From Carboxylicivirga sp. M1479 (GTDB lineage Bacteria; Bacteroidota; Bacteroidia; Bacteroidales; Marinilabiliaceae), in assembly GCF_007097485.1 (NCBI RefSeq), contig NZ_VKDE01000007.1:57402-121401 (forward strand): a DNA stretch of 64,000 bases. The letters run 5' to 3'. A model generated the notes under the pieces. That model was not told the origin of the DNA. It worked only from the letters and a program-made list of their open reading frames with translations, and did no database searches. Shown piece by piece: positions 1-64,000 of this stretch (its first letter is position 1; every line of letters starts with the position of its first letter). Position numbers and translations under genes: made by a program.

Positions 1-209
1 TAGCGTAAGTGCAGTATTGCCCGAAGTAGAAATGTTGACTTTAAGTGTAATAACGGTAAAGTGATATTTAGGCCAGAGACCTGGTTTGATAAAACGTAGC
101 GAGACGCTACGCTTAACGGAGAACACAGAGTTTGTGCTCAAACCATCACAGCTTTAGCGAAAAAACAAATAGGATAAGATTACTCGTATACCAAGCGTTT
201 CGCAACCTC
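1..209. other. Intergenic left edge, no gene seen
   Basis: No convincing reading frame is visible here. A short palindrome at 95-111 (GTAGC-GAGAC-GCTAC core) could form a small hairpin. It may belong to a dispersed palindromic repeat, but no second copy was recognised in the window. Confidence 0.4.
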
Positions 210-578
210 CTACTTGGGAACACGTAATATTTTTTCCATTTTACGTCCTTTGGCCAATTCATCCACCAGCTTATCTAAATACCTGACTTGTTGCGTTAAG
301 GTGTTTTCAATTTCTTCTACCCGATAGCCACAAATAACGCCTGTTATTAGTTGAGCATTGGGGTTTATGGTCGCCTGTTTAAAGAATGTTTCAAAGGTCA
401 CTTCCGCTGTAATAAGTTCTTGTAGTTTATCCTTATCAAAACCTGTTAACCATTCTATAACCTGGTTTAATTCATCTTGCGTGCGTTGCTTTTTTTCAAC
501 TTTAGTGATGTAATGCGGGTAAACTGATGCAAAGGTCATATTGGCAATGCGCTCATCCGCTTTGTTTGATTTGTCCAT
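210..578 (-). CDS. DUF2200 family protein
   Basis: A 122-residue soluble protein matching the small DUF2200 family, whose biochemical role is unknown. The family hallmarks are visible: an N-terminal FASVYPHY segment (about residues 17-24), EKKQRTQDELNQVIEWLTG in the middle, LITGVICGYRVEEIE, and a C-terminal RYLDKLVDELAKGRKMEKIL (about 98-118). The length is normal for the family. No signal peptide or membrane segment is seen. It is divergent from the DUF6155 gene and seems to be a single-gene unit. The family assignment comes from recognised conserved segments; no function is claimed. Confidence 0.85.
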   Translation of the reverse strand: MDKSNKADERIANMTFASVYPHYITKVEKKQRTQDELNQVIEWLTGFDKDKLQELITAEVTFETFFKQATINPNAQLITGVICGYRVEEIENTLTQQVRYLDKLVDELAKGRKMEKILRVPK

Positions 579-680
579 GATATATTTTGTTTTTGCCCGA
601 AAAAGATAGACTAATCATTATTAAAATCATAGAAATGCGTCTCTGCTTTTTGTGTTTTTTAATTAGCTATGTTTGTGCCT

Positions 681-1187
681 ATGAGCAAGCGCGAGTTAAA
701 ACTATACTTACACGAATTGGATAAGGAGCAGTTGCAAGAGCAAATAATGGATTTGTATGCACGCTTTAAAGACGTTAAAGAATTCTACGATTTTGCATTC
801 AATCCCAAAGAAAACAAATTGATGGAAGAGTGTAAGCTGAAGATATCCAAGGAGTACTTTCCTGTGAGCAAGCGTAAAGCTAAAATGCGACGATCGGTGG
901 CTCAGAAATTAATCAAACATTTTATTCGTTTAGGTGTCGAATCTACTTTAGTAGCCGATATCATGTTCTACCATATTGAAATTGCTCAAACCTACTCATC
1001 AGAGAATTTTATTAAGCAAGAGGCCTTTTATAAAGCCATGCTAAAATCATTTGCCGAGGCCTTGCAATATGTCGATGAGCATGGTATTCGCCGTGATTTC
1101 AACAGTCGAATTCATCAGATTGCCGACACAGCCAGCGAGCAAAACTGGATGAACAGCCAAGGCTTTGAGCGAGTGTTGGGAGCATAG
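681..1187 (+). CDS. DUF6155 family protein
   Basis: A soluble, helical, Lys/Glu-rich protein of 168 residues that matches DUF6155, a small Bacteroidota-enriched family without known function. Typical segments are the opening MSKRELKLYL, LYARFKDVKEFYDFAFNPKE (about 25-44), and KISKEYFPVSKRKAKMRRSVA. The frame is open to an ATG at 669, but the ATG at 681 gives the family's usual MSKREL start and was chosen. It is divergently oriented to the DUF2200 gene with about 100 bp between the starts. No signal peptide is visible. Confidence 0.8.
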   Translation: MSKRELKLYLHELDKEQLQEQIMDLYARFKDVKEFYDFAFNPKENKLMEECKLKISKEYFPVSKRKAKMRRSVAQKLIKHFIRLGVESTLVADIMFYHIEIAQTYSSENFIKQEAFYKAMLKSFAEALQYVDEHGIRRDFNSRIHQIADTASEQNWMNSQGFERVLGA

Positions 1188-1261
1188 TACGTGGAGGGTA
1201 TTAGGCAAGGTTTACTTAAAGTCTATGCAATAATCGATGCTAGCTGGCCGCAATCGTACGC

Positions 1262-1819
1262 TTATAAATAGAAAAACAAAAACACATAATATTTACCCAG
1301 CTGTTCACGCAAGCTTTTTAATGCTCTGCTTTTGTGTGTTTTAACTGTGTTAACTGATATGTTGAGATCTTCAGCAATTTCTTTCTCTTTCCAACCATTG
1401 ATGACGCTAAGCTCAAATATTTTTCGTCCTTGCTCAGGTAATTGTGCAATAGCTTTGTAAAGCCTGTGATGCACATTTTCTTCCAATACTGTTTCTTCGA
1501 AAGCTGCGTCTGATGTTTCTTTTAGAATAATTTGGTGGTGTTCTTCTTTTCTTTTGATATTTCTGATATGATTAAAAACAGCATTTCGAACCGAAGTGTA
1601 TAAGAAAGATTCAAATGAACCTATTTCAGAGATAAACGCTCTTTTCTCCCAAACTTTTCTAAAAACGTCTGTCACAATGTCTTCAGCAACCATTAAGTCG
1701 CTAAAGTATTTCATAGCTATGCCAACGAGTTTAGGGTAAAAGTCATCAAAGACTTCCTTAAACACCTTTTCATTGCCTTTAGAGATTTGGATAATATGCT
1801 CCTGTGTGATGTTTTGCAT
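1262..1819 (-). CDS. FecI-like ECF sigma factor (locus A)
   Basis: An ECF sigma-70 factor of 185 residues. Region 2 is visible as DFYPKLVGIAMKYF, then the core-binding segment EDIVTDVFRKVWEKR. Region 4 contains LPEQGRKIFELSVINGWKEK and the helix-turn-helix IAEDLNISVNTVKTHKSRAL. The frame extends upstream to 1882, but the ATG at 1819 starts the domain correctly and sits just after a good promoter match, so it is preferred. It is divergent from the FecR gene at 2008, unlike loci B and C where sigma precedes FecR on the same strand. It presumably transcribes the FecR-SusC-SusD-thioredoxin genes of locus A. The extreme C-terminus is strongly hydrophobic (YYVFLFFYL). Confidence 0.9.
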   Translation of the reverse strand: MQNITQEHIIQISKGNEKVFKEVFDDFYPKLVGIAMKYFSDLMVAEDIVTDVFRKVWEKRAFISEIGSFESFLYTSVRNAVFNHIRNIKRKEEHHQIILKETSDAAFEETVLEENVHHRLYKAIAQLPEQGRKIFELSVINGWKEKEIAEDLNISVNTVKTHKSRALKSLREQLGKYYVFLFFYL

Positions 1820-1827
1820 AATTGTTT

Positions 1828-1860
1828 CAAATGTAGATAAAATATTAAAACACCACCAAA
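1828..1860 (-). promoter_or_regulatory. Bacteroidota housekeeping promoter for sigma A
   Basis: On the minus strand, TTTG (1857-1860) is followed by 21 nt and then TACATTTG (1828-1835). This matches the Bacteroidota -33 TTTG / -7 TAnnTTTG consensus with standard spacing. The expected transcription start lies only a few bases before the ATG at 1819, which implies a nearly leaderless mRNA or a somewhat different start. Confidence 0.6.
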
Positions 1861-1956
1861 TCGTTCGCCCGTGAGTACTCAATCCATCTTTTTAATTGAC
1901 CATAAAAGATCTAAATTGATGAAGTGTTTATTTTTATTCTAAAAAGTGTAATTTTT

Positions 1957-1983
1957 TGTCACCTATAAATAAAGATCGGGTGT
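1957..1983 (+). promoter_or_regulatory. Candidate ECF-sigma promoter upstream of FecR A
   Basis: TGTCACC (1957-1963) behind a T-run, then 16 nt, then GTGT (1980-1983), 24 bp before the FecR start. The same arrangement with the same spacing stands before FecR B (19542) and FecR C (31749). This suggests recognition by the cognate FecI-type sigma factors. Confidence 0.6.
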
Positions 1984-2007
1984 GTACCTAATACAAACTG
2001 GCATATA

Positions 2008-3162
2008 ATGGAAGATTTAAAGTATATATATACCCTCATCTATAAACAATTAGTTCATTCAATTACAGATGATGAACAAAGTGTTGTAGATAATTGGCGA
2101 AAGCAAAATTCTCGTAATGAATTATTATACCAAAGGGTAGTTGATCAAAAAAGTATTAATAATTCCTTTAATGTTTACAAATCCATTGATACGGATAATG
2201 CATTTAATAAAGTGATAGCTCCAGCTGCTATTAAAAGAAGATTATTACCAACATTTTTCAAATATGCCGCCGCTGTAGTTATTCCATTACTATTGGGTTT
2301 AAGCATTTGGTTAATATCAGAGCAACAGCAGCCGAATGCTACTATTAGTGAGCTTATAGTACCCGGTAGCAATAAAGCCATGGTTGTACTTAGTGACGGT
2401 AGTACCGTTGAGTTAGCGAATGAAAGCTCGGCGATTGTGTTAGAAGAGGATGGTAAGGTTGTAGGAAAAGATTCTTTACATACCTTGTCGTACCAACACG
2501 TAACAGCCGATAAATTAATTTATAACACCCTTAAAATACCATATGGCGGTGAATATCAAATGGTGTTAAGCGATGGAACCAAAGTCTGGTTAAATTCGGG
2601 CTCTATATTAAAGTTTCCCGTTAATTTTATTAGTGATACACGAGAAGTGACTTTGCAGGGAGAAGCTTTTTTTGAAGTGGCACACAATGCCGACAAACCT
2701 TTTATGGTGCATACCAAGCATTCTACAACAAAGGTATATGGTACATCTTTTAATGTAATGAGTTACAATAATGATAAGGTGGAGCAAGTTACCTTAATTG
2801 AAGGAAAGGTTGGCTTTAGTATTAAGGGACAGCAAACTCTGCTACTACCCGGACAACAAGCTGAATTAGCATTAAATAACTCCAATGTGGTACTTAAAGA
2901 AGTGGATGCCAGTTTATATACTTCGTGGAAAGATGGAGTCCTGAAGTTTAAAAATATGCCAATAAAAGATTTATCGAAGAAACTGGCCCGTTGGTACGAT
3001 GTTGATTTTTACTTTGCTAATGCTGCGGTTGGCGAAATTGGCTTTACAGGAAGAGTTGAAAAAACAACCGACTTTAAGCACTTTATGAGTCTTATCGAAA
3101 AAACAACCAATGTTAAAATATCGATAAATGGACGTACTGTATTGGTAGAAGAGATTAACTAA
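2008..3162 (+). CDS. FecR-family anti-sigma factor (locus A)
   Basis: A 384-residue inner-membrane anti-sigma factor. The N-terminal ~80 residues are cytoplasmic and would bind the sigma factor. One membrane segment follows at about 82-104 (YAAAVVIPLLLGLSIWLI). The periplasmic FecR domain includes YGGEYQMVLSDGTKVWLN at about 178-195. A C-terminal DUF4974 domain begins near 312 (FKNMPIKDLSKKLARWYDVD) and has a secretin/STN-like fold expected to contact the SusC STN domain. It follows the divergent sigma gene and precedes SusC by 105 bp. The role is known for the family; pairing with the adjacent sigma and SusC is inferred from position. Confidence 0.92.
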   Translation: MEDLKYIYTLIYKQLVHSITDDEQSVVDNWRKQNSRNELLYQRVVDQKSINNSFNVYKSIDTDNAFNKVIAPAAIKRRLLPTFFKYAAAVVIPLLLGLSIWLISEQQQPNATISELIVPGSNKAMVVLSDGSTVELANESSAIVLEEDGKVVGKDSLHTLSYQHVTADKLIYNTLKIPYGGEYQMVLSDGTKVWLNSGSILKFPVNFISDTREVTLQGEAFFEVAHNADKPFMVHTKHSTTKVYGTSFNVMSYNNDKVEQVTLIEGKVGFSIKGQQTLLLPGQQAELALNNSNVVLKEVDASLYTSWKDGVLKFKNMPIKDLSKKLARWYDVDFYFANAAVGEIGFTGRVEKTTDFKHFMSLIEKTTNVKISINGRTVLVEEIN

Positions 3163-3166
3163 AAAA

Positions 3167-3194
3167 ACCAAAGAATGCTGATACATTCTTTGGT
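3167..3194 (+). promoter_or_regulatory. FecR-SusC intergenic hairpin (locus A)
   Basis: A perfect 11-bp inverted repeat, ACCAAAGAATG / CATTCTTTGGT, with a 6-nt loop, five bases after the FecR stop. No strong T-run follows, so it is more likely an mRNA-stability, processing or partial-attenuation element than a full terminator. Equivalent hairpins sit at the same junction in loci B and C. Confidence 0.6.
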
Positions 3195-3267
3195 CAATCA
3201 ATTTAAATAATTGGGTTAGAGCCTTGAGAAACTTTACCCAATAGTATTAAACATTATCTACAAAATT

Positions 3268-6200
3268 ATGGAAAAAAAACAGAAGTGGCACATGCTTTTG
3301 CATAAGCTGAGCATGCCGCGAAAACTATTGTTAGTTATGAAGGTTAGTTTTATTCTAATGTTTGCAATCATGATGCAGGTTTCAGCAGCTAGTCTGGCAC
3401 AAAAAGTCGTGATAAAAAAGAATACACTCACTTATGAGCAATTATTTGAAGAGATTGAAATACAAACAGGTATTGCAACCTTGTTAAGTAATAGAGAGCT
3501 TGATTTAAATGCTCAGCTCGTACTCGAAGGAGAAGATTTTGAGTTAGGAGAATTATTAAATGAGGTTACCAAGGATACCGACTTAACCTTTGAAATAATA
3601 GACGAATACATTGTTATTCGACCGCTTAAACTTGAAGAAAGAGTACGCGTTGATAATCAAAATCAACAGCCTGATAACAAAATAGTCATCCGTGGTACTG
3701 TAAAAGATGAAAAAGGCGAGCCGCTTCCCTTTGCTGCTATTCGCATTAAAGGCACAACCATTGGAACCGTTTCTGATGCAGAAGGTAATTACAACCTGCA
3801 ATTTGAAGAGCAAGAGAATGTCATATTAGAAGTATCAAGCCTTGGATTTGAAACTGCCGAAATTATATATGATGGACAAAGTACCATAAATATAACTTTA
3901 ATAGAGTCCATTGCTGGCATAGATGAGGTGGTAGTTACCGGTTATCAAACCATTTCAAAAGAAAGAGCAACTGGTTCTTTTTCAATGCTCGATAGTGATA
4001 ATGTGGCTAATAGCCCCAATGAAACCATCGGTGGAAATTTGGAGTCATTAGTAGCAGGGGTGCAAACAACCATTGATGAAAATGGGAACCCTCAATTTAC
4101 AATTCGAGGAACGGGTTCTTTAACCGGAGCGCAGGAGCCGCTTATTGTTGTGGATGGGTTTGCGATTGATGGTGGATTTGAATCGATAAATCGAAATGAT
4201 GTTGAGAAGATTACTGTATTGAAAGATGCAGCTGCAGCGTCCATATGGGGTGCTCGTGCAGCAAATGGAGTTATTGTAATTGTCACAAAAAAAGGCAATA
4301 AAACAAGAGATATCAAAATAAGCGTAGAGGCATATGCAAAGTTCAGTGATGAGGTAGATCTAGATTATGCCAACCCAATTGCTTCGTCAGCGTCGCAATT
4401 ACAATATGAGCAATGGTTATGGAACAATGGTTTTGGTAGTCCGTCATACGATATTTCAAATATCAATTCAACCATGACTAAAGGTAGCGAATTGTTTCAA
4501 AAGCAATTGGAAGAACACATCGCTGGCGGTGGTACAGGACATCCGGAATATACACTAAATACACCTGAGATTCAGGCACTGATGAAACAGTCCTATAAGG
4601 AGCAGGTGAAAGAGCATATGTTGCGCAAGGCTTTTTCACAGAACTATAATGTTTCGCTACGTGGACAAAGTGAAAGAAATCAATACTCCTTATCTGTCAT
4701 GTTTAATGATAATAAGCAGGTGATGGTTGAAGATAGCGACAACAACGTGTTGATTAATTTCAGAAACAATATGAAGATTCGTGACTGGCTTGACTTTGAC
4801 TTTGCCATCATGGAGCAAATTCAAAACAATAAAAGCGGTGGTGTAGGCCTACGTGATATACAAGGCATATCACCTTACGAAACACTTTTAGACGATAATG
4901 GCGCCTATAACCACATCAATACAAGTAGAGGGCTTAATAAAACAATTGTTGATGATTTGCATGAATATGTAGATGGTTGGTCGTACGATGATATGACTAA
5001 TAATCCGCTTCAAAACATGCGTTCTCAGGACTATCGAATTAAAACGATTAGTACACGAATTAATACTGGTTTAAACTTTAGAATTGCCGAAGGTATTAAA
5101 TACACCTTTGGTTTTCAGTATCAAAACAGAAGTTCAGAGGTGAAAAATAGGCATCAGGAAGAATCGTACTATACGCGCGATCTGGTTAATATGTATAATA
5201 TTACGGACTATGATGCCATTGCAGCCGGCAATCCATACACGATTACAGATCGTCAGGTTCAAAACGGAGAGGTTGTTTATCAATACAGCAATCAATACGC
5301 GAATTATGTATTTCGTAATCAGTTCAGTCTTAATAAAACCTATGGAGAGCATAGTTTCAACTTTATTGCGGGAACTGAGGTCAATTGGTCAGAAAGTGAA
5401 TCGAAAGACGATTGGTTATATGGTTATGATCATGACAAGTATACTAATGCTATACCGTCAAATGGCTATGTTAATTTACAACGAGCTTACTATCCTGCCG
5501 CATCAACAGCTAACTTGAATAGAGGAGGTATTGTGACTTATGGCACTAATCGCTACTTCTCCTTATACTCAAACATAGCTTATACCTATAAAGATAAATA
5601 CTCTTTAAGTGGTAGTGTAAGAACTGATGCCTCTAACTTAACTGTTGAAGACCCCGCATTCAGATACGCCCCTTTCTGGTCGGTTGGAGCCAGCTGGCAG
5701 TTAGCTAAAGAGTCTTTTGTCTCTGACATTGAATACATCAACCGCTTAACATTACGTGCTACCTACGGAGCCAATGGTAATGTACCGCAACAAAGTGCCC
5801 AGGTACCCATTATTTCGTTTATACCAGGTACAACGCCTTATAGTGGAGCTGGTGCCGATTATGCAATCATCAATGACTTGGGGAATCCAACATTGGGATG
5901 GGAAAAGGTAAAGCAGTTTAACACAGCTATTGATTTTGCTCTGTTTAAAAACAAGCTATTTGGTAGTGTTGAGTATTACAATAAGAATAGTGAGGACCTA
6001 GTAACACGTGTTTCTTTACCATCAACGGACGGGACCTCTTCACAGAATTTCAACGTGGCCAAAATGGAAAATAATGGCATTGAGTTGAACCTGAATGCCA
6101 AGCTAAGAATCACCAAGGGATTTGACTGGCGACCAATATTCAATTTTGCCCACAATAAAAACGAGGTGAAAGAAGTAAAAGTTATTCAGATACCATTGAG

Positions 6201-6885
6201 AGACATGATAGGTACTCAATATGTGGAGAACTACGCTATGCATCCATTATGGGCTTATAAGTATAATGGTTTAAATGATGATGGAGTAGCAACGGTACTA
6301 GGCAAGGATGGAATTGTATACGATGCCAATAATAACATTTCAAATACAGGAGTTCATGGGCCTGATGTAACCTGGTACCAGGGAACAAAACTTGCTCCAA
6401 CAGTTACTTCTTTAACCAATGAGTTTACCTATAAGGGAATTAGCCTCTTATTTACCATTACCGGAAAGTTTGGCCATCATATGTATGTGCCAGGTTTTAG
6501 TTATGGGTGGCGTATGGATAAAATGAATTACCACCAGGATTTAGATTACATTATTGCAGGCGAAGCTGAAGCGAATGGTGAATTTCCGATACCAACAGAA
6601 ACAATTGGTAATTATACCAATTATGGACAGAATGCCCGTTATTTGGAAGCCAGAATTGAAGATGCTTCATATGTGCGATTTAAAGAGTTAATGTTGTCAT
6701 ATCGCCTGCCTCAAAGTGTTATTTCCAAAATTGGATTTGATGGAATTAGGGTTTATACACATATCAACAACATTGGACTATTATGGACGGCGAACGATAA
6801 AGGTATCGATCCGGATTACCCAATGGGAGCCTCATTTTTTAGGCCAGAAACAACATATACGCTTGGTGTAAACATGACATTCTAA
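3268..6885 (+). CDS. SusC/RagA-family TonB-linked receptor with STN domain (locus A)
   Basis: A 1205-residue outer-membrane TonB-dependent transporter. It has a long basic N-terminus, a hydrophobic signal segment at about 19-46, an STN signalling domain at about 48-118, a carboxypeptidase-regulatory-like domain from about 138 (GTVKDEKGEPLPFAAIRIKG), and a plug domain from about 221 beginning VVVTGYQTISKERATGSF. The plug includes VDGFAIDGGFESINRNDVEKI and the SusC hallmark KDAAAASIWGARAANGVIV. A beta-barrel runs to the terminal aromatic LGVNMTF. It pairs with SusD, whose gene starts 12 bp later. The STN domain implies substrate-responsive signalling to FecR. The sequence is very similar to the locus C receptor except in the STN and parts of the barrel. 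The substrate is unknown. Confidence 0.95.
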   Translation: MEKKQKWHMLLHKLSMPRKLLLVMKVSFILMFAIMMQVSAASLAQKVVIKKNTLTYEQLFEEIEIQTGIATLLSNRELDLNAQLVLEGEDFELGELLNEVTKDTDLTFEIIDEYIVIRPLKLEERVRVDNQNQQPDNKIVIRGTVKDEKGEPLPFAAIRIKGTTIGTVSDAEGNYNLQFEEQENVILEVSSLGFETAEIIYDGQSTINITLIESIAGIDEVVVTGYQTISKERATGSFSMLDSDNVANSPNETIGGNLESLVAGVQTTIDENGNPQFTIRGTGSLTGAQEPLIVVDGFAIDGGFESINRNDVEKITVLKDAAAASIWGARAANGVIVIVTKKGNKTRDIKISVEAYAKFSDEVDLDYANPIASSASQLQYEQWLWNNGFGSPSYDISNINSTMTKGSELFQKQLEEHIAGGGTGHPEYTLNTPEIQALMKQSYKEQVKEHMLRKAFSQNYNVSLRGQSERNQYSLSVMFNDNKQVMVEDSDNNVLINFRNNMKIRDWLDFDFAIMEQIQNNKSGGVGLRDIQGISPYETLLDDNGAYNHINTSRGLNKTIVDDLHEYVDGWSYDDMTNNPLQNMRSQDYRIKTISTRINTGLNFRIAEGIKYTFGFQYQNRSSEVKNRHQEESYYTRDLVNMYNITDYDAIAAGNPYTITDRQVQNGEVVYQYSNQYANYVFRNQFSLNKTYGEHSFNFIAGTEVNWSESESKDDWLYGYDHDKYTNAIPSNGYVNLQRAYYPAASTANLNRGGIVTYGTNRYFSLYSNIAYTYKDKYSLSGSVRTDASNLTVEDPAFRYAPFWSVGASWQLAKESFVSDIEYINRLTLRATYGANGNVPQQSAQVPIISFIPGTTPYSGAGADYAIINDLGNPTLGWEKVKQFNTAIDFALFKNKLFGSVEYYNKNSEDLVTRVSLPSTDGTSSQNFNVAKMENNGIELNLNAKLRITKGFDWRPIFNFAHNKNEVKEVKVIQIPLRDMIGTQYVENYAMHPLWAYKYNGLNDDGVATVLGKDGIVYDANNNISNTGVHGPDVTWYQGTKLAPTVTSLTNEFTYKGISLLFTITGKFGHHMYVPGFSYGWRMDKMNYHQDLDYIIAGEAEANGEFPIPTETIGNYTNYGQNARYLEARIEDASYVRFKELMLSYRLPQSVISKIGFDGIRVYTHINNIGLLWTANDKGIDPDYPMGASFFRPETTYTLGVNMTF

Positions 6886-6897
6886 TACTACAGGAAG

Positions 6898-8343
6898 ATG
6901 AAGAAATTAATATATATACTATCGGCAACTTTATTTTTATTTGCGTCTTGTGACGATTTTCTTGATCACAAACCAAGTAAAACGAATGAGCAGGAAATAG
7001 AAACAACTGACGACATCAATTTACTATTGAATGCCACTTCAAGGTCATCTATTATTACTGATGTAAGAACGGCTAACCTTACTGACGACTGGACTTATCA
7101 TGAAAATGTCTATCGCATTTTTGCAGCATGGTTGCCATATCCAGCTGTACAGGATTATTGTTGGAATGATCAGCTAAATGAAACAAATAATGATGATTGG
7201 ACCATGGCTTACGAAAGCATATGGCAAGCTAACTTTATTATTAATAACATATATGATCTGGCAGGAGACCAAACAGATAAGGATAACCTTAAGGCTGAAG
7301 CACACTTATTAAAAGCCTATAAGTATTTAGCATTGGCAACTAAATATTGTTTGTATCCTGGAGATGTTAATGGTCAGGAGATGGGCTTGCCATTAAAAAA
7401 CTCTACAGAGTTTGGATTAACAACGGTTAGAGCATCTCTGGAAGAGACCTTTGCTGAAATAGAGGCTAATATACAAGAGGGATTAAAAATTGATGTGGAG
7501 CGAATTGACAGTTGGCGCGAAAGTACAGCATCAGCTGCAGCCTTAGCTGCACGTTATTATTTGTATGTTCACGATTTCGAAAATGCTAAAAAGTATGCAA
7601 CACAAGCCTTGTCTCTGCATTCTCGTATGATAAATATGGAAACAGAGGTGACAGAGCGTAAGGGTTATGGGGGTGAATACGATATACCATCAACAGCCGA
7701 TTTAGGAAGTTACGCACCTGCTTACTATACGGGTTGGGAAAGTCAGTATAAAATTTATCACATCAGCGAGTTCTTGTTTATTCCAAGTAATGAGTTTCTT
7801 GCAGCCTTTCAGCCAGAAGATTTACGTTTGAGAAAGTTTATCACACAAGGTTATTTATCGTTTTATTTTGGATTAACCGAGAATAATAACTTGTACACCA
7901 AGTTTAGCTCAACCGTAATGACAGGTACAGATGCTGCTGAAATGTATTTGATTTTGGCCGAATGCGAAGCCAGGGAAAATAATTATGCTGCTTGTATGCA
8001 AAATGTAGAAATGGTGAGAGTAAATCGTTTCAATGCCGACGAATATTCTGCATTACCGCTTCCGACAACACAAAAGGAAGCCGTTCAGGTGGTAGTAGAT
8101 GAGCGTCGTCGAGAGATGCCATACACTGCTTTGCGTTGGGCCGACATCAAAAGACTAAATAATGAAGGACTAATTGATCCAATAATTGTTACACGCGATT
8201 TCTATGAGTTAGGTGAAGCAGCTGTCGACTTCGATGCCCCTAAGACATATACCTTAGAAGCAAATAGTCGTAAATATGCCCGTCCTCTTCCGCAAGAAAT
8301 TATTGATTTAACCGAAGGCACGGTTAAGCAAAATACTTACTAA
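6898..8343 (+). CDS. SusD/RagB-family outer-membrane lipoprotein (locus A)
   Basis: A 481-residue surface lipoprotein forming the lid of the SusC transporter. The lipoprotein signal ends at FLFASC, placing the lipidated Cys near residue 19, followed by the DDFLDHKP start typical of SusD proteins. Helical TPR-like segments follow (SIWQANFIINNIYDL, LKAEAHLLKAYKYLALA). C-terminal family marks are AEMYLILAECEAREN, VVDERRREMPYTALRWADIK, and the closing YARPLPQEIIDL. It is translationally close to SusC (12 bp). It is closely related to the locus C SusD, which ends in the same TVKQNTY/SVKQNTY motif. Ligand specificity cannot be deduced. Confidence 0.93.
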   Translation: MKKLIYILSATLFLFASCDDFLDHKPSKTNEQEIETTDDINLLLNATSRSSIITDVRTANLTDDWTYHENVYRIFAAWLPYPAVQDYCWNDQLNETNNDDWTMAYESIWQANFIINNIYDLAGDQTDKDNLKAEAHLLKAYKYLALATKYCLYPGDVNGQEMGLPLKNSTEFGLTTVRASLEETFAEIEANIQEGLKIDVERIDSWRESTASAAALAARYYLYVHDFENAKKYATQALSLHSRMINMETEVTERKGYGGEYDIPSTADLGSYAPAYYTGWESQYKIYHISEFLFIPSNEFLAAFQPEDLRLRKFITQGYLSFYFGLTENNNLYTKFSSTVMTGTDAAEMYLILAECEARENNYAACMQNVEMVRVNRFNADEYSALPLPTTQKEAVQVVVDERRREMPYTALRWADIKRLNNEGLIDPIIVTRDFYELGEAAVDFDAPKTYTLEANSRKYARPLPQEIIDLTEGTVKQNTY

Positions 8344-8349
8344 GGCACA

Positions 8350-8392
8350 CCCCACCCCTCAGGATCTTTATTCTGGGGTGGGGTTGATTTTT
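8350..8392 (+). terminator. Intrinsic terminator-like hairpin after SusD A
   Basis: CCCCACCCC (8350-8358) pairs with GGGGTGGGG (8375-8383) and is followed by TTGATTTTT. It lies six bases after the SusD stop and probably reduces transcription into the thioredoxin genes, which would then be expressed less than SusCD. Confidence 0.75.
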
Positions 8393-8469
8393 GCACTTTT
8401 TAAAATTTAATATTCATCTGGACTAAGCTTCAATTATTATATGAGGCTTAATACATTATATCCGATAAA

Positions 8470-9612
8470 ATGAAGCAATTAATATTTCTTGTTATTGCTT
8501 TGGTAGCTATATCATGCCAAAACAATAAAGGTGTTTTTACAATTACCGGTTCAGGCTTGGACCAATTTAATGGCGACAGCATAAAAATATATTTGCCCGA
8601 TACTACAGAGGCCAGAGGTCATTTCACTGAGAAAGCGCTTATTAGCAATGGTGAATTTAAGCTAAGTGGCAATCTGGCAAATCCAAGATTGGTGTACCTT
8701 TCTATTTACGATAGCGAGGGCATCTATAAAGGGTGGAAATTTGAAACAATAATCGAAGATTGCTCAATAAACATCACATTTGGTGATAAAAAGGAAGATG
8801 CGATTTTGCAAGGGGGAAGCTATCATGCAACGATAATTGATGCCGTAAAGAACAATTCTGAGTTGGATGCAGCCAAAAAGGAATTAATGAACTATATGCA
8901 CTTGCTTCAATCAAAAGGTGATGAACAACCAACAGATGAAGAAATGCAAAAGTATAAAGAACTGGCCAATGTCTATAGCCGATTAGAGAAAGCAGCTTAT
9001 GAGGATGTTTTTTCAAATCATACCGACCCCATCGCTCGTCTGTTTGCCTATAAAAAAATGCGTTCATATGATAATTGGGAAGGTGAACTTGGGAAACTAG
9101 AAAAAGAAATTGGTGCAATAGATGAGTTGGTTCTTCTGAGACATGGGATCATAGCTGCAGAGAATGCAAAGGCTAATAAGATTGAAATAAAAATTGGCGA
9201 CCAGGTTAAAGATTTTGTAGCCGCCGATTTGAACGAGAATGAAATTCATTTAAAAGACGTGTTGGCACAAAACAAGTTAGTATTGGTTGAGTTTTGGGCT
9301 TCATGGTGCGCACCTTGTCGCGCTGAAATACCTCATATGAAAGAGGCTTATGAACACTATCATAATAAAGGATTTGAAATTGTGTCATTTACATTGGATC
9401 ATAATATGAAATCGTGGGAAAAAGCCAGTTCGGAAGAGCATATCCCTTGGATTAATGTAAGCGACCTAAAGGTTTATAAAAGTCCTGTTGTGCAAATGTA
9501 TGGAGTTAAAGGCGTGCCTGCGAACTACCTGGTTGATGCGAATGGACAAATAATAGCCATGCATTTACGCGGCGAGGCATTGGATAACAAACTAAAAGAA
9601 CTACTTGACTAA
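8470..9612 (+). CDS. TlpA/ResA-like thioredoxin lipoprotein with DUF4369-type N-terminus (locus A)
   Basis: A 380-residue periplasm-facing lipoprotein. The signal peptide ends in VAISC (Cys at about residue 16). A beta-rich N-terminal region resembling DUF4369 is followed by a helical linker, then a TlpA/AhpC-TSA thioredoxin domain from about 240. The active site WASWCAPC has its cysteines at about 280 and 283, and the cis-Pro loop is GVPANYLV. This points to thiol-disulfide reductase activity in the envelope. It follows SusD A after a terminator-like hairpin and is closely related to the locus C gene at 38505. The physiological partner is unknown; it may reduce disulfides in, or brought by, the SusCD cargo (inference). 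Confidence 0.88.
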   Translation: MKQLIFLVIALVAISCQNNKGVFTITGSGLDQFNGDSIKIYLPDTTEARGHFTEKALISNGEFKLSGNLANPRLVYLSIYDSEGIYKGWKFETIIEDCSINITFGDKKEDAILQGGSYHATIIDAVKNNSELDAAKKELMNYMHLLQSKGDEQPTDEEMQKYKELANVYSRLEKAAYEDVFSNHTDPIARLFAYKKMRSYDNWEGELGKLEKEIGAIDELVLLRHGIIAAENAKANKIEIKIGDQVKDFVAADLNENEIHLKDVLAQNKLVLVEFWASWCAPCRAEIPHMKEAYEHYHNKGFEIVSFTLDHNMKSWEKASSEEHIPWINVSDLKVYKSPVVQMYGVKGVPANYLVDANGQIIAMHLRGEALDNKLKELLD

Positions 9613-9616
9613 TACG

Positions 9617-10954
9617 ATGAATATGAATAAAGCACTAATTATTTTTATACTATGTCTGGGTTATATAAATAGTATAGCTCAAAATAACACTATACAACTC
9701 AAAGGAGAATTAAAAAACTTTGGTTCAGAAGTAGTATTGTCAAAGGAGACACCGGAGGCACAATTGCTAAAAGAAACCATTAAATTAAATTTAGACGAAC
9801 ATAACCGTTTTGAAGTAAGTTTTGAATTGCTTGAACCAGCTTATTTCAGCTTGGGTAGAAACACATTATACTTATCGCCTGGTGACCATATGAAAATAAT
9901 AGTGGATAATGATAATCCAAACAATTCAACATTTATCGGTACAGGAAGCGAAGTTTGTACTTATTTAAAAGCACGTCCCTATCCCAAAGCTGGCTCGTAT
10001 CTGTACGGAACAGATGTATTGAAAGGTGACCCGACAACAAATGAATTGGCCAAGAATGTAGCTAAGGAGGTTAGAAAACGAGAGGCAAAGTTGGACGCAT
10101 TGAAAGAGGCAGATGATTTTTTTAAAAAAGTAGAGCACGGTCGTATTTTATTTGATGCTGCCAATACTTTAATGTCTTATGGTTTCAGGGATGCATATGC
10201 TAAAAAGATTGCTCAGGAGCAAATGAAGGCCTATGCAGATAGTATCACAAACTTGTATGTTAATGATATAAGGGAGTACCTTTTAAACGGAAGTGATAAG
10301 GATTATTTAAATACCAGTGCCTATTTAAGTGTAGTGGACAAATGCATTGAAGAGCTAGGTGCAGACAAGATGGATGCCGAGGTTTTAGATTTTTTAAAAG
10401 TTCATGAGCTCGTTTATTTGCTCAATCGAAAAGGTCCTGTTGCTGAAGTACTGGGGCGGAAAAACGAGGTGGAAGCTGACTTAAGCACACAGAAGTACAA
10501 GTCCATATTAAACAAAGGTTTTGAGAAATATCAAAAGTTATTACCAGGGAATATGGCTCCCGCTCTTGAGTTGACATCCATGGACGGACAAGCAATAACA
10601 TTGGCTGATTTTAAAGGCAAAGTAATTGTTATTGATGTATGGGCAACCTGGTGTGGGCCTTGTAAGGCTGAAGCACCGTACTTTGAAGCCCTGGCTAAGA
10701 AGTATCAAAGTGATAAGGTTGAGTTTATTTCTATCAGTATCGATTCATCAGAGAAACCATGGCGCAAGTATTTAGAAGGACATGAGAAAACATCAACTCA
10801 ATACATAACACCACGTCCCCGTTTTAAAGAGTTCCAACTGATAACAGTGCCGCGATTTATGATCATTGATAAAGATGGTAGACTAATTGATGCTTTTGCA
10901 CCTGTACCTTCAAATGAAGAATTTGAGAAGTTAATTATTAAAGCTGTTAAATAA
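9617..10954 (+). CDS. TlpA-family thiol-disulfide oxidoreductase (locus A, second)
   Basis: A secreted thioredoxin-fold protein of about 445 residues. The hydrophobic signal ends near NSIAQNN. A large N-terminal DUF4369-like/helical region covers about 25-310, and the C-terminal TlpA domain has WATWCGPC (cysteines about 346 and 349) and the cis-Pro segment TVPRFMII. The frame is open from a TTG at 9605 that would overlap the previous gene by 8 bp. ATG codons at 9617 or 9623 are more plausible starts and put the gene just behind the preceding stop (9612), so the two thioredoxins are likely cotranscribed. The matching locus C pair is split by a mobile element. Confidence 0.85.
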   Translation: MNMNKALIIFILCLGYINSIAQNNTIQLKGELKNFGSEVVLSKETPEAQLLKETIKLNLDEHNRFEVSFELLEPAYFSLGRNTLYLSPGDHMKIIVDNDNPNNSTFIGTGSEVCTYLKARPYPKAGSYLYGTDVLKGDPTTNELAKNVAKEVRKREAKLDALKEADDFFKKVEHGRILFDAANTLMSYGFRDAYAKKIAQEQMKAYADSITNLYVNDIREYLLNGSDKDYLNTSAYLSVVDKCIEELGADKMDAEVLDFLKVHELVYLLNRKGPVAEVLGRKNEVEADLSTQKYKSILNKGFEKYQKLLPGNMAPALELTSMDGQAITLADFKGKVIVIDVWATWCGPCKAEAPYFEALAKKYQSDKVEFISISIDSSEKPWRKYLEGHEKTSTQYITPRPRFKEFQLITVPRFMIIDKDGRLIDAFAPVPSNEEFEKLIIKAVK

Positions 10955-11035
10955 CTATTACTGTTTTAATAGTAATATATATCCAAAATATTGTATAAAT
11001 AGTATCATGTGTGACTACTAAAACTACTATTTATT

Positions 11036-11064
11036 AAGCCCTTACTCCGGTGGGGGCTTTTTTT
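11036..11064 (+). terminator. Intrinsic terminator ending locus A operon
   Basis: AAGCCC / GGGCTT stem followed by a run of T (through about 11064). It stands between the second TlpA gene and the 62-residue ORF, only 12 bases before that ORF's ATG. Confidence 0.75.
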
Positions 11065-11075
11065 CACTATTAGTT

Positions 11076-11264
11076 ATGGCAACATATTATCTGGAATATA
11101 AAGGAAAAAGTCGGGAGCGTTTGATTCATCACGCCGATTGTAATGAGATTAGAAATAAAATGGACTATCTGTTATTAGGTGACTTTAGTAGTAAAGAGCA
11201 TTTGCTTTCTTATGCACAATGGCATTTCCCCGATTGGAACATTGCGTTATGCAGTTGTTGTTAA
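11076..11264 (+). CDS. Small Cys/His-rich conserved protein, copy 1
   Basis: A 62-residue protein of unknown function. The near-identical copy at 41343-41531, also placed after the second TlpA gene, argues that it is real. Visible features are a basic start (YLEYKGKSRERLIHHADC), a central DYLLLGDFSSKEHLLSYA, and a C-terminus ending CSCC. The His-His-x2-Cys cluster (about 18-22) and the final CxCC resemble a minimal H/C metal-binding layout; zinc binding is an inference. No signal peptide is visible, so it should be cytoplasmic. The ATG follows an intrinsic terminator within 12 bases, so expression may need read-through or its own promoter. Confidence 0.7.
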   Translation: MATYYLEYKGKSRERLIHHADCNEIRNKMDYLLLGDFSSKEHLLSYAQWHFPDWNIALCSCC

Positions 11265-11358
11265 TGTCATGTACCAATGGCATAAAAGTTCACTTAAGCA
11301 AATTGAATTTTATATAGTCTGTAAAGATGTTTCAATTGGGGGAGTTTTATACAAGCCT
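11265..11358 (+). repeat. Conserved non-coding tail of the 62-aa gene unit
   Basis: About 90 bp after the small gene (ending near ATACAAGCC) are almost identical to 41532-41625 after the second copy, with only a few substitutions near the 5' side. This is more conserved than the neighbouring genes. It could be a 3' UTR element, a small RNA, or simply a recent duplication border. Confidence 0.7.
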
Positions 11359-11382
11359 CATTCGTCAGAATGGGGCTTTTTT
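11355..11382 (+). terminator. Intrinsic terminator
   Basis: GCCTCATTC-GTCA-GAATGGGGC followed by six T. It closes the 62-aa gene unit. A closely related hairpin ends the locus B thioredoxin gene at 28448. Confidence 0.85.
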
Positions 11383-11449
11383 GAAAAATTATATGAGCAG
11401 TAGAATATACTAGCCTCACCAAACGCATAAGCACAGAAACTCAAAACAC

Positions 11450-12742
11450 TTATTTAGACATACTCAGTCCTGCCAATATACTAACCATCTTCACCATCAC
11501 CTCTTCGTCAATGTCAAAATCAGTTTGATGGTGAGTACCAGACTTGTTGGATGCGCCAATGCCCATAAATGCCGCTTTACCACCTGAATTCTGAACATGG
11601 TTCATCAGGGTACAGAAATCTTCACTATAGGTATTGTGTAGTTCTCTTTCTGTGCAACGCGTAAATAAGCCAGTATCCGTCACCAGGCCTTGAATGCTTT
11701 TGGCCAAATCGTTAGAGCTGGAAGCACTTTCAGCTTCACCAACCAAATTGATGTTGCAGCTACAAGCATGTTTCTTGGTGATTTCTTCAATTAATTGGAT
11801 GGAAGCATTGAAAAGTTTATCCCGTGTGATGGTGTCGCCAGCTCTTGTTTCAATCTTTAAAAGTGCATCAGGGCAGATGATATTACGGGCTGTACCTGCT
11901 TGCATCTGGCCAATGTTTAATCGAATATGCGAAGGGAAATCAGCTTTTAGTTTTTCTAAGCTTAAAATAATTTCTGCAGCAGGCAGCATGGCATTGATTC
12001 CTTTTTCAGGCGCTAAAGCAGCATGAGAAGCCTTGCCTTTTATCTCCACATCGAACTTCTTACTGGCAAGCTGACCATGTGTGCCGCAAATAAATTCATT
12101 GGGCTCTTTATTAGCCCACACATGAAAGCCATATGCCTCATCTACTTTTTCGAAAATCGGATGTTTAACCACAGCTGCCATTCCACCCAAGCCTTCCTCT
12201 GCAGGTTGAAACAAGATGATTATTTTTCCTTGTAAACTGCCTTTGTGTTGCGAAAGATATTTGGCCAATCCCAAACCAATGGCGGTGTGAGCATCGTGTC
12301 CACAGGCATGCATAAAGCCATCGTGAGCAGATGCAAATTTCTTCTTAAAGGGTAGGTGCTCGTTGTCTTGACTTTCATTAATGGCAAGTGCATCCATATC
12401 AACCCGAAAGACTTTTACTGGCCCCTCGCCATTGTCAAGAACACCTGCAACAGCAGTGTAGCCTCCCTTTGTTTGTTCCAACAACTCCTTGTTCAAATCA
12501 TGTCTTTCCAGGGCCTGAGCATAGAATTTATCCAAGGTCGCCTGTGTAGGTAGGTTCATGCGTTTATCACAAATCAAATCCTGACCCATATAAATAGTAA
12601 AGCCCCACTTTTTTAATGATTGCGCGACAAATGTAGCCGTTCCAAATTCACACCAGGCTGGCTCAGGGTGCTTGTGGAATAAGCGACGCCATTGAATCAT
12701 TTCTTCTTGCAGATCTTTAAAGTTATTGGGAATACCACTCAT
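11450..12742 (-). CDS. M20D-family amidohydrolase (AbgA-like)
   Basis: A 430-residue cytoplasmic metallohydrolase of the M20D amidohydrolase family, closest by appearance to p-aminobenzoyl-glutamate hydrolase subunit A-like proteins. Motifs are HKHPEPAWCEFGTA near the N-terminus, the metal-site segments VDMDALAI and HACGHDAHTA, then FQPAEEG with the catalytic Glu pair. A dimerisation domain (FDVEIKGKASHAALAPEKG) follows, and the C-terminal HHQTDFDIDEE supplies the last metal His. A long insert at about 50-90 separates it from simple N-acyl amino-acid amidohydrolases and fits AbgA. It probably cleaves an amide-linked acyl amino acid; the exact substrate is uncertain. It is transcribed alone, convergent with locus A. 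Confidence 0.85.
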   Translation of the reverse strand: MSGIPNNFKDLQEEMIQWRRLFHKHPEPAWCEFGTATFVAQSLKKWGFTIYMGQDLICDKRMNLPTQATLDKFYAQALERHDLNKELLEQTKGGYTAVAGVLDNGEGPVKVFRVDMDALAINESQDNEHLPFKKKFASAHDGFMHACGHDAHTAIGLGLAKYLSQHKGSLQGKIIILFQPAEEGLGGMAAVVKHPIFEKVDEAYGFHVWANKEPNEFICGTHGQLASKKFDVEIKGKASHAALAPEKGINAMLPAAEIILSLEKLKADFPSHIRLNIGQMQAGTARNIICPDALLKIETRAGDTITRDKLFNASIQLIEEITKKHACSCNINLVGEAESASSSNDLAKSIQGLVTDTGLFTRCTERELHNTYSEDFCTLMNHVQNSGGKAAFMGIGASNKSGTHHQTDFDIDEEVMVKMVSILAGLSMSK

Positions 12743-12761
12743 AGTATGTTATTGTTTTGCG

Positions 12762-12769
12762 CAAAGATA
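12762..12769 (-). promoter_or_regulatory. -7 element candidate for the M20 gene
   Basis: TATCTTTG on the minus strand matches TAnnTTTG and lies 20 bases before the ATG. No clear TTTG is seen at -33, so this is a partial match. Confidence 0.4.
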
Positions 12770-12803
12770 AAACATCTGGTGCTCATTTAGTCTAATGACT
12801 TTT

Positions 12804-12848
12804 CGGATGCCATCTTTAATCGCAAGGCGCCTATAAAGATGGAATCCG
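12804..12848. repeat. REP-like inverted repeat, copy 1 (imperfect)
   Basis: CGGATGCCATCTTTA pairs with TAAAGATGGAATCCG (one mismatch) around a short GC-rich loop. It is the same element as the perfect copy at 15060-15108. Confidence 0.7.
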
Positions 12849-13255
12849 TTTTGAAATAGCTATTATGAAGGCGCAAGGAGAAATAGTTAGGATGGTGTTG
12901 ATTTTAAATCAGTTGAGTTCTAAATGATTTAAGTTGTTTATATGTGGTTCTTCTATGTTTGGGTTCTTTTAGGCGTCTTGCATTGTGGCCTCTCTTTTAA
13001 ATTGCTTTAGTTTTTTAGAAAGCTTTAGTAAGACCGGGAAGCTGAGAACTTGTTCGAAGATCCCCCGGCCGCACTTAAGCTTGAGATAAATAAGAAAGTT
13101 ATTTAAAAAGTAGCCTTGATCTTTTTTCCTTAGTTTTTGTGATCAAGGACATCGGAACGATTAAGAATTGAGTATTCTTAATTGTTTCAGCATAAAGATC
13201 AATTTGGGCGGATAGCCCAATTGAAAAAACAATTATCACAACATTGATTATAAAA

Positions 13256-13291
13256 AAAATGAGTGAATCCGTTTTTGGATTCACTCATTTT
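13256..13291 (-). terminator. Bidirectional terminator hairpin
   Basis: A perfect 15-bp inverted repeat, AAAATGAGTGAATCC / GGATTCACTCATTTT, flanked by A-rich sequence (T-rich on the minus strand). It lies about 100 bp beyond the DUF4345 stop. The hairpin and its flank (CACAACATTGATTATAAAA) recur near 15125-15181. Confidence 0.75.
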
Positions 13292-13389
13292 CGTTTACAC
13301 AGTTTATGTAATAAAGATCCATAACCAATATTGGAACTACACACCGAGAACATTACTCAGTCAGCAATTCTATTACTACCACTAATTTA

Positions 13390-13773
13390 TCACCAGATAC
13401 TGATGAGGCAAAATACATTCGCCAGGCCTAATACAAGTTCAAATACAATGCCTTGGCTTATTTGTTTACTGGGTTTACCATCAGCTTTTAAACTGATTAA
13501 GCGACCAATAGCAAAACCTATAAAAATAAGCATGGCCACAAAGTGTGACGTAAAGCTTAGTTTCGTTATAAAGATGCCCAGTAAAGTACTAAGACCTGCA
13601 AAAAGCATCACTGCACTAACGCCTCTCATTTCATTTAATAAGCTGGCATCGTTTTCTAGTTTTATTCCCGAATTTTTCAAATACGTTTCTATTGGCTTAC
13701 TTAACCTCATTATACCTACAAAGATCAGCAGAAGGCTTGATAACGATAAGATTACAATCTTCAGATATTCCAT
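13390..13773 (-). CDS. DUF4345-type small membrane protein
   Basis: A 127-residue inner-membrane protein with about four hydrophobic helices (roughly 4-22, 49-68, 73-92, 107-126). The segment LLNEMRGVSAVMLFAGL matches the DUF4345 signature and the domain fills the protein. Function is unknown for the family. The WYL regulator gene ends 61 bp upstream on the same strand, so the two are probably cotranscribed and the regulator may control this membrane protein (inference). Confidence 0.75.
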   Translation of the reverse strand: MEYLKIVILSLSSLLLIFVGIMRLSKPIETYLKNSGIKLENDASLLNEMRGVSAVMLFAGLSTLLGIFITKLSFTSHFVAMLIFIGFAIGRLISLKADGKPSKQISQGIVFELVLGLANVFCLISIW

Positions 13774-13834
13774 TTTTAATTGTTTTTGGATGAATACTAA
13801 TGCAAATGTAATTGAGCGGTGTGACAGAGGTATG

Positions 13835-14545
13835 TCAAGGGTTGTTTTGATCTTTTACATATTTTTCAAAATACTCTTTTATCGTCATGTTGTGCGGACT
13901 AAATGTATCACTCTTGGTAACGAGTTTTTTAATGAAATCTATTCGAAAGTGTCTAAAATCATTACGTAAGCGACAAAAGGCAACAAGTAAAAAATTACCA
14001 TGAATGCTATAGATAGCAAAGGGCTCAATGTTGCGTGTGCTTGACTTATCTTCTGAAGAGTGGTAGTCTATTGCTAATACTTTATTATGAGTAATGGCCG
14101 ATTGTATTTCCATGAGGTTATTACTCGTTCTCTCCTTGTTGTTATTTCCGCCAAAGTAAATTCTGTCCGCTAACAAGTCGGCATTTCCTTTTTGAGAGTA
14201 GCGCAAAATGGCTTTTATTTTTTCTAGTGCGCTAGAGATGTTTTCAACCAGGGACTGGTCTTTATTTTTTATGGCTAATTGCTCTAATGTAATTAAGGCA
14301 TTTGCTTCTTCTTCCGAAAAAAGTACAGGTGGTAAATGGTAGCCTTCCATAATAGAATAACCTATACCTTCTTCAGTTACAATAGGGATACCTGATTTTT
14401 CGAGTGTGCGAATATCTCTGTAAATTGTTCTTACACTTACATCGTGCCGCTCAGCAAGTTGTTTGGCAGTGATAACTCTTTTGGACTGAAGTTGGGTGAG
14501 AATAGCTGTTAATCGCGCTAGCCTTGGTTTTTCTTTTTCTTCCAT
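13835..14545 (-). CDS. YafY-type HTH/WYL transcriptional regulator
   Basis: A 236-residue DNA-binding regulator. The N-terminal winged HTH (about 8-60) includes ITAKQLAERHDVSVRTIYRD, followed by the linker GYHLPPVLFSEEEANALI. The C-terminal WYL domain (about 145-225) contains LAIDYHSSEDKSSTRNIEPF and FCRLRNDFRHFRIDFI. In place of the usual W-Y-L triad it reads NFLLVAF, a variant form. WYL domains often bind nucleic acid or small ligands. It sits upstream of the DUF4345 membrane gene on the same strand. Its target is unknown; autoregulation is plausible. Confidence 0.88.
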   Translation of the reverse strand: MEEKEKPRLARLTAILTQLQSKRVITAKQLAERHDVSVRTIYRDIRTLEKSGIPIVTEEGIGYSIMEGYHLPPVLFSEEEANALITLEQLAIKNKDQSLVENISSALEKIKAILRYSQKGNADLLADRIYFGGNNNKERTSNNLMEIQSAITHNKVLAIDYHSSEDKSSTRNIEPFAIYSIHGNFLLVAFCRLRNDFRHFRIDFIKKLVTKSDTFSPHNMTIKEYFEKYVKDQNNP

Positions 14546-14773
14546 ACAGGAATGGTTCTATTGCTTATAAGGTACATGCTTGATAAATGTTAAACACAAG
14601 ACCTTACGCAATGTTTTGCCCACTTCTTATCTCTTTATAAAACACGGTGTGCCAAAACTATACTTTTAACAGCCCTAAAATTGTTGTCTACTTGCATGGG
14701 TGAATAGCCTTATTGCTTATGGTGTGATACTTCTTGTTAAACCATCAAATAGCACAGAACCATATTGCAATGT

Positions 14774-14959
14774 CTAATCGGACTTTAAACCAAAGTTACT
14801 TTCAACCACTCGATGGTCTTCTCCGTAAAAAGTTAAATCTATTTTAATTTCCCAATTAGTATCAGATATCTTTCGGCCACTGATCATACCTGTTGGCTCA
14901 ACATTTTTTGATTCATCCTCAGGAAAGATGTGGTAATTACAAGATGGTTGCGTTGGTGC
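14774..14959 (-). pseudogene. Possible C-terminal gene remnant
   Basis: A minus-strand open stretch of about 60 codons without a start, bounded upstream by a stop at 14960-14962. It reads like a real protein end: CNYHIFPEDESKNVEPTG, then SDTNWEIKIDLTFYGEDH and NFGLKSD-stop. The family was not recognised. A different frame is open further upstream, so a frameshifted relic is possible. Chance remains a fair alternative. Confidence 0.35.
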
Positions 14960-15059
14960 TTACTAATTACAGCTTGTTCTTGCACTTGCTGGAGCATACT
15001 TGATAGTTTTAAGCGTGGCGAGATTCTACTTTGAACGGGAGGGAATAGCAGTCTGACTT

Positions 15060-15108
15060 TACGGATGCCATCTTTATTAACAAGATGCCTATAAAGATGG
15101 CATCCGTA
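15060..15108. repeat. REP-like inverted repeat, copy 2 (perfect)
   Basis: TACGGATGCCATCTTTAT (15060-15077) and its exact reverse complement (15091-15108) flank a 13-nt loop. An imperfect copy lies at 12804-12848. Such dispersed palindromes are typical of REP/MITE debris. Confidence 0.85.
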
Positions 15109-15145
15109 TGGAAAAAAAGCTGATATCACAACATTGATTATAAAA

Positions 15146-15181
15146 AAAATGAGGGAATCCGTTTTGGGATACCCTCATTTT
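15146..15181 (-). terminator. Terminator of the BNR-repeat gene
   Basis: AAAATGAGGGAATCC pairs with GGGATACCCTCATTTT just beyond the BNR gene stop, with A-rich flank (U-run on the minus strand). It is a sequence relative of the hairpin at 13256-13291. Confidence 0.8.
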
Positions 15182-15216
15182 TATTTACACAAATCTGTGT
15201 AATAGTAACTTTTTTC

Positions 15217-18200
15217 TTACCACCAGCGACTACCAGAAGAGGTGTTGTATAAAACTCCACCAGCTTCTTCAACTTCGCCCTCCAGAGCTGGTACTTTTGT
15301 TTTAAACAAGGCATCTAAAGTAGCTTCTTGTTCCTGATAGGCTTGAAGCGCCATAGCATACTGCTCTTTTTGAGCACCTGTTACATCAACATGTGCGTAG
15401 GAAGTTGTGTACATGGCGAAACGAATTCTGCTGTTAACGGAGTTTTTGGCACCAAAACCACCTATGATCACCTTGGTTATAGCATCAATTTCCTTTTGTA
15501 GCTCATCCACTTTGTTGACCAAAACATTGGCTTCAACAGGCGTTTTTGCCAAAATGGTTTTAAGGTTTTTCAGGCGTGTATTCATTTCCTTAATCTTGGC
15601 TCGCGCTGCACTTACCTGGGCATTTAAATCACTTACCTCTTTTAAGAACTCAAAATTAGCATTGTAATTGGCCGTGCCCAAGGCATTAGGAATAGAAACA
15701 ACGTTAAATGCTTGTTTGTCGACTAACCTTGTAAATGTTCCGGCCATGTTTTTGTCAATAGCCACTTTGTATGCTCCTGGCGGTACTTTAGGCCCCCGCT
15801 TTGTTAAGTAGGCTAAATCCCATGATAGTGTGTTGTAACCTTTCTTCAGCTCAGAGCTTAATTTTCGCATGATGTTGTCATTGGCATCATAGATAGTGAA
15901 AATCAGCTGTGGTTTTACTTCCTGTTCCTCGGCCAACAACTCTTCGTCAGTGGCATATTTAAAGGTGCCACCCGACTTTTTGGCTTCTTTTTGAGCTTCC
16001 TTGCGTTTGTCCTTTAAGCTTTTGTAGCCTGTTTTAATGTAATATTCAAACTTGGTTTCAGGCTCAGGATTGGGTGTTCTGAAATGTACTTCACCCTGGT
16101 ATCTTAGGTTGCTCGATGGAAAATAGAGTAGGGCATCGTTGACTTCAAACAGATGTGCTTCCTTCTCGCTGATTTCCTCGCTTAAGGTACGCAAGGCCGA
16201 ATAATTATCTAAAACATAAAAGCCACGGCCAAAAGTAGCTACCACCAAATCGTTTTCTCGTTGCTGAATGGTTAATTCTTTAACCTGTATGGTAGGCAAG
16301 CCGTTTTTGATTTGCACCCATTTTTCACCGCCATCAATACTGGTCCAAACACCCCACTCAGTACCAATAAACAATAAATCAGGGTTGACATGATCTTCCT
16401 GAATGCAATACACGGTTCCTGATGGTAGGTTAGAGGCGATGGACGTCCAGGTTTTACCTTTGTCGGTACTTTTGATGAGGTAAGGTGTGAAATCACTGCT
16501 GTTCTTACGCCCGTCGAAACAAGCATACACCACATTTTCGTTGTGCATCGATGGTGTAATGTAATTCACAAAGGTCATGTCTGGCACTCCCGTAAAAGTA
16601 TCATACTTCGTCCAGTTGGCACCATCATCTTCTGTAATCCATATTAAACCATCATCGGTTCCGGCATACAGCATGCCTTGTTTTAAGGGTGACTCAGTCA
16701 GGGCAAAAATATTTCCAAACTTCGATGTCGACATGTTTTTAGCCACTGCTTCGGGAGGCCATATCTTACCCATCATAGGCAAGCTGTTCTGGTCAATCTG
16801 CCTGGTTAAATCAGCCGATATCTTTTCCCAGGTGCCACCCATATCCGTGCTTTTTAGCACATAGTTACCACCAATATACAGGGTCTTATTATCGAAATGA
16901 CTCAAGAGGTAGGGCGTGTTCCAGTTCCAGCGGTACTCCTCATCAATGGTTGGTTGCGGTTGAATGGAAATGCTGTTACCCGTTGTTCTATCGTATCGTC
17001 TGATGCCGCAATACTGCGATTCACAGTAATGGATATCAGGATTTTTAGGATCGGGTATCGACAGGTAGCCATCGCCACCAATGGCATAGGTCCAATCGGC
17101 ATTAACAATGTTTTGGCGATGCGTTTGCGATGGTCCAAACCACGAACCGTTATCCTGGGCACCACCATAGACATTGTAGAATGGATATTCGTTATCAGTT
17201 CTAACGTGGTAGTATTGTGTGATGGGTAGATTACTGGCGAATTGCCAGGTTTTAGCAGCATCGTAGGTCTCATAGATGCCTCCATCGCAACCCATGATGT
17301 AATGATTCGGATCCTCAGGATTCATCCATATGGCATGGTTATCAACGTGCTTATTTTTACCTTCGATGTTTTCCCATGTTCGGCCACCATCAAGCGATCG
17401 GGCAGCACGCGTATCCATTAAAATAATCATGTCAGGATCGTAGGGAGCAGCATATAATTCGTTGTAATATTGCGGACTGCCCGAAACCTTATCGCTTCTC
17501 TTTTCCCAGCTTTCGCCCATATCGTTGGAGCGATAAACACCGCCTTTATTACCCGGTAGCTCAATAACAGCATAGATAATATCAGGATTGGCAGGGGATA
17601 GGGCAAGGCCAATGCGACCGACATCACCTCCTGGTAGGCCTTTCTTCAGTTTGGTCCAGCATGCTCCGGCATCCACCGATTTGTAAATGGCCGACTCAGG
17701 ACCACCATTAATCTTCGACCAAACACGTCGTTCGCGCTGATGAGAGGCCGCATAAAGGATATCCGGATTTCGTGGATCCATCTCCAAATCCGATATACCC
17801 GTGTATTCGCCTATTTCAAGCATGCGTTCCCACGATTGACCACCATCCGTGGTTTTGTATAATCCGCGCTCGCCACCGGGTCCCCAGGCCTGACCCTGCG
17901 ATGCCACATAAACCACATTGCTGTTGCGTGGATCAATCATTATTTTACCAATTTGAGAACTGGTTTTTAATCCCATGTTGGTAAAGGACTTACCCCCGTC
18001 GGTTGTTTTGTATACGCCATCACCATAGGCCAAATTACGTTGTGTATTGTTTTCACCCGTGCCTACCCAAACAACATTGGCGTTGTTGGGGTCCATGGCT
18101 AAACAACCAATGGAAAAAACCGGCTGATCGTCAAAGATGGGCTCAAAGGTAGTACCATGGTTAGTGGTTTTCCATAAACCACCTGAGGCAACCGCTACAT

Positions 18201-18438
18201 AATACTCTGAGGTATTGGCGGGGTTAACGGCAAAGTCGGAGATACGCCCCGAATAAGCGGCAGGACCAATGTTCCTGAACTTGTACATGTTAAGCATCTC
18301 ACTCGTAAGAGCAAAGGCTTCAGAATCGGAAGAAGATTTCTTTTTGTTTTTTTGAGCAAAGGATTGTAAGCTGAAAGCCATCAGGGCGATGCTTAGTATA
18401 CTTACAACAATCCATGCTTTGCTTTTGGTTTTTGGCAT
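15217..18438 (-). CDS. Large secreted BNR/VPS10-type repeat protein
   Basis: A 1073-residue exported protein. The signal peptide (about 1-28) ends at SLQSFAQ. Residues ~50-730 form two beta-propeller-like blocks of Asp-box/BNR repeats, seen as repeated S/T-x-D-x-G-x-T/S-W motifs such as KTTDGGKSFTNMG, KTTDGGQSWERM, RSNDMGESWEK, KSTDKGKTWTSI and TSIDGGEKWVQI. This resembles sortilin/VPS10-like glycosyl-hydrolase-fold proteins common in Bacteroidota. The last ~340 residues include a beta domain and a long coiled-coil segment (SDLNAQVSAARAKIKEMNTR), ending in SGSRWW. Catalytic activity is not demonstrable; an extracellular binding role is equally likely. It is a single-gene unit on the minus strand. 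Confidence 0.82.
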   Translation of the reverse strand: MPKTKSKAWIVVSILSIALMAFSLQSFAQKNKKKSSSDSEAFALTSEMLNMYKFRNIGPAAYSGRISDFAVNPANTSEYYVAVASGGLWKTTNHGTTFEPIFDDQPVFSIGCLAMDPNNANVVWVGTGENNTQRNLAYGDGVYKTTDGGKSFTNMGLKTSSQIGKIMIDPRNSNVVYVASQGQAWGPGGERGLYKTTDGGQSWERMLEIGEYTGISDLEMDPRNPDILYAASHQRERRVWSKINGGPESAIYKSVDAGACWTKLKKGLPGGDVGRIGLALSPANPDIIYAVIELPGNKGGVYRSNDMGESWEKRSDKVSGSPQYYNELYAAPYDPDMIILMDTRAARSLDGGRTWENIEGKNKHVDNHAIWMNPEDPNHYIMGCDGGIYETYDAAKTWQFASNLPITQYYHVRTDNEYPFYNVYGGAQDNGSWFGPSQTHRQNIVNADWTYAIGGDGYLSIPDPKNPDIHYCESQYCGIRRYDRTTGNSISIQPQPTIDEEYRWNWNTPYLLSHFDNKTLYIGGNYVLKSTDMGGTWEKISADLTRQIDQNSLPMMGKIWPPEAVAKNMSTSKFGNIFALTESPLKQGMLYAGTDDGLIWITEDDGANWTKYDTFTGVPDMTFVNYITPSMHNENVVYACFDGRKNSSDFTPYLIKSTDKGKTWTSIASNLPSGTVYCIQEDHVNPDLLFIGTEWGVWTSIDGGEKWVQIKNGLPTIQVKELTIQQRENDLVVATFGRGFYVLDNYSALRTLSEEISEKEAHLFEVNDALLYFPSSNLRYQGEVHFRTPNPEPETKFEYYIKTGYKSLKDKRKEAQKEAKKSGGTFKYATDEELLAEEQEVKPQLIFTIYDANDNIMRKLSSELKKGYNTLSWDLAYLTKRGPKVPPGAYKVAIDKNMAGTFTRLVDKQAFNVVSIPNALGTANYNANFEFLKEVSDLNAQVSAARAKIKEMNTRLKNLKTILAKTPVEANVLVNKVDELQKEIDAITKVIIGGFGAKNSVNSRIRFAMYTTSYAHVDVTGAQKEQYAMALQAYQEQEATLDALFKTKVPALEGEVEEAGGVLYNTSSGSRWW

Positions 18439-18540
18439 GTGTTTGTATTTAGATTATAATCTATTGAGATACTACTAAGTAAGAGCAAAAAAAGGACAAT
18501 ATGAAACGAGCCATGATAATAGCACGGCAATCCACCGCTC

Positions 18541-18681
18541 GGCGAAGTTTGCAACTTCGTCGAACTATTCCAGTAGTCTGCGACTACTATACTGTAATAA
18601 GTGGTAAAATTAATGGTTCAATATATAACATTGCCAACAAGCCGGCATAATTCCTTGCACTAGAATATAGATAAACTTCAG
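18541..18681. repeat. Dispersed repeat R1, copy 1
   Basis: About 140 bp starting with a GCGAAGTTT/AACTTCGTC palindrome and running through AGTAGTCTGCGACTACT to CTAGAATATAGAT. It is almost identical to 41661-41802. No coding potential is seen; likely a non-autonomous mobile remnant. Confidence 0.85.
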
Positions 18682-18707
18682 GTGCCTGTACTATTTTTGA
18701 ACGTACC

Positions 18708-18834
18708 GGATCATAGGATTTTTCTGTGGATTAATAATAATTTGTAACGAAAGGAAGCAATGAAATACCCTGTTTTGGAGATGGTTTTCCTTTCTTTTGC
18801 ATCGCTCAAAAGAAACAAAACGCTAGTCCCATTG
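18708..18834. repeat. Dispersed repeat R2, copy 1
   Basis: About 125 bp from GGATCATAGGAT to ACGCTAGTCCCATTG, near-identical to 30814-30938. No open frame explains it. Confidence 0.85.
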
Positions 18835-18960
18835 TACAGTCAAACTATGGTTTATTCAGTACCTGATATTGATATGTTTGGTTTTTTTTATCATCTCAAT
18901 TGAAAATTATATAGTTTTGTACAGAGCCTAATAAACAACGAGGGTATCTTGGAACAAAAG

Positions 18961-19467
18961 ATGATCTTTTCAGAAGCAACGTTTAAGTATTTATTTGATA
19001 AGTACTACGTGCCCCTGCGTTCATATGCGAGCCGCTTTATTTATGACGACGCTGAAAATAAAGATGTAGTTCAGGATGTATTTACTGCCTTTTGGAAGGG
19101 GAGTAAGGATTTTGCCAATGAAAAGGCTGTTAAGACCTATCTGTTTTACTCTGTTCGTAATGCCTGCCTAAATAAATTGCGCAAGGAAAAACCCACCAGC
19201 ATAGATTATGAATCAATCGATCTTCCTTCTGTTGAAGAGGGTATTATTGAAGAAGATGTACTAAAGCGGATTCGACTCGCCTTAAGTAATCTTACCAATC
19301 AAGAAAGAGAAGTGATGTTACGTTCGATGAATGGTATATCCAACCTGGAAATAGCTGAAGATATTGAGGTGTCTGTTAATACCATTAAAACAGTTAAAAA
19401 GCGTGCCTACCAAAAGTTACGCGAACAATTGAAAGGTATAGAATGGGTATTGGTATTGTTTAGTTGA
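18961..19467 (+). CDS. FecI-like ECF sigma factor (locus B)
   Basis: An ECF sigma factor of 168 residues. Region 2 starts FKYLFDKYYVPLRSYASRF and includes DVVQDVFTAFWKG. Region 4 is LSNLTNQEREVMLRSMNGIS followed by the HTH IAEDIEVSVNTIKTVKKRAY. The frame can also start at a TTG (18949), but the ATG at 18961 matches sibling lengths. It lies 125 bp before FecR B on the same strand and would direct that locus. The C-terminus is hydrophobic (WVLVLFS), as in the other two sigma factors here. Confidence 0.9.
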   Translation: MIFSEATFKYLFDKYYVPLRSYASRFIYDDAENKDVVQDVFTAFWKGSKDFANEKAVKTYLFYSVRNACLNKLRKEKPTSIDYESIDLPSVEEGIIEEDVLKRIRLALSNLTNQEREVMLRSMNGISNLEIAEDIEVSVNTIKTVKKRAYQKLREQLKGIEWVLVLFS

Positions 19468-19541
19468 TAGTGGATAATCCATAGTTCGCAGTCCTTGCTT
19501 CGGACTAAAAACCCCTACTTTCTATTTTTTTTCTTCTTTTC

Positions 19542-19568
19542 TGTCACCCACATTTACGTATCTTGTGT
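19542..19568 (+). promoter_or_regulatory. Candidate ECF-sigma promoter upstream of FecR B
   Basis: TGTCACC (19542-19548) behind a T-rich run, 16 nt, then GTGT (19565-19568), 24 bp before the chosen FecR ATG. The spacing is identical to the FecR A and FecR C sites. Confidence 0.6.
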
Positions 19569-19592
19569 TTAAACCGACAAAACACAAGCAAA

Positions 19593-20756
19593 ATGAGTAT
19601 TGGTACGGATAAAATAACGCAAATAATAGGGGATTACATCGAAGGAACAATTTCTAGTGAGGATAAAAAGTTACTGGATTCTTGGTTGACTGATTCCGCT
19701 AACCAGCGTTTTTTTGAGCGACTAACATCCAAGCACTACCTACTATCAAAAGATAAGCAGCATCAGGTTTTTAATTCAGATAAAGATGCAGCATGGCAAG
19801 CAACCCAGCAAAGTATTAAGTCAAGCAAGAAAGTAAAGTTATGGATGCAATATGCAGCAGCCGTACTGGTGCCATTGGTATTATTTTTTGCAGTATACCA
19901 ATTGAGTGAAGTAGGGCAGCAACGATCAGATGTAGCAAGCTATACAATAGAGCCAGGTGAACAACGAGCTATTTTAATTTTAAGTGATGGTAGTCAAATA
20001 GAAGTGTCAGCAGCTGATACGCTGATTACTCAAAGCCAATCAGGAGTTGTGATTGATTTGGATTCTGCGGCTGTTAATTACAATGACTTAAATAACAAAG
20101 AGAGTGATGGGATACATTACAATACCTTAAACACCACAAGGGGGATGGAGTATAGCATAACTTTGGAAGATGGGACTAAGGTGTGGTTAAATGCCTCGTC
20201 CAGTTTAAAATATCCAGAGCGATTTGTGGGAACTAACAGAGAAGTTTATGCCGATGGAGAAGTTTACTTTGAAGTAGCTAAGGATAGGAATCGACCCTTT
20301 TTTGTGCATTTCAACAACAAGAAAATACGTGTGCTAGGTACACAATTTAACGTGCGTTCATACAAAGAAGAGAACAATGACTATGTAACTTTAGCTGAAG
20401 GAAGTATTCAATTAGAAAGTAAGCAGGCAAACGTTATTATGGAGCCCAATAAACAAGCTGTTGTTAACAAAAAATCTGGTCAACTCGAGTTGCAAACGGT
20501 GAATGCAATGGTTTATGGTGCTTGGCGTAAGGGTAATTTTGTGTATGATAAGGCCCGTTTAGAAACCATTATTAACGATGTGGCACGCTGGTATCAGCTA
20601 AATGTGTTTTATCAAAATCATTCGGTAAAGGAAAAGCGACTATCCTTATACACCCCACGCCAAGGCTCTATTAAGGACTTGCTTGAAATATTGGAAGCAA
20701 CCGATGATATAAGCTTTGAGATAAATGATGATAATTTAATAGTTAGATCAAAATAG
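19593..20756 (+). CDS. FecR-family anti-sigma factor (locus B)
   Basis: A membrane anti-sigma factor of 387 residues. It has a cytoplasmic N-terminal helical domain, one membrane segment at about 82-104 (YAAAVLVPLVLFFAVYQ), a FecR domain with MEYSITLEDGTKVWLNASSS near 184, and a C-terminal DUF4974-type domain (RLETIINDVARWYQLNVFY). The frame is open from 19563, but the ATG at 19593 gives the usual N-terminus and lies downstream of the ECF promoter motif, so it is preferred. It would couple SusC B's STN domain to sigma B. Confidence 0.9.
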   Translation: MSIGTDKITQIIGDYIEGTISSEDKKLLDSWLTDSANQRFFERLTSKHYLLSKDKQHQVFNSDKDAAWQATQQSIKSSKKVKLWMQYAAAVLVPLVLFFAVYQLSEVGQQRSDVASYTIEPGEQRAILILSDGSQIEVSAADTLITQSQSGVVIDLDSAAVNYNDLNNKESDGIHYNTLNTTRGMEYSITLEDGTKVWLNASSSLKYPERFVGTNREVYADGEVYFEVAKDRNRPFFVHFNNKKIRVLGTQFNVRSYKEENNDYVTLAEGSIQLESKQANVIMEPNKQAVVNKKSGQLELQTVNAMVYGAWRKGNFVYDKARLETIINDVARWYQLNVFYQNHSVKEKRLSLYTPRQGSIKDLLEILEATDDISFEINDDNLIVRSK

Positions 20757-20765
20757 AAAACAAAA

Positions 20766-20796
20766 AAGCAGAGAATATTGGAAGTATCCTCTGCTT
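20766..20796 (+). promoter_or_regulatory. FecR-SusC intergenic hairpin (locus B)
   Basis: AAGCAGAG and CTCTGCTT form an 8-bp stem ten bases after the FecR stop, without a T-run. It is positionally equivalent to hairpins at 3167 and 32973, with unrelated stem sequence. Confidence 0.55.
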
Positions 20797-20847
20797 AAAC
20801 TAAAGCTGATTCGTTGTCAGCAATAATCTATAAATCGTTACAAAATT

Positions 20848-23800
20848 ATGAAGAAAAATCGAGAACCTATCTTTCTCCATGCGAGGGGGATTAAAAAGAT
20901 GTACAGAGTTATGAAATTATCTGCCGTACTATTACTGTTTTGTTTGATTCAGGTTTCAGCAACAGTGTATTCGCAAAGCGGTACAATAACTGTTAAGGAA
21001 ACTTCTATCTCCTTGTCTGATTTATTATGGAAGATTCAGAGCAAGACGGATTTTATTTTTGCTTTTAGTGCCGATAAAGTAGAGCCCTATTCTGAATTAT
21101 CTGTTGATGAAGAGGGTAGTGTGGAAGAGGTACTAGACGCTATTTTAAAAGATACTAAGCTCGATTATGAGATTAAAAATGGCGTGTATGTTATTACTTA
21201 TAAGAAGATTGAAGCAGTAGAACAACAACCCGAAAAAAAGATTCTTATCAAGGGTACTGTGCTTGATGAAATAGGTGAGCCGCTGCCCTTTGCTGCCGTC
21301 TGCTTTAAAGGCACTACTACTGGTTGTGTGTCTGCTGTTGACGGCACTTATGAGTTGGAAGCACCTGACGAAGAAGGATTAGTACTAGAAGTATCAAGCC
21401 TTGGTTTTGTTACACAAGAAATACCGGTTAATGGAAGAACAAGCATCGATATTATAATGGTATCGGATATGATGGGGCTTGATGAAGTGGTTGTTACCGG
21501 TTATCAAACCATTTCAAAAGAAAGAGCAACAGGTTCGTTTGAAAAAGTTGACTCAGAAGCATTAGAAATTCGTGCTACACAAAACATCATGGATAAACTG
21601 GAAGGTCAAACCGCTGGTGTATTGTTTGATGCTGATGGAAACATCACTATAAGGGGAGCTTCATCGATGAATGCGTCAACAGATCCTTTAATCGTTGTTG
21701 ATGGTTTTCCGTTAGAAGGAAGTTTAGAAAGCATCAACCCTAATGATGTAGCTAATATGACCATATTAAAAGATGCGGCAGCTGCTTCAATATGGGGCGC
21801 ACGTGCATCTAATGGTGTTATTGTAATCGAAACTAAAAGAGGACAAAATACGGGTAAAATCAATGTTGATTTCTCTTCGACATTATCAATCACTCAAGAG
21901 CCTGATCTATATAGTTTAAACCGTGCTTCTACAGCATCCTTTATTGAGATGGAAGAGCACTTTGCAAATAACAAATGGAAAGAACTTGCATCTCCTTGGG
22001 CCATTAGTAAACCTGCATACAACGAAGGACTTGAAACTTTTCTAAAGTATAATGATGGTCAGATGACAGAAGCTGAAAAGGATGCAGTCATTAATCGCTT
22101 AAGAGGAATTGATGCTCGTAATGAATATGCTGATCTATTCTTAAGAAATGCTGTTCGTCAGCAATATCATTTGGGTATTAATGGAGCTACAGAAAAAAGT
22201 AACTTCTACGCCTCATTAAGCTACGATGATGATCAATCGTACATGAAAGGCGGTAATAACGATCGTATAGTTTCTAACCTCAGAATTCAAACTAAATTAT
22301 CTGATCGCATCAGCTTTAATGCAGCCATGTATGCTACCATTCGTAACAGCGAAAGTAATGGTGCTGGTGGAATCGGAGACTTAGCAACATATCAGCAGAT
22401 TTTAGATGAAGATGGTAACTATATTCCACAACCATGGACTTATTCTCAGGAAGGTAAAGACGCTCATGCTGCAGTTAATAATGTGCCTTACGACTGGACC
22501 TATAATATGTATCAGGAGTTTGAGAATAAGAATAACGCAACGAAAAATATAGATTTACGCCTGCAAGCCGGCTTAAATATCAATATCCTTAAAGGATTAG
22601 ATTTTGAAGGTCGTTACCAATATGAATGGGGCAATGCCAAAGGACAGAATATCTACAATGAAGATACTTACCGTGTTCGTAACCAGGTTAATATGTACGC
22701 TTATCCGGAAGTTGATCCATGGACAGGGAAAACAACGATGATGTATCCTGTGCCAACAGGGGAAGTGAGGGCTGATATCAATGCCTATTCTAAATCGTTT
22801 ACCACCAGAGGACAATTGAACTTCAACAGGGATTTTAATGACGGAAAGCACCGATTATATGCCATTGCTGGTATTGAATTACGCCAAACAGAGTATGAAA
22901 GCAATAACATGGAGAAATGGGGTTACGATCCGGTTAGTCTGCAGTACAAGCGCATGAACTATGATATCGAATATAATCGTGCTTTCAGTTATTGGCCTTC
23001 TAAATTATCGGATGCAACTTCATTTGCATTTGAAAAGGACAGGTATGCTTCCTACTATGCTAACGGTGGTTACACCCTTGATGAAAAATACACCGTAACG
23101 GGTAGTATTCGTTTAGATGACTCTAACTTATTTGGAAGTAGCAAAGAGTACCGAAGTGTGCCATTATGGTCGATTGGTGCCAATTGGCAATTGCACAAAG
23201 AATCGTTTATGAACCTTGATTTTCTTAATCGCTTAACATTTAGAGCGACCTATGGTACAGGTGGTAACATTGACAGAACAACAAGCCCTCACTTAATAGC
23301 CAAAATATGGACAGACTGGCAAACTCAGCATCAGTTTGCATACATCGAAAATCCTAAAAATCCTGACCTACGTTGGGAGAAAACGGCAACTACCAATATT
23401 GGTTTAGATTATGCTATGTTTAAAAATCGTGTGTCTGGTTCTATCGAGTATTATAATCGACAAAGTGTTGATTTATTGGGTAATGTATCTATAAACTCTA
23501 TTTATGGCTTTGATAGTGCTAAAATGAATTTTGCCGAGATGTCGAATAAAGGGGTGGACATGACCTTAAACGTGGGCATTTTAAGAAATACCGTTCAATG
23601 GAATGCCATTACCAACTTCTCATATAATAAAAACAATGTGGAAAAAGTAGAACTGGCCGATGAAAGTGTCAGTGGAGCCATTAACTACTGGGGCGTTAGC
23701 TCAGCAAGAGAAGGTAAACCACTTCATCATATCTACTCGTATCAATGGGCCGGATTATCTGAAGAAGGTTTACCACAGGTATATAACCAAAATGGTGATA

Positions 23801-24369
23801 TTATCGACCATAATACACCGGTTGAAGAGGTTGAAGGATTAAATTATGAAGGAACAACTGTACCAAGGTATTATGGTAGTTTCCAAAATGTTGTACGATA
23901 TAAGGGTTTGCAGTTAAGTATGCTTATTACCTATAAGTTTGGTCATAAGTTTAGAGTGCCAACGGTAAGCTATAGCGATTTGAAATATGATTTCACATTA
24001 AATGCTGTACACAGTGATTTAGAAGAACGTTGGAGACAAACCGGAGATGAAAACTCAACCGATGTGCCTGTTTTACCGGAAGACCCAAATGTTGTAGCCG
24101 GGAATTGGCGTGCTTACACTCTATATGGCAGCCATAATGTGGCGAATGCAGGTCACATCCGTTTTAACGATGTTGTATTGTCGTATGACTTACCCCGATC
24201 GTGGTTTAATTCAATGGCAATACGGTCTCTTACTCTTGGTGCTCAGGTAAGAAACCTGGGAGTTATCACTTTCAATGATGAAGATATTGATCCGGAGAAT
24301 GTAATTGGTGTTTCAGGTAACGGAAAGATAATGCCAGAATACACATTCAGCTTGAAAGCCAGATTTTAA
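20848..24369 (+). CDS. SusC/RagA-family TonB-linked receptor with STN domain (locus B)
   Basis: A 1173-residue outer-membrane transporter. It has an N-terminal basic/hydrophobic export signal (about 20-44, ending ATVYSQSG), an STN domain at about 45-115, a carboxypeptidase-regulatory-like domain from about 130 (GTVLDEIGEPLPFAAVCFKG), a plug from about 215 with VVVTGYQTISKERATGSF and KDAAAASIWGARASNGVIV, then the barrel ending FSLKARF. It is clearly more distant from the A and C receptors than those are from each other, although the start of its plug is almost identical to theirs in DNA. SusD B follows after about 50 bp. It likely imports a substrate in concert with SusD B; identity unknown. 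Confidence 0.94.
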   Translation: MKKNREPIFLHARGIKKMYRVMKLSAVLLLFCLIQVSATVYSQSGTITVKETSISLSDLLWKIQSKTDFIFAFSADKVEPYSELSVDEEGSVEEVLDAILKDTKLDYEIKNGVYVITYKKIEAVEQQPEKKILIKGTVLDEIGEPLPFAAVCFKGTTTGCVSAVDGTYELEAPDEEGLVLEVSSLGFVTQEIPVNGRTSIDIIMVSDMMGLDEVVVTGYQTISKERATGSFEKVDSEALEIRATQNIMDKLEGQTAGVLFDADGNITIRGASSMNASTDPLIVVDGFPLEGSLESINPNDVANMTILKDAAAASIWGARASNGVIVIETKRGQNTGKINVDFSSTLSITQEPDLYSLNRASTASFIEMEEHFANNKWKELASPWAISKPAYNEGLETFLKYNDGQMTEAEKDAVINRLRGIDARNEYADLFLRNAVRQQYHLGINGATEKSNFYASLSYDDDQSYMKGGNNDRIVSNLRIQTKLSDRISFNAAMYATIRNSESNGAGGIGDLATYQQILDEDGNYIPQPWTYSQEGKDAHAAVNNVPYDWTYNMYQEFENKNNATKNIDLRLQAGLNINILKGLDFEGRYQYEWGNAKGQNIYNEDTYRVRNQVNMYAYPEVDPWTGKTTMMYPVPTGEVRADINAYSKSFTTRGQLNFNRDFNDGKHRLYAIAGIELRQTEYESNNMEKWGYDPVSLQYKRMNYDIEYNRAFSYWPSKLSDATSFAFEKDRYASYYANGGYTLDEKYTVTGSIRLDDSNLFGSSKEYRSVPLWSIGANWQLHKESFMNLDFLNRLTFRATYGTGGNIDRTTSPHLIAKIWTDWQTQHQFAYIENPKNPDLRWEKTATTNIGLDYAMFKNRVSGSIEYYNRQSVDLLGNVSINSIYGFDSAKMNFAEMSNKGVDMTLNVGILRNTVQWNAITNFSYNKNNVEKVELADESVSGAINYWGVSSAREGKPLHHIYSYQWAGLSEEGLPQVYNQNGDIIDHNTPVEEVEGLNYEGTTVPRYYGSFQNVVRYKGLQLSMLITYKFGHKFRVPTVSYSDLKYDFTLNAVHSDLEERWRQTGDENSTDVPVLPEDPNVVAGNWRAYTLYGSHNVANAGHIRFNDVVLSYDLPRSWFNSMAIRSLTLGAQVRNLGVITFNDEDIDPENVIGVSGNGKIMPEYTFSLKARF

Positions 24370-24422
24370 TAGTTAATGATCAGGATATGGTGTTTAACAT
24401 TATTCCTTTAAAAATTAGAAAG

Positions 24423-25793
24423 ATGAAGCAAATTATATATTTATTCGTTCTGGCCATAATTGCCACTTCGTGCGACGATTGGATGGACATTCAGCCAAAA
24501 GGAAAAGTTATTCCTTCAAAAGCTGAAGACTATCGACTTTTATTGGATGCAACCCAAGATATTGGAGAATCTGCCATTACGGTAACAGGTGATTTAGACT
24601 TGTGGGTAACAGATGATATTGATTTAAGAGATGATTTTATTGGTGCGAGCTACAGTGAATACCAATCAAAAGCATTTATGTATGAAGATCATTTTTATCT
24701 GGAATCAGAAGAAGATGAAGGCATGCAAAAAATGTATGCGGTGAATTACATTTGTAATGCCGTTATTAGTGAAGTGCTGGAAGCTGATGGAGATGAGGCA
24801 GAGAAGCAGAAATTATATGCCGAAGCGAAAGTGCACAGAGCTTTTACTTTCCTTAAACTGGTTAACATGTATGCGAAGCAATATGAACCGGCTACGGCAG
24901 CAACAGATTTAGGAGTACCAATGCACCTTGAACCACTATTAGAAGGCAGTTTAAAAAGAGGCACTGTTAATGATGTTTATGATTTAATTATTAATGATGT
25001 CACTGAGGTGTATGACTATTTACCAGAGACACCAGAACAACTGTGGCAACCATCTCAGTCATCGGCAAGTGCATTGTTGGCAAGAACATACTTAATAATG
25101 GGCGACTTTAACAATGCGCTTAAGTATGCTGATATGTCACTTGATAAGAAATCTTATTTGACCGATTACAATACATTACCAGGACATAGCTGGTATCCTA
25201 CGCTACTCGATTTTGGACCAAGGTACCTGAATGAAGAGCAGTTATTAAGAAAGAAACCAACTAGTGATTACAGAATGATTTATCCAAGCCAGGAATTTAT
25301 GGATTTGTTTGACCAAACGAATGATTTGCGTTTCACTGGCAAAATAACTTTTGAATGGTCGCTACCTGGCACAGGACTGGTTTATTACTACGGTTATAAC
25401 TCAGGTAGTCCTTATGGATTAACAGTTCCGGAAATGTTGTTGACACGTGCTGAGTGTTATGCCCGCACAGGAGAACATGCTTTGGCAATGGACGATATTA
25501 ACTTATTGCGTCAGAACAGAATTGCAACTGCTGCTTATGTGCCATTAACAGCTGCCAGTGCTGATGAAGCGTTATCAATTGTTAAGGATGAGCGTCGAAG
25601 AGAATTAGCTTTTATGGGACACCGTTATACCGATATTCGTCGTTATAATGCTTATGACAATGCCAATATCTCAATTGTGCATACGGTTAATGGTGATACT
25701 TATGCACTAGCGCCTGGTGATAACAAGTGGGCTTTACCATTTGCACGTAAGTACATAGGTAAAAACCCTGAAATAGAGCAGAATCCTCGCTAG
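24423..25793 (+). CDS. SusD/RagB-family outer-membrane lipoprotein (locus B)
   Basis: A surface lipoprotein of 456 residues. The ATG at 24423 gives a proper lipoprotein signal (MKQIIYLFVLAIIATSC), whereas the upstream ATG at 24387 would bury it; hence this start. SusD features are DDWMDIQPKGKVIP after the Cys, TPR-like helices (AEAKVHRAFTFLKLVNMYA), VPEMLLTRAECYARTGEHAL, and VKDERRRELAFMGHRYTDIR near the C-terminus. It is only distantly similar to the A and C SusD proteins, which suggests a different ligand. Confidence 0.92.
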   Translation: MKQIIYLFVLAIIATSCDDWMDIQPKGKVIPSKAEDYRLLLDATQDIGESAITVTGDLDLWVTDDIDLRDDFIGASYSEYQSKAFMYEDHFYLESEEDEGMQKMYAVNYICNAVISEVLEADGDEAEKQKLYAEAKVHRAFTFLKLVNMYAKQYEPATAATDLGVPMHLEPLLEGSLKRGTVNDVYDLIINDVTEVYDYLPETPEQLWQPSQSSASALLARTYLIMGDFNNALKYADMSLDKKSYLTDYNTLPGHSWYPTLLDFGPRYLNEEQLLRKKPTSDYRMIYPSQEFMDLFDQTNDLRFTGKITFEWSLPGTGLVYYYGYNSGSPYGLTVPEMLLTRAECYARTGEHALAMDDINLLRQNRIATAAYVPLTAASADEALSIVKDERRRELAFMGHRYTDIRRYNAYDNANISIVHTVNGDTYALAPGDNKWALPFARKYIGKNPEIEQNPR

Positions 25794-26033
25794 ACTCTAA
25801 AATTAATTTAAAAATATTTCTAAAAGGTTCTTATATAAAGAATAAGCACCAGGTGCATCATTCTTCCCTTTATTCTTGAGGATAAGGGGAAGTACCGCAC
25901 CAAAGGTGTGGGGATGGGGATTAGAACCATTAACCAATAATCTTTATAAAAGCTTTTCAGACATACTATTGCCTAACCTTTGGTCCAGGTTTGGACATTT
26001 TTACTCTACTTACAAATTACTAAAACTACCGCT

Positions 26034-27089
26034 ATGAATTACTTAAAAGGTATAGCACTTATGGTGCTGGCCGTGTTGAGCGCTTGCACTCCAACTCCCG
26101 ATAAATGCATTATAAAAGGGCATGTTGAAGCCAAAGAAGGCAAAGTATTGGTTTATCCTTATCAGGAAGTTCAATCTCAAGAAGAAGCTGAGAAACTGAT
26201 GTATAAGGCTGATATAATTGATGGTCAGTTTACCATTGAATTAGATTCTGTTATTGCTTGTCGAACATTGTATGTACAAGCCGAAAACCGTGTACAACCT
26301 TGTGAGTTTATTTCTGAACCTGGTTATATTAAGCTAATTGAAAAAGAAGGAGAATGGACGGTTCAAGAAACACCATTGAACCAAGAATTTAAAGAGTTGC
26401 AAACTGCTCTTAACCAAAAGGCATATGATGCACTACGTTATAAAAAAGAACTAAGCAACGAGGAGAAAAGCATTAAAAAGCAATACAACACTATTTTGTG
26501 GGAACTACTTGCCAAAAATCCAAGAAGTATACCATTAAGCTATTTATTTCAGCAACAATACTGGGGTGCCGACCTGGCAATGCTTAACAAAATTATTGAT
26601 GGCTTTTCTGACGAAATCCACGATACCTACTACCTCAACTACCTGATTAATCGCCGCGATAATGAAGCACGTTCGGCCATTGGTAATCGGGCTCCGCAGT
26701 TCAGCATCCAATCTTTGCATAACAAGGAAGTGTCGTTAGCTACATTAAAAGGAAAATATGTGCTTATCGATTTTTGGGCATCATGGTGCGGGCCTTGTCG
26801 TAAAGAAATTCCCAATCTAAAAAATATTTATAAGGCCTTTCATAATCAGGAGTTGCAGATAATCAGCATTTCAACTGATGGCGATAAAGAGGCGTGGTTA
26901 AAGGCTGTAGAAGAGGAAAATATGCCATGGGTACAAGTGCACGATACCAAGAAGATATCAGGTAGCTATAATGTTACTGGAATACCTCATATTGTATTAA
27001 TATCTCCCGAAGGCATTATACTGGATAAAAATATGCATGGCGATGGTATTTGGGAAGCATTAGAAAAAGAGGGGTTTATTAAAGAGTAG
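26034..27089 (+). CDS. TlpA/ResA-like thioredoxin lipoprotein (locus B)
   Basis: An envelope thiol-disulfide reductase of about 351 residues. The chosen ATG (26034) yields a lipoprotein signal ending VLSAC; the frame is open from 25980. The N-terminal region (about 20-130) is DUF4369-like, a helical linker follows, and the TlpA domain starts near 222. The active site WASWCGPC has cysteines at about 252 and 255; the cis-Pro loop is GIPHIVLI. It is 240 bp downstream of SusD B, in a gap that holds a GC-rich palindromic stretch (about 25870-25925) resembling mobile-repeat debris. Confidence 0.88.
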   Translation: MNYLKGIALMVLAVLSACTPTPDKCIIKGHVEAKEGKVLVYPYQEVQSQEEAEKLMYKADIIDGQFTIELDSVIACRTLYVQAENRVQPCEFISEPGYIKLIEKEGEWTVQETPLNQEFKELQTALNQKAYDALRYKKELSNEEKSIKKQYNTILWELLAKNPRSIPLSYLFQQQYWGADLAMLNKIIDGFSDEIHDTYYLNYLINRRDNEARSAIGNRAPQFSIQSLHNKEVSLATLKGKYVLIDFWASWCGPCRKEIPNLKNIYKAFHNQELQIISISTDGDKEAWLKAVEEENMPWVQVHDTKKISGSYNVTGIPHIVLISPEGIILDKNMHGDGIWEALEKEGFIKE

Positions 27090-27203
27090 TGATTCCCCTG
27101 ATTGTAAACCAACATGATTTCAGTCTCCCTAAATTATTACTAAGGAAGGTGATACAGCCAGCAGCTAGATTAAAATATTCTAATCACTTAATAATAACAT
27201 ATA

Positions 27204-28412
27204 ATGAAAAAAGCAGTATTAATAGTATTAGCAGTGTTTGCCGTTGGACAGCTATTCGCTCAAGGCATTGAGTTCGAACATGGAACTTTTAACGAGGCGT
27301 TGGCAAAAGCAAAAAAAGAGAACAAGTTGATTTTTATGGATTGCTATACGACCTGGTGTGGTCCATGTAAGCATTTGGCAAAGAATATTTTTACACAAAA
27401 AGAAGTAGGTGATTTTTACAATCAAAATTTTGTGAACGTAAAAATGGATTGTGAAAAAGGTGAAGGGCCAGCTTTAGCCAAAAAGTACGGAGTTAGTTCT
27501 TATCCAACCTTATTGTTTATTGATGGAGAAGGTAATGCAGTACATAAATTAGTTGGCGGCATGCCAGCAGAAGAGTTAATAGCCGGAGGAAAAGCTGCCT
27601 TAGACCCTTCAATGCGTATCGGTACGCTTCGTGCCAAGTATGAAGAAGGAAATCGTGAGCTTGACTTTTTAATGACCTACTTAAAGGCTGTTAAAGCACA
27701 ATATGATCGCGAGTCAATGCAAGAGGTTTCAAGAGAAATTATTAAGCAAACCTCTTTAGAAAAATACATGAACCAAGAATCGTTTTTTGTGATTTCATCG
27801 GCCAATTTCGCCTATGAGTCAACAGAATTCAAGTATCTATTAGATAGCAAGGAAAAAGTTAAAGAAATTGCAGATGACTATAGTTACTCGATGTTGTTTG
27901 TTGGAACTTACATGGCACACTTAAAGCAATTTGCAATGACTTGTAAAAGCCAGGAAGAACTAAATGATGAAATTGACAGGTGTTACGTAGAATTCCCTAA
28001 TGAATACCTTCAAAGCACAAAAGGAAGTTTGAAGTATGATTTTTATATTGCCAATAATCAGGTTGATAGTTGGTATAGTGAAAAGATAAACGAGGTGGAG
28101 GCCTTAAAAGGTGATGAACAATACGTTTATCAGGTCCATTCTATGTGCGACCAAATTTTAAATACACCTAAGTTGGTTGGGTCGAAAAAAATTCTGAAAG
28201 ACCTAACAGAGCGTGTTGAAGTTATTACGGCCGATAAGGAGACGGGTTTGATTATGGGTAACCTCATGCTGGCCAAAATACACCTTTACAACAAAGAGAA
28301 GGAAAAAGCACAAGAGTGCTTTGATATTTTCTTTGCCGAAAATGGCAAAGCAGGCGGTAATAACACACACCCATCTGTTGGGAATTTGAGGACTGCTATT
28401 GCGGCGTTATAA
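27204..28412 (+). CDS. Secreted thioredoxin-fold protein (locus B)
   Basis: A 402-residue exported protein with a cleavable signal peptide (about 1-20, ending QLFAQG). The thioredoxin-like domain (about 25-130) is of the DUF255/Thioredoxin_7 sort: EALAKAKKENKLIFMDCYTTWCGPC with active cysteines at 52 and 55, followed by YPTLLFID. The remaining ~270 residues are helical, possibly repeat-like, with no recognised domain. This architecture differs from the TlpA proteins of the other loci. It is the last gene of locus B and is followed by an intrinsic terminator. Its target proteins are unknown. Confidence 0.85.
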   Translation: MKKAVLIVLAVFAVGQLFAQGIEFEHGTFNEALAKAKKENKLIFMDCYTTWCGPCKHLAKNIFTQKEVGDFYNQNFVNVKMDCEKGEGPALAKKYGVSSYPTLLFIDGEGNAVHKLVGGMPAEELIAGGKAALDPSMRIGTLRAKYEEGNRELDFLMTYLKAVKAQYDRESMQEVSREIIKQTSLEKYMNQESFFVISSANFAYESTEFKYLLDSKEKVKEIADDYSYSMLFVGTYMAHLKQFAMTCKSQEELNDEIDRCYVEFPNEYLQSTKGSLKYDFYIANNQVDSWYSEKINEVEALKGDEQYVYQVHSMCDQILNTPKLVGSKKILKDLTERVEVITADKETGLIMGNLMLAKIHLYNKEKEKAQECFDIFFAENGKAGGNNTHPSVGNLRTAIAAL

Positions 28413-28447
28413 TTCAATTGCTTTCATTATAAGATTTTTTAAGACTA

Positions 28448-28473
28448 GCCTCATTCATCTGAATGGGGCTTTT
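28448..28473 (+). terminator. Intrinsic terminator of locus B
   Basis: GCCTCATTC-ATCT-GAATGGGGC followed by TTTT, 35 bp after the thioredoxin stop. Related to the terminator at 11355. Confidence 0.85.
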
Positions 28474-28480
28474 CTATTTA

Positions 28481-28816
28481 CCCAATTATCCCCTCATCTA
28501 CCCCTAGGGAAGCCTATATCTGCCCTCTTGAATCTGATTTTTACCCTCTTGGCCACTATATCATACCGATGGACAGTAATAGTTACCTTCTTGAATTCAA
28601 TTTTTACACGATTGGACGCTTTCTTAGGCCGATTGACTGCATTATGCAGCCTGTTGATTTCATTTTTTCACCCGATTGACGGGTTTTGAGGCCAATTGGA
28701 TAACTTATTTGGCTTGTTGAGTTACATATTTAATCGATTGACGCGGTTTATTGCTACAGGGGATATAAAAATGCCCCGATGGACTGCTCTTACAGGCCTC
28801 GGGGCTAATAAAATCA
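28481..28816. repeat. Degenerate 21-bp periodic array, copy 1
   Basis: About 16 consecutive units of 21 bp can be laid end to end. In most units TTG[A/G] (often within CGATTGA or CCAATTGG) recurs at positions 6-9, with the rest variable and A/T-rich. Examples are units starting at 28523, 28586, 28607, 28628, 28649, 28691, 28712 and 28733; the core of the 28670 unit is displaced by one base. The array lies directly 3' of the unidentified gene at 28850-29548 (minus strand) and merges with its terminator. A similar array lies 3' of the paralogue (44693-44881). It is not CRISPR-like. Confidence 0.75.
28766..28805 (-). terminator. Terminator of the unidentified gene, copy 1
   Basis: On the minus strand GCCCCGA pairs with TCGGGGC, followed by ATTTTTAT. 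It lies about 45 bases after the stop codon and coincides with the first units of the 21-bp array. Confidence 0.75.
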
Positions 28817-28849
28817 AGGGTTTGGCGTCTAATTCAATATGAATCGATA

Positions 28850-29548
28850 TTAACCCTTATAGTTGCTGTAATACTTCTTGCGGCGGTCTTCGTTCTTCCA
28901 GAAGATGTAACGCCCATATTCACGAATAAGGCTTACTTTTTCTGAAAGTAGGGTGAAAGCTTTGTCGCGACGCACTTTTATAGCACTGCTTTCATCCGAT
29001 GAGCCATTGGCCTCGGCCAGCAAATCTTTTAAACCATGCGATAGGGTTCTGGCATTACTCAGGCGTGTCATATCAAAGCTGATGCCAGTTAGTGGGTCAG
29101 GGTTTTTCTCGCCAACAACGGCTAGTTCAACCAAATCCTGAATCATATCCAAACGATCGCTGCCTTCACTAATGCGCTTCACTTTGGCTAATACATCTGC
29201 CTGCTTGCGATAAGCAAATTTAAAGTGATGCAACAATTCATCACGCTCCTCAAAGGCCGCTGGTGATTGCTCCAACCATTCTTTTTGTGCTTCCTGTCGG
29301 GCACGGTACTCACTCATCCACTCGGCCTGGCAAAAACGCATGGCACCTGCCAAAGGATTTAATTCATCAATAATTTCTACATTCATGCCTGCTGTAGCTA
29401 AGTCTTCTCTGTCTTTAGCCGCTTCAATAGCCAGGGTTTCGGCACTGGCAGCAAATTCATCAACAGGTTGATTGGGTAGTTTTTTGTCCTTTGTGGGCAC
29501 TGCCTCAATCCGTTCCTTCCATGTGTTAAAATCTTCTGAGTAACTCAT
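28850..29548 (-). CDS. Unidentified helical protein with paralogue, copy 1
   Basis: A 232-residue acidic, highly helical, probably cytoplasmic protein that I do not recognise. It is clearly paralogous to 44913-45602 over its full length. Shared stretches include SYSEDFNTWKE/SYTEDFNTWKE, CQAEWMSEYRARQ, QKEWLEQSP, RDELLHHF, DMIQDLVELA, RDKAFTLL and the C-terminal GRYIFWKNEDRR. There is no signal peptide, no membrane segment and no recognisable catalytic motif; the conserved aromatic/basic C-terminus could bind nucleic acid or protein. Both copies share a ~189-bp leader upstream and a 21-bp periodic array downstream. That arrangement suggests one functional or mobile unit (inference). Confidence 0.8.
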   Translation of the reverse strand: MSYSEDFNTWKERIEAVPTKDKKLPNQPVDEFAASAETLAIEAAKDREDLATAGMNVEIIDELNPLAGAMRFCQAEWMSEYRARQEAQKEWLEQSPAAFEERDELLHHFKFAYRKQADVLAKVKRISEGSDRLDMIQDLVELAVVGEKNPDPLTGISFDMTRLSNARTLSHGLKDLLAEANGSSDESSAIKVRRDKAFTLLSEKVSLIREYGRYIFWKNEDRRKKYYSNYKG

Positions 29549-29564
29549 GTTTTAAACTATTTTT

Positions 29565-29753
29565 AATCCTATATTGCAAAGCTCCGCCGGCCTCTTCTTC
29601 CAAGCCTCGACGCCAATCAAGTTCGGTTGATGACCAGCCGGCGGTTTACTCTTTAATACTTACCATAAAATTAGCTCCACTAAGTACGTTTGTAAAATGA
29701 CAAGAGTCATACATGGTCAAATGCTTTGTTCAACACCTCTTTTTAAATGATTA
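29565..29753 (-). promoter_or_regulatory. Conserved structured leader, copy 1
   Basis: About 189 bp upstream of the unidentified gene, differing from 45618-45806 at only a few positions. It contains an 8-bp GC stem (CCGCCGGC 29584-29591 with GCCGGCGG 29637-29644) enclosing a smaller hairpin (ATCAA/TTGAT, 29616-29631), and a second hairpin ATGAC-TCTT-GTCAT on the transcript strand near 29697-29710. It is likely a 5' UTR with promoter. No known riboswitch was recognised. Confidence 0.7.
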
Positions 29754-30057
29754 AAATGCTGTATTAATTGATGAATGACATTTACATGGAAGCTGTGAAT
29801 GTGCAGCTTATTCATTTTACTTTTCGAAATGTTATTTTTTATTGATAATAATTTAGCGATTAGCTTATGATTTAAACAGCCTGGACAAGGAAGCAAAAGT
29901 TGCTTCGTTCAAAGGGTTTTAGAAGTAGGAATAAACACTGGTTTTGCAGCGAATAATTAGCAGCGATGAGCTTCATAATCAACTACAAATTTTCAAGGGA
30001 TGGCTTGGTGCTTTAAATTTCTTTCTATTTTTAGCGCGTCTAAAGAATGGTAAGTGC
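29754..30057. other. AT-rich intergenic stretch
   Basis: Between the structured leader and the sigma C gene. No gene or clear repeat is seen. The sigma frame is open from a TTG at 29944, but that extension is not conserved-looking. Confidence 0.5.
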
Positions 30058-30618
30058 ATGGATAATATCAATGACAAAATAATTATTAAGGAATTACAGA
30101 AGGGAAACAAAGATGTTTTTCAGTCTGTATTTCATCAATATTATCCTTTGCTTGCTAAGTTTGCTCACCGTTATATTTACGAGGCCGATGTTTGCGAAGA
30201 TCTTATTCAGGATGTGTTTGCCACTTTATGGGAGAAACGCGAGGAAGCATCCATCCAGTCTCTTAAATCCTACCTTTTTACTGCCGTTAAAAACAAGTGC
30301 TTAGGGTATTTACGTCATCTTAATGTAAGGGATAAGCACGAAGTGTTTATTGTTGAGGCCTACTTTGAGAGTAGTGGTGAGATGCTTGTTGATAGCGAAT
30401 TGACCGATAGGATTAAAAAGATACTGGCCGAATTACCAGATAATATGCGTCACATCTTCGAACAGAAATACCTTAGTGGACTCACTGCTTCTGAAATTGC
30501 CGAAGACCTCGATGTTTCGCCCAATACAGTCAATACACAGCTTAAAAGAGCCAAGAAAAAAATAAGACTTGAGCTCCTTAAATCAGGTATTAAAGTCTTG
30601 TTTCTCTTGGGTGTTTAG
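30058..30618 (+). CDS. FecI-like ECF sigma factor (locus C)
   Basis: An ECF sigma factor of 186 residues. Region 2 is FHQYYPLLAKFAHRYIYEAD and CEDLIQDVFATLWEKR. Region 4 is LPDNMRHIFEQKYLSGLTAS plus the HTH IAEDLDVSPNTVNTQLKRAK. The frame runs upstream to a TTG at 29944, but the ATG at 30058 matches the family N-terminus. Unlike locus B, almost 1.2 kb of repeat-laden DNA separates it from FecR C, so it is unlikely to be cotranscribed with FecR. The hydrophobic end (IKVLFLLGV) resembles the tails of sigma A and B. Confidence 0.9.
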   Translation: MDNINDKIIIKELQKGNKDVFQSVFHQYYPLLAKFAHRYIYEADVCEDLIQDVFATLWEKREEASIQSLKSYLFTAVKNKCLGYLRHLNVRDKHEVFIVEAYFESSGEMLVDSELTDRIKKILAELPDNMRHIFEQKYLSGLTASEIAEDLDVSPNTVNTQLKRAKKKIRLELLKSGIKVLFLLGV

Positions 30619-30813
30619 ACATCTATAAACACTTGTTTCATACTAATCGTGTCCAAAATTGATTTTTTGACGTGAATGGAACTAATTAATATTGAGTTGT
30701 TATGTGTAGCTTTTCTAAGCTTGGGTTCTTTTAAGCGTCGTGCCTTGTGGCCTTTTTTTTTCCTTAGTTTTTGTCATTAAGAACATCGGAACGATTAAGA
30801 ATTGAGTATTCTT

Positions 30814-30938
30814 GGATCATAGGATATTTCTGTGGATTAATAATAATTTGTAACGAAAGGAAGCAACGAAATACCCTGTTTTGTGAGATGGTTTTCCTTT
30901 CTTTTGCATCGCCCAAAAGAAACAAAACGCTAGTCCCA
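30814..30938. repeat. Dispersed repeat R2, copy 2
   Basis: Near-identical to 18708-18834. Here it is joined directly to the 31-bp repeat that stands alone at 13149-13179, showing a mosaic of repeat modules. Confidence 0.85.
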
Positions 30939-31056
30939 TTGATGCTACCACCCGCTCTAATGATTAATCAATTTCACAATCAAAGTAGGTCAAGCCCCTT
31001 TGATGTTCAATTAAATTAATCATTATTCACGCCTTCGCATGCCCGCCAATGGAACA

Positions 31057-31135
31057 GGCCACCACACTGTCGAAATTGCATTTCGAGTGGGGAAAGGAGG
31101 ATAGCCAAAAGTGAAGGGTAACAAACTAATTAATC
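31057..31135. repeat. Dispersed repeat R4, copy 1
   Basis: About 80 bp around ACTGTCGAAATTGCATTTC, shared with 41872-41950 with scattered differences. Non-coding. Confidence 0.75.
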
Positions 31136-31748
31136 GATTAAATAATGAGGTTGCAGAGCTTATACCAAATGTATTACAAAATGAGCCTTTTGCTAATTAC
31201 ATTGGTAAATGCCGTTGAATCAATGAAAAGCTTTATTGAAACGCAGTTGAAAATAAAGCTCATTCTATTGACCAAACGGTATTATTCATTATGCTGATCT
31301 ACCCGGCCCATTCGAAACAAGCTTTCGAACGATTGAAAGCCAGTGATAAGAGTGGATATTGCGCAATTGGAACGAAGTTGGGACATCGTTGCTTTAGCGA
31401 AGAAATTATTAGGACAACATTTATTTCATACTAATAGCGTCCTAAACGTTTTAGTATAATGATCCGGACGTCTTGTTTAGTCTCGACCTCAGCCAGTGAA
31501 CCAAAAAACAGGATTGAAATGACGGTTAAGAATTGTTTTCTGTTTGAGTTCTTTGAGGTACGAAAAAGGGCGAGTTTAAAACAATTTAAGTCATGAAACC
31601 TAGTTTTTTGAGTGAAGTGGGTGTAGTCGACGGTCTTTTTGCTTCCTTTTTTGACTGTAGAAAAAAGGAAGAGCCTTCACGGCTTGAGTGAAAAATTATT
31701 TAGGACAATATTTATTTCATACTACTTTCAAAAAAAAAATAGGGCTTC

Positions 31749-31775
31749 TGTCACCAATACTACTTTCTTAGGCGT
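31749..31775 (+). promoter_or_regulatory. Candidate ECF-sigma promoter upstream of FecR C
   Basis: TGTCACC (31749-31755), 16 nt, then GCGT (31772-31775), 24 bp before the FecR ATG and preceded by an A-run. Same arrangement and spacing as FecR A and B. Confidence 0.6.
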
Positions 31776-31799
31776 CGTAAATATAGAAAGCGCTTAAAC

Positions 31800-32951
31800 A
31801 TGGTTAAAAAGAAGATAGATATAGAGTACATTGTTATTTGGCGAAACCTGAATAATGTCGCCAGTGCTGAGGAGCAAAGCGAACTACGCATTTGGTTAGA
31901 TGCTAATGACAAACATCGCTTACTATACGAGCACATAAAAGTTAGAAACGAACACGATGTGGTCATTACCGAAGATCAGATTGAACAACGATGGTTAAAG
32001 TTACAGCATACCTTGGATAAAAAACCGAGTATTGGTATTAAACGATGGTTGCAATATGCAGCGGCTATTATACTACCAATTGCGGTAGCAGCGGGTGTGT
32101 TTTACCTTTCTGATAAGTCAGAAACGAAGCTTGAAATGGCTCATCAAATAACACCCGGTTCGGCAAAGGCAGTGTTGCACTTGAGCAATGGAGAATTACT
32201 TGAGCTGGATGATGAGAATAAACTCTTTATTGAAGATGAGCATGGTAATGTTATAGGTGTTGATTCAACAAATACCCTAAGGTACAACGCTAACGCAAGT
32301 ATGCAAGCTAGCTATAACACGATCAATATTCCACGCGGAGCCGAATACCAATTGGTATTATCGGATGGTACCAAAGTGTGGCTTAATTCAGAGTCATCAT
32401 TGACCTACCCAGTAAATTTTGTTGGGGAAAGTCGTGAAGTGCTTCTTACGGGTGAAGCTTTTTTTGATGTAACGACTAATCGTGAGAAACCCTTTATTGT
32501 AAAAACAAATAAGTCATCGGTTAAGGTGTTTGGTACTCAGTTTAACGTAATGAGTTATGCCGATGAAGCCATTGAGCAAACCACCCTTGTTGAAGGAAGC
32601 ATAGCAGTGCTTTATAACAACCAAGAGGTGATGGTTAAACCCGGCCAACAAGCTAACATACAATCGTCGGGAGCCGAAATGTCTATTGTAGAAGTAGATA
32701 CTCAGCTGTATACGGATTGGAAAGATGGTGTATTCCGCTTTGAAGAGATGACACTTAAAGAGGTTGCAAGCAAACTATCGCGATGGTATAATGTCGATTT
32801 CTACTTTGCCAATGAAGACATGAAAGGACGGATGATCACAGGAGCCATGAAGCGCTCAACAGACTTTGAATTATTAATGAGCCTGGTAGAAAAATCGGCC
32901 GAAGTAGAAATTGTTATCAACGAAAATACCGTGCTAGTAAAAGGAAAGTAA
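31800..32951 (+). CDS. FecR-family anti-sigma factor (locus C)
   Basis: A 383-residue inner-membrane anti-sigma factor. It has an N-terminal cytoplasmic domain, one membrane helix at about 82-104 (YAAAIILPIAVAAGVFYLS), a FecR domain with AEYQLVLSDGTKVWLNSESS near 180, and a C-terminal DUF4974-type domain (LKEVASKLSRWYNVDFYF). It is closely similar to FecR A in the periplasmic part (GTQFNVMSY, TLVEG, WKDGV). It starts 24 bp after the ECF promoter motif and precedes SusC C by about 115 bp. It is expected to relay the SusC C signal to sigma C. Confidence 0.92.
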   Translation: MVKKKIDIEYIVIWRNLNNVASAEEQSELRIWLDANDKHRLLYEHIKVRNEHDVVITEDQIEQRWLKLQHTLDKKPSIGIKRWLQYAAAIILPIAVAAGVFYLSDKSETKLEMAHQITPGSAKAVLHLSNGELLELDDENKLFIEDEHGNVIGVDSTNTLRYNANASMQASYNTINIPRGAEYQLVLSDGTKVWLNSESSLTYPVNFVGESREVLLTGEAFFDVTTNREKPFIVKTNKSSVKVFGTQFNVMSYADEAIEQTTLVEGSIAVLYNNQEVMVKPGQQANIQSSGAEMSIVEVDTQLYTDWKDGVFRFEEMTLKEVASKLSRWYNVDFYFANEDMKGRMITGAMKRSTDFELLMSLVEKSAEVEIVINENTVLVKGK

Positions 32952-32972
32952 TAAGTAAAATCTATAAAAAAG

Positions 32973-32998
32973 CGAAGGATGTAGCAGCACCCTTCGCC
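32973..32998 (+). promoter_or_regulatory. FecR-SusC intergenic hairpin (locus C)
   Basis: GCGAAGG pairs with CCTTCGC (32973-32979 with 32992-32998), about 20 bases after the FecR stop and without a T-run. It is the third hairpin at this junction in the window. Confidence 0.55.
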
Positions 32999-33068
32999 AT
33001 TAGTTCAAACAATACCGGTTACGTATAGCAGTACAAGCCGGTAAGTATTAACTTGTAAATACAAATCT

Positions 33069-36000
33069 ATGAAAATTACACGAATGTGGCGCTGTAGTCT
33101 GTGGAGAAAACTATCGCGTAGAACCTTACTAATTATGAGATTCAGTGTTGTATTATTATTTGGTATCTTCATACAGGTTTCGGCAAATAGCCTGGCTCAA
33201 AAGGTGGTGTTACAAAAGAACCAGATGACTTATAAAGAGGTTTTCAAAGAAATAGAAAACCAAACAGGTTTAATTACTATCTATAGTGCTAATCAAGTCA
33301 ATAAGAGCGAAAAGGTAAATATCAGTGCCGAAGAAGCTGAATTGTCTGAATTATATGAGTCATTACTGCAAGACAAAGGTTTGACTTTTGAATTTGTTGA
33401 TGATTACATTGTTATAAGGCCATTCAACCAAACAGAGAAGGCAGCTATTAACAAAAGAGCTCAGCAGCCTGAAGAAAAAAAGCTTATTATCAGCGGAAGC
33501 ATTAAAGATGAAAAAGGTGAACCACTGCCATTTGCTGCTATTCGCATTAAAGGCACTACCATTGGAACCGTTTCTGATGCAGATGGTAATTACAACCTGC
33601 AATTTGACGAGCAAGAGAGTGTAGTATTTGAAATATCAAGTCTTGGTTTTGAAACTGCTGAAGTTATTTATGATGGACAAAGCACCATTAATATAACTTT
33701 AATCGAATCTATAGCAGGCTTAGATGAAGTGGTTGTTACTGGTTATCAAACCATTTCAAGAGAAAGGGCAACCGGTTCTTTTTCAATGCTTAATAGTGAT
33801 AACGTGGCCAATAGCCCAAACGAAACAATTGGTGGAAATCTGGAATCGTTGGTGGCAGGAGTGCAATCAACGGTTGATGCGAATGGTGATGTTCAGTTTA
33901 CAATTCGTGGTGTGTCTTCATTAAATGGTAATACACAGCCATTAATTGTAGTCGATGGTTTTGCTATTGATGGTGGTTTTGAGTCAGTAAACCGTAATGA
34001 TGTTGCAAAAATTACCGTATTGAAAGATGCTGCTGCGTCTTCTATTTGGGGAGCCAGAGCTGCCAATGGGGTAATTGTGATTACAACTAAACAAGGGCAA
34101 GCTAAAAAAGGAATCCAGGTAGAAGTTGAAGCTTTTACAAAGTTTAGTGATGCCGTGGATTTAGATTATGCCAATCCTATTGCCAGCTCACAATCGCAAC
34201 TGGAGTATGAAATGTTTTTGTGGCAAAATGGCTATGTCAACCCGTCTCTTGGTATTACCAACATCAACCAAACCAAAACCTATGGTCATGAGCAGTTTGA
34301 GGCACAGCAAATGGATCATCTTAATTCAGGAGGAACAGGGCTTGCCAACTTCACTTTAGATACGCCTGTTTTGCAAGATCTACTGAGTAGTTCGTATAAA
34401 GATCAGGTAAAAGATGAGATGCTACGTAAGGCTACATCACAAAATTATACTGTTTCTTTAAGAGGTCAGGGTGAGAAAAATTCGTATTCATTATCAGTCA
34501 TGTATAACAAGAACAATGACGTAATGGTAGAAGATAATGATGATAATATTCTGATCAATTTTAGGAATAACATGAAAGTAAGCAAATGGCTTGATTTTGA
34601 TGTTGGAATAATGAGCCAGATGCAGAATAGGAATAGCAGAGGAGTGGGCCTTACTGATATAAAGCAAATGTCGGCCTATGAAACCTTATTGGATGAGAAT
34701 GGTAATTATAAGCACATTAATTCAGGTCCACTTACTTTAACTCAACCAGGTACATACAATATGCCTGTCTTAAATGAGATATTAGACCGTGGTGATGGTT
34801 GGACCTATGACAATTTCAACAACAATCCATTGCAAAATATGCGATCTCAGGATTTTAATACCAAAACCTTTAGTACCCGAATCAATGGAGGATTAAAGTT
34901 TAAGATTGCCGATGGTATTAGTTTTGATTCAAAGTTTCAGCACGAACGGAGTACCATTAAAACCAGAAATGTATTTGGAGAAGAGTCGTATTATACCCGT
35001 AAAACAGTCAACTCATTTGCAGTGACCGACTATAATGCCATAGCTACACCAGGTGCACCATATACCATCACCGATCAACAGGTGCCCGCTGGAGAAATGG
35101 TCTATGTAAATAATGGGCAAAGAGAGTCAACCCTTTTTAGAAATCAACTAAGTTTCAACAAAACGTATGGCGATCATAGCATTAATTTTATTGGGGGAAC
35201 AGAACTGATCTGGAACGAGTACGAGACACAGGATGACTGGTTGTATGGGTTTAACGATCGAAATTATCAGAACATTGTGCCAGACGCCTACAATGGTTTA
35301 ACGCAGGTTTTTTCACCTCCATATGTAACTACATCCTTACCAAGAGGAGGAGAAACCAGAATGCTAACAAACAGGTTCTTCTCATTATACTCAAACCTAG
35401 CTTATACATATAAGGACAAATACACGTTTAGTGGAAGTGTGAGAACAGATGCTTCAAATAGTATTGTTGATGATAATAGTAAACGGTATTCACCATTTTG
35501 GTCTGTTGGTGGTAGCTGGCAGTTGTCAAAAGAAGAGTTTATTAAGGATATTACCTGGTTAAATCGACTTAGCTTAAGAACCACCTATGGTGTAAATGGT
35601 AATGCTCCTTCCACATCAGCAAGCGTGCCTGTTCTTCAATTTGTGCCAGGTAGTCAACCTTGGAGTGGTGCCGGCGTTGATAATGCTTATTTAGTTGAGT
35701 TAGGTAACCCAACTCTGGGTTGGGAAAAAGTAAAACAGTTTAATGTAGCGGTAGACTTTGCTGTATTAAAAAACAAGTTATACGGTAGTTTAGAATACTA
35801 TAATAAAAACTCGGAGGATCAACTGGCATTAATTTCTCTACCATCAACAGATGGAACGACATCTCAATATTTCAATGCCGCAGCAATGAAAAATACGGGA
35901 TTTGAAATGAGCCTGAACGGAAATATTAATTTAGGCCCGGTCAAGTGGCATCCTATTCTAAATTTCGCCTATAACGATAATTTGGTAACCGATGTAAAGG

Positions 36001-36704
36001 AGGTTGAAATACTACTTGGCGCTATAGGAGGTAAACGATTTGTTGAAGACTATCCGTACCTACCGGCATGGCATTACAAATACAATGGTTTAAATGCAGA
36101 TGGCATACCAACTGTTCTTGGTAAAAATGGTGAAGTTTATGATGCCAACATGTCTATTGAGGGCACCGGCGTTGCTGCAACAGATTTATTATGGAACACA
36201 GGGAGCTACATAGCACCAGTAGTTTCTTCATTTACCAATGAGTTTAGCTACAAAAATTTTAGCTTATTGGCTACCATCACTGGTAAGTTTGGTCATTACA
36301 TGCCGGTTAGCGGTTTTGGATATGGCGTGTCAACTTTTACACAAAATTATCATGAAAATCTGGATGAGATGATAAGCGGAAACCATGAAGCAGTTGGTGA
36401 GTTTCCTCTACCAGATGGTTTTATTCCTGGTTATAATAACTATAATCCAAATGCCCGTTACCTGGAATCAAGAGTTGAGGACGCATCATTTATTAAGTTA
36501 AAGGATATTATGCTTTCGTATCAGCTTCCTCAATCAATAATTTCAAAAATTGGTTGTTCCGGAGTTCGATTGTATGCGCAGATGAGTAATGTAGGGTTGT
36601 TGTGGACAGCCAATGACCTTGGAATTGATCCTGAATATCCCCAGGGAGGGTCATTCTTTAGACCTGAAAGAACGTATACGCTAGGCTTAAATCTTAAATT
36701 TTAA
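33069..36704 (+). CDS. SusC/RagA-family TonB-linked receptor with STN domain (locus C)
   Basis: A 1211-residue outer-membrane transporter. It has an export signal at about 20-46, an STN domain at about 48-120, a carboxypeptidase-regulatory-like domain from about 137 (GSIKDEKGEPLPFAAIRIKG), a plug from about 221 (VVVTGYQTISRERATGSF, then KDAAASSIWGARAANGVIV), and a barrel ending LGLNLKF. It is a close paralogue of SusC A: the segment from the regulatory domain through the plug is nearly the same in DNA and protein, while the STN domain and parts of the barrel differ. That fits shared ancestry with separate signalling partners and perhaps related ligands. Confidence 0.95.
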   Translation: MKITRMWRCSLWRKLSRRTLLIMRFSVVLLFGIFIQVSANSLAQKVVLQKNQMTYKEVFKEIENQTGLITIYSANQVNKSEKVNISAEEAELSELYESLLQDKGLTFEFVDDYIVIRPFNQTEKAAINKRAQQPEEKKLIISGSIKDEKGEPLPFAAIRIKGTTIGTVSDADGNYNLQFDEQESVVFEISSLGFETAEVIYDGQSTINITLIESIAGLDEVVVTGYQTISRERATGSFSMLNSDNVANSPNETIGGNLESLVAGVQSTVDANGDVQFTIRGVSSLNGNTQPLIVVDGFAIDGGFESVNRNDVAKITVLKDAAASSIWGARAANGVIVITTKQGQAKKGIQVEVEAFTKFSDAVDLDYANPIASSQSQLEYEMFLWQNGYVNPSLGITNINQTKTYGHEQFEAQQMDHLNSGGTGLANFTLDTPVLQDLLSSSYKDQVKDEMLRKATSQNYTVSLRGQGEKNSYSLSVMYNKNNDVMVEDNDDNILINFRNNMKVSKWLDFDVGIMSQMQNRNSRGVGLTDIKQMSAYETLLDENGNYKHINSGPLTLTQPGTYNMPVLNEILDRGDGWTYDNFNNNPLQNMRSQDFNTKTFSTRINGGLKFKIADGISFDSKFQHERSTIKTRNVFGEESYYTRKTVNSFAVTDYNAIATPGAPYTITDQQVPAGEMVYVNNGQRESTLFRNQLSFNKTYGDHSINFIGGTELIWNEYETQDDWLYGFNDRNYQNIVPDAYNGLTQVFSPPYVTTSLPRGGETRMLTNRFFSLYSNLAYTYKDKYTFSGSVRTDASNSIVDDNSKRYSPFWSVGGSWQLSKEEFIKDITWLNRLSLRTTYGVNGNAPSTSASVPVLQFVPGSQPWSGAGVDNAYLVELGNPTLGWEKVKQFNVAVDFAVLKNKLYGSLEYYNKNSEDQLALISLPSTDGTTSQYFNAAAMKNTGFEMSLNGNINLGPVKWHPILNFAYNDNLVTDVKEVEILLGAIGGKRFVEDYPYLPAWHYKYNGLNADGIPTVLGKNGEVYDANMSIEGTGVAATDLLWNTGSYIAPVVSSFTNEFSYKNFSLLATITGKFGHYMPVSGFGYGVSTFTQNYHENLDEMISGNHEAVGEFPLPDGFIPGYNNYNPNARYLESRVEDASFIKLKDIMLSYQLPQSIISKIGCSGVRLYAQMSNVGLLWTANDLGIDPEYPQGGSFFRPERTYTLGLNLKF

Positions 36705-36719
36705 TTAAGGAGAATTACA

Positions 36720-38153
36720 ATGAAAAATATACTATATATACTATTAGCCGTATTCACGTTAACATCCTGTGAAGATTATTTGGATGTTAAACCAGACAAA
36801 AATCGGCAGGAAATAGAATTTGTTTCGGATATTGATTTAATATTCGAGCGTACCTTTGTAGGATATCAAACCGCTGTAGACTTTCCAAGTATTACGGGTG
36901 ATGTGACTTATTACAAGGATGCTTACAATATGTTGAGTTCGCAGATACCATTAACAGCAGTACAGGAAAGTGTTTGGAAAGATGAGTTGTCAACTGTTAC
37001 AGATCAAACATGGAGTCAGGCATATGAGGCCATATGGTTTGCCAATTACGTTATCGGTTCAATCGATGGATTGGAAGGAGATGCAACCGATAAGAGCAAT
37101 CTAAAAGCAGAAGCCTATTTGATAAAGGCATTGAAACAATTCAACCTGGCATTAAAGTACAGTTTATACCCTTCGGCGGAGAATAAGGACGAATTAGGAA
37201 TCGTTATAAAAAATGAAACGGCATTTGGACAAACAACTGTAAGAGCCTCACTTGAGGAAACATTTGCTCAAATTGAATCAGATCTTATTGAAGGTCTTAC
37301 TATTAATAAGGCAAGAGCTAATAGTTGGAGAGAAAGTGACGCTTCGGCGGCCGCTTTAGCAGCCAGGTATTATCTGTATGTTCATGATTTTGTAAATGCT
37401 AAAAAATATGCCGAAATGGCACTGTCTCTTCATTCGGAGATGGTCAACCTGGAAAATGATATCTTTTTAGTGCCTTCTTTTGGAGGAAATTTAACAGGGC
37501 ACACTGCTTTTATTGGAGCATATGCACCAGAGTTTTATACATGCTGGGATAGTCAGTATAAAATTTACTACGATCTGAATAACCCTTACAAGATGGCCAG
37601 TAACGAATTGCTAGCCATGTATCAGCCCGAGGATTTAAGACTACAATATTTTTATTCAGATGCCTTGTTAAGTACATTTTTTGGGCTAACAGAGGACAAT
37701 GTTTTATACAATAGAACACTTCAAATGATGACCGGAACAGATGTTTCGGAGATGTATATGATACTTGCAGAGTGTGCCGCCAGAAACAATGACATGGCAA
37801 CCTGCATGCAACATGTAGAAATGGTAAGGGAGAATCGCTTTGCCGCAGCAGACTATACTGCTCTACCAATTCCAGGCACTGCAAAAGAAGCGATTGAACT
37901 GATTGTTGATGAAAGGTGGAGAGAATTTGCATTTACCTCATTACGCTGGTACGATGTGAAGCGCTTAAATGCCGAAGGTTTAATCGATCCAATAATCTTG
38001 TCGAAAGACTATTACGAAGTAGGAGAGACGGCTGTCGATTTTGATACCCCAAAAGTCTATACCCTTGAGGCAAATTCAAGAAAATATGCACGCCCTATTC
38101 CTCAAGAGGTCATCATATTAACTAAAGGGTCCGTTAAGCAAAATACTTACTAA
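36720..38153 (+). CDS. SusD/RagB-family outer-membrane lipoprotein (locus C)
   Basis: A 477-residue lipoprotein with a signal ending TLTSC, then EDYLDVKPDK. The SusD scaffold follows: SQAYEAIWFANYVIGSIDGL, LKAEAYLIKALKQFNLALKY, EMYMILAECAARNNDMATC, VDERWREFAFTSLRWYDVKR and the closing YARPIPQEVIIL. It is clearly paralogous to SusD A, including the same WRES-ASAAALAARYYLYVHDF core and the SVKQNTY end. It is 15 bp from SusC C and probably translationally linked. Confidence 0.93.
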   Translation: MKNILYILLAVFTLTSCEDYLDVKPDKNRQEIEFVSDIDLIFERTFVGYQTAVDFPSITGDVTYYKDAYNMLSSQIPLTAVQESVWKDELSTVTDQTWSQAYEAIWFANYVIGSIDGLEGDATDKSNLKAEAYLIKALKQFNLALKYSLYPSAENKDELGIVIKNETAFGQTTVRASLEETFAQIESDLIEGLTINKARANSWRESDASAAALAARYYLYVHDFVNAKKYAEMALSLHSEMVNLENDIFLVPSFGGNLTGHTAFIGAYAPEFYTCWDSQYKIYYDLNNPYKMASNELLAMYQPEDLRLQYFYSDALLSTFFGLTEDNVLYNRTLQMMTGTDVSEMYMILAECAARNNDMATCMQHVEMVRENRFAAADYTALPIPGTAKEAIELIVDERWREFAFTSLRWYDVKRLNAEGLIDPIILSKDYYEVGETAVDFDTPKVYTLEANSRKYARPIPQEVIILTKGSVKQNTY

Positions 38154-38177
38154 GTAATTGATGAATCATAATTATGA

Positions 38178-38205
38178 AATAGGAGGCTATTTTGCCTCCT
38201 ATTTT
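38178..38205 (+). terminator. Terminator-like hairpin after SusD C
   Basis: AATAGGAGGC pairs with GCCTCCTATT, followed by TTC. It sits about 25 bases after the SusD stop, parallel to the hairpin after SusD A. Confidence 0.7.
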
Positions 38206-38504
38206 CAACTATTAGTACATTTTACTTTACAAAATAAAGCTGCACAGGTTTAAGCGAAGGTCTTAGACTCTGGTATACAAATTCCATAAAACGAATACAT
38301 AGTTATTCTTGGCAGTCATTGCTATTATCCCATCCGCAATTGCCCATCTGCAACACAAGCAATTGGACATTAATCAAACATCTCAGAAATAGCCCTGAGT
38401 AGGAACTACTTAAAATGCTTATAAATGGACAAAAAGTAAGTCCGGTTTGAGCGGATAGCCCAATTGATAAAATAAGACAACATTGAAGATAAAATATAAA
38501 AGAC
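38206..38504. other. Intergenic stretch before the locus C thioredoxins
   Basis: No gene is seen. A GCGGATAGCCCAATTGA segment near 38452 followed by ACAACATTGA resembles 13207-13250, a dispersed repeat end. Confidence 0.5.
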
Positions 38505-39671
38505 ATGAATACTCGAAGCAATATAAAGTGGCTATTGGTAGCTATTGTTCTGCCATTGATTTTTGCCTGTAATACAGATAAAACAAGCTATGAACTTATT
38601 ATTAGTGGTGGCGAAAACTTACCCGAAGGAGCTGAAGCTACTATTACCAGAAGACGTGTAGATAGTATTAGATTAAAAGAAGTGCTGGTAGATGATACTT
38701 TCAAAAACGGTATTATCTCTAGTAAAGGCCACGTGGAAAGTGTTCATATAATAAGCCTTAACGTGCGATCGGCTGATGGCAAACCTGTGTCACCTATTAT
38801 TTTAATGGCTCTTGAGCCAGGGAAGACTGAGATTAACTTTTCATCGGGTACAGATTTTACGATAAATGGGGGTAAATATAGTGAGATGCTTGTTAATGCG
38901 GTAAGTAGTGACCAGGCATGTCAAAAAGCACAAAAGGCTGTAATCGATTATATGATTAAAGGTTTTTCATATGAGAATGAGAAAGCCTTTAAGGAGTACT
39001 ACAGGCTTGTAGCAGTTTCAACAAAAGCCCGAAGTAAAATTCTACGCCAAGTGTATCAAGAGCAGAATGACCCCTTGGCTAAGTTTTTGTTACACAGGGC
39101 AGGCTACGGTTCTGGGGATTATAAAGCCGATATGAAAACTAAAGAAGAACTGGCTAAGCAGTTGGGCGATAACCGAGAGGCTGTTATAGCAAAGACTGAG
39201 ATTGAACTTACAAAAGAGGCACGAATTATTCAAGCTACTTTAGATGTGGGAAAAACCATGAAAGATTTTAAGGCCGGTAATATTGAAGGCCAAGAGATTC
39301 AATTATCTGAAGTATTAAAAAAGAACAAATATGTGTTGGTAGAGCTATGGGCATCGTGGTGTGGGCCTTGCCGTGCAGAGATTCCACACATGAAAAGAGC
39401 TTACGAGGAATATAATGATAAAGGCTTTGAGATTATCTCATTTTCATTGGATGAGAAACGTGAAGATTGGGAAAAGGCATCGAAAAAAGATGGAATTCCT
39501 TGGATAAACACAAGTGATTTGCTTGGCTATAATAGTCCTATAACTGCTATGTTTGGAAAGCCTGGTGTGCCAGCCAATTGGTTAGTGGATGCGAGCACTG
39601 GTAAAATTATTGCCAAGCATGTTAGAGGTAAGGCCTTGGATCATCAATTGGAAGAGCTTTTGAATGAATAG
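38505..39671 (+). CDS. TlpA/ResA-like thioredoxin lipoprotein (locus C)
   Basis: A 388-residue envelope lipoprotein. The signal peptide ends LIFAC (Cys about 22), a DUF4369-like beta region covers about 28-130, a helical linker follows, and the TlpA domain starts at about 250. The active site WASWCGPCRAEIPHMKRAYE has cysteines 286 and 289; the cis-Pro loop is GVPANWLV. It is the direct counterpart of the locus A protein at 8470, with the same domain order and shared FEI[V/I]SF and RG[E/K]ALD segments. It is separated from the next thioredoxin gene by a mobile element at 39689-39842. Confidence 0.88.
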   Translation: MNTRSNIKWLLVAIVLPLIFACNTDKTSYELIISGGENLPEGAEATITRRRVDSIRLKEVLVDDTFKNGIISSKGHVESVHIISLNVRSADGKPVSPIILMALEPGKTEINFSSGTDFTINGGKYSEMLVNAVSSDQACQKAQKAVIDYMIKGFSYENEKAFKEYYRLVAVSTKARSKILRQVYQEQNDPLAKFLLHRAGYGSGDYKADMKTKEELAKQLGDNREAVIAKTEIELTKEARIIQATLDVGKTMKDFKAGNIEGQEIQLSEVLKKNKYVLVELWASWCGPCRAEIPHMKRAYEEYNDKGFEIISFSLDEKREDWEKASKKDGIPWINTSDLLGYNSPITAMFGKPGVPANWLVDASTGKIIAKHVRGKALDHQLEELLNE

Positions 39672-39688
39672 TATTATTGCAGTACAAC

Positions 39689-39842
39689 CAGGGAAATCGC
39701 TTTTAAAAGATAGATATACCACCCCGCCTGTTGGCACCCCTCCTAAAATTTAGGAGGGGACGGGTTTGCGTCATTCTCCTCCTTTTGAAGGAGGAGTACC
39801 ACGAAGTGGGGAGGTGGTTAAAATGATAAAAAGAATTCCCTG
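39689..39842. mobile_element. MITE-like element, copy 1 (inside locus C)
   Basis: A 154-bp non-coding element bounded by inverted termini CAGGGAA...TTCCCTG. Internal hairpins are CCCCTCCTAAAATTTAGGAG and TCCTCCTTTTGAAGGAGGA, and it has the segment GAGTACCACGAAGTGGGGAG. The same element lies at 49054-49211. It carries no transposase and must have been mobilised in trans. It interrupts the two thioredoxin genes of locus C, which are contiguous in locus A. Confidence 0.8.
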
Positions 39843-39891
39843 GTGGTACACTATCGAAAAAATTAAATGAAACGAATAATAAGGTAAAATA

Positions 39892-41265
39892 ATGAAAACA
39901 CTAAAACTATTTCTATTGGCAGCAATTACAGTTTGTAATTTTGCCTGCGCACAACAAAAACCAGTCGATTACTGCTTAATTTCTGGGAAACTTGAGAATT
40001 ATAATAACACTGAGTTAGCCTTATTCTGGCTTGATCGCTCAGAGCAAATTATTAACGTTTCAGAAGACGGTACTTTTGCTGATACCATCAAAAGAGAGGG
40101 TGAATTGTACTTGTACCTGGGAAAAGCATTAACCAGAATTTATGCTGTAAATGGTGCAGACTTATACATTTCAGCAGATGCTAATGATTTTTCAACATCG
40201 GTAACAGTTAGTGGTGAGAAATCGGGTATGAGTAAGTATATAATAAGCAAAGAAAAATCTCAAACAGTTGTAAGGAGTAATAGAAAGGCTATATTTTCGC
40301 TTGAAGAAAAGGCGTTTTTAGATAATGTCAATAAAAATTTAGCCCAATTGGAGGCTGAGCTTGAAAAGGTGGATGATATAACAGAAGAGTTAAGAAGTCT
40401 GGAAGAACGTCGATTGAAAACAGCGCATTTAATCTCATTGATAGAATATCCTAATACTCACAGAATTTACACTAAAAATCAAGCATACGAAGCTTCGAAA
40501 GAATTACAACAAGCGATATCAAAAATTGATTTTAACGATGGTGAATTATACGATTACTCGGTTCAGTATCGATATCTATTAAAGAGTGCCTGCAGTAATA
40601 AAGCTGGAAAATTAGTGGAATCAGGAGAAGCACCTACGCAAGCCATTGCAAATTTAATGGTAGCCGAAACAGTGGAAAACGAAACCATACGCGAAGACTT
40701 ATTATATGCTGCAGTTACCAACAGATTTTCTTCTTTCGAAAATATAGATACGATATATGAAAAATACATGGCCTTGGCCAGAGATGAAGACAAGAGGACG
40801 GCAGTAACAGAGGAATACAAGCAGGTAAGCAAGCTCGGTAAAGGAAAACCATCTCCACAATTTCACAATTACGAAAACTATGCGGGTGGAACATCATCGC
40901 TCGACGATTTTAAAGGCAAATATGTATACATCGATTTATGGGCAACTTGGTGCGGACCATGTAAACAAGAAATTCCTCATCTTGAAAAGATTGAAGAAAT
41001 GTACCATGGTAAGAATATTGTGTTTCTAAGTATTTCAACGGATAAAAAAGAAAAGGGTAAACAAGCCTGGAGAAAGATGGTGGCCGACAAGGAAATGGGA
41101 GGTGTGCAGTTGATCGCTTCCGACGAGCAGTTTACGAAGGAGTATTCCGTTTCGGGTATTCCGCGTTTTATCTTGATTGACCCAGAAGGGAATATTGTGG
41201 AGAATAGCGCCCCACGCCCATCAGATCCTAAACTGATTACCCTCTTGACAGAGTTGGGGCTGTAG
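39892..41265 (+). CDS. TlpA-family thiol-disulfide oxidoreductase (locus C, second)
   Basis: A 457-residue exported thioredoxin-fold protein. The signal region ends NFACAQQ and could be a lipoprotein signal (Cys about 20). A long N-terminal DUF4369-like/helical part runs to about 310, followed by the TlpA domain with WATWCGPC (cysteines 354 and 357) and cis-Pro loop GIPRFILI. It is the counterpart of the locus A protein at 9617 with the same layout but lower similarity than the first thioredoxin pair. An intrinsic terminator follows, then the second 62-residue gene. Confidence 0.86.
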   Translation: MKTLKLFLLAAITVCNFACAQQKPVDYCLISGKLENYNNTELALFWLDRSEQIINVSEDGTFADTIKREGELYLYLGKALTRIYAVNGADLYISADANDFSTSVTVSGEKSGMSKYIISKEKSQTVVRSNRKAIFSLEEKAFLDNVNKNLAQLEAELEKVDDITEELRSLEERRLKTAHLISLIEYPNTHRIYTKNQAYEASKELQQAISKIDFNDGELYDYSVQYRYLLKSACSNKAGKLVESGEAPTQAIANLMVAETVENETIREDLLYAAVTNRFSSFENIDTIYEKYMALARDEDKRTAVTEEYKQVSKLGKGKPSPQFHNYENYAGGTSSLDDFKGKYVYIDLWATWCGPCKQEIPHLEKIEEMYHGKNIVFLSISTDKKEKGKQAWRKMVADKEMGGVQLIASDEQFTKEYSVSGIPRFILIDPEGNIVENSAPRPSDPKLITLLTELGL

Positions 41266-41298
41266 ATAATATGAACGAAATGAGATTTTATTCTCACT

Positions 41299-41331
41299 AG
41301 AGGGAATCTGTTTATGGTCTCCCTCTTTTTT
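41299..41331 (+). terminator. Intrinsic terminator ending locus C operon
   Basis: AGAGGGA pairs with TCCCTCT, followed by a T-run. It ends 12 bases before the ATG of the second 62-residue gene, mirroring locus A although the hairpin sequence differs. Confidence 0.75.
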
Positions 41332-41342
41332 GATTATTAGTT

Positions 41343-41531
41343 ATGGCAACATATTATCTGGAATATAAAGGGAAAGATCGGGAGCGTTTGATTCATCATG
41401 CCGATTGTAAGGAATATAGAAATAAGATGGACTATCTGTTATTAGGTGACTTTAGCAGTAAAGAGCATTTGCTCACGTATGCTCATCGGCATTTTCCCGA
41501 TTGGCACATTGTGTTATGCAGTTGTTGTTAA
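41343..41531 (+). CDS. Small Cys/His-rich conserved protein, copy 2
   Basis: A 62-residue protein that differs from the copy at 11076 at only a handful of residues, mainly K/S, K/N, Y/I and AHRH for AQWH. It keeps the HHADC cluster, the DYLLLGDFSSKEHLL core and the terminal CSCC. Preservation of the frame after duplication argues for function. Metal binding through the H/C residues is inferred. It is placed directly after the locus C terminator, so it may be expressed by read-through or on a separate transcript with the conserved 3' tail. Confidence 0.7.
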   Translation: MATYYLEYKGKDRERLIHHADCKEYRNKMDYLLLGDFSSKEHLLTYAHRHFPDWHIVLCSCC

Positions 41532-41625
41532 TGCCATGTATCAATGGCACAAAAGTTCACTTAAGCAAATTGAATTTTATATAGTCTGTAAAGATGTTTC
41601 AATTGGGGGAGTTTTATACAAGCCC
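41532..41625 (+). repeat. Conserved non-coding tail of the 62-aa gene unit, copy 2
   Basis: Near-identical to 11265-11358, including AAGCAAATTGAATTTTATAT and GATGTTTCAATTGGGGGAG. The terminator hairpin present in copy 1 has degenerated here (CAAGCCCCTTGCTGGCGC). Confidence 0.7.
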
Positions 41626-41660
41626 CTTGCTGGCGCTGGTTTGTAATCAGTGCTCCTACT

Positions 41661-41802
41661 CCGCGAAGTTCCCAACTTCGTCGAGCTACCTCAGTAGTCT
41701 GCGACTACTTTACTGTAATAAGTGGTAAAATTAATGGTTCAATATATAACATTGCCAACAAGCCGGCATAATTCCTTGCACTAGAATATAGATAATCCTC
41801 AG
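41661..41802. repeat. Dispersed repeat R1, copy 2
   Basis: Near-identical to 18541-18681. It starts a 1.4-kb stretch (41626-42997) that consists mostly of repeat modules and a pseudogene. Confidence 0.85.
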
Positions 41803-41803
41803 G

Positions 41804-41866
41804 CGTCTTTGCTGCCGCTCGAGTCCTCTGGTGTGGATTCTTATTTTAAATGTCACGCGAAAGTGG
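41804..41866. repeat. Dispersed repeat R11, copy 1
   Basis: About 60 bp (GAGTCCTCTGGTGTGGATTC to TGTCACGCGAAAG), shared with 46975-47028. It adjoins R1 and R4 directly. Confidence 0.7.
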
Positions 41867-41871
41867 GATGA

Positions 41872-41950
41872 ACAGGCCACCGCACTGTCGAAATTGCATT
41901 TCATGTGGGGCAAGAAGGATAGCCAAACATGAAGGGTGAAAAACTAATTA
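41872..41950. repeat. Dispersed repeat R4, copy 2
   Basis: About 80 bp matching 31057-31135. In both places it ends in AAACTAATTAATCGA. Confidence 0.75.
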
Positions 41951-42092
41951 ATCGAACAATATGCAGCCGATAACAGATCTCGTTTTTATTATTGTAACGT
42001 GAGTTCGATGTAAGTAATACAATTATCAACAAAGCAAAATCTTGTATTTATCTCCATTTCAAATCAGAAATTGCTATAAATACCGCCACAAA

Positions 42093-42293
42093 TGCCCTGA
42101 AAGGGCAATGCATAGTAGTACAGGCCAAAGGCCTGTGGAAAAATCCAAACATCTTAATGAGGGCTGTAAGCCCGACGCGTACATATAAAGCATATTTATC
42201 ATGTGTCGACCTTTCAGGGCCTAAAAGAACTGTATATTTAAAAATAGACCTACGGCCTATCCTGATACGTGACGGCCTTTCGGGCCTAGTTTA
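42093..42293. repeat. Cluster of short GC palindromes (REP-like)
   Basis: Five or more small hairpins occur in 200 bp: GCCCTGAAAGGGC, AGGCCAAAGGCCT, GGGCTGTAAGCCC, GACCTACGGCC and GGCCTTTCGGGCC, separated by AT-rich spacers. Each has a stem of about 4-5 bp around a 3-nt loop. This pattern is typical of Bacteroidota REP-like clusters. No gene is present. Confidence 0.7.
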
Positions 42294-42465
42294 TGGAATT
42301 ACAAGAAGAGTTATACCAATTGCATTACAAAGTTTCACTTAAAGCTCACTTTGAAATTGCAATCGTTAATGCCGATAATAAACGAAAGAGGTTTTGGGAG
42401 TAAGAGAAGCAAAGGCGCATTTCGATATTAAATCGGTATTAGTATGTCCCTTGCATTGAACTCAC

Positions 42466-42525
42466 GTTATTGTAGTTGCAAACTACCTGTTATAAACGAC
42501 GAAGTTTCAAACTTCGCCGAGCTGA
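42466..42525. repeat. Palindromic repeat R6, copy 1
   Basis: TTGCAAACTACCTGTTATAA followed by the palindrome GACGAAGTTTCAAACTTCGC and GAGCTGAGGG. The same 60 bp occur at 44585-44647. It directly abuts the truncated end of the NYN/OST-HTH relic. Confidence 0.8.
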
Positions 42526-42528
42526 GGG

Positions 42529-42925
42529 ATTGGTGAGAAAAAAACGCCAACGCCATTTATCGTAGCCTGCGATAAGTTTATATCCATCGAAATCTTAAAA
42601 ACCAGAGCCAAGGAGAAGGAGGACGAAGATGATAAGGGAGTTGAAAAAGAAGCATTTGATAAGATTACCCAAAAGGTAATTAGACTGATAGCCACTACCA
42701 TCAACGACCTGTCTGATGACGACGGTTGGGCATTTTTAGGCGATGTCGGAAGCTTATTGCAAAAGAAACGCCCAAACTTTGACCCACGTAACTATGGGTT
42801 TCAGAAATTGACCCCCTTTGATTAACTCCATCAATCGATTTGAAATAGAGCAAAGGGATAGCCCCAATAGCCGACATAGGTTGATTTATGTGAAGAATAA
42901 AGTGAAATTCGCATCAAAAAAATAA
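42529..42925 (+). pseudogene. Decayed NYN/OST-HTH (LOTUS) protein gene, 3' part only
   Basis: From 42529 the frame reads GIGEKKTPTPFIVACDKF, the end of a NYN (PIN-like RNase) domain. A low-complexity linker rich in K and E follows, then the OST-HTH/LOTUS RNA-binding domain with DDDGWAFLGDVGSLLQKK and PNFDPRNYGFQKL. A one-base frameshift near 42815-42822 follows: the original frame stops at 42823, while the next frame continues INSINRFEIEQRDSPNSRHR and RLIYVKNKVK to a stop at 42923. The first ~120 codons of the NYN domain are missing and replaced by repeat R6. Neither a start nor the catalytic Asp residues remain, so it is a pseudogene. Confidence 0.8.
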
Positions 42926-42997
42926 ACTATCGGGCATTTATACTCCATTTAGAGAAGTATAGATGCATCCCGGAAGATACCATCTCGGATGATTTCG

Positions 42998-43297
42998 CTA
43001 GTCCCCATTTTGATTACCTGCCAAAAAATTACCTTTGTTGGGACTCTTTACCATGGTAAGAAAATCCCATACCTCATTTAAAATTTGACGCTCTTCTCTC
43101 TTCGGAGGTTTAATGCCATCGAGGTAATGCACTTCAGCAACACTTTTGAAAAATTTATCAAAATCAGTATAATAGCCTTCAGTGCGTTTAAAACGGATAA
43201 AGACACTGGGAAAGCTTAGTTTAATCACAAACTCATATTCAGGAAAGAATAGCTTGTTTGTTCCCATATAGTAATTTTTAAACTTTTCTGGAATCAT
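42998..43297 (-). CDS. Hypothetical protein
   Basis: A 99-residue protein that I do not recognise, with no signal peptide or membrane segment. It is rich in aromatic and basic residues (KNYYMGTNKLFFPEYEF, RFKRTEGYYTDFDKFFKS). The start is the frame's first ATG. It lies 79 bp downstream of the histidine kinase on the same strand and may be its operon partner, but it lacks the Asp-phosphoacceptor pattern of a response regulator receiver. It could also be non-coding. Confidence 0.5.
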   Translation of the reverse strand: MIPEKFKNYYMGTNKLFFPEYEFVIKLSFPSVFIRFKRTEGYYTDFDKFFKSVAEVHYLDGIKPPKREERQILNEVWDFLTMVKSPNKGNFLAGNQNGD

Positions 43298-43376
43298 ATT
43301 TTCTTAATCTTTTGATTATGGTCTGTAACATGTTAGTAATGGTATAAAGAGCCCCTTGCAAAATTACCTGTTACCA

Positions 43377-44198
43377 TTACTTATGGCAAGGTAAAGTAAA
43401 TTTGAATTCGCTGCCTTGTCCCAAATTACTTTCCACCCAAATTTTACCTCCTTCAATTTCAATAAATTCTTTGCAGAGTAGCAAACCAAAACCTGTTCCA
43501 GGCTCTTGTTCGGTACCATAGGTTGAGTGAAGAGCTTCCTGCTTAAAAAGCTTACGCAAAGCATCTTCATGCAAACCTATTCCATTATCCTTCACTACAA
43601 TTTCAATAAAATCATTCTTTGCAAGAGCTGTAACTTCAATCGTGCCATTGTTGTCGGTGAATTTTATGGCATTATTAATCAAGTTCCTGAAAACTGAGGC
43701 AATCATATGCTTATCTATATAGGCAACAATATCCTTGTTGATAAAGTTATGAATGGTTATCTTTTTCTTTTGAGCATTTAATTGCGCTGAATTGATAGCT
43801 TCGGTTAGAATGGGAGAGATGTTGATGCGCGACGGTTTAAATGGCATCTTATCATTTTTAACATTTAACCATTCTGATAAGCTAATAAGTAATTCGTATG
43901 TTATTTTAGATGTCCGGTATAACATTTTCAGGAAGCTTTCAATTTCCTCCATTGTATAACTCCGAAAATCATTAATAAGTAACTCTACCAAGCCCAAAAT
44001 TCCATTAAAAGGGTTTCTTAACTCATGTGCAATTATAAGATAGAATTTATCACGTGCTTTTATTACCTCCTCAAGATCGTTTATCCTACCATTAACAATT
44101 TTATCAATTTCTTGCTGTTGTTCTTTGATAATTAGCTTTAGATCAGTATTCTGTTTTTCTAATTTTTGAATATAATCATCGGAGGAAAGTCTTTTCAT
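43377..44198 (-). CDS. Cytoplasmic sensor histidine kinase
   Basis: A soluble histidine kinase of about 273 residues from the ATG at 44198 (an upstream ATG at 44246 adds 16 residues). A short coiled coil (about 8-45) leads to the HisKA domain with phosphoacceptor His58 in IIAHELRNPFNGILGLVELL. The HATPase domain has N box FRNLINNAIKF, G1 DNGIGL, an F box near LFKQEALHSTYG, and G2 GTGFGLLLCKEFIE. There is no transmembrane or input domain, so it probably receives signals through a partner protein. No response regulator is nearby, making it an orphan kinase. Confidence 0.9.
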   Translation of the reverse strand: MKRLSSDDYIQKLEKQNTDLKLIIKEQQQEIDKIVNGRINDLEEVIKARDKFYLIIAHELRNPFNGILGLVELLINDFRSYTMEEIESFLKMLYRTSKITYELLISLSEWLNVKNDKMPFKPSRINISPILTEAINSAQLNAQKKKITIHNFINKDIVAYIDKHMIASVFRNLINNAIKFTDNNGTIEVTALAKNDFIEIVVKDNGIGLHEDALRKLFKQEALHSTYGTEQEPGTGFGLLLCKEFIEIEGGKIWVESNLGQGSEFKFTLPCHK

Positions 44199-44692
44199 CG
44201 AATTTAGTTTTATCTCTGTTTCATTATACTGAATAAAACACCTCATTAAAACCGAGAGCTTGAAAGTAGTGTAACAAAAACATTTAAAAAGTTGCTGACT
44301 CTACCTACAAGTTAGCGAAATATAATGGAAGTTGTTTAAAGTTGTCGTAGAAAGAACAATGCTAGATGCTTTCAAGGCAAAAATCTGCAAACCCTTCTCT
44401 TTTATGCAATGAGATAGACTCTCTATGATAATGTCTTTATAAATTGCTCTGGTAGAAACATCTACCCAATCAACCACCTGAAGCGTAAGCTAGTGTAAAA
44501 CACCCTGTTCTTTTATTTGATAGCCATGCTTATAAATTGGTATTAAATCGAACAATATACAGCCGATAACAGATCTCGTTATTGTTATTGTAGTTGCAAA
44601 CTACCTGTTATAAACGACGAAGTTTCAAACTTCGCCGAGCTGAGGGCTTAAATTTCAATGATACTTTTGTGCTTACTAGAGTGTGTATTTTG
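44199..44692. other. Intergenic region upstream of the histidine kinase
   Basis: No gene is seen. It contains about 100 bp of repeat (44548-44647): AATCGAACAATATACAGCCG matching about 41949, followed by R6 (44585-44647) matching 42466-42525. The 21-bp periodic array begins at the right. Confidence 0.65.
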
Positions 44693-44881
44693 CCTGTTGA
44701 AAGAGTGAAATCACCAATAGTACGCACCAAACTGCCAATTGTTGACTTCAGATTAGCATTTGTTGGGCATTAGGTGCCATTTTTTAGCTTCACATAAGCA
44801 ATTATCAAGCACATTTTACCATTTTTCTGCATCAGCTTACCAATTGTATACAAAAATCCCCCAGTGGAGGGCTTAAGCTAC
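44693..44881. repeat. Degenerate 21-bp periodic array, copy 2
   Basis: Nine consecutive units of exactly 21 bp, starting at 44693, 44714, 44735, 44756, 44777, 44798, 44819, 44840 and 44861. Each opens with CC or GC, usually CCA[A/T]TT, and the other ~14 bases vary. The array is immediately 3' of the paralogous unidentified gene (44913-45602), like the array at 28481. The last unit overlaps the gene's terminator. Confidence 0.8.
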
Positions 44882-44888
44882 CGGGGGA
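44852..44888 (-). terminator. Terminator of the unidentified gene, copy 2
   Basis: On the minus strand TCCCCC pairs with GGGGGA, followed by TTTTT. It lies 25 bases after the stop and is embedded in the start of the 21-bp array, as in copy 1. Confidence 0.75.
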
Positions 44889-44912
44889 CTAGTAAAATTA
44901 GGCTATTCAGAA

Positions 44913-45602
44913 TTAGCTTACCAAGTATTTTACTCTTCTTTCGTCATTTTTCCAGAATACATACCTGCCGCATTCTCTAATTTCAATCATACGATTATAC
45001 AATAGTGTAAATGCTTTATCACGCATGACTTTGTTAGTGCTGCTTTCATCTTTTGAGCCATTGGAGTCGGCCAAAAGCTCAGACATGTGATGTGAAGTGC
45101 TTCGGGCTGTTTGTAGGGTAGCCACATCAAAACTAATTTTAGTTAAAGGCTCCGGATTTTTCTCACCCAAAGAGGCTAATTCAACTAAATCTTGTATCAT
45201 ATCCGAATGGCCACCACCTTCGCGAATGCGCATTACCTTTTTCTTTAAATCAGATTCATCACGATAAGCAAAACTAAAATGGTGCAATAGCTCATCTCTC
45301 AGTTCGTATGCTTTGGGTGACTGTTCCAACCATTCTTTTTGAGCTGCTTGGCGGGCACGGTACTCACTCATCCATTCGGCCTGGCAGTAACGCAATGCAC
45401 CAGCTAATGGTATCAAGTCATCAATAAACGTGACATCAAGGCCTGCTTCTGCCAGAGCATCTCTGTCTTTATTCGCTTCAGTTGCTAATGTTTCTGCACT
45501 AGCAGTGCACTCATCAATGGGCTGGTTAGGCAGTTTAACATCTTTTTTTGGTAACGTTTCAATTTCTTCTTTCCATGTGTTAAAATCTTCTGTGTAACTC
45601 AT
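44913..45602 (-). CDS. Unidentified helical protein with paralogue, copy 2
   Basis: A 229-residue, acidic, all-helical-looking protein, paralogous to 28850-29548. The open frame continues upstream to 45656, but that part is the conserved leader; the ATG at 45602 gives the MSYTEDFNTWKE start shared with copy 1. Conserved blocks are CQAEWMSEYRARQ, QKEWLEQSP, RDELLHHF, DMIQDLVELA, RDKAFTLL and GRYVFWKNDERR. There is no signal peptide, membrane helix or known catalytic motif. Both copies keep leader, gene, terminator and 21-bp array in the same order although their wider surroundings differ, so the unit seems to have duplicated as a whole. Function unknown. Confidence 0.8.
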   Translation of the reverse strand: MSYTEDFNTWKEEIETLPKKDVKLPNQPIDECTASAETLATEANKDRDALAEAGLDVTFIDDLIPLAGALRYCQAEWMSEYRARQAAQKEWLEQSPKAYELRDELLHHFSFAYRDESDLKKKVMRIREGGGHSDMIQDLVELASLGEKNPEPLTKISFDVATLQTARSTSHHMSELLADSNGSKDESSTNKVMRDKAFTLLYNRMIEIRECGRYVFWKNDERRVKYLVS

Positions 45603-45617
45603 GTTTACTTTTATTAA

Positions 45618-45806
45618 AATCCTATATTGCAAAGCTCCGCCGGCCTCTTCTTCCAAGCCTCGACGCCAATCAAGTTCGGTTGATGACCAGCCGGCGGTTT
45701 ACTCTTTAATACTTACCATAAAATTAGCTCCACTAAGTAGGTATGTAAAATGACAAGAGTCATACATGGCCAAATGCTTTGTTCAACACCTCTTTTTTAG
45801 TGATTA
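45618..45806 (-). promoter_or_regulatory. Conserved structured leader, copy 2
   Basis: Almost identical to 29565-29753. The outer stem is CCGCCGGC (45637-45644) with GCCGGCGG (45690-45697), with the inner ATCAA/TTGAT hairpin and the ATGAC-TCTT-GTCAT hairpin further upstream. It is much more conserved than the protein it precedes. The remaining bases to the FKBP gene (45807-46077) hold only its promoter. Confidence 0.7.
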
Positions 45807-46002
45807 ACAGCGTAAAAGTGTTGACGAGGGGGTCTACATTCTAATTAGCGATATATTTGAAAGTGTTGATGTATGATGTCGCTATATTGTGCACTTCATT
45901 ATAAAATAATCAATTTAATAGATTACTCCATTGTAATGATCACTATCACGCTTGTTTGATAAACTCATTCTTCTGTTTTTTTATCTTAAACTAGCCATGG
46001 GA

Positions 46003-46037
46003 TTTGCTTAACAGACACAGGAGGATGATTATATTTG
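46003..46037 (+). promoter_or_regulatory. Bacteroidota promoter candidate for the FKBP gene
   Basis: TTTG (46003-46006) and TATATTTG (46030-46037), separated by 23 nt, slightly longer than the usual spacing. It lies 40 bases before the ATG. Confidence 0.45.
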
Positions 46038-46077
46038 TTGAGAATCCTAAACAAAAAATGAAAATAAATTTAAACAA

Positions 46078-46530
46078 ATGAAAAGCTTCACATTCCTGTT
46101 TATCATACTCATGATCACATCTTGCCAGTTTAAATCTACTCAAAGTGCTGAATCGCCATTGGGCGATACCATACAAACGGCCACTGGCTTAAAATACCTC
46201 TACCTAAAACATGGTGACGGGCCTAAGGTGGTGGCTGGGGCTAAAGTGGGTACTTATTTAAGTTTGATGGTGGATGACTCGGTGGTGTGGGATAGCAATG
46301 AATTGCCCGATTCATTATTTACGTTTACAGCCGATTCAACACGTTTGATAAAAGGATTTACCGAGGTAATGAGGCTGTTGAGACAGGGTGATGAGATAAT
46401 TGCTGTTTTACCCGATTCATTGGCTTATGGGGCAAAAGGAGCTGGTGATGTAATTCCTCCAAATGCAACGCTTGTATATGATCAGTTTAAGGTGGTAAGC
46501 GTTGATGTGCCTGTGTCAGTGGATGAATAA
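46078..46530 (+). CDS. FKBP-type peptidyl-prolyl isomerase lipoprotein
   Basis: A 150-residue lipoprotein. The signal peptide ends MITSC (Cys about 16). The FKBP domain fills the rest: TATGLKYLYLKHGDGPKV at about 34-51, LIKGFTEVMRLLRQGDEII in the middle, and PDSLAYGAKGAGDVIPPNAT near 120-139, the classical FKBP end. In FKBPs this fold catalyses prolyl cis-trans isomerisation and assists folding; here it would act at the envelope. The strand that normally carries the DG-x-FDSS motif reads DDSVVWDSNE, a variant, so activity may be modified. Confidence 0.88.
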   Translation: MKSFTFLFIILMITSCQFKSTQSAESPLGDTIQTATGLKYLYLKHGDGPKVVAGAKVGTYLSLMVDDSVVWDSNELPDSLFTFTADSTRLIKGFTEVMRLLRQGDEIIAVLPDSLAYGAKGAGDVIPPNATLVYDQFKVVSVDVPVSVDE

Positions 46531-46640
46531 GCAAGAGTTAGTATGTTGGCATTTTGGTTCATAAGCTAGTGCTTGCCATAGTGCCTCTGGACGTCGCTAC
46601 ATTTCTATCGTATATTCGGTATTCATCAAAAAACGATGCT

Positions 46641-46946
46641 ATGAAGATGTTAGTGAATGTAGTATTTCCTATTGAGCCTTTTAATACACTGATGAGGGAT
46701 GGGAAAGCAGGCGAGTTGATCGGGCGTATTGTAGATGATATTAAACCCGAGAGTATTCATTTTACCGATCACGAGGGGAATAGGGGAGCAGTAATGCTTG
46801 TTGATGTTAAGGATGAATCGATGGTGCCTTTAATTGCCGAGCCATGGTACCTTACCTTTGAGGCTTTTTGTGAGTTTAAGGTAGCAATGGCAACTGCAGA
46901 CCTTATGAAAGCTGACTTGGGGAAGTTGGCTGAAAAGTGGAAATAA
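46641..46946 (+). CDS. Small conserved protein of unknown function
   Basis: A 101-residue soluble protein. The open frame begins at a TTG (46554), but the ATG at 46641 gives the start MKMLVNVVFPIEPFNTLMRD expected for this small family, which I recall as widespread in bacteria and sometimes labelled 'panthothenate synthetase' in databases without good support. The second half reads GAVMLVDVKDESMVPLIAEP and WYLTFEAFCEFKVAMATADL. A ferredoxin-like alpha/beta fold is plausible. No function is claimed. Confidence 0.65.
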   Translation: MKMLVNVVFPIEPFNTLMRDGKAGELIGRIVDDIKPESIHFTDHEGNRGAVMLVDVKDESMVPLIAEPWYLTFEAFCEFKVAMATADLMKADLGKLAEKWK

Positions 46947-46974
46947 TACCGTTTACTAATCTAAATGCCCTTCG

Positions 46975-47028
46975 CTGCCGCACGAGTCCTCTCGTGTGGA
47001 TTCTTATTTCAAATGTCACGCGAAAGGA
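46975..47028. repeat. Dispersed repeat R11, copy 2
   Basis: GAGTCCTCTCGTGTGGATTC to TGTCACGCGAAAG, matching 41804-41866. The flanks AATGCCC near 46963 and GGGGCATT at 47062-47069 form an outer inverted pair here. Confidence 0.65.
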
Positions 47029-47097
47029 TTGACTTCGTCGAACCTTGTTTCGCGCGATAGCGGGGCATTATGAAATATAAATGGTATAATAGAAAGA

Positions 47098-47133
47098 ATC
47101 GCCACCACTGGTTACAAGCCCGGTGGTGGCGAT
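47098..47133. terminator. Bidirectional terminator between convergent genes
   Basis: A perfect 11-bp stem, ATCGCCACCAC / GTGGTGGCGAT, between the plus-strand small gene (ends 46946) and the minus-strand GH2 gene (ends 47169). Confidence 0.75.
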
Positions 47134-47168
47134 CTGCTTTCATATTTCCATTATTTATACTAGAAGCT

Positions 47169-48998
47169 TTATTTCTTATTCAACTCTTTGTAAAACTTCT
47201 GCAAGGTGAAAAAGGCTTTCTTTCTGTTTCCCGTTTCAGAGATAAGGCCTTTTCTGTTATAGCCATTCTGATAAGGAATAAGCATGCGGCGCGGTGACCT
47301 GAAGTCGGCCAAAATCCAGGGTGTAATACCACTTAATTGCGGTATCTTGGCCAAGGTTGGCAATGTTTCACGATACAATAGATCCTGAAAATCTTCGGTC
47401 CACCTTGCCAGGCTATCTCCATGAAAGCCTTGCAAGGCCCCGGCACCAAATTCCGAAATGATCATCGGTTTATCTATGTCTATCTCCCAACGTATGTTTT
47501 TTATGTTATCGACCTGTCCGCCATACCAACCGTAGTATTGGTTAAAGCTTAAAATATCTACCACATCGGCAAATGCATCTTCAACTACCATAATATTTGA
47601 ATTGTCCGCTTTTCCATGGTCTTCCAGAGCTGCTGTTATCAAGCGTGTATCATCCAGCTCTCGTGTTGTTTGAGCCAGCTTGCTTAAAAAATGCAGTCGC
47701 TCATCTGATTGGGGCGTTTCGTTTGCCATTGACCATATAATAACCGAAGCTCTGTTTTTATCTCTGCTTATCACTTCTTTTAGTTGTTGTTCGGCTTTTT
47801 GATAGGTCTCATTATTTTGCCAGTCAATGGTCCAGTAAACCGGAATTTCTTCCCATAACAATATGCCCATTTCATCGGCCAGTCGAGCCATGTTTTCATT
47901 GTGTGGATAATGGGCCAGTCGTACAAAATTACAGCCTAGTTCCTTCGCCCATCCCAAGAGTACTTTAGCATCTTCCATTGAATAAGCTCTGCCACCCCTC
48001 ATCACATTTTCCTCATGAATACAGATGCCTTTTAAAAACACCTTCTCTCCATTCAGCAATATGTCTGCACCTTGAGTTGTAATTTGACGAAAACCAATTT
48101 TATCCTTAATCAAATCGGTGCCTGAAGAAATAGTAAGGTCATATAGTTTAGGGTTTCTATCGCTCCATTTGTCTACCTTTTTTACTGGTATCTCAAAGCT
48201 GATAAAGCCTTCGGTATTGCATGTCAGCTCCTTATTTATTTTCAGTTCGGGTATGCTCACAATTACTTTGGCATTGGCCTTTGTGGCACCGTTCAAACGA
48301 ATATAACCTTTAAGTAAACGATCATTTTCTTGATCCATTTGAAGACTGTAGTCTTCAATGAAAGTAGGGCTTAACTCATAAATGCTTACATCTCGTGTAA
48401 TGCCGCCATAATTCCACCAGTCAGTATTCAAGGTAGGAACTTCATCAGCCGCACGTTTGTTGTCAACTCTTACAATAACAAAGTTATCCTTGGCTTTTAC
48501 AAACTTGGTCATTTCGTAGTTAAAGGGTGTAAAACCTCCTTTATGAGTGCCCAGTTTTTCGCCATTCACATATACATCAGCACGGTAGTTGACTGCTCCA
48601 AAGTGTAAATAATAGCGCTTGGAAGCCACGTAATGAGGAATGTCGAATGATTTTTTGTACCACAGACTGCCTTCGTAGAAGAATAATTTTTCCTCTTGTG
48701 AATTCCAATCGCCAGGAACTAAAAGGGTGGGGGCTGCGTCAAAGTCATACTCAACCAAATCCATTTTGTTTTTGGGCTTGGCATTGGTAAAGAAAGCTCC
48801 TGCTCCAGGGTTTTCAGAACCATCGTGTGGTTGCCAACGATAGTTGTAATACCCTGTTTCGTATACATCTACAATGTAGTTCCAATGTCCGTTTAAGCTT
48901 ATCTCCTGGCGGTGATAGTTATTTTGCAACACATTTGTTTGTGCTGATAACGTGATAGCTGATACAAGCAATACCAGTAAGTTGATGATTTTGTTCAT
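47169..48998 (-). CDS. Glycoside hydrolase family 2 enzyme (beta-glucuronidase/galactosidase-like)
   Basis: An exported glycosidase of 609 residues. The ATG at 48998 yields a signal peptide ending ITLSAQ. Three GH2 domains are visible: the sugar-binding jelly roll (LNGHWNYIVD, WYKKSFDIP, YLHFGAVNYRADVYVNGEKL, WWNYGGITRDV), an Ig-like beta-sandwich, and a TIM barrel from about 325 (LKGICIHEEN). The catalytic acid/base is the Glu of IIWSMANE and the nucleophile the Glu of MIISEFGAGA. The layout resembles beta-glucuronidases; specificity between glucuronide, galactoside or mannoside cannot be told. It is not linked to a SusCD pair here. A MITE copy sits 56 bp upstream of the start. Confidence 0.9.
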   Translation of the reverse strand: MNKIINLLVLLVSAITLSAQTNVLQNNYHRQEISLNGHWNYIVDVYETGYYNYRWQPHDGSENPGAGAFFTNAKPKNKMDLVEYDFDAAPTLLVPGDWNSQEEKLFFYEGSLWYKKSFDIPHYVASKRYYLHFGAVNYRADVYVNGEKLGTHKGGFTPFNYEMTKFVKAKDNFVIVRVDNKRAADEVPTLNTDWWNYGGITRDVSIYELSPTFIEDYSLQMDQENDRLLKGYIRLNGATKANAKVIVSIPELKINKELTCNTEGFISFEIPVKKVDKWSDRNPKLYDLTISSGTDLIKDKIGFRQITTQGADILLNGEKVFLKGICIHEENVMRGGRAYSMEDAKVLLGWAKELGCNFVRLAHYPHNENMARLADEMGILLWEEIPVYWTIDWQNNETYQKAEQQLKEVISRDKNRASVIIWSMANETPQSDERLHFLSKLAQTTRELDDTRLITAALEDHGKADNSNIMVVEDAFADVVDILSFNQYYGWYGGQVDNIKNIRWEIDIDKPMIISEFGAGALQGFHGDSLARWTEDFQDLLYRETLPTLAKIPQLSGITPWILADFRSPRRMLIPYQNGYNRKGLISETGNRKKAFFTLQKFYKELNKK

Positions 48999-49053
48999 GT
49001 GTCTATAATTTGTATTCATTTGCCATATGGGACTCTCAAGTTAATATTATTAT

Positions 49054-49211
49054 CAGGGAAATTGCTTTTAAAACTAATTATACCACCCCGCCTGTCGGCA
49101 CCCCTCCTAAAATTCAGGAGGGGACGGTTTTTCATCCCTTTCCTCCTTCTTGCCAAGGAGGAGTACCACGAAGTGGGGAGGTGGTTAAAATGCTTAAAAG
49201 CGAATTCCCTG
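49054..49211. mobile_element. MITE-like element, copy 2, with 10-bp target duplication
   Basis: A 158-bp element with ends CAGGGAA...TTCCCTG. It is flanked on both sides by the direct repeat ATATTATTAT (49044-49053 and 49212-49221), which looks like a perfect target-site duplication. The interior matches 39689-39842, including the CCCCTCCTAAAATTCAGGAG hairpin and GAGTACCACGAAGTGGGGAG. The rest of the gap to 49438 shows no gene. Confidence 0.85.
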
Positions 49212-49438
49212 ATATTATTATCCTTTTGTGTGAAAATTTAAATAATCAAATTTATAGGCTCTGTATGATTTGTAGTGGGTAAATCGTATTTCTAGTCACC
49301 TTTGGCTCACAGGCTGAGACCCTTCCCCAACATGATATCCTGAGCTCTGATTAGAAATGTTATTACATGCTCGTTTCATGTTTTTATTTGAACTGAGTAT
49401 TAATGCATAAACTCAATTTATAAGGCGAATCGTATTTT

Positions 49439-50419
49439 TTATTGAACTTTATTTTTTTGATTAAAATACTTCAATGAATCTGCTATTGCCTTATCAATAG
49501 ACGTAAATTCCATGTTTAAGTCGTTTTTCGCTTTCTTATTACTGTAGTAGTTGCAGATGGTTAATGCTTTGGTGTTCGCTGATGATGCATCGGTTTTTAT
49601 TCTTAAGGAGCGGCAACAATCACCCAGTAAACCAATGATTCGTAACAGTATATCGGGCATGTAGATTAAGCTTGTTTTTTGCTTATTAAGCGAGAGTACT
49701 TTCTTATAAAATGCTTTGTAACTCAGGTTCTCATTGGCAAGAATAAATTTCTGTCCCGATGCTTTAATGTCAAACGCTTTTATAATTGCTTTTGCAACGT
49801 CGCAAACATGAACAAAGTTTTTGCCTCCTGATGGATAAAATACAAAGCGTTTGTTCAGTGCCATGAGGATGATTCTTCCTGAGCTGGGTTTTGTATCATA
49901 GGAGCCCAGCATAAATGTGGGACTAATACTGGTGATGTTCAACTGTGAAGAAGCTTTATCCACCATGTCTTGAGCCTGCTTTTTGCTCATAGCATACAGT
50001 GACTTTGTAAATGGGTGTTTCATTGGATTTGATTCAGATCCAGGCTCATCTAAACTACCATAACCATAGGTGTTTGCCGTGCCTACATAAATCAGTTTCT
50101 TAATGTTGTTGTGAATACAGGCCTGAATTACGTTTTCGGTTCCTTGAATATTGGCCTCGTAATAGTCGTCTAATTTTAATAAGTTTTGCGAGGTGTTAGC
50201 GGCTATATGAACAAGGTATCTGCATGATTGGGTTACATTTTTCAGCTTTTCGCCATCGAGTAACTCACCTTCAACAAGGGTTAGCTTGTCAAGATTCGGT
50301 TTTATAAAACTACTTTTTCGACGCACCAGTGCTATAACAGAGTAACCTTGTTGTAGCAATAATAAAGTTAAATTGGTGCCTAACAAACCATTTGCCCCTG
50401 TAACAAAAACTTTGTCCAT
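49439..50419 (-). CDS. Extended SDR / NAD-dependent epimerase-dehydratase
   Basis: A 326-residue cytoplasmic NAD(P)-dependent oxidoreductase of the extended short-chain dehydrogenase type. The Rossmann glycine motif GANGLLGTN is at about residues 8-16, VHIAANTSQN follows, then VGTANTYGYG, and the catalytic Tyr-x3-Lys is seen as YAMSKK. FVHVCDVAKAIIKAF marks the substrate-domain transition. It resembles dihydroflavonol-reductase/3-beta-HSD-like members. The first ATG directly precedes the Rossmann strand, so the start is secure. The substrate is unknown, and neighbours do not form an obvious pathway. Confidence 0.88.
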   Translation of the reverse strand: MDKVFVTGANGLLGTNLTLLLLQQGYSVIALVRRKSSFIKPNLDKLTLVEGELLDGEKLKNVTQSCRYLVHIAANTSQNLLKLDDYYEANIQGTENVIQACIHNNIKKLIYVGTANTYGYGSLDEPGSESNPMKHPFTKSLYAMSKKQAQDMVDKASSQLNITSISPTFMLGSYDTKPSSGRIILMALNKRFVFYPSGGKNFVHVCDVAKAIIKAFDIKASGQKFILANENLSYKAFYKKVLSLNKQKTSLIYMPDILLRIIGLLGDCCRSLRIKTDASSANTKALTICNYYSNKKAKNDLNMEFTSIDKAIADSLKYFNQKNKVQ

Positions 50420-50529
50420 AACAGTTGTGTGTATTTCAGTTTATAACCCGCACCTAAGATATGGATTTACTTTATTCATCATCATAGTTCGCCTTGTATT
50501 GAGCGTAATCTAATTTGATACGCTTACAC

Positions 50530-50566
50530 AACAAAGGCTGTTTATCAATGACGAACAGCCTTTGTT
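50530..50566 (-). terminator. Terminator downstream of the KamA-type gene
   Basis: AACAAAGGCTGTT and AACAGCCTTTGTT form a 13-bp perfect stem. The same stem core recurs in the terminator at 55646-55688. Confidence 0.8.
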
Positions 50567-50703
50567 AAGTTTCTATATAGTCTGTTATCGTTAGCAATGG
50601 AGGTGGATTCTAGCACCAATCATTTATTGTTAGTGTTGTTTCCTAAAAAGTATATTTTAGCCATGTATTAATTCGAATACACATAAAATACAAGTGTATC
50701 ATA

Positions 50704-52905
50704 CTATACCTTAGCCTCCTCTTTAAGGTTGGTGTAATCTTTCGTTACCTGATAATCATAATCAGGATAATCATAAATCGGGATACGTTGTTCTGTTTCA
50801 CCAATTGAGTATCCCCAAATACTTTCATAATCTTTAAAGTCTTCTCCCAGGTCTTCCATTTGACGTTGGTATTCACTTATCGATTTTGATTCAATAATAA
50901 TCACCTTATCCATTTGTTTCATCGCAGGACTATGGTTGCGGGTATGATCCAATTCAAATTCCAGTATGCGTCGGCCATAGCGTGTAATTCCAATTGTACG
51001 AAATGTAAGACTTTTACCGACGCCTGGTAGGTTAAGAACATTTCTGTCTGTGCCTAAAAATGGCAAGCCACTCTCTTTCATTAGCTTCGCCATCTCTTGT
51101 TCAATTGCATCGGCATTGTTCGGAAATTCTTTGATTGTTGAATAATACTTCATTGGTATTTTTCCAATCACTTTCTCTTCCATCTGCTCCTGCACGGCCC
51201 GTTCGTTGGTGGCAAAGTTGAAGCTATTCTCCATATAACCTTTTACGCTAAAGGTGTAGTAATTGATGATGCCAATTTCGTTGAGCACCTTACGTAGCTT
51301 GGCTGCATGTCCTCTTCGTGAAGCAGCCGTAGTATATACATGTTGATTAGTAACCGTCCATCCTGCTGAATTTAATAATTTAATCGCATTGCGAGCTTCG
51401 GGCGTTACCTCCATGGGCGATTCAAAATGCGTTTGCATAAAAAACTGCTTAATGCCTATTTTTGAAGCTTTCTTTTTGAAGTCACCCAAAATTGTCACTA
51501 GCTCAGAAGTTACCCGTTGAGGTAAATAAACTGGCAATCGACTACCAAGCCTTATACGGACCAATTGCGCATACTTATCACCATTAGATCTGTTTTTGTT
51601 GGCTTCTACTTTATTGGCCGCCATCAGGTAAACTTTGTCCAATATTTTTTCCATCGATTTATTGGAGCTCATCAAAGCATCTCCGCCGGTAATTAATATA
51701 TCGCGCAACTGGGAGTCTTTTTCAAAATATTCCAGCAAAGAATCCAGTTTTTCATCCCAGGTTTGCTTTGGTTTTAACTTATCCAGATTAAAGTTAAGAT
51801 TACCCCTTTGGAAATCATACATCCGCTGACATGAGGCACACAGTCCACCACAAGCACGGCCCATGGTGTCAGGTATTAAAATAGCCACTTCGGGGTAACG
51901 CCTGTGTATATTATGCTCATTTGGTAAATACCAGCCTGCCGCATTAGGCTCGCCCGGCCTCACTGTATCTTCTTTTTCCCAAGCAACAATATGGCCGTAT
52001 TCATCAATTAGTTTCTGACTGTAAATAACGTAATGACGGATAGCTAAGTCAGCTCCTACGGCAAAGTAAGGCACCCGCACGTGCAATAATGAAAGATAAT
52101 AAGGGTTCACAAAAAAAGGAATTCCTTTAGCCTCCGCATCATACAATACTTTCATTGTATCTGGGTCAAGCGAATTATCAAGCATTTCATTTAATAGGTC
52201 GGGTGAGCGGACAGCAAATCGCAAATGAAACAAGTGATTATCCCACCAATCCAAGGCTTGCAGATATTTTTGTTCTTTAGATAAGCCCTCGGAAAAAAAG
52301 AATCGGCTATCACTGACTTCACCTGAATCAATTATTCGGATGATTATTTTTAAAATACGTTCTTTGTTTTCTTCTCTCAGTTTTACAATTCGAGGATCGA
52401 GACCTGAACTCCATCTGTCCATCCATTTTTCAACTTGTTCTTTAGTAGGAATAGTTCGTTCATATTCCCCTCGAAATTGCTTAAATAACATCAGCATATC
52501 TTTAAAAAAGAAAGGCTTGGCCCCACCAGTTCCATTGGCTACAGCAAGCCATATCAGATGAATTGGATTACTTATGGCCAACTCTCCCCGGAGGTTAAGA
52601 TCTTCAAATTCTCGCCCCGCATTATCGATGTAATCTAATATCCGGATAGCTGCAAAATCTTTCCAGTTTAGTTTTTCAAAGGCTTCACGGCCATGTTTTT
52701 CTCTTTTATAAAAATGATAGGCATCAGGATTCTTCTTTATCTCAATTAATATCCAATTTCTAACACCTACCAAAACCTCTGTCTCATTTCGAGCGTTTCG
52801 CATTATTTCTTCGAGTATCGGATTTTCCCTCAATAATTGCCTGAGTAGCATATGTGATTTAACAGAGATGGCAATGTGATCGAGTTGATGGCTGGATGCT
52901 GACAT
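50704..52905 (-). CDS. Long KamA-family radical SAM protein
   Basis: A 733-residue protein of the lysine 2,3-aminomutase (KamA) family. The radical SAM cluster motif is CGGLCASC (C-x3-C-x2-C, about 350-357). Following segments fit the family barrel: DILITGGDALMS, VRIRLGSRLPVYLPQRVT, MQTHFESPMEVTPEARNAIK, LLNSAGWTVTNQHVYT. Classical KamA is about 400-470 residues; this long form has an extra N-terminal helical region of ~280 residues and belongs to a longer type I associate with Bacteroidota. Amino-acid 2,3-aminomutase activity is a family-level guess, since the PLP lysine was not located with certainty. It stands alone with its own terminator. Confidence 0.82.
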   Translation of the reverse strand: MSASSHQLDHIAISVKSHMLLRQLLRENPILEEIMRNARNETEVLVGVRNWILIEIKKNPDAYHFYKREKHGREAFEKLNWKDFAAIRILDYIDNAGREFEDLNLRGELAISNPIHLIWLAVANGTGGAKPFFFKDMLMLFKQFRGEYERTIPTKEQVEKWMDRWSSGLDPRIVKLREENKERILKIIIRIIDSGEVSDSRFFFSEGLSKEQKYLQALDWWDNHLFHLRFAVRSPDLLNEMLDNSLDPDTMKVLYDAEAKGIPFFVNPYYLSLLHVRVPYFAVGADLAIRHYVIYSQKLIDEYGHIVAWEKEDTVRPGEPNAAGWYLPNEHNIHRRYPEVAILIPDTMGRACGGLCASCQRMYDFQRGNLNFNLDKLKPKQTWDEKLDSLLEYFEKDSQLRDILITGGDALMSSNKSMEKILDKVYLMAANKVEANKNRSNGDKYAQLVRIRLGSRLPVYLPQRVTSELVTILGDFKKKASKIGIKQFFMQTHFESPMEVTPEARNAIKLLNSAGWTVTNQHVYTTAASRRGHAAKLRKVLNEIGIINYYTFSVKGYMENSFNFATNERAVQEQMEEKVIGKIPMKYYSTIKEFPNNADAIEQEMAKLMKESGLPFLGTDRNVLNLPGVGKSLTFRTIGITRYGRRILEFELDHTRNHSPAMKQMDKVIIIESKSISEYQRQMEDLGEDFKDYESIWGYSIGETEQRIPIYDYPDYDYQVTKDYTNLKEEAKV

Positions 52906-53260
52906 AAGACTTGGGTTCTAAAGGGTTAATTAATAGATGTCTTATGAATATAGATAATCGTATTAACAATTTCCAATTATCGAGTGTAATAATCATTTAA
53001 AAGAGAGGCCATAAGACATGATGCTTAAAAGAACCCCTCGTTTAAAAAATACTAATATCGAACTTAATTTCAATCAGTTCGATTCATATCAACAAATCAT
53101 TTAGGACGCGATTGATTACAGACCAAGCTATTTTAGTTTAACGCTTTGTATTAAGCAGACATAAGTAAGGTAAATATGAAGAAGTATATATGAGTTGCTG
53201 GCCAGTGAGATTTGCATAAAATGTGAGTTTCCATCTCTCAAGCAATAGTACTCACATCTT
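52906..53260. other. Intergenic region, one repeat
   Basis: No gene is seen. 52994-53038 is an inverted copy of the repeat found near 12960 and 30722 (AAAAGAGAGGCCATAAGAC to AAAAGAACCC). The rest is AT-rich without visible structure. Confidence 0.55.
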
Positions 53261-53884
53261 TTACGCTGGCTTTCGAAATACCACTAACCTGTCTGTTAAT
53301 ACATCCACCTCTAGCTTATTTTGCCTGGCTATATATTCGATGGTTTCTCGTCTATAGATAAAAACGTGGGTGGGGTCATTGCGGTAGTACCAGGTACTAA
53401 AATCAATCTGATCATTGTACACATCTGTCATAATCAGTAGCATGCCATTCGTATTTAAAATGGATACCAGTTGATCTATTTCCGTTTTAGGATTGTAGAA
53501 GTGCTCAAATACCTCACAACTAACAATGTAATCGTAGTGATTATTCAACAAGCTCTTATCGGGGGCAAAAAAGGGATCGTACTGAACGATGCTATAGCCT
53601 TGCTTACCCAGCATGCTTGATATGACAGGGCCGGTACCACTTCCAAAATCCAAGCCTTTATGGTGGGGCAAGAAATGCTCCAATACATGATTGGTTATGG
53701 GCATTGTAAAATTCTGGTAGCGTACATCATCCACATCGTTATTGTGGGTTTCGTAACGTGCTCTTTCTTCTTCGGGACTTAAGAAAAAGGCTTCATCTTT
53801 AACTATTGCTTTGCAAGTAACACAATCGTAGTATTGCTCTTCCAATTTATTAATCAGTGGCGAACCACAAAGTGTACACTTCAT
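53261..53884 (-). CDS. SAM-dependent methyltransferase with N-terminal zinc ribbon
   Basis: A class I methyltransferase of 207 residues. The chosen ATG (53884) starts at MKCTLCGS, giving a CxxC...CxxC zinc ribbon (CTLC and CVTC, about residues 3-25). A longer start at 53932 is possible. The SAM-binding domain follows: LDFGSGTGPVISSML (motif I, about 82-96), VQYDPFF, then YIVSCEVFEHFYNPKTEIDQ and LNTNGMLLIMTDVY, as in Methyltransf_23 proteins. Zinc-ribbon methyltransferases of this sort often modify small molecules or glycans. The substrate is unknown. Confidence 0.82.
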   Translation of the reverse strand: MKCTLCGSPLINKLEEQYYDCVTCKAIVKDEAFFLSPEEERARYETHNNDVDDVRYQNFTMPITNHVLEHFLPHHKGLDFGSGTGPVISSMLGKQGYSIVQYDPFFAPDKSLLNNHYDYIVSCEVFEHFYNPKTEIDQLVSILNTNGMLLIMTDVYNDQIDFSTWYYRNDPTHVFIYRRETIEYIARQNKLEVDVLTDRLVVFRKPA

Positions 53885-54023
53885 ATTGGCAATGGTGTTT
53901 ATTTTTTTGTCAATGTAGACTATTCTTTCCAATATATGGTGCCATTGAGGTGTTTAAAACAAATTTATTCCATTTGTAATATCGCACAGCGGATTAGCTA
54001 AATAACTTCATAATACAGGTACA

Positions 54024-55070
54024 CTAAAAGCCGGTGATAAATCCAATTCGCTTGTATTTACCATGTTTTAAATCGGGTACCTTGGTCTGCACCATGTAAT
54101 TGATGGCGATAATGCTTAAGTAGAAAGCTAACAAGTGTATGGCCGAAATCCACCATTGAAACGATTCTGCATCCTGGACGAGGGGGAAGAAGACATATTT
54201 GATTATAATGATGTGTACAAAATAGATGAATAAGGATTTATTACCAATGGCTGATAACAGGCTAACCTTATTGTAGGGAGTACCAATTATAGGAATGAGT
54301 ACGCAGCAAAGGCCCAATAGCAATACGTAAAAATTGCCTTTTACAGGATAAAATAGTTCGGTATAGCCAATTCTAAAGTCTGCAGGGATAGCTCCGGGCT
54401 GCATGTATAAAACCACACTGAGGCCAATGAAAATAAGTCCTGCCAGATACCAATATACCTTATAGCGAACTAATGCTTGGCGGTGTTTGGCAAGTAAATA
54501 ACCTAGCATGCAAACTCCTGACCATGGAAGCATAGGAAACCAACCACTTAACAGTGCCTGTTTTATAGCGGTAGTGAGTGAAAATTGCTTTATGCCGAAT
54601 AATGATAAACTACTTAACTCAAATTGATAGTGTTCGAGCAGTATAATGCTTGCAAGAAAAATTGTACTTGTTATGATAAGCTGATAGTGTAAGGCTAATT
54701 TTCGAATGATTAGAACAAGCGATAGGGAAAAGGCAATTAAATACAGAACGTCAAATGTGTAGAAAGGAAAAATTCTCCATACGAAGGCATCAATGATAAA
54801 AGCAACTAATAAAATCTGGATAATTCTTTTAACCTGCGATTTGATTGGCTTACCTGCTTCTTCGGCCAAACATAGGGATACGCCGCTAAGAAAAATAAAT
54901 ATGGGGGCTGCAATCGAAAAAAGTAACCTTAAACCAAGTGGGCAATAATTAATGGGCACAAGGTAAGGCCAAGAATTGGCCGCTATCATTATTAATATAG
55001 CAAAGCCTCGAGCACTGTCAATTAAAGTATTCCGACTTTTTAATAAGGCTTGCTTTTTTCTACTCATCAT
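54024..55070 (-). CDS. Membrane acyltransferase (HGSNAT/DUF1624-like)
   Basis: A polytopic inner-membrane protein of about 348 residues with roughly ten hydrophobic helices. The N-terminal segment LIDSARGFAILIMIAANSWP resembles the acyltransferase-3/heparan-alpha-glucosaminide N-acetyltransferase (DUF1624) motif, and IFIFLSGVSLCLAEEAGK follows. A C-terminal GNKSLFIYFVHIIIIKYVFF also fits acyltransferases. The frame is open to 55208, but the upstream part is low-hydrophobicity and not family-like, so the ATG at 55070 is preferred. It may transfer acetyl groups to a periplasmic sugar (inference). Confidence 0.75.
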   Translation of the reverse strand: MMSRKKQALLKSRNTLIDSARGFAILIMIAANSWPYLVPINYCPLGLRLLFSIAAPIFIFLSGVSLCLAEEAGKPIKSQVKRIIQILLVAFIIDAFVWRIFPFYTFDVLYLIAFSLSLVLIIRKLALHYQLIITSTIFLASIILLEHYQFELSSLSLFGIKQFSLTTAIKQALLSGWFPMLPWSGVCMLGYLLAKHRQALVRYKVYWYLAGLIFIGLSVVLYMQPGAIPADFRIGYTELFYPVKGNFYVLLLGLCCVLIPIIGTPYNKVSLLSAIGNKSLFIYFVHIIIIKYVFFPLVQDAESFQWWISAIHLLAFYLSIIAINYMVQTKVPDLKHGKYKRIGFITGF

Positions 55071-55332
55071 CCTTGAATTATAATTCTTTAACGTGAATTG
55101 CTGCGTTGAAAAGTCTGTTCTATTACTTATACCGCACCAACTCCCTTTTACCCTACTCATATTGTGAAAAAAAAATACCTGCGCTGATTTATTCGGATGA
55201 TAAGTCAATGATGACTGAAACTAACTTTTGAGCGTTTTTGAGCATAACATGAACTTTTTGGATTGAAAATCAAGCTCTGTACACTGCATCTTTGTAATGT
55301 AATAATTAACAAACAGTATTTATAAAAATTGA

Positions 55333-55418
55333 GAGTCATGAAACGACCATATAAATTTGATTAACCAAATTTTTACACGCGAGGATGATAAATTTTACTT
55401 GAGAGTTCCATGTGACAA
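55333..55418 (+). promoter_or_regulatory. Shared leader element, copy 1 (before the small lipoprotein)
   Basis: GTCATGAAACGACC through ACTTGAGAGTTCCATGTGAC, about 85 bp, resembling 57081-57170 before the FAD oxidoreductase gene. The ends are partly complementary (GTCATGAAAC with GTTCCATGTGAC), suggesting a long imperfect hairpin. The regulator gene at 55813 lies between the two copies. Confidence 0.6.
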
Positions 55419-55439
55419 TAAAAAACAAAATACAAACAC

Positions 55440-55610
55440 ATGAAAAATTTAAAAGCAATTTTCGCAGTAGGATTATTGGTAATGGGATTAGGTTTTACCG
55501 CTTGTAGCAGCGATGATAAGTATGTACAACCTGAAGATCCCGTACATTTACCTGAAGATGCCAGTCCTCAAAATCCGATTGTACGACCCGATATTGAGCC
55601 AATGTCGTAG
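55440..55610 (+). CDS. Small lipoprotein
   Basis: A 56-residue reading frame with a convincing lipoprotein signal: MKNLKAIFAVGLL, then GLGFTAC with the lipidated Cys at about 22, followed by SSDD. The mature part of about 35 residues is acidic and proline-rich (QPEDPVHLPEDASPQNPI) without recognised domains. It starts just after the shared leader element and is followed by a strong terminator, so it forms its own transcription unit. The function is unknown. It lies next to the AraC-type fusion regulator and may be one of its targets (inference). Confidence 0.75.
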   Translation: MKNLKAIFAVGLLVMGLGFTACSSDDKYVQPEDPVHLPEDASPQNPIVRPDIEPMS

Positions 55611-55645
55611 TATTAGGATAAAAATGTATTATTAATAGCTCTTAA

Positions 55646-55688
55646 ACAACAAAGGCTGTTTGTCATAACGATAAACAGCCTTTGTTGT
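55646..55688 (+). terminator. Strong intrinsic terminator after the small lipoprotein
   Basis: A perfect 16-bp stem, ACAACAAAGGCTGTTT / AAACAGCCTTTGTTGT, with an 11-nt loop. It shares its 13-bp core with the terminator at 50530-50566. Confidence 0.85.
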
Positions 55689-55812
55689 GTTTATGAGATA
55701 GCTGTGGATAAGCTTTACATGCTGTCGTTATTTAAGTACCTTGTATCTTCTTTCAATCAAATGGTTTTGTGAGAGCTTGTTAACTGATAACTTCCAATTA
55801 AAATTGTGATGT

Positions 55813-56931
55813 ATGCCTATTTATATGGACCGACACGATCTACCTGGTGTAACTGCCAAAGATGTTGCCAAGGCACATAAGCAAGATTTAAAAGTTCAGG
55901 ATCAGTTTGATTGTAAGGCCATAACCTATTGGTTTGACGAGGCACGACAAACAGCCTTTTGTTTAATTGAAGCACCCAGTAAAGAGGCAGTAGAAAAGAT
56001 GCACGATTGCGCCCACGGTCTAATACCGAACGAAATAATAGAAGTTAATACCAAAGTAGTAGAGTCCTTTTTGGGCCGCATTGAAGATCCCGTGGTGGCT
56101 AACAAAGAAGAACCTTTGATACTTAACGAACCTGCTTTTCGGGTTATTATGGCATTGAACTTATGGTATGCCGACAGTATTTATTCCGAAGTGGAGATAG
56201 ATAGAGTGCGCAAAAGTCAACGTATTCATAACGATATAATAGGGCAAACGCTATTGAAATTTGAAGGGAGAGAGGCAGAGCACAATCATGATGTATTACT
56301 TTGTTCTTTTACTTCTGTTCCACAAGCTGTGATGTGTGCTTTGGATATTCAGAGAAAATCAATTGCGTATAATTCCAGTGCCGGAACTAATGTTCATATT
56401 CAAATAGGTTTAAGTGCGGGTAGTCCGGTGATAGAGAGTAATGAGTTTTTTGGACAGACCATACAAATGGCCAGACACTTGTGTTATCTCTCTACCGATG
56501 ATTGTATCATGGTATCTAACAGTGTGGCCGAGTATTGTCGAAAAGATAGCATTAACCTCTTGTATAATGTTGATTATGCCAGAATATTCGGTCGTTTGGA
56601 TGAGCAGTTTATCAACCATCTTCTGCAGATACTTGATATTTATTGGAAAACGGAAGATTTCTCCTTGCGTGTATTGGCCAAAAAAATGGGGGTCAGTAAA
56701 TCCATGTTATATCGAAAAGTAATAGCTCTAACGGGGCTTTCACCCAACGATTTTGTTAGGGAATTTAAACTATACAAAACCTTAAAGCTCATAGAAAAGC
56801 AGGCTAGTAACATATCTGAAATTGCTTATGGTGCAGGTTTTAGTAGTCCTTCGTATTTCTCTAAATGCTTTAAAAACTATTATGGCATAGTTCCTTCTTT
56901 TTACTCCAATTACGTGCATCAGGCACTATGA
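55813..56931 (+). CDS. DUF4242 - nucleotide-cyclase-like - AraC fusion regulator
   Basis: A 372-residue cytoplasmic protein with three parts. Residues 1-95 are a DUF4242/Ni-binding-like ferredoxin-fold domain (MPIYMDRHDLPGVTAKDVAK, FCLIEAPSKEAVEKMHDCAH). Residues ~110-240 resemble a class III nucleotide cyclase domain (LLKFEGREAEHNHDVLLCSF, IQIGLSAGSPVIESNEFFGQ, MARHLCYLSTDDCIMVSNSV), but the metal-binding Asp pair is not evident, so catalysis is doubtful. Residues ~275-370 are an AraC HTH (FSLRVLAKKMGVSKSMLYRK, ISEIAYGAGFSSPSYFSKCF). It is likely a ligand-responsive transcription factor. Flanking genes on both sides carry the same leader element, which makes them candidate targets. Confidence 0.85.
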   Translation: MPIYMDRHDLPGVTAKDVAKAHKQDLKVQDQFDCKAITYWFDEARQTAFCLIEAPSKEAVEKMHDCAHGLIPNEIIEVNTKVVESFLGRIEDPVVANKEEPLILNEPAFRVIMALNLWYADSIYSEVEIDRVRKSQRIHNDIIGQTLLKFEGREAEHNHDVLLCSFTSVPQAVMCALDIQRKSIAYNSSAGTNVHIQIGLSAGSPVIESNEFFGQTIQMARHLCYLSTDDCIMVSNSVAEYCRKDSINLLYNVDYARIFGRLDEQFINHLLQILDIYWKTEDFSLRVLAKKMGVSKSMLYRKVIALTGLSPNDFVREFKLYKTLKLIEKQASNISEIAYGAGFSSPSYFSKCFKNYYGIVPSFYSNYVHQAL

Positions 56932-57080
56932 AAAAACTTCGTAGACTGTTTTGTTTGATCCATTTTTACCATTGTTTGGCTTAAATGTCGTAGTACGACC
57001 ATTTGTTTCCCCCATATCTTCGCCAAAACAGAAGCTTTACGAATTAGTATGTTGACAAGTTGGTAGAAATACAAAACGAT

Positions 57081-57170
57081 AGTCACATGAAACGAGCCAA
57101 GTAAATTTTAATTAAGAAGTTGCACACGGGTGCATGATTAAAATTTACTTGAGAGTTCCATCTGATCAAT
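57081..57170 (+). promoter_or_regulatory. Shared leader element, copy 2 (before the FAD oxidoreductase)
   Basis: AGTCACATGAAACGAGCC through ACTTGAGAGTTCCATCTGAT. It contains a perfect 14-bp inverted repeat AAGTAAATTTTAAT (57099-57112) / ATTAAAATTTACTT (57137-57150), extended by partial pairing outside. It matches 55333-55418 and ends about 20 bases before the start codon. Confidence 0.65.
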
Positions 57171-57188
57171 GAAAATAAATTTAAAGAG

Positions 57189-58574
57189 ATGAAATCTTCA
57201 AAAACAATAAACACAGCAGCACTTGAGGCATTTAAAAGTGAACTAAGGGGCAAATTGATTCTTCCGGATAGTGCCAATTATAACGAATTGCGCAAAGTGT
57301 ATAATGCCATGATTAATAAGTATCCAGGTATGATTGCTATGTGTGTGGATGTAACAGATGTGGTAACGGCAGTTAATTTTGCACGCAATAATGACTTGCT
57401 ATTGGCAGTGCGAGGTGGCGGTCACAATGGTGGCGGATTGGGTATTTGCGACGACGGTTTGGTTATTGATCTTTCCGGACTTAAGAATGTGCGTGTTGAT
57501 ACCAAAAATAATACTGTGCGAGTTGCCGGTGGTAATGTTTGGGGCGAAGTAGACCATGCTACCCAATCGTATGGCTTGGTGGTGCCGGCAGGTATAATCT
57601 CAACAACGGGCGTTGGTGGGCTAACGCTTGGTGGCGGAGTAGGGTATTTGACCCGTAAGTTTGGACTTACAATTGATAATTTGCTGGAGGTGGATATGGT
57701 ACTTGCCGATGGTAGTATCGTTACTGCTAATAAAGATGAAAATGCTGATTTATTCTGGGCTGTGCATGGTGGAGGTGGTAACTTTGGAATTGTCACGTCT
57801 TTTAATTTTCAGGCCCACCCACTCACAACGGTTATTGGAGGTCCAACGTTATGGCCTATTGATAAAACAGAGGAAATAATGGAGTGGTACCATGGTTTTA
57901 TCCATAATGCGCCTGAGGATTTAAACGGTTTTATTGCCACCATGGTAATTCCCGGTGATCCGTTCCCTGAGTTTCTGCATAATAAGATGTTTTGTGGTAT
58001 CGTGTGGTGTTACACAGGTGATGCCAAGAAATTTGATGCTGTGTTTAAAGAGGTAAGAGCTAAAGAGCCATTATTTGAGCTGGTTGGTCAAATGCCTTAT
58101 CCTGCCCTACAAACTCTATTTGATGGTTTATTACCTCCGGGCTTGCAGTTTTACTGGCGAGGTGATTTCTTTAATGACTTAGGACCCGAAGTGTGCAAAG
58201 TACATAAGAAGTTTGGCTCATCCATACCAACCCCTTTATCACAGATGCATATGTATCCCTTGAGTGGTGCCGCTAGTAGAGTTGGTAGCACCGATACCCC
58301 ATGGGCTTATCGCGATGCTAAATACGCGGGTGTTATTGTGGGTATTGACCCCGATCCGGACAAAGCAGATGAGATTACCAGCTGGTGTAAAAATTATTGG
58401 GAAGCCTTGCACCCCTATTCTGCCGGCGGTTCTTATTCTAACTTTATGATGGATGAAGGGCAAAATCGGGTTAAGGCTAGTTATCGTCATAACTACGCCC
58501 GATTAGTTGAGATCAAAACTAAGTATGATCCGGATAATCTGTTCAGTGTAAACCAGAATATACAGCCTAAATAA
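57189..58574 (+). CDS. FAD-linked oxidoreductase (berberine-bridge-enzyme type)
   Basis: A 461-residue flavoprotein of the FAD_binding_4 plus BBE family. RGGGHNGGGLGICDDGLVID at about 77-96 contains the His that usually carries covalent FAD. The second FAD loop GIISTTGVGGLTLGGGVGYL lacks the Cys found in bicovalent members, so single covalent attachment is expected. DMVLADGSIVTANKDENADL and FWAVHGGGGNFGIVTSFNF follow. The C-terminal BBE motif reads NYARLVEIKTKYDPDNLFSV, then NQNIQP. No signal peptide is visible. The family oxidises alcohols, sugars or alkaloids; the substrate is unknown. Expression may be controlled through the leader element upstream. Confidence 0.9.
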   Translation: MKSSKTINTAALEAFKSELRGKLILPDSANYNELRKVYNAMINKYPGMIAMCVDVTDVVTAVNFARNNDLLLAVRGGGHNGGGLGICDDGLVIDLSGLKNVRVDTKNNTVRVAGGNVWGEVDHATQSYGLVVPAGIISTTGVGGLTLGGGVGYLTRKFGLTIDNLLEVDMVLADGSIVTANKDENADLFWAVHGGGGNFGIVTSFNFQAHPLTTVIGGPTLWPIDKTEEIMEWYHGFIHNAPEDLNGFIATMVIPGDPFPEFLHNKMFCGIVWCYTGDAKKFDAVFKEVRAKEPLFELVGQMPYPALQTLFDGLLPPGLQFYWRGDFFNDLGPEVCKVHKKFGSSIPTPLSQMHMYPLSGAASRVGSTDTPWAYRDAKYAGVIVGIDPDPDKADEITSWCKNYWEALHPYSAGGSYSNFMMDEGQNRVKASYRHNYARLVEIKTKYDPDNLFSVNQNIQPK

Positions 58575-58982
58575 GGCTCAGTTATTTTGAATGATATCGA
58601 TTACTAATGCGAATCAACAGTTGAAACAGGTATTTAATTCGCATACCGTCTTGTATTAGTCTTGACCTTGGCTGCTGAGCATTAAAACAAGGTTGTTTGG
58701 TCGTAAAATTGTGATTTGTTGAGTGCCTGACGAAGGAAGGTATGAGTTTTCGCAATTAAGACAGAAGAACCGTACGTTTTTATAGTTAGGCAGGCGCAGT
58801 CTTGATCTTCTTTGCTTCCTTTATTATATCAAGATAAAAAAGGAAGTCAGGGTGTTAGGGATGAATTGAAAATCTATGGCATTCGATTGAAAATTTATTT
58901 TTGCCATAAAATTCCTTATTGTTTTAGATGTTTACGAGAATTTCAACCCTTGAGTGTAATTACTAATTTAACAACATATATT
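58575..58982. other. Intergenic region upstream of the cupin gene
   Basis: No independent gene is supported; the cupin frame is open from 58812 but the extension is not cupin-like. A stretch around 58640-58860 (GTCTTG...AGTCTTGACCT, TTGCTTCCTTT...AAAAAAGGAAG palindrome) resembles 31470-31670. TATTTTTG at 58896-58903 could be a -7 box. Confidence 0.5.
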
Positions 58983-59369
58983 ATGAAAATAGCAAAAGAA
59001 GACGTACCCGTGAAGATTAATACGCCAGTGGCTGTAGCACGACAGAAGACTGAATTTGGCGATGCAACAGGTTATGGTAAAATTAGTGGTGAGTATTTCA
59101 CGCTAAAAGCAGGAACCGATTTTTCACCTTTACTCGAAGGGTTGAAAGATGATAAGTGCCAAACACCACATTGGGGTTTTGTGATCAAAGGAGATATAAC
59201 AGTTGAATACACAAACAAAAGTCAGGAAACAGTGACAACGGGTGATTTGTTTTACTGGCCTCCAGGCCACACGGTGATGGTCAACAATGATTCAGATATA
59301 GTACTGTTTAGTCCTCAAAAAGAGCATACCGAAGTGATGGACCATATCTTGTGTAAGATAGAGGCATAG
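58983..59369 (+). CDS. Cupin-domain protein
   Basis: A small single-domain cupin of 128 residues starting at the ATG at 58983. The beta-barrel region includes DDKCQTPHWGFVIKGDITVE (about 57-76) and the second half TGDLFYWPPGHTVMVNNDSD (about 86-105). Only some metal ligands of classical cupins are recognisable (His of PHWG, His of PGHT), so metal binding is plausible but unproven. No signal peptide is seen. It is convergent with the AraC regulator and separated from it by a hairpin. The function is unknown; such cupins often bind small ligands. Confidence 0.78.
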   Translation: MKIAKEDVPVKINTPVAVARQKTEFGDATGYGKISGEYFTLKAGTDFSPLLEGLKDDKCQTPHWGFVIKGDITVEYTNKSQETVTTGDLFYWPPGHTVMVNNDSDIVLFSPQKEHTEVMDHILCKIEA

Positions 59370-59405
59370 GATTGAGCGTATAGCTTAATATGAATTATAC
59401 TAGTG

Positions 59406-59447
59406 GCTCGCATCTATATTAAGAATAATGCTCTTAATGATGCGAGC
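59406..59447. terminator. Bidirectional terminator between convergent genes
   Basis: GCTCGCATC (59406-59414) pairs perfectly with GATGCGAGC (59439-59447), followed by TGTAATTTT, between the cupin and AraC genes. Confidence 0.75.
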
Positions 59448-59491
59448 TGTAATTTTGATGATGAAAAAGTGCTGCTTTGTAGGCGTACCCC

Positions 59492-60409
59492 TTAATTAAC
59501 AGCACGATATTCTGCCGGGCTGATGCCCGTTTTCTTTTTAAATACCTTACTGAAGTGTTGTGAGTATTCAAAGCCCAAGTCATAGGCTATTTGACTAACT
59601 GACTCGGTAGAGTTTAAGAGCTTGGTTTTGGCACGGTCAACAATAAAATGGTGAATGTGCTCTTGAGCGTTACGGCCCGTTTCTTTCTTTAGCAAATCAC
59701 TGAGGTAATTGGATGATAGGTTGAGGGCGGCCCCACAATATTTTACTGTTGGCAGGCCTGTTTCCAGAGCTTTGTCGGTTGCATAGTAATCTTTAAGTAC
59801 ACTATCGAATTTGCTTACCAGGTCTTTATTTAAGTTCTCGCGTGTGTAAAACTGTCGGTCGTAAAAACGGGTGCAATAATCCAGCATCAGCTCAATGTTT
59901 GACACAATGAGTTTTTGACTGTGTTTATCGATGTTCATACAATACTCCTGTATAATTTTGTTTTTTAGCTCGCCAATGGTTTGTTTTTCAAGCTCCGATA
60001 CATGCAGGGCCTCATTTACTTCGTAGGAGAAAAAGCTGTAATCATCAATGTGTTGCCCCAGGTGTGAGCGACGGATTAAATCGGGGTGGAAGTTGAGAGA
60101 CCAGCCACCGCTACGAGGATTTTCATCCCATTTAACATCATCATCCATGGTAATAACTTGCCCTGGTGCCATAAAAATGAAGGTGCCCTCATGGTAATCG
60201 TAGTTATTACGCCCATAGCTAAAAGAGCCTGTATCACACATTTTAAACATCACCTGATACAAGTCAATGGCAATCTGTCGGCCAGCCAGATCTTTGTTAG
60301 GCCTAATGGTATCATGTCTGTATATTGAAACAAGAGGATGGGAGGGGGCTTCAAGTCCCAAATGCTCATGTATCTCAGAAATAGTATCGATGCGGAAGAT
60401 GTCTTTCAT
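59492..60409 (-). CDS. AraC-family transcriptional regulator
   Basis: A regulator of 305 residues from the ATG at 60409 (frame open to 60427). The N-terminal ligand-binding part is cupin-like (YDYHEGTFIFMAPGQVITMD). The C-terminal AraC DNA-binding domain (about 200-303) shows VKYCGAALNLSSNYLSDLLK for the first HTH and SVSQIAYDLGFEYSQHFSKV for the second, then KKKTGISPAEYR. It is of the type common in Bacteroidota. It lies between a convergent cupin gene and the co-directional DUF6326 membrane gene upstream. Targets are unknown; the cupin or DUF6326 gene are the nearest candidates. Confidence 0.9.
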   Translation of the reverse strand: MKDIFRIDTISEIHEHLGLEAPSHPLVSIYRHDTIRPNKDLAGRQIAIDLYQVMFKMCDTGSFSYGRNNYDYHEGTFIFMAPGQVITMDDDVKWDENPRSGGWSLNFHPDLIRRSHLGQHIDDYSFFSYEVNEALHVSELEKQTIGELKNKIIQEYCMNIDKHSQKLIVSNIELMLDYCTRFYDRQFYTRENLNKDLVSKFDSVLKDYYATDKALETGLPTVKYCGAALNLSSNYLSDLLKKETGRNAQEHIHHFIVDRAKTKLLNSTESVSQIAYDLGFEYSQHFSKVFKKKTGISPAEYRAVN

Positions 60410-60543
60410 GGTAGTTAATTTACACAAGATAATGTGGCTGTAAAAATAGTATTTACAACAGTGGTTGGTGTATATGTATTACGGTTTAAGGTATACATTC
60501 TACGGTTTTACAAAGTCATGCAAGTGACTAAGGTGTCTAAGCC

Positions 60544-60975
60544 TTAAACGGAAGGGCTTACTTTAGGAGCCTTCCACTGCCAGGCATACCAGATGATAAA
60601 GCTTGTTGTGGCAATTTCAATACAGCCAAAAAAGAGATAATAGTACGCAGCCTTACCAATAAACAGGGTCATAATCATGGCTAGTGTTTTGATGGCACCC
60701 GCTAGAATATTAGCCCATCGGTTGGCCCTATATTTTAAGATGCGTGAAAGTAAAACCATGGCAATGGGAATCTCCATCAAGATGGCACCGGCCAGTAAAA
60801 AGCTGGCATTGAGCTCGAGACCTTCAACCGTACCACTTAGATATTGCTTTAGAAGTTCCGAATCCATCAGACTCAATACATCGCAATACAGATAATTTAA
60901 GGTCACAAAAATCCATAGGGTTGAAAGAATGACTTTTCTATCTTTTTCTTTTTTGCTTGTAAGTTCTGTTGCCAT
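60544..60975 (-). CDS. DUF6326 family small membrane protein
   Basis: A 143-residue inner-membrane protein with about four transmembrane helices (roughly 18-38, 57-80, 88-108, 110-131). The segment LSTLWIFVTLNYLYCDVLSL matches the DUF6326 signature, and the domain covers the whole protein. Function is unknown. A short charged cytoplasmic N-terminus precedes helix 1. The AraC regulator follows 135 bp downstream on the same strand. Confidence 0.78.
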   Translation of the reverse strand: MATELTSKKEKDRKVILSTLWIFVTLNYLYCDVLSLMDSELLKQYLSGTVEGLELNASFLLAGAILMEIPIAMVLLSRILKYRANRWANILAGAIKTLAMIMTLFIGKAAYYYLFFGCIEIATTSFIIWYAWQWKAPKVSPSV

Positions 60976-61010
60976 GGTTTTGGGTTTTGTTAATGCCTAA
61001 TCAATTTACA

Positions 61011-61045
61011 CCCCTTAGCGCTGATTTGCAATCTTTGCTAAGGGG
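61011..61045 (-). terminator. Terminator of the MORN-repeat gene
   Basis: CCCCTTAGC (61011-61019) pairs perfectly with GCTAAGGGG (61037-61045), just beyond the MORN gene's stop. Confidence 0.7.
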
Positions 61046-61053
61046 GCTTTTGA

Positions 61054-62961
61054 TTAAAACAACTTCTGGTCAGTTAGTTTTCCGTGGTCGTAATATTCTT
61101 CTTTAGTTAATTCTCCTACTTCACTCCACATGGTTTGTTTGCCATCTTTCTTGTCTTCAACAAAGGTAGCGGTTGATGAGAGAAGGCCATTGGCATAGTA
61201 CCAATTCCACTCGCCCTCTCTTACATTATTTTTCATCAAACCATTGGCATATAATTCACCTGTTTCGAAATAGACATTCACTTCGCCTGTTTGTTTGCCT
61301 AAGTGGTAGTTGCACTCTTGATACACTGTTTGTGATGTTTCATAGTAGGTATGCCATGTTCCTTCGCGTAAACCATTGGTAACCTGTCCTGATTCATGTA
61401 TTTTTTCATCACCCAAATAATACGATTGGTAAAAACCATTACCATCTGTTACACCCGCTCTGCCATCGTTGTACCACGAGTTAGTTATGGTGTAGGCATC
61501 AGCCTTATAAATTCCTTCTTCCTGCACCTGACCGTTTTCAAAATAGCTAAGCCACTTACCACTTTTTAAACCATCCTTTACTTGGCCTGTTGCTAGCACC
61601 TGGCCCGATGCATAGTAGGTGTAGAAGGTTCCGTTGCCATCTTTAACAAGTTGTTGACCATGCTCATCCCAAACATTTTCAATAACTAGGCGCTCAGGTG
61701 ACTCATGGGTGATAATGCTTTCTAAGTCTCCACTTTCAGAATAGATCTTCCACTGGCCCGTTGCATTATTCTCTTTCATTTGCCCCTCACTCGCCAGTTT
61801 GCCATTCTCATGATAGGATAACCACAGACCCTCTTGTAAACTTCTGTTATATAATCCTTCTTGCAATAGCTGTGAATTGGTGTACCATGACTTCCAGAGG
61901 CCCGTCATTCTGCCATTTTCATATCGCCCTGAATCTTGCTGTATACCGTTTTCATGGTAATTGATCCATATGCCATCTTCAAGTCCTAGTTTGTAAAAGC
62001 CTTCGGTAACAAGTTTACCTTGATCATTAAACCATTGCCACACACTATCGGGAGTTCCCTCGTTATAGTGGGCGATCAATTGAGTGTTACCATTCTCGTA
62101 CCAATAGGTCCATTTACCCTCTTCTTTGCTATTTACTAATTCACCTTCCGACATAATGTTACCCGACTCGTAGTGATAAGTTTGATATCCACTTACACCA
62201 TTGTTGACGGTGATTAAAAAAGTACCAATGGCGATGATCGATACTGCTACCAAAGGCATGCGTAATTTATAATTGGGAGGGTAGGCTTCAGTAGTGCCTT
62301 CCTGAATCAGTTTTATTTCTAGCTCCGACACGCGCCTAAAAGCTAACTTATATCCCTGAAATAGTGCTATGCCGTAAAATAATACATCTATTGGACTGAA
62401 GGATTCAGTTAAAACGTTAATTGTTGTGGTGAGATCCAAATACGATAATACCTCTAAATAACTTAATGATTGCTCATGGGCATAAAAACCAACCTGAGTG
62501 AATAGGTTACCGAGTAGGCAGCCCAATAAGGATAAAAAGGCACCCAGATAACCAAAATGCTGATCTATACCAGCGCCGAAAAAGCGTACGGAGTAACCAA
62601 CAATAAGACCCACGCCAATGGCCATGTATCCAATTTGATATTCGGTGCTTACCGTTACAACAGCCCATAATACGCCACTAATTAATGTAGCTAGTAAACC
62701 ACCAATGAGTGCATAATAAAAATCCTGATGTCCACGCAGCTTATCCAGTATGTTGCTACTGAGTCCTTGTAAAAGAGGCTGGTCATCCGTATTAGAAGTT
62801 TCATGAACCGTGTCCTGAACGAATTCGTCACGCTCAAAATTATCACACGATGTTTCAAAGTCTGCTTTTTGAGAAGTTATGCCGCATAATAATCCTTGTT
62901 GCATATCACTCTTTCGATTTGTACACTTCTTACAAAATTCGAGTTGCTCTTGTCTGTTCAT
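61054..62961 (-). CDS. Membrane protein with MORN/YwqK-type repeats
   Basis: A 635-residue protein. The N-terminal cysteine module (EFCKKCTNRKSDMQQGLLCG ... CDNF, about 8-42) may bind a metal. Residues ~75-260 hold about five hydrophobic helices (LATLISGVLWAVV, YMAIGVGLIVGYSV, FLSLLGCLLGNLF, MPLVAVSIIAIGTFLI). Residues ~285-630 are about 14 repeats of the MORN_2/YwqK kind, each with a G-x-W-x-Y/W-y-x-N/S-G core such as GKWTYWYENGNTQL and GLWLSYHENGKLASEG. YwqK proteins are sometimes called antitoxins, but repeats alone do not show that role. The repeat domain probably serves as a binding surface. A single-gene unit. Confidence 0.85.
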   Translation of the reverse strand: MNRQEQLEFCKKCTNRKSDMQQGLLCGITSQKADFETSCDNFERDEFVQDTVHETSNTDDQPLLQGLSSNILDKLRGHQDFYYALIGGLLATLISGVLWAVVTVSTEYQIGYMAIGVGLIVGYSVRFFGAGIDQHFGYLGAFLSLLGCLLGNLFTQVGFYAHEQSLSYLEVLSYLDLTTTINVLTESFSPIDVLFYGIALFQGYKLAFRRVSELEIKLIQEGTTEAYPPNYKLRMPLVAVSIIAIGTFLITVNNGVSGYQTYHYESGNIMSEGELVNSKEEGKWTYWYENGNTQLIAHYNEGTPDSVWQWFNDQGKLVTEGFYKLGLEDGIWINYHENGIQQDSGRYENGRMTGLWKSWYTNSQLLQEGLYNRSLQEGLWLSYHENGKLASEGQMKENNATGQWKIYSESGDLESIITHESPERLVIENVWDEHGQQLVKDGNGTFYTYYASGQVLATGQVKDGLKSGKWLSYFENGQVQEEGIYKADAYTITNSWYNDGRAGVTDGNGFYQSYYLGDEKIHESGQVTNGLREGTWHTYYETSQTVYQECNYHLGKQTGEVNVYFETGELYANGLMKNNVREGEWNWYYANGLLSSTATFVEDKKDGKQTMWSEVGELTKEEYYDHGKLTDQKLF

Positions 62962-63032
62962 AATGCTAGTAAATTGTAAATTTTATATTTCGTAGTTTCT
63001 TTTATTAGATTCTTTTGATACAATGAAACAAC

Positions 63033-64000
63033 TTATAGTGATGGATCATACTCCCAAAAGTCATTATAGGATGAACTGTATTGTGTTCCTCCGCCTATGT
63101 ATACCTTGTTATTGAATACATATGAAAAACCCTTGTTTCTTCCGCCTGGCTTTGCTTTGGATAATTTACTCCAAGTGTTGGAGGCCGGGTTATAACTCGA
63201 GAAAACCGTGTGGTAGGCATCGGGGAGAAGGTATAGCCTGTTGTTAAGGACGAACGTTACTCTTCCATCATAGTACAGGTTATCAGCTGTCTGATCGGCT
63301 TTGGGTGTCCATTTATTTGTTATGGGATTAAATTCCCAACACTCGTCAATCGCTGTTGTTCCATCACTGGTTAGTACATATGCTTTATTGTTTATAACGC
63401 CTCCAATATCGGCATGAGCACGGTAAATATCGGTAGGTTGAAAATTAGGCATTGTTTGCCATGTATTGGTATGAGGCGAATAAGACCAGAAGTTATTTTC
63501 TTTAGCTTCAGTTAAAATATAGCCCCGTTCACCAATGGAAAATGACCAGGCGTCAACATTATTTGTAACGGGAATATCCGCCATTTTCTCCCACGCATCA
63601 TTTTTCTCATCGTAACGCCAAAAGTCCGTGAGTTCAGTCCTCGTCACCCGATCACTTCCACCTCCGATGTATGCTGTATCATTAATAACAAATGCAATAC
63701 CACTTGTGCGGAGGACTCCAGGAAAGTCATTCAGCTGTGTCCAGGTATCTGTCTTGTAATCATACTTTAATAGTTTTGCGATAGCTTCATTGGACGAATT
63801 ATCCTTACTAACATATATATATCCTGTTTCGCCAATTTGAAAAGGCATATAAAACTGGGCATATTTTTCCGATGGAATATCACCCTTTTGCAGCCAAGCA
63901 TCGCGTATGAACAGTGCTCCCACAACTGAATCGCATTGACCACCAACACAAATTTTAATTGCGCTTGTGCGATCGTGATATTTTCCTTCGGGGAGGGTGA
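63033..64000 (-). CDS. Kelch-repeat protein, 5' end outside the window
   Basis: A beta-propeller protein with at least five Kelch motifs: YDYKTDTWTQLNDFPG, RYDEKNDAWEKMADIP, YSPHTNTWQTMPNF, FNPITNKWTPKADQTA and YNPASNTWSKLSKAKP, with the GG pairs (IGGGSDR, IGGGTQ). The C-terminus is NDFWEYDPSL. A GTG at 63923 could be read as a start, but the frame stays open to the window edge and reads GKYHDRTSAIKICVGGQCDS, with no signal peptide. The true start therefore lies beyond 64000 and the gene is partial. An N-terminal Ig/TIG-like domain would be typical (inference). Likely a secreted or surface binding protein. Confidence 0.82.
   Translation of the reverse strand, partial: TLPEGKYHDRTSAIKICVGGQCDSVVGALFIRDAWLQKGDIPSEKYAQFYMPFQIGETGYIYVSKDNSSNEAIAKLLKYDYKTDTWTQLNDFPGVLRTSGIAFVINDTAYIGGGSDRVTRTELTDFWRYDEKNDAWEKMADIPVTNNVDAWSFSIGERGYILTEAKENNFWSYSPHTNTWQTMPNFQPTDIYRAHADIGGVINNKAYVLTSDGTTAIDECWEFNPITNKWTPKADQTADNLYYDGRVTFVLNNRLYLLPDAYHTVFSSYNPASNTWSKLSKAKPGGRNKGFSYVFNNKVYIGGGTQYSSSYNDFWEYDPSL

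Follow-up and report, generated by a model that had tools for sequence, protein, structure and literature searches.

The window, the whole 64-kb stretch of DNA analysed here, carries two copies of a gene unit on its minus strand, named copy 1 and copy 2, each composed of a leader, an open reading frame of ~230 residues, a terminator-like hairpin and an array of ~21-bp units (Table 1). This common order had been noticed in an earlier sequence-only reading of the window and is borne out by the coordinates and by direct reading. The proteins encoded by the two copies belong to one family, termed A1. Three genes for TonB-dependent receptors of ~1200 residues each lie in the window (3268–8343, 20848–24369 and 33069–38153), two scanned neighbours of these genes are SusD-type, and an ECF sigma factor is encoded at 29944–30618; the surroundings of the unit are ordinary uptake clusters.

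Table 1 Features of the two gene units in the window.
Feature	Position	Strand	Description
Leader, copy 1	29549..29744	-	Core hairpin within 29574-29646; covariance-model score 104.3 bits (training row)
Gene, copy 1	28850..29548	-	232-aa protein, predicted all-helical; remote PQLLE kin far under the NCBIfam cut-off
Terminator-like hairpin followed by T run, copy 1	28766..28806	-	Direct reading
Array, copy 1	28481..28805	-	~16 units counted by eye, in steps of 20-22 bp (mean ~21), motif ~C[CA]ANNGG; flank score 18.8
Leader, copy 2	45603..45796	-	Covariance-model score 103.4 bits (training row)
Gene, copy 2	44913..45602	-	229 aa, 68% protein identity to copy 1
Terminator-like hairpin, copy 2	44852..44888	-	Direct reading
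Array, copy 2, weaker 21-bp period	44690..44850	-	Lag-scan 13.3; flank score 11.2, below threshold 12

Pairwise comparison of the two copies confirms that the leader is better conserved than the gene: the leaders are identical at 196 of 210 aligned bases (93%) and the homologous genes at 461 of 687 (67% DNA identity). The 3′ parts (149/335) and the DNA upstream of the leader (87/212) are near chance identity. The arrays were said to keep their period and not their sequence, and indeed these dissimilar 3′ parts are the top two 21-bp stretches of the window in a 21-bp lag scan (k=5), where copy 1 ranks first (44.1) and copy 2 second (13.3), the best other stretch reaching 11.9. The array of copy 1 is unmistakable, while that of copy 2 is weak, barely above noise; Tandem Repeats Finder reported neither of them. 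The terminator and the array, previously listed as separate parts, are both present; at copy 1, however, the terminator arms, CCCCGAGG and CCATCGGGG, are units 1 and 2 of the array, so that the two form one feature with shared units.

A confident model (mean pLDDT 91.4, pTM 0.71) predicts the A1 protein to be all-helical, with a helix pattern that repeats twice by eye. In agreement with its description as unrecognised, neither window protein has a Pfam match at E 1; a PDB sequence search returned no relative at E 0.1, Foldseek with the model gave 0/366 matches at E ≤ 0.001, and PADLOC matched none of four proteins. A phage or plasmid origin was considered and rejected, as neither the window protein nor its profile had a match among phages, plasmids, viral contigs and PHROGs. 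The remote relatives of the window protein are found in the NCBIfam family PQLLE (NF052641), 17 of 20 members of which match, the best at 5.9e-9, with a profile comparison at E 2e-4 and probability 46; the window protein nevertheless scores 21.4 bits against a curated cut-off of 80. Kinship with DUF6261 receives no support from hhalign of the two families, which aligns 18 columns at E 0.14, and the all-helical model, together with the lack of Pfam matches at E 1, sets the window proteins outside the HU superfamily (HU-HIG and HU-DNA_bdg). In the proteins scanned, neither family scans, Foldseek nor the PDB sequence search gave a convincing DNA-binding domain or fold match, and no transposase-like family was matched. 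The pI is below 6 in 4 of 6 A1 proteins (above 9 in the other two) and in 14 of 15 PQLLE and DUF6261 proteins (9.58 in the remaining one); this mostly acidic character of the helical proteins weakens the case for direct DNA binding. All six A1 copies of the genome under study have C-terminal tails with net charges between +2 and +6.

A close-relative search placed close A1 homologues at 15 loci, which belong to Carboxylicivirga, Marinifilum, Labilibaculum, Mangrovibacterium and relatives; the nearest named one has 80% protein identity and marks the genome under study as Carboxylicivirga-like. Across the order, A1 was detected in 8 of 149 genomes at E ≤ 0.001, own genome included, two of the matches being weak and one of these lying inside a PQLLE gene; one genome of this survey, G082, has nine copies, and in it DUF6261 occupies 15 places and PQLLE at least 18.

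The ~189-bp leader was thought to be nearly invariant, which holds between copies 1 and 2; in a 14-row alignment, the other genomes keep only the hairpin block, CCnnCGGCTGGTCATCAACC ... GGAAGAGGAGGCCGnnGG. The hairpin itself is supported by RNAalifold, which predicts 15 pairs, 4 of them with both sides changed and pairing kept in some sequence; the single-sequence folding z-score is only -2.67. Rfam gives no family at gathering in the window and, at E 10, SNORD63 alone (E 7.3, opposite strand). A covariance model of the ~99-nt block, run over 55 loci, finds it at 11 of the 15 close homologue loci, which are its own training rows, and at none of 14 distant A1 homologues, 9 DUF6261, 6 PQLLE and 3 HU-DNA_bdg loci. 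It is present at one of four long HU-HIG genes: in the own genome, the leader matches are copies 1 and 2 and a site upstream of the HU-HIG gene at C56 (84.7 bits), a gene with a DNA-binding fold that has both leader and array; the match upstream of the C84 copy is weak (18.7 bits, E 2.2). The leader is an RNA element common to two unrelated kinds of protein gene and absent from many units; it is a feature of a subset, and the array is the general feature. The proposal that the parts belong together thus stands beyond the two copies, as array and hairpin are both kept in relatives, with the correction that the leader is dispensable to the association.

The sequence-only reading had suggested that the 500-bp flanks of homologues be tested for 21-bp autocorrelation. 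At a score threshold of 12, a 3′ array lies beside 11 of the 15 close A1 homologues (14/15 at threshold 10), and 10 of 14 distant homologues have an array, 8 on the 3′ side and 2 on the 5′ side only. The null is 0/63 control segments at 12 and 1/63 at 10, and is made of single segments from long loci only, whereas each gene has two flanks; the weak matches L045 and L046, the latter inside a PQLLE gene, were left out. Several A1 homologues have no array at threshold 12, and some, such as L048 and L054, lack both leader and array at the thresholds used, an outcome named beforehand as damaging to the unit; most loci do have the array. The motifs vary among the A1 loci, while the units inside one array agree by eye; in the arrays of copy 1, L009 and L010, phase and motif are kept and the spacers are changed, also by eye. 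In pooled spectra of arrays that had been picked at lags 20–23 and twice that, further peaks occur at 63, 84 and 105 for 25 homologue arrays, with the peak near 126 split (124, 127, 126), and at 63, 84, 105 and 126 for 22 arrays of the own genome; side peaks fall at 20, 41 and 62. A protein-coding nature of the arrays was set aside as improbable: although 21 bp is the length of seven codons and chance leaves a frame open through some arrays, their units are also found, on reading, at steps of 20 and 22.

Arrays of this period are distributed over the genome. In a sample of 1,635,307 bases (1.64 Mb, window included), the number of period-21 peaks is 31 at threshold 12 and 13 at threshold 18, compared with 3–9 and 0–2 peaks, respectively, for each of the control periods 13–19 and 24–29, and periods 20–22 exceed their neighbours. 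At threshold 14, ~25 candidate non-coding arrays are obtained. Convergent genes flank 14 of the 25, where intergenic length predicts 17.5% (p 1.6e-5), in a set that includes probable chance or duplicated arrays (C1:266301, C65:206901, C65:75241 and C1:414881) and counts one intergenic region twice (C39:35941 and C39:36361). A p-value for adjacency to the families was left unused in this set, where it is inflated by genes picked for their adjoining arrays. Many arrays adjoin ordinary genes. Their motifs differ from locus to locus and most are private, and the units of one array preserve their motif between diverging spacers; by eye, the strand changes midway through some arrays (e.g. C65:261741 and C1:143921). 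The unit of the window therefore exceeds a two-copy curiosity and is part of a genome-wide class of arrays, most of them with a motif of their own.

Enrichment of 12-base palindromes with up to 2 mismatches is confined to the arrays of DUF6261 and HU-DNA_bdg; exact 8-mer palindromes are not enriched in DUF6261 arrays, nor are palindromes in those of A1, PQLLE and HU-HIG. Palindromy was accordingly discarded as a general property. An apparent second class at 31–32 bp, or three helical turns, was dismissed as an artefact produced by the 21-bp arrays themselves (2 × 31.5 = 63 = 3 × 21). A different repeat, of GAAACCGGTATGA type with a period near 30, reaches a scan score of 44.5 at C39:145361. 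At C1:24421-24735 (L081), a 104-aa protein that belongs to no family above cut-off has a 3′ array and may represent another array-linked kind.

HU-HIG, HU-DNA_bdg/DUF4469 and one DUF6261 gene were first met beside arrays, and the whole families were then looked up. In the own genome (500-bp flanks, threshold 12), an array lies in the flanks of 7/9 DUF6261, 4/6 PQLLE, 4/6 A1, 4/4 long HU-HIG and 2/3 HU-DNA_bdg genes, two of the six PQLLE genes (L072 and L073) being under the family cut-off. This amounts to 21 of the 28 non-canonical family genes; the canonical HU genes give 0/3, and the background is 4.4% of 1158 ORFs. The arrays of the A1 genes, of PQLLE L070 and L073, of DUF6261 L169 and of the HU-family genes L062, L063, L067/L175 and L177 had been noticed before this test. 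Among the other members, arrays are found at 6/8 DUF6261 and 2/4 PQLLE genes (one of the latter, L068, being a dispersed repeat), at both HU-HIG genes (L060 and L061) and at 0/1 HU-DNA_bdg (L176). The dispersed repeat is a plain one, a 435-bp segment found with 91% identity upstream of L068, before the PQLLE gene, and at C1:414850-415285. Array steps measure 22–23 bp at HU-family genes and 20–22 bp at the others.

For other genera, genes were chosen by family and genome and their flanks were inspected afterwards. An array is present at 10 of 12 DUF6261 genes (the best place in 12 of the 14 other genomes over cut-off; G064, already seen, and G082, at a contig edge, were left out) and at 7 of 8 PQLLE genes (8/8 genomes). 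All 17 arrays are in the 5′ flank and 14 of them score above 20; one is marginal (L286, 12.5 against 10.4 at a control period), two also pass a control period (L280 and L283) and L289 is a split gene. On the same genes, control periods 15–18 give 1/12 and 0/8, and periods 25–28 give 1/12 and 1/8, for DUF6261 and PQLLE, respectively. We regard the array association of DUF6261 and PQLLE genes as settled for these samples. DUF6261 occupies up to 18 places in one genome. In several DUF6261 arrays (L270, L273, L276, L278 and L280), ~42-bp units made of two unlike halves, one with dyad symmetry, are seen by eye, which suggests two alternating sites per unit.

In further samples, a PQLLE gene of G015 (261 bits) has an array (L257:5421) immediately upstream, another array (G064:357721) lies near a DUF6261 gene (134 bits), and the fourth strong array of two such samples is the known A1 locus L040. 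The set with G015 and G002 shows no clear period-21 excess; both genomes hold PQLLE or DUF6261, which makes them unusable as negative controls. Neighbours were read for one of the 8 peaks listed in this set and for four of the 7 listed in G064. At G064:C1:73034-74170 (loci L232-L251), a strong 21-bp array lies upstream of an unclassified gene for a 205-aa protein that has no Pfam match and no NCBIfam match above cut-off, with a helical N-terminus and an FN3-like C-terminus by eye; this gene may stand for a further array-linked family. A weak PQLLE-like match (21.3 bits) occurs at G064:C1:280026-280202, near a periodic peak at 280861 of the same contig.

Some motifs recur in trans. Gene-less copies of the copy 1 array exist at C41 and C54, 83% identical over 235 and 234 bp and with no such gene near by eye. 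Arrays without the gene had been named as a result that would speak against the unit, and they do occur; they leave the link of gene and array standing because arrays are strongly tied to A1 and to other gene families. For each of 26 gene-linked flanks, its enriched 6-mers were scored over the 1.64 Mb. The best non-self window was an unlinked array for L164 (189, next 61), L171 (168, next 72), L167 (122, next 79), L165 (115, next 95), L070 (112, next 74) and L032 (105, next 57 once a plain duplication at 94 is set aside), and the best for copy 1 were its two gene-less copies (84 and 67, next 48). With each k-mer counted once (24 queries), L164, L165, copy 1 and, barely, L171 (58 vs 56) still rank first, the partner of L167 drops to second, and L070 and L032 fail; the six HU-family queries have no trans partner in this ranking. 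When these 24 queries were run against 400 kb of G064, neither of the two highest-scoring windows of any query lay within 300 bp of an array. The pairs L068 / C1:414901 and L032 / C65:156341 were rejected as trans partners, being plain 91% duplications, as were those of L030, L033 and L073, whose best non-self window is an array with a score next to noise.

The partners are of more than one kind. For L164 and C1:320900, collinearity of 77% over 190 bp points to an old duplication. What L171 shares with its partner is chiefly the motif, which occurs in several registers and on either strand. G154 holds the nearest relative of L171 (84%, matched from residue 52, tree sister at 86/80), which has no L171-type array in its 5′ flank by eye, its gene model being possibly cut 5′; G154 does carry an array of the L171 motif, between convergent genes on another contig than the gene. 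Across the genus the site of the orphan array is not conserved; in G152, for example, it measures only 147 bp. In the DUF6261 family, the four rows with a GATAC-type motif form one clade (support 94/88) nested in TAACTA-type rows. That the motif classes follow the protein tree suggests that the neighbouring protein reads the array motif, although linked DNA would follow the tree too, by descent.

We tentatively put first an account, which we rate at somewhat less than an even chance, in which the proteins bind their own helically phased DNA arrays as oligomers. If, instead, gene and array formed a satellite-like or mobile unit, whose protein spreads or amplifies its own repeat, the orphan arrays would be relics. 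The 83% identical gene-less copies, the multicopy families with their up to 18 DUF6261 places per genome, the patchy A1 distribution (8/149 genomes, two weak) and the unconserved orphan-array site all agree with such a selfish unit. The proteins scanned nevertheless lack a transposase-like family match, the searches of phages, plasmids, viral contigs and PHROGs gave nothing for the window protein or its profile, and the arrays of copy 1, L009 and L010 keep phase and motif by eye while their spacers change; we regard this explanation as unlikely, if still a serious contender. Rather unlikely, too, is an arrangement resembling type III toxin-antitoxin systems, in which the array would be transcribed and its repetitive RNA would serve the neighbouring protein as ligand, decoy or antitoxin. 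The adjoining position of arrays and genes, the terminator-like hairpin between them in the window, the structured leader RNA and the strong folding of one DUF6261 array stretch (z -5.7) would fit an RNA. The side of the array, however, is mostly 3′ in A1 and mostly 5′ in DUF6261 and PQLLE, the two arrays cited above change strand half-way by eye, and others stand alone between convergent genes; folding is inconsistent over 7 stretches (z +1.7 to -5.7), with no common structure, and it is hard to see what an RNA would gain from a steady 21-bp phase.

An architectural protein common to all arrays, such as HU, could also read the spacing everywhere, with the private motifs left to drift and the helical proteins doing something else. 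This would account for a period that is nearly common where the sequence is not, for the arrays beside HU-family genes and for the acidity of most helical proteins, but it sits poorly with motifs that are kept within an array despite spacer divergence and that, in the one case examined, track the protein tree, even if adjoining DNA would do so by descent; we find it improbable. Least credible of all, and very improbable, are chance or low-complexity repeats around fast-evolving genes: the weak arrays of copy 2 and L286 are near noise and 4.4% of ORFs pass as background, yet periods 20–22 rise above neighbouring periods in 1.64 Mb and the DUF6261 and PQLLE rates obtained prospectively exceed those of the control periods.

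The oligomer-binding account that we favour would cover the association of arrays with genes, their phasing, the locus-specific motifs and the same-motif arrays observed in some cases in trans. A small protein (230-aa helical, DUF6261, PQLLE or HU-family) encoded beside an array with a private motif would, as an oligomer, bind that array cooperatively, the period of 21 bp (22–23 bp at HU-family genes) presenting a site at about every second turn of the helix. The gene-linked array would set the level of the protein or serve as a nucleation site, arrays of the same motif elsewhere, often between convergent genes, would be additional binding sites through which the chromosome is organised or insulated, and the leader hairpin would be a separate RNA control element common to some of these genes. 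DNA is preferred to RNA as the working form because of the steady two-turn phase, the free orientation, the free gene side and the stand-alone copies. The arrays may then be widespread self-addressed chromosome markers: unrelated, expanded Bacteroidota families would each have a private phased address by the gene and arrays of the same address at distant gene ends, with ~twenty orthogonal pairs per genome. We consider this broader proposal possible but doubtful. The 22–23-bp steps of the HU families, in place of 21, imply that the class may not be of one kind and, with the split sixth harmonic of the homologue set, lower our confidence in both the binding mechanism and the address markers.

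Among the listed titles and abstract beginnings of the open literature searched, no description of such arrays was met. Judging by its title, a work on daptomycin resistance in Streptococcus mentions DUF6261; no mention of PQLLE was found within the open literature searched, and nothing relevant to HU-HIG or DUF4469 was seen in the titles and abstract beginnings of the matches listed. The clades of HU were reportedly the subject of a 2017 study. If the proposal is true, one bacterial genome would hold ~twenty orthogonal protein-array pairs, apparently unnamed so far, and a testable function would be available for DUF6261, PQLLE and the unnamed window family, all filed as of unknown function. 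A major phylum would also gain a chromosome landmark or insulator of a new kind, and orthogonal DNA-binding pairs would become available as a set. Even under another mechanism, a phased array beside these genes provides a new annotation rule, which can be checked in any sequenced genome.

Three known systems invite comparison. In type III toxin-antitoxin loci, short tandem repeats, longer than 21 bp, stand beside a small gene with a terminator. The likeness lies in this layout; the present arrays differ by their shorter period of 21, their all-helical protein, their position on either side of the gene and, in some, the strand switch. No toxin of the known families was recognised either, PADLOC matching 0/4 proteins, copies 1 and 2 having no Pfam match and the model no fold match at E ≤ 0.001. 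REP/BIME elements are extragenic and palindromic, common between convergent genes, and involve proteins of the HU/IHF type. The extragenic location, the over-representation between convergent genes and the presence of HU/IHF-type proteins are shared; here, though, the array sequence varies by locus and only the period is common, so that, with locus-specific motifs and no general enrichment of palindromes, one shared palindromic unit is not found. The iteron arrays of plasmid replicons and partition sites are tandem, helically phased sites of ~20 bp beside the gene of their binding protein, with private specificity. They resemble the present arrays in phasing, in tandem arrangement by a gene and in private specificity. 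No Rep, ParA or ParB Pfam match occurs in the proteins scanned, which are part of the array-adjoining genes, and the present arrays differ in being chromosomal and many per genome, and in occurring at the 3′ ends of genes as well and at a distance from the gene.
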